Shown here piece by piece: positions 1 to 49,839 of a stretch of DNA of 49,839 nucleotides. The stretch's first letter is position 1. Each line of letters begins with the position of its first letter. The notes below the pieces were generated by a model, which did no database searches, was not told the DNA's origin, and was given only the letters and a program-made list of their open reading frames with translations. Source of the stretch: Diacronema lutheri (Eukaryota > Haptophyta > Pavlovophyceae > Pavlovales > Pavlovaceae); NCBI GenBank assembly GCA_019448385.1, contig JAGTXO010000093.1, positions 1-49,839 of the forward strand. Reading direction: 5' to 3'. Both the position numbers and the translations under genes were made by a program.

Positions 1-1674
1 GGCGGGCGGCGGACGGCGCGCGCGGCGCCGGCGGCGGGCGGCGCGCTGGCGGCGGGCGCGCCGCCGGCGCGCGGTGCTGGCCAGCACCCGCCGGCGCGAC
101 GCCCGCCGCGCCGCTCGCGCCGACGCGCAGCAGTCGGGTGCTCGCCAGCACCGCGCGCCGCGCGACCGGCCCGCGTACCTGCGCGCCCTTCTAGGGCGCG
201 CAGGGCGGCGCCAATGCGGCCGGCGCGCAGGGGCCTCACGCTGGCGCGCTGCCCGCCGCCGCGTGGGTCGCCGCTGCGCGCGTGCCGTCGGCGCTGCCGC
301 CGCCCGGCGTCGCGCTCGCGCCGCAGCCGCAGCCGCCGCGCCGCCGTCGCCGCCGCTGCCGCCTGCCGGCAAGCTGGGCAAGTGCGCAGCGGCGGCGACG
401 GCGGTGCGCGAACCCGGCGAGCAGGCGGCGCGCCGCCGAGCCGGGGGCGGGCTCCGTGGGCGACGAGGCTCGCCCGCCACTCGCACTACTCGCGCGCCAA
501 GTGCGCACAACGCGCCCCCCCCCCCCCCCCCCCACCCACCCCCCGATGAAATTATTGCTCATACCATGGCGTCGCGCCACGGCAGTACGCCCGTGGCCCC
601 GGCGGCCAGCCTCGCGCCGCTACGCCGTGGTCGTCGCGGCCGGCGCACACAGCGAAACTGTGTTTTCCGCGGCACATGCCGGCTGCTCGCGCGCTGCAAG
701 CTTGCCGAACTGCTCGCGCTGGAATGGCGCGTTGCGGGCGTGCCCGCGCCACCGCGCGTGTGCCATGCGCGTTCCGGAGCGCCGCGCCGCGCGCCAAAGC
801 GGCGCGCGCGGCGGACGTGCGGCCTCGGGCCGAAGAGGGGCCGGCGCGACCGGCCGCGAGGCGGGCGCAGACGCTCGGCGTGCCGGTCGATGCGTCGTCC
901 AAATCCGCGTCGGGCGGATGCGCGCCTGGGCCGGCGCTGCGTGCAGTCGGCGGGGCACGGCCACGCGCTCGGGCGTAACGTTCGCGCCTGTTCGGCCGAG
1001 GCGCACTCGCCGTCCCCTCGCGCCGGCAACGTGCGTGCGGGCCAGCACGCAGGCAGCGTACGATGCCACGGCAAGCGGGCGAGCGCGTCCCCGCCGGTGT
1101 GCCGCTCGGCGCCCCGTCACGCGCAACGTGCGCGCCCGCCCGCTGCATGCGCACGCATACGCGCGCTGGCAGCGTGCGCAAAATTGCCCGGGCAAGATCG
1201 TCCCGCGCTCGCGCCGCCGACGCATCATTCCATGTGTCCGTTTCGGCATCTGCCACCATCCACCAGCCCTCGAAAGCCGGCTTGCGCGTGGGCGCCCGTC
1301 CGGCGAGAAGCGGCTCGCGTCCTCGCGCGGGGCGCCTCCGCGCCAGGCGCCCGGCGCGCGCTCGTCTTGCCGCGCCACACGCTGATCTGCGCCCAACCCT
1401 CGCTCGCCAATTCCCCCGTCGTCCCTGCTGCGCAGCCCGCAACAGCGCGCGCATGGCGCGTGCACGGCGCGGCGCCTTGAGCAAGTTTTACGTCGTCGGT
1501 CGGCAGCCTGTGGAAGACGCGTTTGACGGCCCGATGTGGCCGGTGAGAGTGCCCCGGCGTGCCGCGTGGTGAGCGCCTGCACGGCTTGCCGGGCTCGGCG
1601 CGCGCCCAGCCAGCCTCCCTCCATCCCGCCGCAAACCGTGCGTGCGCACCCCGCACACCCGGCGCTGCGCGGCG
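1..1674. other. GC-rich stretch with no gene I can support
   Basis: All six frames carry long open stretches, but they are dominated by Arg, Ala and Pro and overlap each other, as expected for DNA of this composition. A poly-C run lies at 515-533. A short plus-strand piece near 1477-1570 (containing KFYVVGRQP) and a minus-strand piece near 1285-1200 (containing FEGWWMVAD) look more protein-like than their surroundings, so this may be the outer part of the relics that follow. I recognise no family. Confidence 0.4.
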
Positions 1675-2400
1675 CGGCGCAGGCGCGAAAACGAGGGCAA
1701 GCGCGTGCTACACGACCGTCCTTATGCAATCGCTCTTCGCCCTGAACATGCTCCGTGCGATGCTTCGCTCCGCTTCGCGCCGTGCCAACAGCGTCGAGAG
1801 GGCGCGTTTTCGGGGACTTTGGCACGCTGATCGAGGACACCAGGGCGCCGGACACGGCTGTGTCTTGTGTCCGTCATCGACGTCATCTCGGGCCGTGGCG
1901 CGCGAAGGACGCCGCAGGATGCCGCTGAGTTCTTCCGGTTGCTGCTCGGCCGAGTGCCCGGGCTCGCTGCGGCCTTTGAAGCCGACACCACGCGTCGGGC
2001 CAGTGCTCGAGCAGATCGCGTGCCTTCAGAGGCCGGCCGAGGGCATCGCCGTACTCGTCAGCGTCGGCGGCGATGCGGCGCGCGCGCTTGCACACGCTCT
2101 GGGGGGCGCCGCTGGGCCGCCCGCGGGATCGCCACACGAACGCGGGCCACTCGGGCGTGCTCACGCCAGCCAGCATTGCTGTCGAGGCGCCGCGCACGAC
2201 GCGCGGCAATGGCTCGCAGTGCAAGAACAACCGCGCGCTCGTGTGCGCGCCGCGGCTGCTGCTCGGCGGGCGCGACCACCTCCCCGTCGCCGGCGTGGTG
2301 CACGTGGGCGAGGGGCCGATGAGCGGGCACCTTGTCGCCATCGTGCTCCGCAACGAGGCTTGGTTTCCGTGCGACGACTACAACGTGCGGCGGCGCGCAC
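1675..2400 (+). pseudogene. Relic of a USP7-like ubiquitin-specific protease
   Basis: Pieces of the peptidase C19 (USP) fold appear in the right order but in changing frames. ENEG in frame 1 leads into a Cys box in frame 2 near 1699-1760 (SACYTTVLMQSLFAL, like the family TCYMNSLLQ-LF). FGDFGTLIEDT follows in frame 3 near 1806-1845, then a QDVQEF-like QDAAEFFRLLL in frame 1 near 1912-1950. A His box in frame 3 near 2280-2390 (GVVHVGEG, then SGHLVAIV, then AWFPCDDYNV) matches the HSG/GHYV/KFDDDVV blocks of USP7. At least four frame changes occur with no room for introns. The other genes of the window read cleanly, so base-call error is a weaker explanation than decay. USPs remove ubiquitin from proteins; this copy cannot. 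Confidence 0.72.
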
Positions 2401-2884
2401 GGTCGCTCGGTGCCGCGACCGGCGGTCGAGCGCAGCCGCGACCGCCCCGTCCTCCCGCGCGGCACGCGCGCGTGGCCTGAAAGCTCGCGCGCGCGCCTGC
2501 CGCACGCACGCGCGTTGCCCGCGCAGATCTACAACGTGCCTGAGTCCGACGCGGCTGGCGTGGGCAAGTGGTGCGAGCATGCTCGTTCACAGCCGGCTCG
2601 ACGTGGAGCCGTTGGACCCGGCGCTGGGCTCAGCGTCACCGCCGTCGGCCGCATCGCCTGCGTGGCCGAGCTCGGAGCCCGACGCGCCGACCTTGCCGGC
2701 AGCCTGGCCGCGGGTGCGGCAGATGGCAGCGGTTGCCAACAGATGCGACGATCGGCCATCGCGGAGACGGCTGCAGACATCTCTACGGCGGCGATCGGCC
2801 CAGCTGCGTGCGAGGCCCGCCAAGTTGTCTCCGTGACGCGCGCATTGCCAACAGCGGTGAGTGCGTCCTCGTCTCCGGCGGCCG

Positions 2885-2889
<5 letters not shown>

Positions 2890-2938
<49 letters not shown>

Positions 2939-2939
2939 A
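2890..2939. repeat. Poly-C run followed by CA repeat
   Basis: An uninterrupted run of 35 C (2890-2924) passes directly into a short (CA)n tract. It lies inside the relic region. Confidence 0.95.
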
Positions 2940-3480
2940 ACTCTCCCTACCTTCTCCTCCTTTCGCACCTCGCACGCGCACGCCGTCCGCTGTCCGCTGT
3001 CCGCGGCCCAAATTGCCTTGCGGAAGCCGAGCAGGCAGAGCCCTGCTTGGATGGCTCCAGCGCGCATCTTGTGGATGGCGACGCTGTGGGCGAGCACGGA
3101 CGCTCAAATGTGACCAGTGGCGCGCACGTGCACGTGCGCTAACTGGACGTCGAGCGTGTGCGCCTTGTCCGCACGTGTGCACTCACGTGCGTCTGCGGCG
3201 ATCTGCCCGGCGTAGTAGTCCGCGCGCGCGGGAGCCGCGTCGGCAGTAGGAGCAGGATAACGTACTTGCGCCTGACGAGGACGGCGAGAAGTGCGGCTTT
3301 TCGCTCGGGGTCTACCATGCCGCCGAGGTTGGCGCTGGCGCGCGTGAGGCAGTCGGAGCGCGCTGGGCCCGGGTTGAAGGCCTCACCCCGGGGGACGGGA
3401 GGATTCAAGGCGCCGAGCCGCTGCGGGTGCGGCGGGAGGCCCCGGGCGGGTGTGCTAATGCGGCTCGATGGCCGCCTGCC

Positions 3481-3497
3481 GGGGGGGGGGGGGGGGG

Positions 3498-3535
<38 letters not shown>
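3481..3535. repeat. Poly-G run
   Basis: Nineteen G, one A, then 35 G. It lies in the relic region and could form a G-quadruplex on the plus strand. Confidence 0.95.
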
Positions 3536-3937
3536 CGTTGGGCCGCCCGCGGAAACGGAGGTGAGCGTGTGGGAGCGGCGCGCGTCGGCGCGCGCGGCTG
3601 GCGTGCAGCACGGATAAGTCTTGTGTGGACTTCGCGGGGCGGATCCCGGTGCAGGGATTGCCGACGTAGGCCGCGAGCGCGAGCAGGGCGGGGATGAAGA
3701 CGGATGATGGGGTTGGGGCCAAGGCCGCCGCACCCGCAGCTATCACGGTGGCAGCGACCGCCACGGTCAGTGCGAGGCTCGCGTGGCCGCTGCGCGGGCA
3801 GCTCGCCCGCCAGGTCCAGGAGGGCCGGCCTGCGGCCTCAGTGCCCAGCGTTGGGCATGTCAGCGTCTGCGTCTGCGGGCCCGCCACTGCGATGGCGCAT
3901 TGAGCCTGGCGCACCAAAACGCAATCGGTCCGCCGAT

Positions 3938-3938
<1 letters not shown>

Positions 3939-3978
<40 letters not shown>
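3939..3978. repeat. Poly-G run of 40
   Basis: Forty uninterrupted G. Another run of 19 G lies at 5347-5365. Confidence 0.95.
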
Positions 3979-4740
3979 CGAGGCGTGCGCGGGGGCTTGG
4001 GGTGGGCTCCGGGTGCCGGCGCTGTGCCAGCGGCGGGCTTGGTTGACGCCGTCTCGCCGGGGCCCTTGCGCCTTGCGGCGCGAGCGTCGCGGAGGGGCGT
4101 CGGCTGCGCTGGCTCCGCGTCGGCGGTGGCGTGGGGCAGGCTCTTGTGGAGGGCGGAGCGCTCGCGCACGAGTCGGTTGCCAAGGCGGGCTGTCTGCGTG
4201 CCGTTGGGCTGCGCTTGGGCAGGTAGGACCTGCGGCCTCGGGGGCGGGCGGGTTTTCGTGTTGGGCCAGGCGGCAACGCGCACCGGCCGTGTTCGCGGCC
4301 GGCAGGCGGACGTCCGCAGCGGGGCGGAGAATGCGGGTGAAGCGCTTGCACGGGCGCGGTTCGCACCTGGCGGCCAGGCGATCACGAACCGTTGGGTCGC
4401 CCGGCTGTTTGGTGGAGCCGAGGGCAGCAAGGATAGCGAGCTTGGCCGCCTCATCGGTGACGAGCGGCACTGTTGCCCAGCTCTGTACCTCGAAGCCCTG
4501 GATGTGCAGGCGTCGGGGAAGTTCCCGGCAGCGTCGCCTGCGTCCGTCGAGAGGCGGACCGAAGTCGCGCCCGTGCCCCCGTTGGCGACACCGAGCTCTC
4601 GCTCGTTCACACCGGCCCGCCGACGCGGGCGCGTGGTGCGCGCGCGTTGGGTGCGTGTCTGCCTCGAGCAGCGTGCCCAGTCGCAGTGTGGGCGCGTGTC
4701 CGTCTGCCTCAAAACGCCACGTGGAGGGGAAGGCGCGGGG

Positions 4741-5884
4741 CGGGCTCGCCGAGGAGGTGCCGCCGCTCGCTGCCACCCGGCGCGGGCTCGGGGCAGCCGT
4801 CTTCGGGTGCCGCGCTCTTCGCGCCATGCACGAACGTTCCGCCGCGCTCGCAGCGCGCGAGCGCACACACAGAGCGCGCGGCGACCCCGGCGGGGGCAGT
4901 GCGTCCCGGTGGCACTCGCGGGCGCGCGCCTGGCCTGGGCGCAGCTGGGCGCGTTGCCGCCCGCGCAGCGAGCCGCCCGCGCGCCTCGCCGCGCGCGCGC
5001 TTCGTCGCACGCGTGCGCCCTGCATGCACGCGCACAGCGCGCGGCGGCTCGGCGCAGTGCAAGGCAGAGCGTGCTGCAACGGTTGCGAGGGCGCGCACGC
5101 GCGGCGCGGCGCGCCCCTGTGTGGTCGCCTGCGCGCGGCGCGTGGTCCGGACGCAGCTCGGTGGCGTGATGCCGTTCGTGCAACACAGTGCGCGTGAGAG
5201 CCGCACGTGCACACCTGCAGTGCAACGCGGCATTGCGCGCGTTGCGTGGGCGGAGCGCGGCTGGATGTGCTTGAGGTCGCGCAGCATGCCGCGCGCCGCG
5301 CGCTGTGCGGCGCAGCGAGTCGGCCATGCCCCTGGTCCTCGTCTCCGGGGGGGGGGGGGGGGGGGTGGTGGTGGCAACCAGGATCCGCCAGCGCGTGGTG
5401 GGCGCCGTCCAACTCCCAGCCAGGATGCGCCCCGTTCTTCCCCGACACTCTCCGTCCAAACCCGCCGCCCAGCCTGCCGCCGCACCCGCCGCCAACGCCG
5501 CCGCGCACCCATCCGCCGAGCTCACCTCGCGCGCGCTCGCGCTCACGCTGCGCGACGAGGCTGCGCAGGCCGGCGCGCGGCCGTGCAGAGCAGCGCAGGC
5601 CGGCGCGCGGCCGCGCGCGCGCGCTCACGTTGCGGCCGCGCAGCGAGCTTTCGCCGCGTCGCAGCCCCTCCGAGCAGCCACGATGCACGCCCCCGGAGGA
5701 CGTTGGCCGCGCTCGGAGGCCGCGCTCGGGCGCGCAAAGAGAGGCGGCGCGGGCAAACGAGTAGGCTCGGCGCGCTGGCGGGTCCTGGTTGTGGGAGAGC
5801 GGGGCATTCTCCAGGGCATCATGTAAATTCTCCAAAGTATCATCCGGGCCGCCATCCGGACACTGACGTGCCCACAGTCTGCAG
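4741..5884. promoter_or_regulatory. Upstream region of the giant gene, no gene recognised
   Basis: I see no supported coding gene here. An in-frame TGA at 5864-5866 lies seven codons before the ATG at 5885 and so limits the giant gene's first frame on the left. The bases just before that ATG (CTGCAG) would also make a splice acceptor, so an upstream exon cannot be excluded. A 30-bp duplication with GCAGGCCGGCGCGCGGCCG lies near 5567-5615. No TATA-like element stands out. Confidence 0.35.
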
Positions 5885-8800
5885 ATGGAGGACTCCGTGA
5901 AGGACGCTTTGCCCGGCGGGCGGGGCGGCTCGGACAGTTTCTCGCTGGCCCTCAGCACCATTCTGTCGCCGGGAGATACCCACCCCCACGTGGTCCCATC
6001 CACTTGCCTCATCGCCCTGCTGCGTTACGCGGATTTCGGCACGAGCAGGGTTAGGGTGGGCGACACGGGGTGCTCGCAGCATGCGCTCAAGGTGGCGCTG
6101 CGCAACCTGCGCAAAGCATGCGCGGATGCGGACCGGTTTGGGCAGGTGCTCGTGGTCGTGCTACCGCTCTGCCTCCGCGCGTCCAGCGGCCTCGTGCACT
6201 GGACGGCGGCGTACCTGCTCCTCGCGCCGCCCGCGCAGCGCGGCGCGCCGCCCGGCGCCGCGCTCGCCCTGCTCGCCGATTCGCGCACCTTGGGCAACGG
6301 CGAATCGGCGTACGCCACGGCGGCCGGCGTGCTCATCAAGAAGCTTGCGCAGCGCATCGGCAGAACAGCGCCGCCCATCGATGCCTTCAAGGCGCCCCCG
6401 CAGAGTGGGGCCGCGTGTTGCTTCGCCGCGGCAACAGTCGCGGCCGAGGTCGTGGCGAGCGCATCGACGCTCTACGGCCGCCGCGCGAGTGTCCTTGTCG
6501 ACATCAAGAAGGCTTTGGACGCGCGCCTCGCGCGCCTCACGACGGCCGCGTACGAGGAGACCCGCGCGCGCACGCTCCGCGCCGCCATCGGCGCTCTGCT
6601 CGGCGACCGCGCCAGGCGCTTCGGCCCGTTCACCCGCGAGGCCGCGCGGCTCGCCGAGGCCGCGCGGCTCGCCGAGGCGTGCGATGCCAGTGTCGGCGGA
6701 TCCGCGCCCGACGGGCTGCTGCAGGCCGTCGAGGCGGCGCTGCGCGCGCCCGACGACCGCATCGCACGCACGGCCGCGCTCGACGCGCTCACGGGCGCTG
6801 CAGGCCGCGCGCTGTCGACGGCGGCCAGGCCGCGCGGCGCGGCGGCGCCAAGGCCGCCGTCGCGAGCGCCACCGCCGCGTGCGCCGCAGCGGCGCGCCGC
6901 CTCGGCGTGGGGGCCCCGACCATTCAGCAGCCTCGGCGGGGGCGAGGGCGACGGGGACGATGGCGACGCCACCACCGCTGACGACGGGGAGGGCGCGGAG
7001 GACGGGGACGACGACCCCGCGGGCGCGGCGGCTGCGGCGGTGGCGACGGGCACGGCGGCGACGAGCGCGGTGGCGGCGGGCGCGGCGCCAACCTCGCCGG
7101 CGGCGGCGGACGGCGGTGGCTCGGCGCCGCTCGAACGCCGCTGCGTCTACACTGCGCCTGATGAGGGCGACGCGGACGCGCGCGTGTACGACGCCAAGGA
7201 CCCCGAGCAGCTAAAAGCGGGCAGGGCGCGGCCACGGGCGAACAGCGGGCGCGCGCCCGCCGTGGTCGACACGCTTTTCGCGCACGCGACGGGCACGATC
7301 GTCACGCGGCAGCGCACGGAGGGCGTGACCGGCGCGGGCATGCACCACCTCGCCGCCCCGACGCAGGGCGCGGGGTACGGTACCGTCGTGCGGGCCGAGC
7401 TGGGCGAGCCCGGCTTCGCGGGGACGACATGGCACATGACGTCGGGCGTGGAGAACCAGCCGCGCGCGGTACGAGCGGCCGCGCGCGCGTACGCGCACGA
7501 CGGCTGGGGCGGCGTGTACAATGCGCACGAGGACTTTGCCGCCTTCGAGGGCTTGCCGCGGCTCGCCGCGCCCGAATCGCTCGCGGCCATCGCCGGCGGG
7601 TCGGCGGACGCGGTGTTCTGCTGGCGGTCCGGCCGGTCCGTCATCGGCGAGGTGACGACGGTTCACTTCAATGGCGACCGCGCCGCCGCCATCGACCACG
7701 CGCGGGCGCTGCGCGTCAGGCCCGATTGGCGCTCGCAGCCCAGGATCTACGAGGCGGCGTGCGGCGCGGAGGGCACGGTGCTGCTCGTGTGGGTCGTGCC
7801 CGACCGTCACAAGAACCCGCGGCTGGACTGGGCGCCGATTCTCGTCGTGATCCACCTGCCCGCCGACCCCGACTGGCTCGCGCGCGCCACGCCGGCGATC
7901 GCGAAGGCGCGGCGCGAGGTCGAGGACGGACGCGCGCGCGCGGAGGCGCGCGGCGTGCCGCAGCACCTCGCCTACACGCTGAGCCCACGCTTCCGAGGCA
8001 CCGCGCCGCGCGGAGCCGCGCGCGTGCCGCCGCGCCTCGGCGCGAGCGACGCGCGCGAGGCGCGCGCGCTCGCGGCGCTCGAGCCGGCGCTCATGTTCGC
8101 GCCGGCCTGGCGGCGCGCGGTGCGCGCGGCGAGCCGCGCCCCCGGCAGTGGCGCCGCGGCCGTCGAGCGCGCGCTCGCGCGCCTGCACAACGCGCTCGAG
8201 CCCGATGACGAGAGCGCGCCCGAGTCGACGCGCGTCGCGCCGCTCGCCGCCGCGCTCGAGCAGTCGGCGGGCTGGCCGGCGGGCACGGCGCGCATGGCGG
8301 CAAGCGTGACCAAGGGCCCCGGCGTCGGAGATGGCGCAGGTGGCGACGAAGTGACCAAAGTGGAGGAAACGGCGAAGACGAGCGGCGACGGCTGCACCGG
8401 CACGCCTCCTCTGCGCCCGGCCGCGCGCGCGGCCGGCGCGGCGGACGACGGAGGGGCGGCGGTCGTGGCGGGCGTCGAGGGCGAGCGCGACGCACTCGCC
8501 AAGACGGGTGCCGGCGGCTGCGACGACGACGCTCGCGAGCCGCTGTCGGCCGGCAAGCCCGGCGCACTCGCCGCCGCGGCGACCGTCGGGGGTCTCGGCG
8601 AGCTCGTCGGCAGCCTATGCGCGTGGCTGGCGCGCGGCGCGGCTGGCGGCGCCATCGCGGCCACCTCCCCCGGGACGGCCGCGCGCGGAGCAAACGGCAC
8701 GCCGCAGCGCGCCGAGCCGCCGGCCGCCGGCGATCCCGTCGCTCCGCACGCGCGCGTCGCCGCTGCGGCGCCCTTGGCGGGCAGCGCGGCGGCGCCGTCG

Positions 8801-11800
8801 TCGGCCGCGCGCGACGCGCAGCGCGGCGTCGCGGGAGTCGACGCGGCCGCGCACGCGCACGCGCGCGACGGCAGGCGGGCGGCACGGCGGATGCGCGAGC
8901 AGGAGGGGGCGGTGCACAGGGCCTTCCGCATGTCCCTCTGGCGCGACGCGACGTTTGTCGAGTTCGTTGAGAAGCTGCGCCCCGACGGCGGCGCGCAGCT
9001 GCTCGCGCGCGAGCCCACGCGGCGCGCGGCGGCGGTGCTGTGCGAGCTCGCGCGCGGCCGCGACGGCGCGAGCGGCGCGGCCGGGCTGCTGCACGAGATG
9101 AGAGCCGCCGATGCGCGCGCGCGCGAGGCCGCCAAAGCGGCGGAGGCAGCGCAGCTTGCGCACGGGACGCTGCGCATCGTGGCAACCGTGGCGCTGGGCG
9201 GTGCGGTCTTCGCCGGCATGTCAGCGCTGGTCGTTGCTTGCGCGGCGCGCACGGCGACCGGTGCGCTTTTTGGGGCCCGCCGCCCGCGGGCGGCCGCGCG
9301 CGGAGCCGACGACGCGCTCGGCACGCTGCAGCGCGCCGAGCCGCCGCCCGCCGACAAGGGCAAGCGCAGGCGCGCCAGAGCCAACGACGACCCCGTCGAC
9401 GCGGCGCGCAAGGCCGTGGGCAAGGCGGAGGGCAACTGCCGCAAGGCAGCCCGCCGGCTGCACCTCGCTGCACTGGGCGAGGAGGAGGCGCAGCAGCGCG
9501 TGCTCGACGCCGAGGCGGCGGAGCAGCTGGCGCGCTCGCGCGAGCCGGCCGGCGGCTGGGTAGGCAGCGCGCGCGCGCGCGCGCGCGCGCGCCCCGCCGC
9601 GCGCGCGCCCGTCGATTGGCGTGCGCGCAGCGCAGAACGGCGCGCCAGCTCCGTCACCTGCGCGCCGCCGCGCCCGTGCCCCTCGCGCGCAGGGGCGCCC
9701 TGCGGACCTGCGGCTGCAACAGGCGCACTTTGGCATGCGCGAAGATGCCGACGCGGAAGTGCGCCGCGCGCACGAGGCGCTGCGCCGGGCGAGACAGGGT
9801 GTGGCGTGCGCCAAGGCCAGCGTGCGGCAGATGGAGGCGGCGTTGCTCAACGCGACGCGCTGCGCCACCGCGGTGCTCGCGCCGCGTGGCGTGCCGGAGG
9901 GTGACGAGCAGGCCGCGGCGAGAGAGCAGGCGGCGCTGGACCGGGAGGCGCCGCCGGCCGCGCAACGCGCGGCGCCGACGGCGCGCTCGCCCTCGGAGCC
10001 GCCGTCCGAGTGGGGCCCGCCAGCGGTCGGCCGGCGCCCGACGCCGCGTGCACTGTCGCACGCCGCGGGGCGCGGGGACGACAACCCGTTTGCGCCGCTC
10101 GCAACCGTCAGCGGCGATTGGTCGCCCACGCCGAGCTCGCGCCCGCCGTCCTCGCCGCCGCGGCAGCCGCCGTCCGACCGCCGCAGCGCGCAGCGTCGCA
10201 GCGCGCGCGCGCGGCCGCCGAGGCCGACCGTTTCGCCCGAGGACGCGCTCGCAGCCGAGCGCCAGGCGCGCGCGCTGTCGGAGCAGGCGGAGCGGAGGCG
10301 CGCCAAAAAGGCCGCCGCCAAGGCCGCGCGCCGCGCCGCGCGCGCCGCCGACAAGCGGACGGCGCGCGTCGTCCACGCGTGCGTAAGCGCCGCCTTGCGG
10401 CGCGTCTGCACGAGCGTCGCCACGGGCACGCCGCTCGCCGTGCTCCGCGAGCGCGCCGAGGGGCCGCGCGCGCCGAAGGCGGCGCCCGCGCCGCCACGCC
10501 GCGCAGCGGACGGCGGCCGCGCGCTCCGCCACGCGCGCCGTGCGGCCGCCGCGGCGGCGGAGCGCGAGGCGGCGGTGGCGGCCGACGCCGACGAGCGGTT
10601 CGAGCGGCAGCCCTCCGCCGCCCGGTTCGACGGCGGCGATGGCGGCGGAGGCGGCCACGTCGAGGCGAGCGCGCGACCGCGCGCCGGCGAGGCCGGCGAG
10701 GCTGGCGCGCACGGCGCGCCTGGCGCAGCGGGGACCCCGGCGGCGTCGCTCGCGTCGCGCAGCCCGTGTGATGCGCGCCGCACGGCACGCCTCCCGCACG
10801 CACGCGCCGCAGCCACCTGCGCACGCAACGGCGGCTGGGGTGGCAACGTCGGCGGCGACGTGTGCGGCGATTGTTTCGGCGGCGGCGGCGTCCGTCGCGA
10901 CGCCTGCGGCGGCGGCGACGCCACCTGCGGCTGCGGCGATGGCGGCGTCGGTGCTGGCGCTGGCGAGGCCCCTGCACACGGTGCGCCGGCGCGCGCGACG
11001 GCGTCGCGCTTGCTGCGCTTGCTCGGCGCGCCACGCGCCGTGCTCGGTGCGATGGCGCACGCCGCGGCCGTGTTGGCGCGCGGCGTGGCCGCAGCCGTCG
11101 CTGGCGTGCGCGCCGCCGCGCGCGCCGTGCGGCGCGCGCGCCGCCGAGCGCCTCGCGCGCGCCGCACGGCTGCGCGGCGGGCTCGCGGCCCGCCGATGCG
11201 CGACGTCGACGGCGCCCTGCGGCCCTCGCCGTCCTGGTTGCGCACACGCCTCGTCTGCGGCCGGCGCCTCGCGCCTCTGCGCCGCGCGGGCGCGCGCCCG
11301 CCGCCCGCACACGCCGCGCCGAGTTCCCGCGCGCGCGCTGCGCAACCCGACAGCGACGCGCCGGCGTGCGCGCCGCGGCGCTCGGCGCCTGTCGGTGCGC
11401 CGCCGCGCGCGCGTGGCCTGTGCGCGGCGCGCGCACGGCGCTTCCTCGACGTCGCCGGCCGCGCGGCGCGGAGCGCGCGCCTCGGCGCGCGCATCACGCG
11501 CCAGCGCACGCCGGGTTCGCCATCGGAGCCCTGCACGGCCGAGAGCGGCGACGGCGCGGGCGCCGGCGGCGTCGGCGCGGCGGCGCCTGGCGCGGCGACG
11601 ATGCGCGCCACCGGCGCGCGCGCAGCGCGCGCTGCGGCGGCGGCGGTCGGTGGCGCCTCGCGTCTCGCGCGCCGCGCGATGGCAAGCGCCGCCGCCGCTG
11701 CCACCTCCATCGCCGGCGCTGCCGCCTCGACCGTCGCCGCCGCCGCCGTTGCCATCGGCGCGGCCGTCACGTCACCGGCGTTCGCCGCGGCGCGCGGCAT

Positions 11801-14140
11801 GGCGGCCGCATGCGTCGCTGCCTGCGCCCGCCCCACCGCCGCGCAGGCGGCCGCGTCGCGCGCGCTCGGCGCGCTCTTCGTGCTCGTCGACGCGGCCGAC
11901 GCGGCGGGCGACAGCGACGCCGCGCTCGGCGCGCTCGCGGCCGCGGTCGACGCGACGGAGCTGCGCCCGCCGCCGGCCTTTTGGCGCGCGGGCCGCGCCG
12001 CGGCGTACGCACCGCGTCCGCCGCCCCTCGACTCGGCGCGGCCGCGCTACAACCGGCGCGCGCGCGCACCTAGCCCTCCCGTCGCGGCCGCGCGGCGCAA
12101 TCTCGCGCGCGCGGTGCGCGAGCTCACGCGCGCCGCGCGCGCTGAGCGCGAGCGCGCGCCGGCGCCGCGCGGCGCGCGCGGCGGCGTGCTCCACGCGCTG
12201 CGCGCGTCGCTCCCCGTGCACGCGCGTGCCGCGCTCGGCACGGACGCGGAGCTGCGCGCGGACATCGCCGCGTTCGCGCGCGCGCGCCGCGAGCTGCACA
12301 GCCTCACCGACGCCGAGGTGGCGGCGCTCGCGCGCCCGGACGGGCCGCCGCTGCCCGTGCGGCTCGCGTGCACGGCGGTCGCGCGCGCGCGCGGCGTGAC
12401 CGTGCTGCTCGACATCGTGCCGCGCGGCGGCGGCGCGCCCGAGCGGCTCGTGTGCCGCGCCCGTCGCCGCGGCGCCGCCACGCGCACGCCACGGCCGACA
12501 GCCGCCGTTATCGCGCGCGCGCCTTGCATAGCGGCGCGCGTTGGCCACACTGAGCCGGCGCGCGCGTGCGCGGGCGGATCGATCGGGGTCGCGCGCCTCC
12601 GTTCAGCGCGCCGCCGCTCTTGGCGTGGGGCGCGGCTCGACGTGCACACCCGCGAGCGGCTGGCCACACCGGTGCCAGGCCACGTCGTGGCCTGCGCCGC
12701 CGCCTCGGCCATCGGCGCGTGCGTCGCTCGCGCGCGGCTTGGGCTTGCACGGCTGGCGCGCGCGTGGCCCTGCGCCTCCGCTCCACTGGCCACTGCTGCT
12801 GTCGCCTTCGCGCCTGCCGCCGACGGTGTTTTCTGCGCCCCGCTGGGCGCTCCTGCATCCGCCTTCGCGCCTGCCGCCGACGGTGTTTTCCCCGCCGCAC
12901 TAGCCGCTGCTGCATCCGCCTTCGCGCCTGCCGCCGATTTTCCCGCCCCACTAGTTGCTCCTGCACTCGCCTCCGCGCCAGCCACCGACGGCGTTTTCCC
13001 CGCCCCGCTAGCCGCTGCCGCTGTCGCGTCCGCGCCTGCCGCCGCGGGCGTGTCCTCCGCCCCACCAGCCATCGCCGCCGCGCCCGCCGCCAACGTGCGC
13101 ACCGCCAACGTGCCCGTTGCCAACGAGGCTACCGCCACCGAACCAGCCGCCCTTGAGCTTCCCCTCCAACCCGCCAACTCGGCGCTGCTTGCGTGGGCGG
13201 GCGACGCGGCTGCGCGCCGGCTGGCCTCCGCCGCCGCGAGCGCCGGCCTCCCGCAGGCAGAGGTGGAGCGCATCGCCAGCGGCGACATGCTCGCCTCAAC
13301 CGTCGACGCGTGCTGCGAGGTCGTGCTACGCGTGCACGGGCAGGCCGGCGGCGGGCATGTCTGCCACGTGCCGCTCGCCGCGCAACCCGCGGTGTTCCAG
13401 GACGGCGCCGAGCGCGCCGCGCTGCTGCACCGCCTGCGCAGCGAGGCGACGACGCAGGCTGTCATCGGCGTGTGGAGCCCGTCGGACGAGCGCGGCGGCG
13501 CGGGCGGTGACGACGGCGCGCAGCTCGCCTCCGGCCATTTCACCGCGTTGCGCCTTGTGCGCGTCGCGCGCGCGGGCGAGCGTCGCTACGACGCGGTGCT
13601 CGTCGACACGCTCGCGTCGCCCTGCAGGCGGGCGCTCGTGCTCGCCACGGCGATAACTGCCACGCTGCACGCGGCGGGTCTCGACATTTCGCGCGTGCGC
13701 CGCGCGCGGCTGCTCGACGAGGCGGCGCAGCGTGGCGCGACGTGCGGCCTCGCGATAGTGGGCGCGCTCAACGACGCGCTCGCCGCGGCGGGCTGCTCGT
13801 CCGCGCCGCGCACGTTCAGCGTGGCGGACATGTACGCTGTCGGCGAGCGCCTCCGCGTCGCGCTGACCGGCGCGGCCAGCGATCGTGCGCCGGGCGGCGT
13901 CTGCGCGGGCACGAGCGCGGTGCGTGGCGGGGGCAGCCCCGATCGCGCCGAAGCGCCGCCGCAGACGCGCGTCGCCAAGGCCGCCGCTGGCGTCACCGCC
14001 GCCGCCACCGCCGCCGCCACGCCGCCGCCGCCCGCGCTGGGCGCCGCCGCCGCCGCCACCGCCGCCGCCGCCGCTGCTGCCGCCGCCGTGGCCGCGCCGT
14101 CACCGCCGCCACCGCCGCCGCCGGCCGGCGACGCGGGCGA

Positions 14141-14224
<84 letters not shown>

Positions 14225-17200
14225 GCGCACGTTCTTGAGGCTCGCGCCCAGGGCGCGCGCGGCCGCCTCGGCGCGTGAGGCGTTGCGCGCCGCGTGTGCG
14301 CGCGCGGACGCGGCGGCGTCGTCACACGCGTCGGCGCCGCACGCGCCCGCCGGTGCGCGCCGCCGGCGGCGCGCGGGCGCAGGCGAGCTGGCGCTCGCGG
14401 CTGCGCGCGCGCTCGCCTCGACGGAGCACGGCGATTTGACGGACGACGCGCTCGAGGCCGCCGTCGAGCAGGAGCTGGGCGACGAGCGCGGCCAACTGCT
14501 GCTGTGCACGCGGGGCGCAGCGGCGCAAAGGCCCGCGCTTTGCCGGCTCCTGAAGCACGCGTGCGCGTCGGCGCGCGCGGCGAAGCGCGCGCAATTCACG
14601 GTGTTCGTCGTGCGCGCGCCCACGCGCGGCGAGCGGGGGGGCGCCGCCGCGACGCGCGTGGACTCGGTGGTCGAGCTGTCGTGCGCGCTGCACGAGAAGG
14701 CGGGCGCGCTCGGCGGCCTCCAGAGCGTCTGTGTGCGTGGCTTTGCCCTCGAGCGCCGCCGGACACTCGACGGTGGCGCCGAGGCCGGCGCGTCCGCCAT
14801 CGGCCAGGACGAGCAGGTCGAGGCAGAGGCGGGCGAGGCGTGCGTCGCCGGCGTGACGATGGCCAAGCAGCTGCGTCAGTTTGCCGAGCAAGCTGCCCGC
14901 GACGACGTGCTCTTCCGCGTCGCCGTGTCCGAGGCCGACGCCCACGCCCGGCTGGCGCGCGTTGCGGGTGACGATGTCGGCGCGTACAGCGTCGTGCTCG
15001 CAGTCGCCGGGCTCGTCTGGCTGGCCAAGGCCGACGAGGTTGCGCCGGCGGCCGCCCAGTCCGCCGCCGCGCCGCCCGCCGCCCCGCCTGCTGCCGCCAC
15101 GTCCGCCGACGCCGAGCGCGACGCCTCGCCTTCCGACCGCCTGCGCGCGCTGACGCTCGCCGTGCGAGTCGCGCTCGCGCGCGGCGTGCTGCGCCACCTC
15201 CTCGCCGACGCGTCGCCGGGCGCGTCCGCGACCGCTGGCGGTAGTTGCGCGACGCCCGTCGAGGCGGCCGCGTCCGACGCCGCGCCGCCCGCCACGGGCG
15301 TCGTGACGAGTGGCGTCGCGGCGGGCGCTGTGGCGGCCGCACCGGCTGCTGCGGGCGGTGCGACGGCGGGTGCATCGCCCATCGCGCGGCCGGCGAAGCG
15401 CGCGCGGCGCACGCTCACCGCCGCTCCAGCCGCCTCGGCCGTTGCGGCCGCTGGAGGCGCACGCGCTGGCGCACGCGGCGCGGCCGGCGCGCCTCGCGCG
15501 CGCGCCGCGCGCGCGCCGGCCGAGTACGTCTGGCTTGCCATCGCGCGCCGGATGCTGGCGGCGCGACACGCGGCGGCCGCGGGCGGCGACTTTGTCGCGT
15601 CGTGCGTCGCCGCGATGCAGGCCGAGTACGGCGACGGCTGTGCCGTCGTCGTCGGCGACGCGCCTGGTGACGCCTTGGTCGAGGCTGCGGCGGCGGCGCT
15701 GCTCGAGGGCAAGCACGCGGCGGTGAGCCTCGGCTGCGTCGACCGGCCGGCGGTGCTCGTCGTGCAGCGCGCCGTGGATGCGCCCACGTCGCGCGTGCAC
15801 GGGTGGTGCGCGCACGCGGCGGGCGCCGCCGAGTTTGACGAGGGCGCCGCGCGCGACGTGTTCAACGCGATCGTCGAGCGCGCGTGGGCGCTGCGTCCGG
15901 ACCCGGCCGACGGCAGCCCGCCGCCCACGCGCACGTGGGAGGTCGGGCGCATCGCTGGCGACGCGCCCGACCAGGCGGGCGTGGCCGCGCTGCGCGTGCT
16001 CTACGCGCTCGTCGCGGCGCACGGCCGCTACCGCTCGGCCGCCGCGCTCTTTGGCGCGCTCGCGCAGCTGCACGCGCCCGACGCCGCCGGCGCGCGCGCG
16101 GAGGTCGTCGCGGCGGCGTGCGCGGTGCCGCCCGGCGCGCGGCCGGGCGCCGCGCCGGCGGCCGCGCGGGACGACGCGAGGGAGCGCGCATGGGAGGGCG
16201 CTCAGATCGCCGCGCTCGCCGTCGGCGCGGACGCTGCGCGCAGGCGTGTCGCGCCCGTGCGCGCGCTCGTCGACGCGCTCGGCACGCCACCGACCTCGGC
16301 GATCACGGGCGGGCCGGCGGTCCGGCTCGCGGGCGCGGGCGACGGCGGCCACGGTGTACGGTGGGTGGGCGAGCAGGCGGCGACGCCCGCCGAGCAGCTG
16401 CCGAGGGAGCTGCTGCGCGCCTACCACGAGGCGGTGCTGTGCGTCACGCCCGGCAGCCTCCAGCTCGGCCCGGCGGCGCTCGACGCGGTCACGCGGCCGC
16501 GCGAAAACGACACGCTGGAAGGCCTCCTCGCGCGCGTCAGCTGGCAGTGCGGCGCGAGGGCGAGCACGTGCGCCATGCTCGCCACGTTTTCCGAGCAGGC
16601 GGGCACCGGCTCGCGCGTCGCGCTCAAGGCCCTCCGCACGAGCTCCGACCTGGCCGGGCTGACGGCGGCTGCGGTCGGGCAGCAGGCGCCGCAGACGCCG
16701 CCGCCGCCGCTGCTCGTGATGCTCGGCCGCTGCCCCAGCCCGCTCGTCGGCGGCGGCCTCTTCCCGCCCGACCGCGCGACGGGCGAGCCGGCGGTGCACG
16801 CGGCGACGTCCGAGCTCGCCGTCGAGCTGCTGCGCGACGCGCGCGCGCTGGCCGGCACGGACGGGCGGCTCGTCGTGCTGTGCCTCGAGGCGTCCAACCC
16901 GCTCTGGTTCTGCCCCAAGGTGCGCGAGCTCGAGCTGCCGCGGACGCGGTCGGACGGCGTGCGCGCGTCCGGCTGCACCTGCCCTGCGACGTGCAGCGAT
17001 GCGCGCGGCGCGGCGGGTGGCGCTGCCCGCGGCGCATCGACGCGGCCGGCGGCGCGCGCGATCAACAAGGCGGTGCTCGACCACTTCGTCGCGCTTTTCG
17101 GCCGCGAGGGCTTCGCGACCTTTGAGTTTGCGGGCGGCGGCGAGGCGAGCTGGCTGTGCGACAGCGCGGCCGGCACGACGACCGTCGCGGCGTGCGCGTC

Positions 17201-20200
17201 GCTGCCGCCGCGCATGGGCGATGGGCAGCTGGCCATCCGGCGGCACACGCTCGGCACGGGCGCCGACGCGCCGGCGCACGCCGTCGTCTCGCTCCGCGTC
17301 GCGCACGTGAGCCACGCCATCCGCCGCGCGGCGGACGACGGCGGCGCGCGCGCCGAGCGGATGGCGCGCGCCGCGCGCGCGTTCTGCGATGTGGCGGCCG
17401 CGCTGCGCGTCGACGCGATCCTGGCGGAGGTGCCCGAGGACCGCCCGACGGGCACGCCCTTCCTTGGCGGGCTGCTCAAATTTTGGGACAAACGCAACGG
17501 GAGCTGGACGGCGCCAGCCACGCTCGCGCTCGGAGACGTGCGCGAGGTGGCCAAGCGGACGGCCGACGCAGCGGCCGGCCGAGCGGACGAGGTCCCTGCG
17601 GCTGGCCGTCCGCAGGTCGCGGCGCGCGCGTGCGCTGGCGCGATTGGCGGCGGCGCGGGCGCGGCGGGCGCCTCGGACGCTGCGCCCCGTGCACTGGCGG
17701 GCGCGTCGGGTGCGCGCACGGACGGCGGCCCTGCCGACGCACCGCGCCAGCTGGAGAGCCGCTACGGCGAGGCGAGCAAGCTCGACCTACCCCAACATTC
17801 CACTACGGGCTGCGTCCTCGACGCTCGCGAGGCCCAGGACCGCGCGCGCGTGCCTGCTGCGCCCGACGGCACAGCGCTGCGCCGCGTGCTCGACGCCGTC
17901 GGCGCGGGCGCGCCCGCGCAGCGCAGCCCGCGCTGGCACGACGAGCGATGGGAGGAGGTCACGGGCAGCAAGGTTGGCGACGTCGTGAACGACAACGCCG
18001 GCGTCGCGCACGAGACGCTCACCGACGAGTACGTGCACCGGCGGCGGCGCGAGGTGCGGACCAAGGCGACGACCGCGGGCATCCTCGGCGAGGCCGTCGC
18101 GCTGCGCAAGCTGGCGGCCGCGTACGGCATCACCGTCGTGTGCAACCTGCCGATGGTGCGTGCGGACCCGCACGACAAGAGCGCGCCGTTCGCCTTCTCG
18201 CCGGACGGGCTCGCCATCCTCCCCGAAAACAACGAGCAGGTCCTCGTCGAGGTGAAGACGCTCACCAAGGCGGGCGCCACGGCGCACGAGGACGGGCCGC
18301 CGCAGCCGCACCGCGATCAGCTGCAGCTCGGCATGCACGTCCTCGGCGTGAGCAAAGCGCTCTACGTGCAGTACCTCAGGCACGAGGACCGGATCGTCGT
18401 GCACGTCGTGACGCGCGGCGCCGGCTGGCTTGCATTCGCGCAGCCGAGGGTGCAGGCCTTCTGGGCGCGCGTCGTCGAGCGGCGCGCGCGGCTCGAGCGC
18501 GCGCGCGCCGACCACCCGGCTGCGAGCCGGCGGCACCGGCGGCAGCAGACGCCGGCCGGGCCGCCGCTCGTGCTCGCGCTGGACGGGCGCATCCCCGCCG
18601 CGCGCGCCGCCGCGCTGCACGCCGTCGCGCACGGCACCGCGAGCGCGGCGGCGGTGACGGCGGCGGCGGCGACGGGCGACGCGACGGCGTTGCAAGACGC
18701 GATCGCGGCGCTGCGCGCGCCCGTCGGCAATGCGGCGATCGACAGCGCAGCGCGTGCGGAGGGCGCGGCCGTCGAGCGGGCGATCGCGTACCTCGGGCAG
18801 CCGGCGGGCGACGCCGCCGCCCGCGGCACGGCCGAGGCGGCCGAGGAGGAGAGGACGGTCGACGCCGACATCTGCGCGTTGCTGCACCAGCTCGGCGCGA
18901 GCGTGGCGCACGTGCACGTCGAGGACGCGGATTGCGTCACGCGTGAGCACTGGGGCGAGGCGGTGCTCGCTGCAGCGGACGACCCGTCGAGCGCCCCCGC
19001 CATTTCGAGCGTCATCGTCGCGCACATCGTGCGCCTCGCCGGCTTTGGCGTCGAGCTCCCGCAGTCGATTCGCGTCGCCCCCAGCACGGCCGACTGGCAC
19101 GAGGGCTGGCTCGACGTGCAGTGCGTGCTGCTGCGCACGCGCCGGCGCGGGCGGCGCGACGACGACTTTGTGGCCGTCGTCAGGCGCGGTGGGCGCTGGT
19201 TTGCGTGCGAGCCCGGCCGCGCGCGGCGGCTGCAGTGGCGGTCGGTCCTACGCCGCGCGCGCGGCGGCGTCGACGGGACCGGCGAGGAGGCGTTCGCGAT
19301 CGTCTACGTGCGGCGCGGCGACGCGGCCGGCGACGCGGCTGGCGACGCGCAGGCCGCACGGGCGCGCGGCGGGCGCGCGCGCAGGCGCACGCGCGGCGGC
19401 ACGCGCAAGCGCAAGCGCGGCGCCTCCGCCGGGCTCGAGGCGGCCGCGCCCGCCGGCGCGCCGGCTGCCGCGCCCGCCGGCGCGCCGGCGGGCGCTGCTC
19501 ACCGCCCGCCCGCCATGCGCGCCACGGTCGCCGCGCGCACCACGCGCTCTGTGACCGACGCGCTGCACTCGGCGCCTGCCGCCACGGTTGCACCTGTCTT
19601 CGACTGGCGCGCCGGCCGCCCGCCCCCCGCCGCTCGAGCCCGCCACCCGCGGCCGCGTGGGCGCGCGCCACCGGGCAAGGCCTGGGACAGCGTCTCGGGT
19701 GCGTGGGCGGACAAGCCGACTGGTGCTGCCGTCGCCGCCGCGCCGCCGCCGCTGCCGCCCGCCGCCGCGCCGCCGCCCACCGCCGCGCCGCCGCCCGCCG
19801 CCGCGCCGCCGCCCGCCGTCGCGCCGCCGCCCGCCGCCGCGCCGCCGCCGCCGCCGCCACCGGCGGCGCTCGGCCGCCGGCAGCACGTCGGCGCGGGCGG
19901 CAGCGCGGCGGGCCGGCGGCTCGCGGCCATCGCACGGCGGCAGCGCGGCGTGCGCGCGCCGCCGCCCGCCGCGCGCTTCCTCGCCACGCTGCCGCCACCG
20001 CCACGCGACGGCCTCGCGCGCACGAGCAAGCAGGCGCGCGCGAGGCGCAACGCGGACGGACGGCCGGCGCACGCGCGCGCGGCCAACGCGCGCGCCTTCT
20101 ACCGCGGCGTGGAGCTCGGCGTGCACGCGACGCGCGCCATCGTCGACGCGCGCCACGCCGACCTGCCGCAGGCCGTCTTCGTGGCGGAGGCGCGGGCGAT

Positions 20201-23200
20201 CGTCGCGCGCTCCGCCGGCGGCGGCGCGCTGCTCGCGCCGGACGACGTGCGCGACCTGTGCGACGCGCAGACGGACGCCGATCGCGCTGCGATCTGGGCG
20301 TCGGTGGGCGCGCACGAGGCGACGCGCATCTTCGCGCTCGTCACGCGCAACGCGAGCTTGGCGGGCGCGGCGCTGCTCGTGCTGCACACGCCGGCGGGCG
20401 CGCCGGCGCGCGCGCTCGGGCTCCTGGCGACGCGCTCGCGCGCGCCGTCGACGGGCGCGCCGCGCGACGCGCACAGGGCGCTGGTGCAGCGGTTGGACGT
20501 GCTGATGGACGCGATCGCCGCGGCGCGAGGCGCGTCGCCGCTCGAGCTCGGGCTCGCGCTCGCGCCCGAGCCGCAGAGCGCGTGCAACGCGCGTGCGGCC
20601 GCGCTGCTCTGCCTGCAGGCCGTCGCGGACGCGAGCGGCCGTCCCGCCGCTGAGGACGCGCTGGCCGCGCTCGACGACGCGCGCGGCATCGACCGGCACT
20701 GCCACGCCGTCCGGCAGCAGATCGAGGCGAAGCTCGCGTGGCGGCGCGCCGACGGCGCCGTCGGCGTTGACGGCGCCGACGGCGCGCCCGCGCTCGCGCC
20801 TGCCGCCGCACCGCCGGCGTGCGCGCCGGCGCACGCTGCCGGCGAGGCGGCAGTCGACCAGGCGATCGTCACGCGGGTGCGCGACGCGCTGCGCGCGTGG
20901 GCGACGACTGGCACCGCGCCCAGCGCGGCGGTGCTCGACGACGCCTGCGCCGCGTACACGGCCCGCGCACGCGCGCGCAAGGACGCGCGCACGGCGCTGG
21001 GCCCGACGCGCGCGGCCGAGCTGCTCGCCGCGGCCGCGCGCGGCGGAGCCGACGGGGCGGATGCCGCGCGCGCGCTGCTCGGCGGCACGCCGCGCCTGCT
21101 CGTCGTGCTCCTCTGCGTGCCCGTCGCCGCGCCGTCCGGCGAGCCGCCGCGCCCGGTCGGGCTGCTCGTCGCCGACCGGCCGACGGACGACTCGCGCCCG
21201 GCCGCGCTCGTGCGCTACGACTTTGCGCCGCTCGACGCGGACGTGGCCGTCGCGGTCGGCGCGCATGCCGTCGCGCTGGCCAGTGCGATCTGGCCGCTGC
21301 TCGCGGCCGAGGGGGAGCCGCGGCCATCGCCCGTCGTGCGCTCGCAGCCGCGCGGCGGCGACGATGGCGCGCGTGCGCTCGCAACGTTCGCGTGCCTCGA
21401 CGCGCTGATGACCGCCAGCGTCGGCGCGCACGGCCTCGCGGGCGGCGCGGGCATGCTGCCCGCGCTGGTCGCGCGAGGCGCCGCGGCCGCCCAGCGCGAG
21501 CGGCAGCTGCGCGCGGCCGCCGAGAGGCTGGGCGGCACGGTCGCTGGGTGGCCGGACACGGGCGCGAGCGCGGCGGGCGCGAGCGTCGACGAGGAGGCGC
21601 GCACGTACGAGGTCGAGGCGGTCGTCGACGAGCGCCGCAAGGCGGGCAAGAAGGTGACGTTCCAGTTCCGGATCAGGTGGCGGGGCTACGACGAGAGCGC
21701 CGACACGTGGGAGCCTGAGGCCAACGTGAGCAGCGACCTCGTCGCCCAGTTCCGCAAGACGCGCGACGAGCAGAAGCGGCGCGCGGGCGTATCGGGCAGC
21801 GGCAGCGGCGGCGCGGGCGCGGCGTCGGCATTGGCGTCGGCGCCGCTTCGCGCGCACGGCGAGTCGGGCGCCGCGGGCAAGCGCGCCGCGGCGGGTGCCG
21901 CCGCGAGCGCGCGCGACGCCGCGGGCGCGCGCGCGCCGAGCGTTCCCCGCGCGCGCGGCGTCGAGCGCGCGCGCGTGGACGAGCCCGCTGCGCCGAGCGC
22001 GCGCGCCGCCGGCGGCGCGACGGCGCGCACGCGCGTCAGCGTGCTCCCGGGCTTCGTGGTCAAGCGCTCGACGCTCAACGCGGGGCCGCAGGCGGTGACG
22101 GCGCAGCCCGGTGCGCGGAAGGAGCTGCGGCGCATCGCGGCGGCCGTGCACAGGCTCACGACACAGGCGTACCGCGTCATCAACAAGGTGGTGCGCGACG
22201 AGGCTGCGGTGGCGAGCGCGCAGGCCGTCGGCGCGGCGTCGGGCGGCCCGTCGACCAGCGTGCACACGTCGACCACGATGGACAAGGGAACCGTCCGTGC
22301 GATCTTCTCGGCCATCGGCTGGCACAAGGACGAGAGCACGTACGGTGCAGCGCCCCGAGGCAAGCCCGCCGAGCAAGCCGCCGCGCAGACCAAGGCGGCG
22401 ACGGCGCGCGCCGTCGGCGAGATGGCCGAGGGCGTCCAGCCCGTCTGCGCGGTGGGCCTCACGGAGATCCTCGAGGCGGAGGCGACGCAGGTGTCCACCG
22501 CGTGCCTGATGCATCCATCGCGCGTCGTGAACGGGCTGCTCCGCGACGTCGTCCGCGCGGCAGTCGAGCGCGACGAGGCGCTCGTCGCGCTGCCCGAGAT
22601 GCAGCGAAACGCGCGCGTGCGCGAGCTGTGCGAGCGGCTGCTGCGCGGCGACGTGGAGGGCGCGCGCGTCGGCTGCCCCGCCGCGCTCGACCGCCACCTG
22701 CCCGACATGGTCCTCCACAAGATCGACTACAAGTGCACGCCCACGAAAAGGTGGAACTACGACCGGCACACGACGCGCTACTTCCTCGTGCAGATCCGCA
22801 CCCTGCAGCACGTGGCCGAGGGGCAGGCGCTGCTCTGCCGGCTCGCGCACATCCACACGCAGCTGACCGGACGGCCGCCGCGGTACAATGTGGCGCCGCT
22901 GCGCACGCACAATGTGCGCGCGAGGCGTGGCTGCCGCTGCCGCCGCCGAGCGCCCAAGCGCGCGCGCCGCCGCCGTGCGCGCCGCCCCGCGGCCAGGTTG
23001 GTCACGCGCCCGCGCGCTCGCGCGCCGCGCGCTGCGCGCAGGTGCCGCGCAACGTGCGCCTCGCCGCGAGCGCCATCTGGGTGACGCTTTCGGATGACGA
23101 GCGCAAGGAGCTGCGCGCGCGGCTCAAGGCGCTGGACCTGCGCGACCACGATGGCGAGCCGATCAAGTGGACAGGCACAAACGGCAACACCCCGCCGATG

Positions 23201-24766
23201 TCGGACGTGCGCGTCAGGTACGCGGTCTTTGCGACGCGCTTCGACATCTCCAACCGCGTCTTCGACTACGCCGGGCGCGAGCGGCCGCCGGCCGATCTGC
23301 CGTGGCACGCGCGGCGCTCGTGGGTTGGCCTCGCGCCGCTGCCGCGCGTGCCGCTCCCGGGCCGGCAGCCCGTCAAGTCGGTGGTGACAGATGGCGTCGC
23401 CGTGCACGCCGTCGGGACCGTCCTCGTGCCGAAGGCGCAGGCGCCGGCCGGCGGCTCGGGCGTCCTGCACCGCTGGCGCCGGCCGGACGGGCGCATCGCC
23501 GTCGCGCTCGGCTCCGAGCTGCGGCGGGCGATCGACGTCGAGGCGGCGGTCGTCGTCGCGGCCGACCCGAACATGGGCAACATCACCACCTACTCTGCGC
23601 ACGTCGGGCGGGCGGCCGTCTGGCGGCAGTTCACGCAGCGCGCGCGCGCGCGCGCCGCGGGCTTTGCGCGCGAGACGGCCAAGACCAACGCGGCGCGGCG
23701 GCGCGTGCGCACCGACGGGCGCGGCGAGGAGTTCAGCGTGGAGGCGGACGAGGCGCGGCTTGGCGAGGCGCACAGCGCCAAGGTGCTCGGCGAGGGCGAG
23801 TTCCACGCCTTCCACCGCGAGAGCGCGCGGGTGCGCGAGCGCGCCGCCGAGCACGTGTACGACGCGCCGGCGCGCCGGAAGGAGCGCTGGCGGCGCGACA
23901 GCGGCGGGCGGTCCAACGCGGCGCGCGTCGCCGAGGCGCTCATCGCGGCGCACTGTGTCGACGGCGTGACGCGCGACCGGCTGCTCGTGTGCGTGGGCAA
24001 GTGGCTGCGCGACCACAAGGGCGCGCAGCCCAAGGGCGCGCCGCCCGCCTTCCAGGTGGGGCTGCTGCGCGAGCTGCGGCGGCGCGGCGTCGCGGCCGTC
24101 TTCGTGCCCGAGCCGTACACGTCGATGCACTGCTCGATGCCGCGGCTCGCCAAGGGCGGCAGGCTGCAGCGCTGCGGCGCGGAGCTCGCGCAGAACCCGC
24201 GCCTGCCCGTGGCAAAGGGCGGCACGCGCACGGTGCACGCGCTCGTCATCTGCCCGGCGTGCAACGGCGGCAAGAAGCCCGTGCACCGCGACTACAACGC
24301 CGCGCGCAACATCTTCTACGACGTGCACGACATGGCGGCGCACGCGGCCGGGCGCGACACCACGTCGACGCCTGAGCGCTTTGCCCTCGTGCTCGCCTGG
24401 TGGGCGCGCGGCGAGGTGTGGGAGCGTGAGGAGCGCATGGTGCACGGCGAGGGCGACGACTGCGACGACGAGTGCGACGGCGACGACGAGGGCGACGACG
24501 AGGGCGACGACGACGACGACGACGATGGCAGCGGCGACGGCGGCGGCGGCGAGGGCGACGGCGACGGCGACGGCGACGGAGGCGGCGGCGGCGACGACGA
24601 CGATGACGGCGGGGGAGGCGGCGGCGGCGACGGCGGTGGCGACGACGGCGGCGGGCGCGGCGGCGGTGGCGGCGGCGGCTCTCGCGCCCGCACCCCCGCC
24701 CGCGGAGCTGCCAGCGCCAGTGCCGGCGGCGGCAGCGCGCGCGGGCCGAAGCGCGGCCGGCGTTGA
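5885..24766 (+). CDS. Giant multidomain gene: C48 proteases, YqaJ nuclease, chromodomain and C-terminal Fanzor
   Basis: Proposed exons are 5885-9559, 9693-22913 and 23042-24766. Both introns (133 and 128 nt) are GT-AG, phase 0, and end in GCGCGCAG. The joined frame gives 6206 residues. Domains by residue: C48/Ulp1-like protease 20-200; transmembrane helix about 1096-1123; coiled coils about 1140-1290; Ala-rich and repeat region; C48-like protease about 2385-2608; dead protease-like domains about 3168-3338 and 4692-5141; YqaJ nuclease about 3969-4150; USP-like remnant about 4379-4434; chromodomain about 5192-5255; Fanzor about 5342-6090; acidic Gly/Asp tail ending in a basic KRGRR. No stop interrupts 13 kb of the middle exon, so one polyprotein is the simplest reading, but several genes joined by unseen in-frame introns remain possible. 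The domain set is that of a mobile element: an RNA-guided nuclease, an exonuclease, SUMO-type proteases and a chromatin reader. I see no DDE transposase, integrase or DNA polymerase. Confidence 0.7.
5945..6490 (+). other. C48/Ulp1-like cysteine protease domain 1 of the giant protein
   Basis: The order and spacing of catalytic residues fit the Ulp1/adenain fold: His105 followed by Trp (VHWTAAYL), Asp132 followed by Ser (LLADS), Gln173 (PPQSG) and Cys179, with Cys178 next to it. Gln to Cys179 is six residues, as in yeast Ulp1 (QPNGYDC). Family members remove SUMO-like tags or process polyproteins; many eukaryotic transposons carry one. The residue pattern is seen directly, and activity is inferred. 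Confidence 0.7.
9172..9258 (+). other. Transmembrane helix within the giant protein
   Basis: A single hydrophobic stretch (residues about 1096-1123, containing VALGGAVFAGMSALVVA) sits between two charged Ala/Glu/Arg-rich coiled-coil stretches. A membrane anchor is unexpected in a nuclear nuclease, and may mean the N-terminal part is cleaved off as a separate product. Confidence 0.55.
12803..13080 (+). repeat. Five tandem copies of a 57-bp (19-residue) coding repeat
   Basis: Units start at 12803, 12860, 12917, 12968 and 13025, each opening with CGCCTTCGCGCC or a close variant and encoding FAPAADGVF-like text. Four steps are 57, 57, 51 and 57 bp. The short one lost exactly two codons, so the reading frame is kept. 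That supports translation in this frame. Confidence 0.8.
13170..13860 (+). other. C48/Ulp1-like cysteine protease domain 2 of the giant protein
   Basis: The triad is again in order: His2507 (SGHFTAL), Asp2530 (VLVDTLA) and Cys2576 (RGATCGLA), preceded by a Gln five residues earlier. His-Asp spacing is 23 and Asp-Cys 46, close to the family (Ulp1 17 and 49). The domain begins with a WAGD tract resembling the WLxD that opens many transposon Ulp1 domains. It appears complete. Confidence 0.68.
14140..14224 (+). repeat. GCC triplet run encoding poly-alanine
   Basis: About 28 GCC codons in a row within the giant gene, after a Pro-rich linker. It separates the second protease domain from the next folded region. 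Confidence 0.9.
15520..16030 (+). other. Protease-like domain lacking the catalytic cysteine
   Basis: Residues about 3168-3338 follow the C48 layout: a YVWLAIARRML start, a central strand pair with His (KHAAVSL) and Asp (CVDRP), and an end segment PDQAGVAALRVLYAL that aligns with the family DCGVFVL. Ala3320 stands where the catalytic Cys would be. The resemblance is by eye and needs profile confirmation. Confidence 0.35.
17921..18470 (+). other. YqaJ / lambda-exonuclease-type nuclease domain
   Basis: Residues about 3969-4150 match YqaJ-type recombinases in order: QRSPRWHDERW (the QxSxxWxxxR entry motif), GILGEAVALRKL (conserved Glu), SPDG with Asp4063, EVK with Glu4078 and Lys4080, and HRDQLQLGMH with Gln4101 and Gln4103. 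These are the active-site blocks of the PD-(D/E)XK fold. Such nucleases degrade one strand from a double-strand end to feed annealing recombination, and are common in phages, large DNA viruses and eukaryotic transposons. All catalytic positions look intact. Confidence 0.82.
19080..19320 (+). other. USP-like C-terminal segment without its histidine
   Basis: Residues about 4355-4434 end with DDDFVAVVRRGGRWFACEP followed by EEAFAIVYVRR. This resembles the end of USP proteases (GHYxxxV...WxxFDD...AYxLFY), but the catalytic His position reads Asp or Phe. No Cys box is seen upstream, so this would be a binding module or a relic. It is a weak call. Confidence 0.3.
19735..19860 (+). repeat. APPPxA proline repeat in the giant protein
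   Basis: Successive copies of an 18-bp unit (GCCGCGCCGCCGCCCGCC-like) encode APPPAA and its variants, followed by seven prolines. It is probably a disordered linker between the nuclease part and the chromodomain part. Confidence 0.8.
20090..21440 (+). other. Two further protease-like domains with replaced cysteine
   Basis: Residues about 4692-4875 and 4948-5141 each repeat the layout of protease domain 1. The second contains LLVADRP at the Asp position and then SQPRGGDDG, which aligns residue for residue with Ulp1 QPNGYDCG but has Asp5116 in place of the catalytic Cys. The first has PQSACNARA, with Arg where the Cys would fall. The second is the clearer case. Dead protease folds often serve as binding modules. 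Confidence 0.42.
21592..21783 (+). other. Chromodomain of the giant protein
   Basis: Residues about 5192-5255 read as a standard chromodomain: YEVEAVVDERR, then FQFRIRWRGYDES, then DTWEPEANV, then LVAQFRK. The aromatic cage positions are filled by Tyr, Trp and a Tyr or Trp of the WRGY...TWEP blocks. Chromodomains bind methylated histone H3 tails and, in mobile elements, direct insertion to marked chromatin. It sits about 85 residues before the Fanzor. Confidence 0.92.
22040..24400 (+). other. Fanzor RNA-guided nuclease domain (TnpB relative)
   Basis: The N-terminal part (residues about 5342-5632) has the helical start typical of Fanzor1 proteins (LPGFVVKRSTLN, then YRVINKVVRDE). The nuclease half lies after the second intron. 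The RuvC triad is Asp5807 (AADPNMGN), Glu5989 (FVPEPYTSMHC) and Asp6049 (VHRDYNAARNI). The VGKWLRDHKGAQPKG block before Glu5989 matches the Fanzor VGxW...KG region. Zinc ligands are seen at TSMHC, LQRCG and ICPACN. Fanzors cut DNA guided by an RNA made from the 3' end of their own locus. All key residues are present, so the nuclease is probably active. Confidence 0.9.
24440..24766 (+). other. Acidic Asp/Gly-rich tail with terminal basic signal
   Basis: After the RuvC-III block the giant protein ends in about 95 residues of Asp, Gly and Glu from GAC/GGC repeats, then a basic GPKRGRR just before the stop, a possible nuclear localisation signal. In Fanzor loci the guide RNA can overlap this end of the gene, so the repeats may also shape an RNA. 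Confidence 0.7.
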
Positions 24767-25165
24767 CGCACGGCCGAGCCGCGCAGCGGTCGACGCTTTG
24801 CGGGCTCTGCCCAGGTCGCGCGCGGCTGGCGACGCGTGCCGCGCGCGGCACGACCGTGCACGCCGCCACCCGTGGCCGAGCGCGCCGCACCAGCCGGCCC
24901 GCTCCAACCGCCGTGCGGATCACGGACGCTCGCTACGGCTCGTCGGCGCGCGTCACCTGCGCCGGCGGCCACGGCGCCGTCTGCTCCGGCCTCGTCGCGA
25001 GCAGCCCGACCGCTGCTCGCCGCCCGCACGCCGCCGCAGCAACGCTGCGCGTCGTGCTCCCCCGCTCGCCAAACGCGAAGAGCTCCCTCACAAGGACGTC
25101 CTTCCGAACGGCCCGCGCTGCACTCGGGGCGCGATCGTGCCCCTGATCGGATTTGGCTTGACCAT
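24767..25165. other. Convergent intergenic region after the Fanzor, possible guide-RNA region
   Basis: This is 399 bp between two convergent genes, with no supported coding sequence. By analogy with known Fanzor loci, a guide RNA would be expected to begin in the last part of the gene or here. I see no clear hairpin or terminal inverted repeat that fixes its ends. The last 60 bases become less GC-rich. Confidence 0.3.
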
Positions 25166-26035
25166 CTATACGTACGAGTACGGCCAGTCGCCCGCCTCGT
25201 AGCCGTCGTACCCGTGCGCGCCATCGTACGGCGGCGTGCCGTCGTACGCGGGGCGCGCGTGGCTGGGCGCGCGCGGCGCGCGGCGGGCGATGGCGTGGGC
25301 GTCGGTGCGCGCAGCATGCCTGTCCGCCTCCACCTTCTCGTCCTGCACGTGCGCCTCCTGCACTGAACGGTGCAGCAGCGAGAGCAGCCGGCCGAGCTCG
25401 GCGGAAGGCTCGGGCTGCGCACACGCCACACGCGGCACGCCCGGCGAGCGAGGCGCGAGCATGAGCCGGGGGGGTCGCGCGCCGTGCGCTCAACACGCGA
25501 ACGGGTCGCTTCGCGCGCGCGCGGCGCGCACCTGAGCATCGCGCGCGGCGGCGGTGGCCGATGCAAGCTGCTGCGCAAGGCCGTGGTACGCCACGACGAG
25601 CTGATCATAGCGCGAGTGAAGCGCGTCGTTCTCTTCGTGCGCCTCGCGCAGCGAGCGCGCGTACGCTTCGACCGCGTGCAGCAACTCGGCCTCGCTCGCG
25701 CGGCCCAGCTCCCACGCGGACCGCAGCCGTCCGAGCTCTGCGCGCACATCATCAATCAGCGCACCCGCATCCGCTCCGCGCGCTGCACCGCCGCGCCAAG
25801 CGCGCGGCGCGTGGCCGTGCGGGCCGGCGACGAGCCCGCCCGCGCCACGTGGGCGCGCGTACGTTGGGCCGGCCGTGTCGATTTCCGGCTCATAGCCGTC
25901 CGCCCGTCGGCGCGACCGAGAGGCGGCGGGTGCACGCGGCGCAAACGACCACGCGCGCGTCTGCCGGTCGGCCACCGTGCGGCGGGGCTGCTGATGCCAG
26001 TCCCACGCGGTCTGCGAGAAGTCGTCGCGAGACAT
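25166..26035 (-). CDS. Coiled-coil protein with Tyr/Gly/Asp-rich tail, unknown function
   Basis: Two exons, 26035-25532 and 25414-25166, are joined by a 117-nt GT-AG intron at phase 0 and give 250 residues. The start MSRDDFSQ at 26035 is preferred; another ATG lies eleven codons upstream. The N-terminal third is basic and disordered. Residues about 95-215 are helical with heptad spacing (LIDDVRAELGRLRSAWELG, then EENDALHSRYDQLVVAYHG), broken by the exon junction. The last 30 residues repeat YDG and end DWPYSYV. It is convergent with the giant gene. I do not recognise a family. The clean splice and sustained helix favour a real gene. Confidence 0.65.
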
Positions 26036-26240
26036 TTCCCTTCCAATTTTGTGGCAATTTTGGGGCAAGTTCCGTAACGACTATTTCGTCACACTGTCAC
26101 TAGCGTGCACTCGAGTGCGGACTGCGGAGGCGCGCGTGGGCCATAGAGACAAGGGGAGGGTGGGGGGGGGGGGGGGGGGGGGGAGGACTGTGCCGAGCAG
26201 CGAAGCAGCGCCAGCGCCAGCCCACGCGCAATGCCACCGC
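26036..26240. other. Intergenic spacer with poly-G run
   Basis: This is the 205 bp between the stop of the RING/CCCH gene and the start of the coiled-coil gene, both on the minus strand. A run of 22 G lies at 26162-26183. The 26041-26100 part is relatively AT-rich, which fits the promoter side of the coiled-coil gene. Confidence 0.6.
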
Positions 26241-29200
26241 CTAGTGACGCTCCAGCAACGGCTGCGCACGCACACCGTCGCCATCGGGCCGCGCGCCGCG
26301 TGCATCGGCGAGGGGGCGCGCGGAGTGCAGCGTGCCCGGCGCGCTGTCCTCCGACGCGCCGACTGGCGCCTCGCGCGCGGGCAGGGGTGCCGCGCCATCC
26401 GCCGCGCCGGGAGGCGCAGTGCATGCACAGAGCTGCGGGCTGCCGCGTAGACCACGCGAAACCTCATCGCCACTCAGACGCTGCTCGAATCCGGCACAGA
26501 GCTCTGCGGCCGAGGGCAGCCCGCAGTCTCCGCCGCAGCTTGAGGCAGGCGATCCGTACCATGCGTCGGCTCCGCGCGCGGGTGGCGGCCGGCCGCGCGG
26601 TGAGAAGAGCCCGTCGTCACCGCCGGCGGCATGCTCGCGCGCGTGCTGCACCTGCTGCCGCTGCTGCAGCACCTGCGGCGGCTGCTGCTGCTGCTGCGTC
26701 GCCCACGGCTGGGGAGGCGCAGGCGCTGTGACGGAGCTGCCGCCGCCTCCGTCCGACAGGCAGCCGGGCGGCGCGTGCTGGTCCGGGTCGGAGCCGTACC
26801 GGCCGCCGTACGAATCCTCGTAGTCATCGGCCGCGCTGAAACCGCCGCCGCACACGCGCCACGCACCGTCGCTCCACGCACCGTCGCGTGCGCCGTGCGC
26901 GAACGCGCCGCCGCGCGCGCGCGCCCCGTCACGCAACGACAATGCGGAGGGTGAGGGGAGCGAGCTGCCTCGCCTCGACGCGTTGGCGGAGGCGCTGGCG
27001 GACGGCGAGAGCGACGCTGCGAGAATGGCAAGGCGCTGCGTTTGCCCCGCCATCTCCTGCAGCGAGAGTGAGCTGCAGCTCCCGCCGTCTGTAAACGCGC
27101 AGCTGGCGGCCTCGGCAAGCTGGGCGCACACGCCGCCAGCTGCGCCGTGGAGGGCACGCGTGCGACCATACTCGCCGCCATAGACGCGCGCACCGGGCGG
27201 CGCGTCCAACTCGCCACGCTGCACGCCGCCGTTGTAGCAGCCGCCGCTGTCGAGCGCCTCCGCCTCCGCCTCCGCCTCCGCCTCCGCCTCCGCCTCCGCC
27301 TCCGCCTCCGCCTCCGCCTCCGCCTCCGCCTCCGCCTCGTTCGCCTCGTCCGCCTCGCGCGCGACGAGGAGGGAGGGCGGCGGCAGCGCAAACTCGGAGA
27401 GCGGCGGCAGCGCGCCGCACCCAAAGCCGCCGCATGCGGGCGGCGGGCGTGGCGAGCCGATGGGTAGCTGGCGGTGTGGCGAGCGGAGCGGCGAGGGCGC
27501 GCCGATGGGCGACGGCGGCGTCGACTGCGCGCGCGAGGCCGGCTGCGACGGCGGCTGCGCGCCCAAAGTGCCGCCGTGCTGCGGCTGCTGCGGCTGCGGC
27601 TGCGGCTGCGTCTGCTGCTGCGGCAAACACCGCCGCTCGGCGCCAGGCGTGTCGAGCCCACTGGTCGTGCGCACGGGTGGCAAGCGGAGCAGCGGCACGT
27701 CCGCCTCGCCGCCCCACTCGTCGTGCAGCACGTGCACACCGCTGTGCGCGCCGAACGCGCCGCCGGACGCCGCTGCGCGCGGCGCGGCCGCGCAGCCGGC
27801 CGCGACGCGCCGCGCGAGCTCGGGCGCGCCGGCGGCATGCAACGGCAGCGCCTGCCGCGCGAGGTCGTGCGAGCCGAGGTCGTCGTTTTCGTCGACCGCC
27901 TCCGCGCCGAGGGCAATCGTCGCGAGCAGCGTGTCAAGCTCGCACGCGCCGCCCGCAAGGCCGTCGCCCGCCGCGGCCGCCGCGGCCGAGCGGCACGACG
28001 CGTGCGGTGCGCCCGTGCCGCTCACGCGGCCGCCGCCGAGCGGCGTGCCGAGCGGCGTGCACAGCGGCGTGCACAGCGGCGTGCCAAATGGCGAGCTGCC
28101 ATGCTGCGCTGAGTAGAAGCTGCGCACGCTCGGCGCACCGTGCGGCGATGAGAAGGACCCGGACAGCGATCCGGACAGGGACAGCGGCGTGGCGGACGGC
28201 GGCGGCGAGCGCGGCTGCGAATGCGGCGGCTGCGCGACGCCGTCGCGCGGGCTGCCGATCGATGGAGGGCTGCCGGCGCAGCCGGGCTGGCCGCCAAACG
28301 TGGCGGTACAGAAGGCGCCCGGGAAGGTGAGGGACGGTGGGCAGCCGTAGGGGAGCGCCGTGTGCGGCACGCACAGCGGCGAGCACGCTGCCATCCCCGC
28401 AGCCGGCGACACGAGCGCCAGCCGCATGGCCGACGGCAGCACGCTCGGCGGGAGCGGCGACGGCGGCTGCGCGCAAACAAACTGTGCGCCCGCGCCGCAG
28501 CCCGCGCCGCAGCCCGCGCCGCAGCCTACGCCGCCGCCGTATTCAAAGCCGCCACCGCCGCCGCCAAAGCCGCGCGGCGCGTGCGGCGGCGGCTGCGGCT
28601 GCGCCCCGCCGCCGCAGCCGCAGCAGCCGCGCGGCGACGCTGCGCACGATGCCGCGCGCTGGCGGCTGGGCGGCGACGGCGGCGGGTGCGGCACACAGAG
28701 GGGCGATGGCGGCATTGAAGCCCCGCGGCACGAGCTGCGCTCCCCGCAGTGCGCCAGCTGCGGCGGCTGCGGCTCGTGCGCGCCGCCGCCGCCCGGTGTC
28801 TGCGGCTGCGCCTGCCCCGTGGGCTGCTCGCCCTGCGCGATCTGCGCGTGCACCGCCGCGAGCTGCGACTTGGACGCACCGCCTGTTGAGCTCGCGCTGC
28901 TGCTCCGTCGGCGCCCAATGGCCTTGCCCTCGCCGCCCGCGCCACCACCCTCGCCGCCGTCGTGCCGGCCCGTGCGCGCGCCGCCGCCCGCGCCGTCCGC
29001 GCCGCCCACCAAGTCGCCGCTCGCGCGGCCGGCGGCGTGCTGCTGCGGCTGCGCCCCCTTGTGCCCGCCGCCGGACCCAGCGGCGGTCGCAGTCGCTGCG
29101 GCGGCCGGTCGGTTTCCCGGCTTGCGCAGCTCGCTCGGGCCGTGCGCCTGCGCGAAGCGCGCGCGAGCGCGCGCGCGCGGCGCGCGTGGGCGGTGCGTGG

Positions 29201-30047
29201 GCGTTGAGTGGGCGGGAAGGGCCAGGGGAGGGGAGGCGAGGGGGGTGCAGCTTGGTGCGCATACAAACCAGCAATTGTCCGCATACGAGCACAGCCCCGT
29301 CGCAATCCACCGCTTGCACATCTTGGTCTTGTACATCCACGGCTCCGAGTTCTTCTCAGCGTCGGCGAGGCGGATCGGGGCACCAGATGCGGTGCGGCCG
29401 ACGATCTTTCCACACGCCTCGTCCGCGCTCGTCGCAGCCGCGCTCGCAGCGTCGGCCGCGCTGCCGCGCCCAACGCTGCCGCTGCCGCCACCGCCGCTGC
29501 CGCCGCCGCAACCGCCGCCGCCACCCGCGCCGCCCGCGGGCGGCGCGTGCGCGTGCGGCTGGCGTGCGCCCTTGTCTCTCCCCTCCTTCTCCTTGGCGTG
29601 GCCCTTCCCCTCTCGCGCGCCCTTGCCTACGCTGGCGCCGACGCCAGCAACGCCGCTGCCACCACCGCCGCCCGCCGTCTCTGGCGGCGCGCTCGGGTCC
29701 GGCGGCAGGTAGGTGCGCACCGGCTGCGCGCACGTCGGGCAGCGCGTGTGGCGCGTCGCCGAGAGGATCGTCGAGCGCCGCAGCGCCGCGACGCACGTCG
29801 CGCATGCGAGGTGGCCGCACGGGTGCAGCCGCTTGGCGGCATCGCCACTCGGCGAGCCGCACAGCGCGCACGGCGGGCCGGCCGGCGTGTCGCCCGTGCC
29901 CGCCACGCCGCGCCACGCGGCCGCGCCGGCCAAACTGGGCTCGGCGTCGTCGCGCGCGCCGCCATCCGCGCGCGGCGCGCGGCCGTCGCCGGCAGGCGGC
30001 GAGCGCGGCCACAAGAGCGAGTCGACGCCCACCCCGACATCCGCCAT
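26241..30047 (-). CDS. RING finger plus CCCH zinc-finger protein with long disordered tail
   Basis: Exons 30047-29265 and 29147-26241 are joined by a 117-nt GT-AG intron at phase 0, giving about 1229 residues. A C3HC4 RING lies near residues 58-100 (CALCGSPSG, then [12 protein letters not shown], then CPTCAQPV). A CCCH finger follows near residues 244-263. Its first three cysteines ([16 protein letters not shown], spacing 8 and 5) end exon 1, and its His is supplied by exon 2 (WF then AHGPSE), so C-x3-H exists only after splicing. The rest is low complexity: Gly, Gln, Pro and Ser tracts, TPLCTPL repeats and an (Ala-Glu)n run. The combination suggests an RNA-binding E3 ubiquitin ligase acting on mRNA fate; that role is inferred. 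It is divergent from the phosphatase gene. An in-frame ATG 40 codons upstream (30167) is an alternative start. Confidence 0.82.
27255..27338. repeat. Hexamer microsatellite (CGCCTC)14
   Basis: Fourteen copies of CGCCTC, encoding alternating Glu-Ala on the minus strand within the RING/CCCH gene. As a multiple of three its length can change without breaking the frame. Confidence 0.9.
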
Positions 30048-30333
30048 CTCCTCCGCGCGCCCTCGCTCGACGGCCGCGCCTCTCCTTCGCGCCGAAGCCC
30101 CGCCTGCTGGCGGCGAATTGGTCCGCGCCCGTCCGCTCCGCCCCCGTCCTACAGCAATAGAGATCAATCAAACTGCTTTCCGGCATCCGGACACTCCTCG
30201 TCCGTGCGCCGGACCTCGACCGGCAGCGCCAGCTCGTCCACTAGGGCTGCGCGGCGAGGCGCGGACGCGCACGGGCCGCGGCGGGGCGAGGGCGGCGCGT
30301 GGCGCGGGCGCGCAGCAACTCGGGCGCGCAACG
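30048..30333. promoter_or_regulatory. Divergent promoter region between RING/CCCH and PP6 genes
   Basis: These 286 bp separate the two start codons. The part 30150-30190 is relatively AT-rich in an otherwise GC-rich spacer and is a likely shared core promoter. No TATA box or known motif is evident. Confidence 0.4.
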
Positions 30334-31895
30334 ATGGGCGGCGCGCGCCACGGGCTGGACGAGTGGATCGCAAAGGTGCAGCGCATGGAGCTGCTGCCCG
30401 AGCGCGACTACAAGCACCTGTGCGAGTACGTGCGCGAGATCATGCAGGAGGAGTCCACCGTCCACTCAGTGCAGGCGCCTGTCACAATCTGTGGCGACAT
30501 CCATGGCCAGTTCCACGACCTGCTCGAGCTCTTCAAGACGGGCGGCTCGTGCCCCGACACGTCGTACATTTTCCTCGTGCGCGCGTCCGGCGGTGCGGCC
30601 TGGTGGCGCGAGGGCTTGGCGTGCGGGGGGGAGGGGGGGGGGGGGGGGGGGGGGTGGGGGGGGGGGCACGGGCTGATGGCGCGCGCGACGGCCCGCGCGT
30701 GCCGCGCGCAATGCGCATCGCCGTGGCTGCCGGCCGCATCGCCGTGGCTGCCGGCCCCATGCCGTGGCTGCCGGCCCCATGCCTCGCCGTGCGGCGCGCA
30801 GGGCGACTTTGTGGATCGCGGCCACAACTCGGTCGAGACGATCACGCTCCTCCTCCTCCTCAAGGCGCGCTACCCGACACGCATGACGCTGCTCCGCGGC
30901 AATCACGAGAGCCGACAGATCACGCAGGCGCGCGCGCGCGCGCCGCTCGCGCCCATCCAGGCGGCACCGGCCGCGCGCGCGCAGCACGCGGCGCGCGGCA
31001 CGCGGCGTGCGGCGCGGCCGACCGGGCGGGCGGGCTCTGCGCCGCGCCGCCGACCGCGCGCACGCGGCGGTCGGTCGGTCGGTCGGTTCGGTTCGGGTGT
31101 GCAGGTCTACGGCTTTTATGACGAGTGTCAGCGCAAGTACGGCAATGCCAACCCGTGGCGATACACGACCGAGCTCTTTGACTGGTGCCCTCTCGCCGCT
31201 CTCGTCGACGGGAGTGTGCTCTGTGTGCACGGCGGCCTGTCGCCAGAGGTGCGCACGCTCGACCAGGTCCGGCTGATCGAGCGCTGCCAGGAGATTCCGC
31301 ATGAGGGCGCCTTCTGCGGTGCGCGCTGCGCAGAAGCGCGGGGCACGCGCCACGCGAGACGAGCTCGGCCGCGCTGCGTGCGCGCACGCGGACCATCACG
31401 GCCGCCCGCACGTCCGGCCGCCTCGCGCGCGCGGCGCGCAGACCTGATGTGGTCCGACCCGGACGACATCGACGCGTGGGCCATCTCGCCGCGCGGCGCG
31501 GGGTGGCTCTTTGGCGCCAAAGTGACGTGCGAGTTCAACCAGATCAACGGCCTCGAGCTGATTGCGCGCGCGCACCAGCTCGTGCAGGAGGGCTTCAAGT
31601 ACATGTTCGACTCGCAGCCACTTGTCACAGTCTGGTCGGCGCCGAACTACTGCTACCGCTGCGGCAACGTTGCAGCCATCTTGGTACGCCGCCCGTGTGG
31701 CGCGCGCACGCGCTGGCTAGCGGTGCGCAGGGACTGATCTCCGCTCGGGGCACACGGCACGCGCCCCCGCCGCCGCCGCGTGCGCGCGCGCAGGCCATCG
31801 ACGGCGCGCACAACCGGACCTTCCAGATCTTCCGCGAAGTGGAGATGAACCACAACGCCATGCCGCCGCGCGGGGTCGTACCATATTTCCTCTGA
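30334..31895 (+). CDS. PPP6C: Serine/threonine protein phosphatase 6 catalytic subunit
   Basis: Five exons (30334-30576, 30802-30927, 31105-31318, 31442-31683, 31794-31895) give 308 residues, against 305 for human PP6. Metal-binding motifs are complete: GDIHG (54-58), GDFVDRG (82-88), RGNHE (113-117) and [40 protein letters not shown] and the PYFL end follow PP6/Sit4 rather than PP2A or PP4. The C-terminal Leu is the methylation site in this family. PP6 removes phosphate from Ser/Thr with regulatory subunits in cell-cycle and stress control. Intron 2 (30928-31104) is GC-AG. Intron 1 (30577-30801) holds a poly-G block at 30625-30666 and four near copies of CCGTGGCTGCCGGCC. Intron 3 splits codon Asp (phase 1). 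Confidence 0.96.
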
Positions 31896-32052
31896 GACAT
31901 CAAAGTAAAAATAGTCTATCAATATCAGGCCTGATGTTGCGTGATGTTGGACTATTTTAATCGGCCTGATGTTGCGTGCGCCCTTTCGCTCGCTCCGTTT
32001 GTCCAGCCTCGGCCCCGTGCCGCCCCTCCTCGTCCTGGCCTGAGGCTCGGGG
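31896..32052. other. 3' end of PP6 and leader of CH-domain gene
   Basis: This is 157 bp between two genes on the same strand. The first 70 bases are AT-rich, with two copies of GGCCTGATGTTGCGTG (31927 and 31965) separated by a TTTTAATC stretch. The last part resembles a segment at 48643-48695 near the telomere. Confidence 0.6.
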
Positions 32053-34338
32053 ATGCGATTTCGCGCATGGGAGCCGCGCTCGGCCGACGCGGAGCGCGCG
32101 CTTACGCTCATCCGCGAAGTCACCGGCGTGCCCATCTATGGCCACTCAGACCACCAGCTCCTTGGCGCCATTCGCTCGGGCGTGCTCCTCTGCCAGTACG
32201 CGACGGCGCTATGCCCCGGTGGGCCCGCGGAGTGGCCCAAGCTCGGCGGCGCCACCAGCACGGTCCTCGCGCTGGACAACCTGGCCAAGTTTGTGGAGGT
32301 AGCGTGCATTGCCAACGTGCCCACCGAGCTGCTTATCACGCCCGCCGACCTGCACGACGGCTTGAACGCCCGACGTGTGCGGCTGTGCCTCAAGGCGCTC
32401 CGCGCGGCCGCCACGACCGGCCTGCCCGTCAACGTGAAGCCGCTCGCCTCCTTTCGAGCGTATATGCCGCCCTTCATCGGCGCGACGTACAGCACGACCG
32501 ACCAGGGAGCGCGCGGCAGCAATGACCCGCCGCACTCAGCGCTCGGCGTCAGCGACGGTGTTGGGGCGAGAGTCGGCGGCGGCAGCGCGAACGTGCATTC
32601 GTCGGCGGCGTCGCAGGTGGGCACCGCGATTGCTGCCGCATGCCGCGGCCCGCTCGGCGCCGCGCCGGCTGTCGACTCGCCGACAAGTCGAGTCGAGGCG
32701 CGCGCGCGCGGAGGCGCAACGCAGCGCGATTGGGGCGAGGAGGGCGAGGATGCCGCGGTCACGCAGGAGGCGACGGCCGTCACCATTGTCGAGCAGGCGG
32801 TGTGGCGGCGCGCGACGCAGGTGGAGAGAGAGGCGGGGGCGGCCCGGACGCTCGCGTCGGGCGCGGCGGCGGCTGCAACGTCCGATCGCGGCGTGAATCC
32901 GCAGCAGCTGCAGCTGCACGGGCCGCCGCACGGGGGGTCGCCGGAGGAGCAACAGCAGCCGCGGTTGGATGAGCAGCCGCAAGATCCGTTGCCACCGGAG
33001 CTGGAGCTGCCGCAGCGCGTCGCGCTGCCGGACGCGATGGCGGATGTTCCTGAAAGCGCGAGGTGCGTACGGCGCGATTCGCCAGCCGCCGATGGCGGCG
33101 CGTACGCCGCCGTCGTCGTTGGTGAGGCGGGCGCGACACTGTCCCGGCGTGCGGACGCGCCTGCGCAGCGGTCGGCGCGTGGGGGGGCTGGTGAGGCAAG
33201 GGCGACTTCGCAGCCCCAGCCCCAGCCGCAGGTGCGAGACGGACGGCTGCTGCCGCGCCAGATTCATTCGCCGCAGCAGCACGCGGTGCCGCCAGGTGCG
33301 ACGGCAGATGGCGGCTCGAGCCGAGCGCGCGCCGAGCGCCACGCGCTGCCGCTCGCGGCAGAGGACGCTGCGCGCAGGTTGGTGGAGGGAAAGTGCTGCG
33401 CCGCCGTCGGGGCAGTGGCGGACGTGGAGCGTTGCGCGCGCATGGAGATGGGCGCAGAGGCTCTGCGGGGCGCTGGTTGGCTCGAGGCCGATACGGCCGG
33501 CGCTCAGAGCGCGGAGGCGGAGCGGCGCGAGAGGCAGTGCGCACAGGCGCACGCACGATCACAGGCGGCGCTCGCTGTGCCGGCGGACGGAGGCGTGGCG
33601 TCGCGCGCTGAGCCGAACCGCCCCACGCGTCGTGCCGGACTATACCTCGCGTGGCTCATGCCGTGCGCGAGCAGGCCGCCCGCCGACAACACGGCAGCCG
33701 AGCAGCTCGCGGAGCGGTCGGCGCGAGCGCTTTCGTTTGCGGCCGTTTCGGATGCTACGCGCACAGCCAAGGCGGACGCAGCCGCCACAGCCAAGAAGGC
33801 CAAGAAGGCCAAGAAGGCCAAGGCGGCAATGGCGGCGTCGCAGGCGAAGGCACAAGCGGAGGCCCGTGCGCAGGCCAAGGCCCTTGCGTGCAAGGAGGCA
33901 GACGCGAGGGCGAGGGCGGCGGACGCGAGTGCGCGCGCCAAGGTTGACGCGCGCGTGCGCGCTCGCGCGCAGGTCGAGGCGGACGCGCCCGCGGCCGAGC
34001 AGGCCAGGGTCGAGTGGCAGGTGGCGCGCATCACCGCAGCCGCGGTGCAACCCACAACGCCGGCACGACGCGACGCGCGCCTTGCCAAGCCCGCCGCCGC
34101 CGCCGCCGGCACGGGCGCGCGCAGCCGTGTGAGCAGCACTTGCGAATCCGGGTACGACTCGGACGCTGAGCTCGAGGCGCTGCTGCTCGGCATCTTGAGC
34201 GACCGCGCACAGTGCGAACAAGGGCGAGAGGGCATGCGCGCCGACGACGCCTCTGATGGCCTCCGCACCGCGCCGCCGGCAAGCTGGTCAGCGGACGGTT
34301 CAGAGTCGCCGATCGTTCAGCACCTGTACCGGGCGTGA
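32053..34338 (+). CDS. Calponin-homology domain protein
   Basis: A single open frame of 761 residues. Residues about 12-118 form a CH domain: the LIREVTGVPIYG start, then HQLLGAIRSGVLLCQYA, LALDNLAKFVEVACIANVP, LLITPADLHDGLNARRVRLCLKAL. CH domains bind actin or microtubules, or act as adaptors. Only one is present, as in calponin, transgelin or EB-type proteins. The middle (150-560) is disordered and Ala/Arg/Gln-rich. Residues about 575-680 are a long charged helix with a KKAKKAKKAKA block, probably a coiled coil or single alpha-helix. A Ser-rich acidic end (GYDSDAELEALL) follows. The domain is recognised with confidence; the partner is unknown. Confidence 0.85.
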   Translation: MRFRAWEPRSADAERALTLIREVTGVPIYGHSDHQLLGAIRSGVLLCQYATALCPGGPAEWPKLGGATSTVLALDNLAKFVEVACIANVPTELLITPADLHDGLNARRVRLCLKALRAAATTGLPVNVKPLASFRAYMPPFIGATYSTTDQGARGSNDPPHSALGVSDGVGARVGGGSANVHSSAASQVGTAIAAACRGPLGAAPAVDSPTSRVEARARGGATQRDWGEEGEDAAVTQEATAVTIVEQAVWRRATQVEREAGAARTLASGAAAAATSDRGVNPQQLQLHGPPHGGSPEEQQQPRLDEQPQDPLPPELELPQRVALPDAMADVPESARCVRRDSPAADGGAYAAVVVGEAGATLSRRADAPAQRSARGGAGEARATSQPQPQPQVRDGRLLPRQIHSPQQHAVPPGATADGGSSRARAERHALPLAAEDAARRLVEGKCCAAVGAVADVERCARMEMGAEALRGAGWLEADTAGAQSAEAERRERQCAQAHARSQAALAVPADGGVASRAEPNRPTRRAGLYLAWLMPCASRPPADNTAAEQLAERSARALSFAAVSDATRTAKADAAATAKKAKKAKKAKAAMAASQAKAQAEARAQAKALACKEADARARAADASARAKVDARVRARAQVEADAPAAEQARVEWQVARITAAAVQPTTPARRDARLAKPAAAAAGTGARSRVSSTCESGYDSDAELEALLLGILSDRAQCEQGREGMRADDASDGLRTAPPASWSADGSESPIVQHLYRA

Positions 34339-34378
34339 CCAGGCCAAGTGTCGCGCGCGGCTAACCATAGAGTGCGCA

Positions 34379-34409
<31 letters not shown>

Positions 34410-34460
34410 ACCCCACCCCCAAAGTCTACAGCAAGTACATGATGATCTACACGCGCGTAT
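34339..34460. repeat. Convergent spacer with poly-C run
   Basis: The spacer between the convergent CH-domain and cupin genes holds 29 C at 34379-34407, followed by a less GC-rich stretch. Confidence 0.9.
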
Positions 34461-35098
34461 TCACAGCTCCGCCTTGCGCCCCGCCGTTGCGGCCGGCCCC
34501 TGCCCGAGCGAGCGCAGCGCATCGCCGAGCGAGCGCAGCAGCCGGCGCGCGCGCTCGGGCAGGCCGGGCGGGCGGGGCCAGGTTGCGTTCGTGGAGACCT
34601 TGGACTCGAAAAGGATCTCGCGATACGCCGTGCTGCCCACGTTTTTCACCGCATGCGCCGCGGGCAGCGCGGCCGGCAGCTCGCCCACGATCGGCACAAG
34701 TTCGCCGCCGAGTAGCCGCAGGCCAAAGGTGCCGCGCGCCTCGAAGTCGAAGAGCACGGTGCCGTTCGCGGCGAAAACGCGCAGCGTGCTGGGCGAGACT
34801 ACCGCAAAGTGATAGTCGTACTCGTGCACGTGCACGCCCCTGCGGCGCGCGGCGCGCGAGAGGCGCCCGTGCGAGGCGCGTGCGCGGCGGGGCGTCGGCC
34901 GGCGCCGAGGCGCGCGTGGGCAGCGCCGCTCGCCCTCCCGCGCGAGTGCGCGCACGTCTGCTCGCCCGGTTCAAGTGTGAACTCCCATATCTTGGCGAAC
35001 GCGTCCTCGCGCAGGAGGGCCGTGCCCACACCCTCCCCGGCGGCAAAAAGCGCCATCAGTAGCATCGCCAAGCACGAGGGCCATCGCCATCGTGCCAT
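34461..35098 (-). CDS. Secreted or lumenal cupin-fold protein
   Basis: Exons 35098-34956 and 34839-34461 with a 116-nt GT-AG intron (phase 2, splitting a Thr codon) give 173 residues. A signal peptide is evident at 1-25 (LAMLLMALFAAGEG). The spliced sequence reads LEPGEQTGVHVHEYDYHF, a cupin motif 1 with two His and a later acidic residue for metal binding, and motif 2 follows at AHAVKNVGSTAYREIL. Without splicing the His-containing strand would be lost, which supports the intron. Small one-domain cupins bind sugars, acids or metal. The substrate cannot be told. It may act outside the cell or in the endomembrane system. Confidence 0.75.
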
Positions 35099-35353
35099 CG
35101 TCAGAGTCCAAACCAATTGCACGAATTAATTGTTCATCATTATTACTAAGTTTATGACCAAGTCTTTGCTGTCGCGCTCATCAACTGCCAGTGCCCAATC
35201 CGGCAATCCCCCACTGGCCACCGCCCATCCCAGTAGCAAAGATGCGCACGGCGCACCGGCAGGCGGACGCGAGCGCCGAGCGCGCCAGCACGTCGGCTCT
35301 CGCCACTCGGGCGTCCGACGGCCGCAGCCGCCGGCGCGCGCGCGCGAGGCCTT
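35099..35353. other. Spacer upstream of the cupin gene
   Basis: 255 bp between two minus-strand genes. The part 35110-35165 is strikingly AT-rich for this genome (AATTAATTGTTCATCATTAT) and is the probable promoter of the cupin gene. The remainder is the 3' side of the DUF4239 gene. Confidence 0.5.
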
Positions 35354-36565
35354 TCAGCGGCCGGCGCGCTCGAGCTCGGCGAGCTCGATGTCCGCGTCGG
35401 CGATGGCGCGGCGCAGGAGGGGGAGCGAGGCAACCTCCACCTCGCGGATGCGGTACTGTCCGCTGAGCGGCGTCTCGAGGTCTGCGATCATCTTGGCCGC
35501 GAACGACATCGCGCCCACGAGCCCTGAGAAGAGCAGCCGGATGCGCGGCGAGCCGCAGTTGAGCGCGGCGGCAGCCGTCGCGCCTGGCCCTGGGCCGGTG
35601 GCGACGATCCAAAAGGCGTACGCGAGCGAGAAGGCGAGGCCGGTGAGCGTTGCCCAGTGAACGGGCGGCAGCCGCGCGCGCAACGCCGACGCACGTGCGC
35701 ACGCATGCAGCACGAGCTCGCGCACCTCGGCGCGCGCGGCGCCGAGCGCGTCGGCGGCGTTCGCGCGCCCCGCCGGCGCGGCCGCTCGCCCGAGCAGCTC
35801 GTGCAGCTGCAGCAGTTCGGATGCGTCGGCACCGGCCGGCGCCGCGTCGCCGACCGCCGCCGCGCGCGCAGCGGCCGCGGCTGGGTCGGGCCCAAACATG
35901 TCGAGGAGCGCGAGCATGTGTGCGCGCAGCAGGCGCACGCTCGTCGCGTGCCGCACCGGCTCGGCGCCGAGCGCGGCGTCGAGCGCGGGGAGGAGCATCG
36001 CCGCGCGCGCGCAGTCGGCAGTGAGCTGCTCGGCGAGGTGGGCCTGGCGCGCCCACAGCGCCTCGATGGTCACGCCGATAAGGATGGCGTACAGGATGCC
36101 CACCACGGGCAAGTAAACCGTCGTGCATGCCATGTCCACCAGCTGCTCGAGCGCCTCGCTGCCGCGCATCGCCGCGGCGAGCGGTGTGTCGCCAGCGGCC
36201 GCCGCGCGCTCGACGACGGGCAGCAGCCAGTAGAGGCTGGCGGGCAGCCAGAGCCAAACGAGGCCGGCGGCGACACGCGCGACACGCAGCGAGAGCACTA
36301 CGCCCACGAGCGAGGCGCGCAGCAGCGTGCGCAGCGCACCGCCGCCGCGCGCGCGGGGCGCCGCCGACGCTTCGCGGGCGCCCACCGCCGCGCTCGCGCG
36401 CGCCGCCGGCTGTGGCGCGCGCGCGGCGGCGGCGCTGGCGGGCGGACGCGGCGAGCGCAGCGCCAGTAGCGGCGAGCGCGTGGCTGCCGGCGCGAACACG
36501 TGCGCGTGCGCGCCGGTGCCCGCCGCGGCCGCTGCGGCGAGGAGGGCAAGGCGAGCGATGGCCAT
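35354..36565 (-). CDS. DUF4239/bestrophin-like membrane protein, probably plastid-targeted
   Basis: A single open frame of 403 residues. The start has a signal peptide ([16 protein letters not shown]) followed by HVF and a Ser/Arg/Pro/Ala-rich stretch, which resembles bipartite plastid targeting. Four hydrophobic segments are seen: about 88-112 ([20 protein letters not shown]), 152-170 ([16 protein letters not shown]), 318-335 ([16 protein letters not shown]) and 350-368 ([15 protein letters not shown]). Between them lies a long amphipathic helical part ([14 protein letters not shown]). The layout and the [11 protein letters not shown] end match DUF4239 proteins, which are distantly related to bestrophin anion channels. 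Its location may be the thylakoid or envelope; transport role and ion are inferred. Confidence 0.62.
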
Positions 36566-37072
36566 GCCCAGCGTCTTGGGGGAATTGCCCTTGGCTTTAT
36601 GGGCGCGAATTTGGGCACAGTCACGGCTCGACTTGTGACTCGCTTTCGCCGAGCTCAGTCAGCGGCCGCCCGACGGGCGACGGCGCCTCCTGACCGACGC
36701 GCGCGTAAGGGCCGATGCGTTTCAGGTGGCGGTGGCATTGCACCGTCGCGCGCGTCGCCGCGCCACGCAGCTTCAGCCAAGCAACGCCCCTGCCGACACG
36801 CGCGGCGCGGCGCCGGCTCCCCGATGATCCGCCGCGCCGCACACGGCGTGGCGGCCGGCGGGCCGGCGGGCGGCCACGACTGCTGCGCAGCGGCACGTCG
36901 GCCGCATGGCGGCCATGGCCGCGCCCACCGGCGCGTGCGCGCGCACACGAGCGCAGCACAGGCAGCAGCCGCACGAGCGCAGCAGCCGCGCACCCGACAG
37001 CTGGCGGCCGGACGTTCCGGGCGAAGGGTCCGGGCATCCAACGAGAGTAGCCCGGTCGCCCGTGAAATTACG
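36566..37072. promoter_or_regulatory. Divergent promoter region between DUF4239 and ACP genes
   Basis: 507 bp separate two genes that both appear to encode plastid proteins and are transcribed outward. The first 90 bases next to the DUF4239 gene are less GC-rich (AATTGCCC, GGCTTTATGGG). No coding feature is supported. Shared control of two plastid genes is plausible. Confidence 0.4.
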
Positions 37073-37581
37073 ATGCTCCGCTCGATCTGCCTCGCCGCGT
37101 TCGTCGCCTACGCCAGCGCCTTCTCGGCACCGCTGGCCGCGCACTCGCGCGTGTCGGCGAGCCGCGTTGCGCTCAAGGCGCCCGTCGCGATGAACGCGGC
37201 GGTCGAGGAGAAGGTGAAGGCCATCATCGCCGAGCAGCTCGGCGTCGATGCGTCCAAGGTGACGCCGAACGCGTCGTTCACCGAGGATCTGGGCGCGGAC
37301 AGCCTCGATGCCGTCGAGGTGCGCGCGCTCGCGTTGCGCTGCGCTGCCGCTATGCGCCACGAGCGCGCACATGCGCTCTGCGTTCTCCCTCGCCTGCGCC
37401 GCGCGCCACGGTGGCTGCGCAGTCGTGCGCGCGCTGACACGGTTTGGAACCGGCCGCGCGCACGCGCGCGCAGCTCATCATGGCGATGGAGGAGGCGTTC
37501 GGCGTCGAGATTCCCGACGACGAGGCGGAGAAGCTGACCACGCCAGCGCAGTGCGTCGCGCTCATCTCGGCCAAGCAATAA
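37073..37581 (+). CDS. ACP: Plastid acyl carrier protein precursor
   Basis: Exons 37073-37318 and 37474-37581 with a 155-nt GT-AG intron at phase 0 give 117 residues. A signal peptide ([14 protein letters not shown]) is followed by ASAFSAP, the cleavage motif with Phe needed for entry into red-derived complex plastids, and a short transit peptide to about residue 40. The mature part (from MNAAVEEKV) is a standard type II ACP, with the phosphopantetheine attachment site at Ser77 in GADSLDAVE and the [16 protein letters not shown] helix supplied by exon 2. It carries growing acyl chains for plastid fatty-acid synthesis. A nuclear gene fits a secondary-plastid alga. Confidence 0.95.
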
Positions 37582-37932
37582 GCGGTTTGGCGGGGGGGGG
37601 CCAGCCCGTGTTGCCCGTTGATCAATCGCTCCGTGCCGCGGCGTTGGCATGGCGCACGCGCAGCTGGCACACCCCCGGTCGATCGGCCGGTCGGTCAGCC
37701 AGCCAGCAAGCCAGGCGGAGCTGGCCGCGTCGAGGCCTCCGCCTTCCGCGAGCAAAGGCGTTCTGCGACTGCGTGTCGGACCACTCGCGGAGGCACTGTG
37801 TAGAGCTCGGCCTTCCTTCTGGCCCACTGGACCTTCAACGAGGACAATAATGCTAGGCGCGCAGGAGCGCAAAAGACGCCACGGACCATCCCGGCTCGCG
37901 TTTGTCGACATTCCGGTCGCAGACCATGCTGT
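37582..37932. other. Convergent spacer between ACP and phosphoglucomutase
   Basis: 351 bp holding the two 3' untranslated regions. Short repeats of GGTCG and CAGC are seen near 37678-37715. No gene or RNA is supported. Confidence 0.6.
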
Positions 37933-41230
<3,298 letters not shown>

Positions 41231-41236
41231 CGAATT
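41231..41236. promoter_or_regulatory. Six-base gap between divergent PGM and ATG9 start codons
   Basis: The PGM ATG ends at 41230 on the minus strand and the ATG9 ATG begins at 41237 on the plus strand. The untranslated leaders of the two genes must overlap each other's coding DNA, or one true start is further inside. The bases CGAATT are AT-rich for this genome. Confidence 0.55.
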
Positions 41237-42559
41237 ATGTTTGCGCAACAGCCCGGCCGGCCCTTTGGCGGGGGACTTGGTCCGCTGGACGGTCGCCCCG
41301 GTGCGAGCAGGCAGAGGGGGGGGGGAGGGCGCGAGGGCTGCGCCGCGCGCGCCATCGCAGGGGGCATGCACCACCTGCCTGCCGTGCGCGCGCCCATCGG
41401 CCGCCAGTCCTCCGCGCACCGCGAGGGCACCGAGGCGCTGCTCGCCGCGGAGGAAGGCGGCGCCGAGCGCGAGCGCGCGGCCGACGGCCGGCCCGAGCCG
41501 GCGGTCGGCAGCTTTGGCGGCGGCGGCTTTGGCGGCGGCGGCGGGAGCGGCGGGAGCGGCGGCGCTGGCGGCGGCGCCCAGCCGCCGCGCATCGTCGTCG
41601 ACGCCTCGTCCGCCGGCCCCGTCGAGCATTTTGCGCTCGAGGCGGAGGTGCGGCGCGAGCAGTGGGAGGCGATGGCCGACCTCGACACTTTCTTCGCGCG
41701 CGTGTACGGCTACTTCCGCGAGCGCGGGCTGCGGTGCATCCTGCTCGCGCGCGTGACGAGCGTGCTCATGCTCGTCTTCACCCTGCTCGCCTCGTACTGC
41801 GCCGCCGAGCTCGTCAACTGGCACGACCTGCTCTACGAATGCACCGACGAGCGCTCGTGCCTGCAGGCGAGCGGCGCGGCGCACCGCACCGCGCAGCGGT
41901 GGCGGTGGCGTGGACGGGTGGGCGCTTAGCCGCGCCGCGCGTGCGCCGCGTGTGCGCGTGTCTGCCGCTCCGCCGCGCAGGTTGAGCTCGTGCGTCCAAT
42001 CGCTGGCCGTCCATCGCTCTTCATGCGCGTCTACCTGCTGCTCTTCTCACTCTACCTCGGCTGGCAGCTGCTGCACCTCGCCGTCGAGCTGCGCTTCTTA
42101 CTCGAGATCCGCACCTTTTACAACGCGCGCCTCGGCCTGTCGGACAGCGAGCTGGGTGAGGTGGGGTGGGAGGAGGTGGTGCGCAGGCTCGTCAGCTACC
42201 AGGCCGCCTCCAAGTTTGTCATCGTCAAGGTAGCTGACGATGGGGGGGCAGGGGGGGGGGGCGGAGGGTATGACACGCAGCCACCACGCCTCACGCGCGC
42301 GCCCTCCGTCGCGCGCGCGCAGGAGACGCTGTCCGCGCACGACGTGGCTATGCGCGTGCTGCGTCGCGAGAACTGGCTTGTCTCGCTGATTTCAAATGAG
42401 GTGCTGCCCCTCACCATGCCGCTGCCCTTCCTCTCCAAGCGGCCGCTCCTCCCGCAGACGCTCGAGTGGGCCCTGTACACGTCGCTCGTGCGCGCCGCCG
42501 CGCGCCGCCGTGGCGCGGCAATGCGCGGCGCGAGCCTGCGCGTTGCCGCGCGGCACCCG

Positions 42560-42614
<55 letters not shown>

Positions 42615-42663
42615 TGGCGCGGCAATGCGCGGCGCGAGCCTGCGCGTTGCCGCGCGGCAGCCG

Positions 42664-42725
<62 letters not shown>

Positions 42726-44841
42726 CCAGCCCCCGGCTCTGGTCGCAGCTGGGCAGCAATGGCGGCCCTGCGTCCGCTGGTCGCAGCTGGGCAGCAATGG
42801 CGGCCCTGCGCTCGCGTGCGCGACTCCCCTGCGCGCCCCGCCGCTCACGCGGCGTGCGGCGCGCCGCGCGTGTGCCGCTGTGCGTCGGGTGGGTGCAATG
42901 GCGGGGGCAATGGCGGTTAGTTGAACACCATGTACGACGGGCAGTTACGCATCCGGAAGGACTTTTTGAACGACCCGTCCGCACTGCGCCGTCGGTTCGT
43001 GCTCGCCGGTCTGCTCAACCTGGCGCTGCTTCCCTTCGTCGCGCTGTTCATGGCCGTCTTCTTCTTTTTAAAGAACGGCGAGGAGATGCACAGGCAGCCT
43101 GGCTCCATTGGCGCGCGCGCGTACACGCCGCATGCGCTCTGGCTGTTACGCGAGTACAACGAGTTGCCGCACGTCTTCGAGCAGCGGATTCGCGCCTCCT
43201 ACGACGATGCGACCAGGCGCGTGACACGCGTGACGCGTGCGCGCGCTCGGGGGTGTGGCCGGCGGGGGGGGGGGGGGGGGGGGGGAGGGGAGGGGAGGGG
43301 AGGGGAGGGAAGCTGGGGGGCGATCGACTTGGCCGAGGCGCTGCAGCCCATCGCCGATGCCATTCGCGCGTGCGCGCGCGCGCGCGCGTGCGCGCAGGTA
43401 CGCAAACTCGTTCCCGTGTCGCGAGCTGGCGATCGTTGCGCGGCTGGTGACCTTCGTCTTTGGCTCGCTCGCGGCAGCTGCGATTGCCATCTCCGTGCTC
43501 AACCAGGAGGTGCTCATACACTACAGGGCACCCGACAGCGCGGGCGGGCACAACCTGCTGTGGTACCTCGCGATCTTCTCGACAGCGCTCGCCCTCTCGC
43601 GCGCATTCAGCGCAGAGGAGGAGGGGGGAGCGCCCGAGATGTGGCTCCGGCGCGTAGGTGCGAACACGCACCTGCTGCCGCCCCATTGGGACGGGCGCGC
43701 GCACGAGCGGCGCACATATCGCGAGTTTTGCGAGCTCTTCGAGTACAAGGTCGCCACGCTGCTCGTCGAGATTGGCTCGTGCGTCACCACGCCATACACA
43801 CTCTGCTGCACGCTGCCCGCCGCGGCCGAGCGCATCGTCGACTTTGTGGCGCGCACCACCGCCCATGTCGACGGTATCGGCGATGTGTGCGCGTGCGCCA
43901 CGTTTGCGCTCGCGGCGCCGGGCGCGGACGGCGCGGACGGCGGCGGCGCGGCTGCGGCAGCGGCGTGTGCGAACCGGCAGCTCAAGCTCGAAAAGTCGTT
44001 ACTCTCATTTGCAGCGCACCATCCGCACTGGCACTCGGCAGCGGGCGACGCGCTCCTCGGCTCCCTCGCCGCGCACCACGCACACGCGCCGCCGAGCCCG
44101 CCGGCCGGCACGGCCGCGCGGCCGCCGCCGGCAGCGATGGGGGCGCATGCGATGGGCTCGGTCGGCGGGCTGCCCACAAGCGGCCTCGCGAATTCCAACC
44201 TCGTGCTCGCCGCGCTCGACGGCCAGCAGCTCGCGCTCGCGCTGCCGGGCGTGCGCACCGGCGGGTACGGCGGGCACAGCTGCGGCGGCTCGGCGTACGG
44301 CTGCGGTTGCGGCGTTGGCTGTGGTTCGTCATTCCTCGGCCAGCCGCCGCCGCCTCCGCCGCCACCACCGGCGGCGGCGCCAACGCAGCCGCAGCCGCAG
44401 CCGCAGCACCTTGCGCATCCGCTCCTCCACCCAGCGCCGCACGAGGGTGGCGGCGCGCTCGCGCCGCGCGCCGCGGGCGCGCCGTGCCTCGGCGCAGTGA
44501 GCGAGGCGCGTCCGCTGCCGCCATTGCTGCCGCCATTGCTGCCGCCATTGCTGCCGCCGTGCCTCGGCGCGGTGAGCGAGGCGCGCGGCGCGGACGAGGT
44601 GCGGCCGGCGCGCGGCGGCAGCGGCTGCGGCGGTGGCTGCTGCGGCGCGCTCGGCTTTGCACCGCCGCCGTTTGGCCTCGATGGCGTCGCATCCGTCGCC
44701 GAGCTCGCGCAGCTCGCCGCGCTCGGCGACGGCGCGGCCGGCTCGGCGGCCGCGTCGAGCCGGCGCGGCCTGCTCCTCGCGCAGCTGCTGCACGCGTCGC
44801 TGCACGCGGCGCCGCACGTGCACGCGCCGCCGCCCGGCTAG
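41237..44841 (+). CDS. ATG9: Autophagy-related protein 9
   Basis: Exons 41237-41866, 41981-42229, 42323-42487, 42921-43216 and 43398-44841 give 927 residues. The ATG9 core runs from about residue 145 to 650: FFARVYGYFRERGLRC with the first membrane helix, then LVNWHDLLYECTDE, helices in LFMRVYLLLFSLYLGW and LLNLALLPFVALFMAV, RYANSFPCRELAIVAR, a helix after VTFVFGSLAA, and YREFCELFEYKVATLLVEI. ATG9 is a lipid scramblase of vesicles that seed the autophagosome membrane. The N-terminal 140 and C-terminal 280 residues are Gly/Pro/Ala-rich and disordered. Introns 1 and 4 are GC-AG. Introns 2 and 4 hold poly-G and intron 3 holds two poly-C blocks. A later start (for example MADLDTFF at 41672) is possible. 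Confidence 0.93.
42511..42811. repeat. Duplicated segments and two giant poly-C runs in ATG9 intron 3
   Basis: A 45-bp segment starting GTGGCGCGGCAATGCGCGGC occurs at 42511 and again at 42614. Each copy is followed by poly-C: 54 C (42560-42613) and 59 C (42664-42722). A second duplication, GGTCGCAGCTGGGCAGCAAT, occurs at 42740 and 42779. Confidence 0.9.
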
Positions 44842-45110
44842 GAGCGCAGCGGGCGTGAAGAAAGCCACCCTATGCCACTGTCTAAGAGGGACGAGACGAG
44901 ATTCGAAGGAGCCAAGACGAGCAGAAAGGCAAGCGACGCTCGGTGACGCTCTTGAGAAAGGCGAGAGACCACTACCAAGAGAGTGAAGGGACCCCGGGCT
45001 TCTTATGTGACGTAGCTTCACTCAAGTCACCGACACAGTCGCAACTGCCCAGCGGGCGCCATCGCCCCCGCGGCCACGTGCCGATCACGCGCCGCGCACG
45101 GCCGGAGGAG
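44842..45110. promoter_or_regulatory. Spacer upstream of the NOC1 gene
   Basis: 269 bp between two plus-strand genes. The part 44860-45030 is markedly less GC-rich and purine-rich (AAGAAAGCC, GAGACGAGATTCG, GAAGGAGCC) and probably holds the end of ATG9 and the promoter and leader of the next gene. I see no RNA gene. Confidence 0.45.
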
Positions 45111-47359
45111 ATGGCGAGCGCAGCGGCGGCATCCACGGCCGGGCGCGGAGCGCGCGCAGTGCGCGCAAGCGCCTCGACCTCCAACGGTCCCGCCGAGCGG
45201 CGCGACGGGCTCGGCGCCGACGGCGGCGCGCGGCGCGCGCCGGCCGGCGCGTCGCGCGACGAGAGGCGCGCGCTGCGCGCGGCGAGCGATGGCGCCGCCG
45301 CCGCCGCGGGTGGCGGCGCGCGCGGCGGCGCGCGCGGTGGCGCGCACCGCTCATCCCGCCCGCCGCACGCGCCGCCGGCGCCAGCGCTGCTGCTGCCCGT
45401 GCCGCAGGGCGGCGCGCGGTGGTGGGAGGCGGCGGCCGACGGCCCGGCCGACGCGCTCGTGAGCGCGGCGGCGCCCGAGGTGGTGGCGGCGGCGGAGGCG
45501 CGCGCGGCGGCGCTGCTTCAGGCGGAGGTGCGCGCGTACGAGGCCGCCCTCGATGTCGCCTCCGGCTCGGAGCGCGAGTGGCTCCGCCGGACGGTCGCGT
45601 CGGGCACGCTCTCCGACCGCGCGGCGGCGAGCACGCTCGCCGTGCAGGAGTCGCCGCTGCATGCGCTCGGCGCGCTCGACGGGTTGGTCGCGCTCGCGGC
45701 CAAAGGCGAGCGTCAGCTCCTCGCCGTGCTCGACGGCCTCGTCGAGCTCTGGAGCGCGCACCTGCTGCCGCCAACACGCAAGTTGCGCGCGCTCGGCACG
45801 CGCGCGCTCTCGCCACCGCCGCCCGACGCGCTGCTGCTGCGCTGGTATGCGGAGCACCGGCTGCGCGGCGCGTACGAGGCGTTTGTGCGCCGCGCGCTCG
45901 TCGCCAACGCCGCAGGCAGCGCCACGTCCGTCGCGCACGTCAAGCGGCGCGCGGTGCGCGCGCTCGGCGCGCTGCTCGCGGCGGCGCCCGAGCGCGAGGC
46001 CGAGTTGCTCGGCGCGCTCGTCTCCAAGCTGGCGGACCCGGAGCCGCGCGTCGCGTCGGCGGCGGCGCATGCGCTCGGCGAGGTGCTGCACGCGCACCCG
46101 GCGATGGGCGAGACGGTTGTGGGCGAGACGGGCACCTTTGCGCTGCAGCCGCAGCTGCCGTTACGCGCAAAGTACTACGCGGCGCTCTTCCTCAACCAGA
46201 CGCTCCTCACACGCGAGCGCGGCGCGGTCGCGGTGCGGTTGCTGCGCATCTACGTCGCGCTCTTCGCCCAGCTGCAGGCGAGACCGCCCGCCGCCGCTGC
46301 GGCGCCGGCGCCAAGGGCGGGGGCAGGGGGCGTCGGGCGGAAGCGCAAGGGCCCGAGAGGGAAGGGCGGGGGTAAGGGCGGGGGCAAGGGCAGGGCGAAG
46401 GTGGGCTTGGGCAACGGGGCGGGAGCGCGGCCGGCCGAGGCGGGCACCGGCGCGGCGGCGCACGCGCGGATGGCCTCCGCGCTGCTCGCGGGCATCGCTC
46501 GCGCGCTCCCCTTTGCGCGGCACGCCGCGGCGGCGGCGGCGGCGGCGGCGGCGGCCTCGGCCGGCGGCGGTGGCGGTGGCGGCGGCGGCACGCCGCTCGC
46601 GTCGGAGTGGGAGGGCGCGCTGCACGGCTGCGCGGCGGCGCTCTTCCGCCTCGTGCACGCCGACTCGTTTGGTGCATCGGCGCAAGCTTTGCGCCTCCTT
46701 GCTGCACTCGCCGCTGCGGACAGCGCGCTCGCAGACCGCTTCGCGCGCGCGCTGTACGGCGCCATGCTCCACCGCGGGCTGCGCGGCGCGTCGCGGCACT
46801 GGGCGCTCTTTTTGAATGTGGCCTTCCGCGCGATCCGCGACGACGCGGACGCGGGCCGCGCCGCGGCGCTCGCCAAGAGGCTGCTGCACGCCGCCGCGCA
46901 CGCGGGCGCGCCGCTCGCCGCGGCGTCGCTGCTCGTGTGCGCGCACGTGCACGCGGCCGGCCAGGGGCGCGGCGGCGGGCAGCGCGACGACGACGGCAGC
47001 GGCGCGCGCGCGCTCGCGCGCCTGCTCCGCGCGCCCACCGGCTCCCCGTTCGCCGCGCGCACGGCGGTGGGCGGCGTCGGGCTCGCCTTGGGCGCTGCGG
47101 CCAGGGGCGCGGCAACGGCGGCAACGGCTGGCGCCGCGCCGGGCGCCGCCCGTGCGGCCGACATCGACGGCGAGATCGGCGGCGACGACGACGAGCTGGA
47201 GTGCTTTGTTGATGAAGACAGGCGCAACGACAGCGAGGCGCACGCCGCGCGCCAGCACGCCGCGCAGACCGCCGAGCGCGCGCGCGCCGCCCTCGCTGCC
47301 ACCGCGCGCGACGCGACGCGCGCCGCGCCGCCAGCCGCGCGCGCGCGCGCGGAGGGGAC

Positions 47360-47425
<66 letters not shown>

Positions 47426-48559
47426 GCTCTCGTACGAGCCGCTCGCGCGCGAGCCGCGCGGCGCGCACGCGGAGGGCGAGAGTCTGTGGGAGCTGTGCGC
47501 GCTCGCGCGGCATTATCACCCGTCTGTGCGCGCCTTTGCCGCCGACCTCGCGCACGGCCGGCCCGCCGCGTACGCGGGCGACCCGCTGCGCGACCTGACG
47601 GTCGGCCGTTTCCTCGACCGTTTCGCGAGCAAGGCGCCAAAGGGCGCGGCGCGCGGCAGCTCGCTCATGCAGCCGACGCGCGCGCCGCAGGAGGAGGCGG
47701 CCGAGGCGGCCTTTCGCGCGCAGTACGAGCGCGGCCGCGCGCAGCGCGAGGCGGCCGAGCAGCGCGCCGCGCGCGACCGCCGACGCGCGCGCGCCCCCGG
47801 GCATGTCGACAATGATGGCGGCGACGGTGGCGTTGACGGCGGCGAGGGAGAGGGAGAGGGCGGCGCGGGGAGCGAGGACGACGACGAGGGCTCCGAGCGC
47901 GAGCTCGACGCGTTCGCCGACAAGCTCGCCGCGCGCCTCGCGCGCGAGCACGCGGCGACGGCCGGCGGCGCGCGGCACGTGCGCGGCGGCGGTGACGGTG
48001 ACGACGACGACGACGACGATGACGAGGCGATGGACGCGTTCGCGCGAGCGTACGCGCAGGCGGACGCGGCGGGCGTGCTGGACGAGGAGCAGGGCGAAGG
48101 TGGCGAACTTGAGGGCGACGAGGGCGGCGGTGAGGAGGCGGCGCTCTTCGCCAGCCGCAGCTCGGACGACGAGTTGGACGAGGGGAGCAGCCTGCACGGT
48201 TTCGATTTTGGTGAGGAGGAGAAGGAGGACGAGGAGAGCGAGGAGGACGAGGCGCCGCGCGGCAAGCGGCGCAAGGGCGGAGGCGGCAGCTCATTCGCGG
48301 ACGCTGACGTGCGCGCGCCGCGCGCCCGCGCGCCCGTGCGCGGCTGCGTGTTTCGCCTCACGCGCTGGCCGCACGCACGCCGCACGCGCGCTTGTCCCGC
48401 GCGCAGGACTTTGCCGACGTGCTCGCGGAGCCGCTCAACGAGCGGCTGATGCAGTGGGAGGCGCGCACGGAGGGCAGAGGCCGGCCGCGCGGCGGCGGAG
48501 GGCGGGGGCGGGGGCGTGGCGGCCGGCGCGGCGGCGGGCGCGTTGGCGGCCGCCGGTAA
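45111..48559 (+). CDS. NOC1: Ribosome-biogenesis factor NOC1/MAK21 (CBF/Mak21 family)
   Basis: Exons 45111-48308 and 48407-48559 (98-nt GT-AG intron, phase 0) give 1116 residues. Family blocks appear in order: SDRAAASTLAVQESPLHALGAL, HLLPPTRKLRAL, LLLRWYAEHRLRGAYEAF, KLADPEPRVASAAAHAL, then the CBF domain from about residue 455 (ASALLAGIARALPFARH, ALFRLVHADSFGASAQAL, GASRHWALFLNVAFRAIRDD), then YEPLAREPRGAHAEGESLWEL and LDRFASKAPKG. Linkers carry a (GGC)n run (47365-47424). The C-terminal 350 residues are acidic, and a basic Gly/Arg end from exon 2 follows DFADVLAEPLNER. The protein works with NOC2 in pre-60S assembly in the nucleolus. It is the last gene before the telomere. Confidence 0.92.
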
Positions 48560-48904
<345 letters not shown>

Positions 48905-48913
48905 TTAGGTTAA

Positions 48914-49260
48914 GGTTAGTAGTCTGGGCGAACGCGAAGGGAGCGTCTCGCGGCAAACCTGGCCAGGCCGATCGATAGAGTAGACCTTGGGGACACCTGG
49001 CTCCAATTTTGAGCGACTTTGGCCTAGTGGGTCTTGCGCGACGGTCGCGCGAGCGTGTCGGACGGCCAAACGAGGCGCGCGCGGCGCCGACCACGCGCGT
49101 GCGGGTGATCGAGGCGGAAAGTGCGCGGACCTGCCGAGCCGATTCGATGGGCATGGTGCATGGAGCCACGCGCCAAAGTCTCGCGACATTCGGACCAGCC
49201 AATCTGCCGGACGAGCACCTGCCGGCGCGGCGCAGCCTCGCACGGTGTAGGACGCGCTAG
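48914..49260. repeat. Subtelomeric 347-bp repeat, copy 1
   Basis: Starts GGTTAGTAGTCTGGGCGAAC. It is almost identical to the next copy, with a handful of substitutions (for example GTCTCGCGGCA against GTTTCGCGACA). Its end joins the next copy through TAGGGTTAG, a telomere-like junction. I support no coding gene in it. Confidence 0.95.
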
Positions 49261-49604
49261 GGTTAGTAGTCTGGGCGAACGCGAAGGGAGCGTTTCGCGA
49301 CAAACCTGGCCAGGCCGATCGATAAAGTAGACCTCGGGGACACCTGGCTCCAATTTTGAGCGACTTTGGCCTGGTGGGTCTTGCGCGACGGTCGCGCGAG
49401 CGTGTCGGACGGCCAAACGAGGCGCGCGCGGCGCCGACCACGCGCGTGCGGGTGATTGAGGCGGAAAGTGCGCGGACCTGCCGAGCCGATTCGATGATCA
49501 TGGTGCATGGAGCCACGCGCCAAAGTCTCGCGACATTCGGACCAGCCAATCTGCCGGACGAGCACCTGCCGGCGCGGCGCAGCCTCGCGCGGTGTAGGAC
49601 GCGC
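49261..49604. repeat. Subtelomeric 347-bp repeat, copy 2
   Basis: Second direct copy in the same orientation; homology stops after GGTGTAGGACGCGC near 49604, just before the telomere-like junction would begin. Confidence 0.95.
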
Positions 49605-49821
49605 CGCACGCGCGGCCTCGCGCGTGGCGTGCGGGCGTTTGGCGGGAGGAGGCGGGTGATGAGGGCACAGGACAGACCACGCAGGGCCCGTTGGCAGCCA
49701 AACGCACGCCTCAGCCGAGCAAGGGCGCCCATCCGCCTCACCGCAGCGCGCCGCCGACGCGCTCTCCATGCCATGCCCGCCATCCCTACGGGACATTTCA
49801 AAAAGAGCTGCCCTAACCTGC
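49605..49821. other. Unique subtelomeric sequence
   Basis: About 217 bp with no gene or repeat seen, ending in AT-richer sequence (CATTTCAAAAAGAGC) and an inverted telomere motif CCCTAAC at 49811-49817. Confidence 0.6.
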
Positions 49822-49839
49822 TTAGGGTAAGGGTTAGGG
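49822..49839 (+). repeat. Start of the telomere, TTAGGG type
   Basis: TTAGGG TAAGGG TTAGGG, with the G-rich strand running 5' to 3' toward the right end as at a right-hand chromosome end. The middle unit is a variant. Only three units lie inside the window. Confidence 0.88.

Follow-up and report, generated by a model that had tools for sequence, protein, structure and literature searches.

A young, high-copy DNA transposon in Diacronema lutheri whose last gene is predicted to join a RecE-type nuclease, a chromodomain and a Fanzor

The window analysed here, a stretch of 49,839 nucleotides, is the first 49.8 kb of contig 24 of Diacronema lutheri, and comparison of copies shows that the giant gene at positions 5885-24766 is the last gene of a DNA transposon of about 31 kb. 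The reading that we favour, tentatively and with somewhat less than even confidence, is that of a young, high-copy element of unassigned superfamily, the 3' gene of which encodes a single multidomain protein carrying a YqaJ-type nuclease, a chromodomain and a Fanzor that act together as proposed below. This reading is supported by the constancy of ends and size in 13 of 16 copies, by the absence of stops from all 146 scored YqaJ pieces, by the presence of intron 2 in an annotated gene, and by the position of the Fanzor as the last gene part before the element end. It is weakened by two related proteins, P0004 and P0005, which are short, start at or just after the intron acceptor and could be stand-alone proteins, by copies of about 26 kb that lack the N-terminal part, by the short frames of some copies and by dN/dS values that mostly lie near or above 1, as well as by the absence of any relative of the giant protein and of any other species with a chromodomain-Fanzor stretch in our searches. 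The coordinates of the features are collected in Table 1.

Table 1. Features of the element and its giant gene, in window coordinates unless a contig is named
Feature	Position	Strand	Basis
3' 25.2 kb of the transposon	1..25171	+	About 99% match to other copies, which stop at 25171
USP-type peptidase remnant	1703..2386	+	Window copy: three motifs in three frames
Exon 1	5885..9559	+	Open frame, codon-position GC, GT-AG
Candidate Ulp1-like segment	5927..6571	+	His-Asp-Gln-Cys order by eye, unsupported
Possible second PD-(D/E)XK-like nuclease segment	7274..8026	+	D...GEVTT, weak
Intron 1 (predicted)	9560..9692	+	133 nt, GT-AG, contains (GC)n tract
Exon 2	9693..22913	+	Open frame, codon-position GC, GT-AG
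Second candidate Ulp1-like segment	13167..13883	+	His-Asp-Gln-Cys order by eye, unsupported
YqaJ / RecE-lambda-exonuclease-type nuclease	17934..18344	+	Pfam 4.3e-4, phrog_434 5e-17, TIGR03033 4.3e-7
Chromodomain	21606..21758	+	Pfam 6.7e-12; PDB matches CDYL, HP1 and others, best 8.4e-9
Presumed Fanzor N-terminal part	22032..22913	+	Position; exon 3 continuity in KFE25_006464 for last 70 residues, rest inferred
Intron 2	22914..23041	+	128 nt, GT-AG; identical junction in KFE25_006464
Exon 3	23042..24766	+	Fanzor RuvC and zinc-finger part, acidic/glycine-rich tail, stop; Pfam TNB, P0005 alignment
3' region to element end (405 nt)	24767..25171	+	Guide RNA place by analogy, position alone
Contig ends at element 3' terminus	C1:1, C12:1, C8:187138, C3:444900 of 444901, C33:753447 of 753448, C10 start

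A genome-wide copy search and the mapped ends confirm that the giant gene belongs to a mobile element with other copies, as the first-pass annotation had proposed. The extent given there, 5885-24766, holds for one gene, whereas the element itself begins some 5.9 kb ahead of window base 1 and ends at 25171. The first-pass gene set likewise missed a PIF1 helicase and a USP-type peptidase located upstream, together with the full unit of about 31 kb and its copy number. The first 5.9 kb or so were read in L029-L033, with 5' ends taken from other copies. Thirteen of the 16 end-mapped copies measure 30,961-32,212 bp and three (C34, C5 and C3:293k) measure 26,013-26,516 bp. The 5' end reads [C]TATATA[C/G/T]GGCGCGGTCC, with the C preceding it in 12 of 16 copies and TATAGA in one, and the 3' end reads ...GACCATCTATAC in 17 of 17 tabulated junctions, the next base being G in 11 of these. 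No terminal inverted repeat was seen at the element ends. Judged by eye, a target duplication (13 bases) is present in one of the 14 copies with both flanks read, C9:2907k, and absent at the other 13 paired junctions. The three flank positions before the 5' C are 75, 62 and 88% AT across 16 copies, the GC content of the genome being 73%. Downstream, from about 29.7 kb on, the window contains host-type genes (metallophosphatase, ATG9, CBF/Mak21).

In C34 and C5, the only two of the shorter copies with their 5' parts read, the equivalent of window 516-8289, which covers the USP and the first 2.4 kb or so of exon 1, is swapped for about 2 kb of other sequence. A short Fanzor RuvC-like piece lies inside the replaced stretch of these 26-kb copies (L024:5079-7088 and L016), with pairwise E values of 7e-5 to P0005 and 3e-4 to window exon 3 and without a Pfam match; it is perhaps the remnant of a second Fanzor.

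Several observations concern the surroundings and the repeats of the element. The 5' flanks of C34, C8:74k, C4:227k and C3:413k are related and end in AAGCGYCnTTA directly before the element, and that of C4:1097k is a near match, which may reflect either a preference for such targets or insertions that hit copies of a different repeat. Several contigs start or end within a few bases of the 3' terminus, with the 3' end outward, either as an assembly break or as a real DNA end; TTAGGG telomere arrays are present elsewhere; C15 and C30, for example, start with one. At L030 ~6100-6980 (element 2.0-2.9 kb) there is an inverted repeat of about 0.88 kb, the arms of which are about 91% identical as matched to other copies, with TGTAGGG-type repeats near the arms. 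Very long G or C homopolymers occur at window 3480-3535, 3938-3978 and 42557-42720, in both element and host DNA, a 31-base minisatellite occupies 38472-39700, and a GAGGGT array at 48702-48911 precedes a direct repeat of 300 bases, the copies of which lie at 48911 and 49258.

All copy counts from the genome search are lower bounds. For window 23000-23600, 263 candidates include at least 40 identical copies, which is the number scored, and the YqaJ piece has at least 146 near-identical matches (98-100% identity, scored of 239 candidates), none of which contains a stop. The frame around this piece reaches at least 4,450 aa in 90 of the 146, 3,900-4,449 aa in 18 and less than 3,900 aa in 38; 22 of the 90 long frames exceed 4,530 aa, in some cases perhaps because the (GC)n tract of intron 1 has changed. 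The Fanzor exon has at least 76 matches scored of 458 candidates, 75 of them without a stop. For the helicase N-terminal piece, at least 150 matches were scored of 260 candidates, a few of them being two pieces of one copy, with identity down to 54% and stops in three. Where it is defined, dN/dS between copies ranges from 0.58 to 2.48 and mostly lies near or above 1, so that selection on the fused protein is not visible at this level. The element is very young and stems from a recent burst. If most copies are full length, about 150 x 31 kb would amount to roughly one tenth of the 43.5-Mb genome, as a rough estimate and not a measured value. The genome paper gives 22.9% repeats, with LTR and LINE elements making up 32.7% and 3.8% of masked bases (PMC8379373), and the element may account for much of this repeat content.

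When the exons are joined from the ATG at 5885, a protein of 6,206 aa with a single terminal stop and two introns is obtained, which bears out the earlier claim of one continuous spliced frame of about 6200 residues. The central frame, 9564-23084, spans 4,506 codons; since a stop is expected about every 151 codons from the dinucleotide content of the region itself, a frame of this length has a probability of about 1e-13. In each of the 13 bins examined across the three exons, GC content peaks at the third codon position and is lowest at the second. Intron 1 is a predicted splice; in L024, the single copy aligned across it, the (GC)n tract has 6 nt fewer. For intron 2, the annotated D. lutheri gene model KFE25_006464 (P0007) is identical to the window frame at 69 of 70 residues; it opens with a Fanzor fragment, in part different from that of the window, in which the same two exons are joined, continues into SAM domains, and is either a chimeric model or a captured piece. 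The annotation that includes this model drew on RNA-seq in general, according to the genome paper (PMC8379373). Frame and domain profiles agree that the Fanzor, the YqaJ-type nuclease and the chromodomain share one spliced frame, as had been claimed, and a single polypeptide of 6,206 residues may be made. Relatives of the giant protein were absent among 1,293 scored candidates, as was the chromodomain-Fanzor stretch in other species among 8,000.

The identity of the chromodomain, already named in the first-pass annotation, is firm as judged from its profile match (45.6 bits in Pfam versus a cut-off of 25.1). That of the nuclease as a member of the RecE/lambda-exonuclease type is also firm: the RecE-like exonuclease family phrog_434 matches over the domain, in agreement with the earlier assignment, although the window copy stays below the curated cut-offs. 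The Pfam YqaJ match has an E value of 0.032 on the whole ORF and scores 21 bits on the cut-out domain, just under the cut-off of 22, and the TIGR03033 match over the domain is below its own cut-off. In a Pfam YqaJ search of the genome itself, one of 150 scored candidates passed at E <0.001; it belongs to a sister copy located on C71 and reaches 28.2 bits, above the Pfam cut-off. An annealing protein was not recognised in the segments scanned. The Ulp1-like proteases had been proposed from motifs, seen by eye; a Pfam scan at E<=10 found no protease family in the segments that it covered, exon 1 shows no Pfam family, and the two best candidates gave nothing relevant in PDB and nothing in PHROGs. 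The AlphaFold model of the segment at 5927-6571 has a pLDDT of 41. The Ulp1-like proteases should be read as a lead, the supported peptidase being the upstream USP.

The Fanzor assignment, which the first-pass annotation had also made, is upheld by three lines of evidence: the Pfam family PF07282 (Cas12f1-like_TNB) matches above its cut-off (E 4e-6, 27.3 bits versus 26.3), the alternative-glutamate motif is present, and a relative, P0005, shares 46% identity across the aligned exon and has the catalytic residues of the window protein. The published Fanzor pattern, D-X(125-275)-[TS][TS]XX-C4 zinc finger-X(5-50)-RD (PMC3627910), is matched by D175, T360-S361, C364, C378, C404, C407 and RD, the first cysteine pair being C-X13-C. 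The alternative catalytic glutamate of Fanzors has been described in the form ExxxxxxC (PMC10711439) and appears as EPYTSMHC in the window and EPYTTKHC in P0005. At RuvC-I, the window copy has DPN versus DPG in P0005; DPG is described as near exclusive at this site, a statement made of most and not all Fanzors (PMC10711439). The NCBIfam guided_TnpB match is far below its cut-off (0.024), and no Fanzor chain was found among PDB sequence matches in searches at E<=1 and E<=10.

Upstream of the giant gene, the PIF1 helicase was read in the C9 copy as two overlapping frames (PIF1 4.2e-14 and 1.8e-24, Pif1_2B 6.2e-13), and in PDB it comes closest to Helraiser, a Helitron protein (8.6e-7); the part preceding it has no match in Pfam or PHROGs. 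The USP motifs lie in one frame in L018, L022, L026 and L028, and two of the three do so in L014. The intact USP of the sister copy L028:1600-2493 (C22 copy) matches Pfam UCH (8.8e-9, 35.8 bits versus a cut-off of 23.9) with its Cys and His boxes and has USPs as PDB matches (best 0.0087); the window ORF covering the region, 1547-2833, has no Pfam match. On the minus strand near the 5' end (L030:4217-6176), overlapping frames, one of which starts with MYPQNVSELLPDEIFGDELL, look coiled-coil-like by eye; the pieces of them that were scanned matched nothing in Pfam or PHROGs. Reverse transcriptase, HUH Rep, DDE and recombinase families were not recognised in the ORFs scanned.

The 3' end of the element suggests how the Fanzor might be guided. 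The order Fanzor, stop, 405 nt, terminus matches the place of the guide RNA in the Spizellomyces Fanzor locus, for which a 75-nt scaffold before the element end and 14-15 nt of flank as guide are described (PMC10432273). By this analogy, a guide RNA may arise from the 405-nt 3' region. The last 200 nt of the element fold no better than shuffles (z -1.29), and no Rfam family was found in the 3' region. In the mechanism that we propose, the Fanzor would take its guide RNA from this region, the adjoining host DNA beyond the element end serving as the guide, and would cut the same site on chromosomes without the element. The fused RecE-type exonuclease would then resect the break, favouring copying by recombination, and repair would copy the element back, presumably with the help of the helicase, so that the element would be retained. 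The chromodomain may keep the complex at selected chromatin. An enzyme outside the families recognised here would insert the element at new sites, and the element may be autonomous. We consider it rather unlikely that the element represents a new superfamily in which a polyprotein couples RNA-guided cutting, resection and chromatin binding, and in which break-induced recombination drives much of the spread in place of a classical transposase.

The main competitor, which we regard as possible and less probable than the single protein, is that the long frame gives several products, the Fanzor (about 570-870 aa) being a separate, selfish passenger and the YqaJ and chromodomain parts serving transposition separately. 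P0005 (674 aa) starts at the codon right after the intron 2 acceptor and P0004 (570 aa) four codons later, both being predictions on contigs of 2.8 and 2.4 kb, respectively, and the Fanzors described so far are for the most part separate proteins (PMC3627910). This explanation has to contend with a frame and a codon-position bias that are unbroken from the start of exon 2 through the YqaJ domain and the chromodomain to intron 2, and with intron 2 itself, which joins exon 2 to the Fanzor. That the element is a repeat already dead or on its way out, with long frames that survive only because the burst is recent and a fusion that is now without function, is hardly credible. The dN/dS values, the frameshifted USP of the window copy and the 38 copies with short frames would fit such a repeat, but stops are absent in 146 of 146 YqaJ and 75 of 76 Fanzor-exon matches, and the 46% identical Fanzor elsewhere keeps the same catalytic residues.

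It is improbable that the element is a rolling-circle element of Helitron type whose Rep has diverged beyond recognition and which carries the Fanzor as cargo, as in the Chlamydomonas Helitron2. The affinity of the helicase to Helraiser, the lack of visible inverted terminal repeats and the missing duplications at 13 of 14 junctions point in that direction, as do HUH-like regular-expression matches in the giant frame at 18903 and 20688. The copy with the 13-base duplication is without the usual first base, which recalls Fanzor1-bearing Helitron2 families in the published account (PMC3627910). The only Helitron_like_N match of the genome, however, is at C63:35738-36019 (8.3e-23), a contig with no listed copy, the element ends are not TC...CTRR, and a terminal hairpin does not outscore shuffled sequences at the 3' end (z -0.67), while that of the 5' end is weak (z -1.80). 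A helicase, a lambda-type exonuclease and a ubiquitin-type peptidase, as well as the size, are virus-like traits, and would suit an endogenous virus or virus-derived element, polinton-like or related to giant viruses. We judge this origin very improbable, as no capsid, packaging or polymerase family was found in the ORFs scanned with Pfam, which divergent capsids could escape, and no relative was found in four of four viral-contig scans, in which single-protein queries detect close relatives only.

The single multidomain protein that we favour bears on the question of why eukaryotic transposons carry Fanzors. In an element with at least about 146 near-identical copies, the Fanzor stands in one frame with a chromatin reader and a nuclease of the resecting type, so that guide, cut and repair could be tested in a culturable alga. 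Fanzor-bearing transposons are already known; the carrier and the fusion look new, and the superfamily is possibly new. The combination of Fanzor and YqaJ was not found in a literature search run without the Science Advances Fanzor survey, and an article on retrotransposons mentions Fanzor and chromodomain separately (PMC6338049).

Each part of the element recalls a known system. Chromoviruses, which are LTR retrotransposons, also have an element protein with a chromodomain, as named in that article (PMC6338049), whereas the D. lutheri element has neither long terminal repeats nor, in the ORFs scanned, a reverse transcriptase family. Helitrons and Helitron2 elements share the PIF1-type helicase, nearest to Helraiser in PDB, the usual lack of a target duplication and the lack of a visible terminal inverted repeat; the D. 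lutheri element differs in having no recognised Rep, other termini and a far larger giant frame. The match to phrog_434 over the domain relates the nuclease to the phage RecE, lambda exonuclease and YqaJ recombination nucleases, whereas in D. lutheri it lies in a eukaryotic giant frame and no annealing protein is recognised in the segments covered by the scan. A further likeness is to the Fanzors as presented in the 2023 study of Saito and colleagues (PMC10432273), with the RuvC D-E-D residues, the alternative glutamate placed six residues ahead of the zinc-finger cysteine, the RD motif and a position adjoining the end of a DNA transposon. Compared with that description, the D. lutheri protein has DPN instead of DPG and a first cysteine pair that is not CxxC, its carrier is of unassigned superfamily, and its frame also holds a chromodomain and a RecE-type nuclease.
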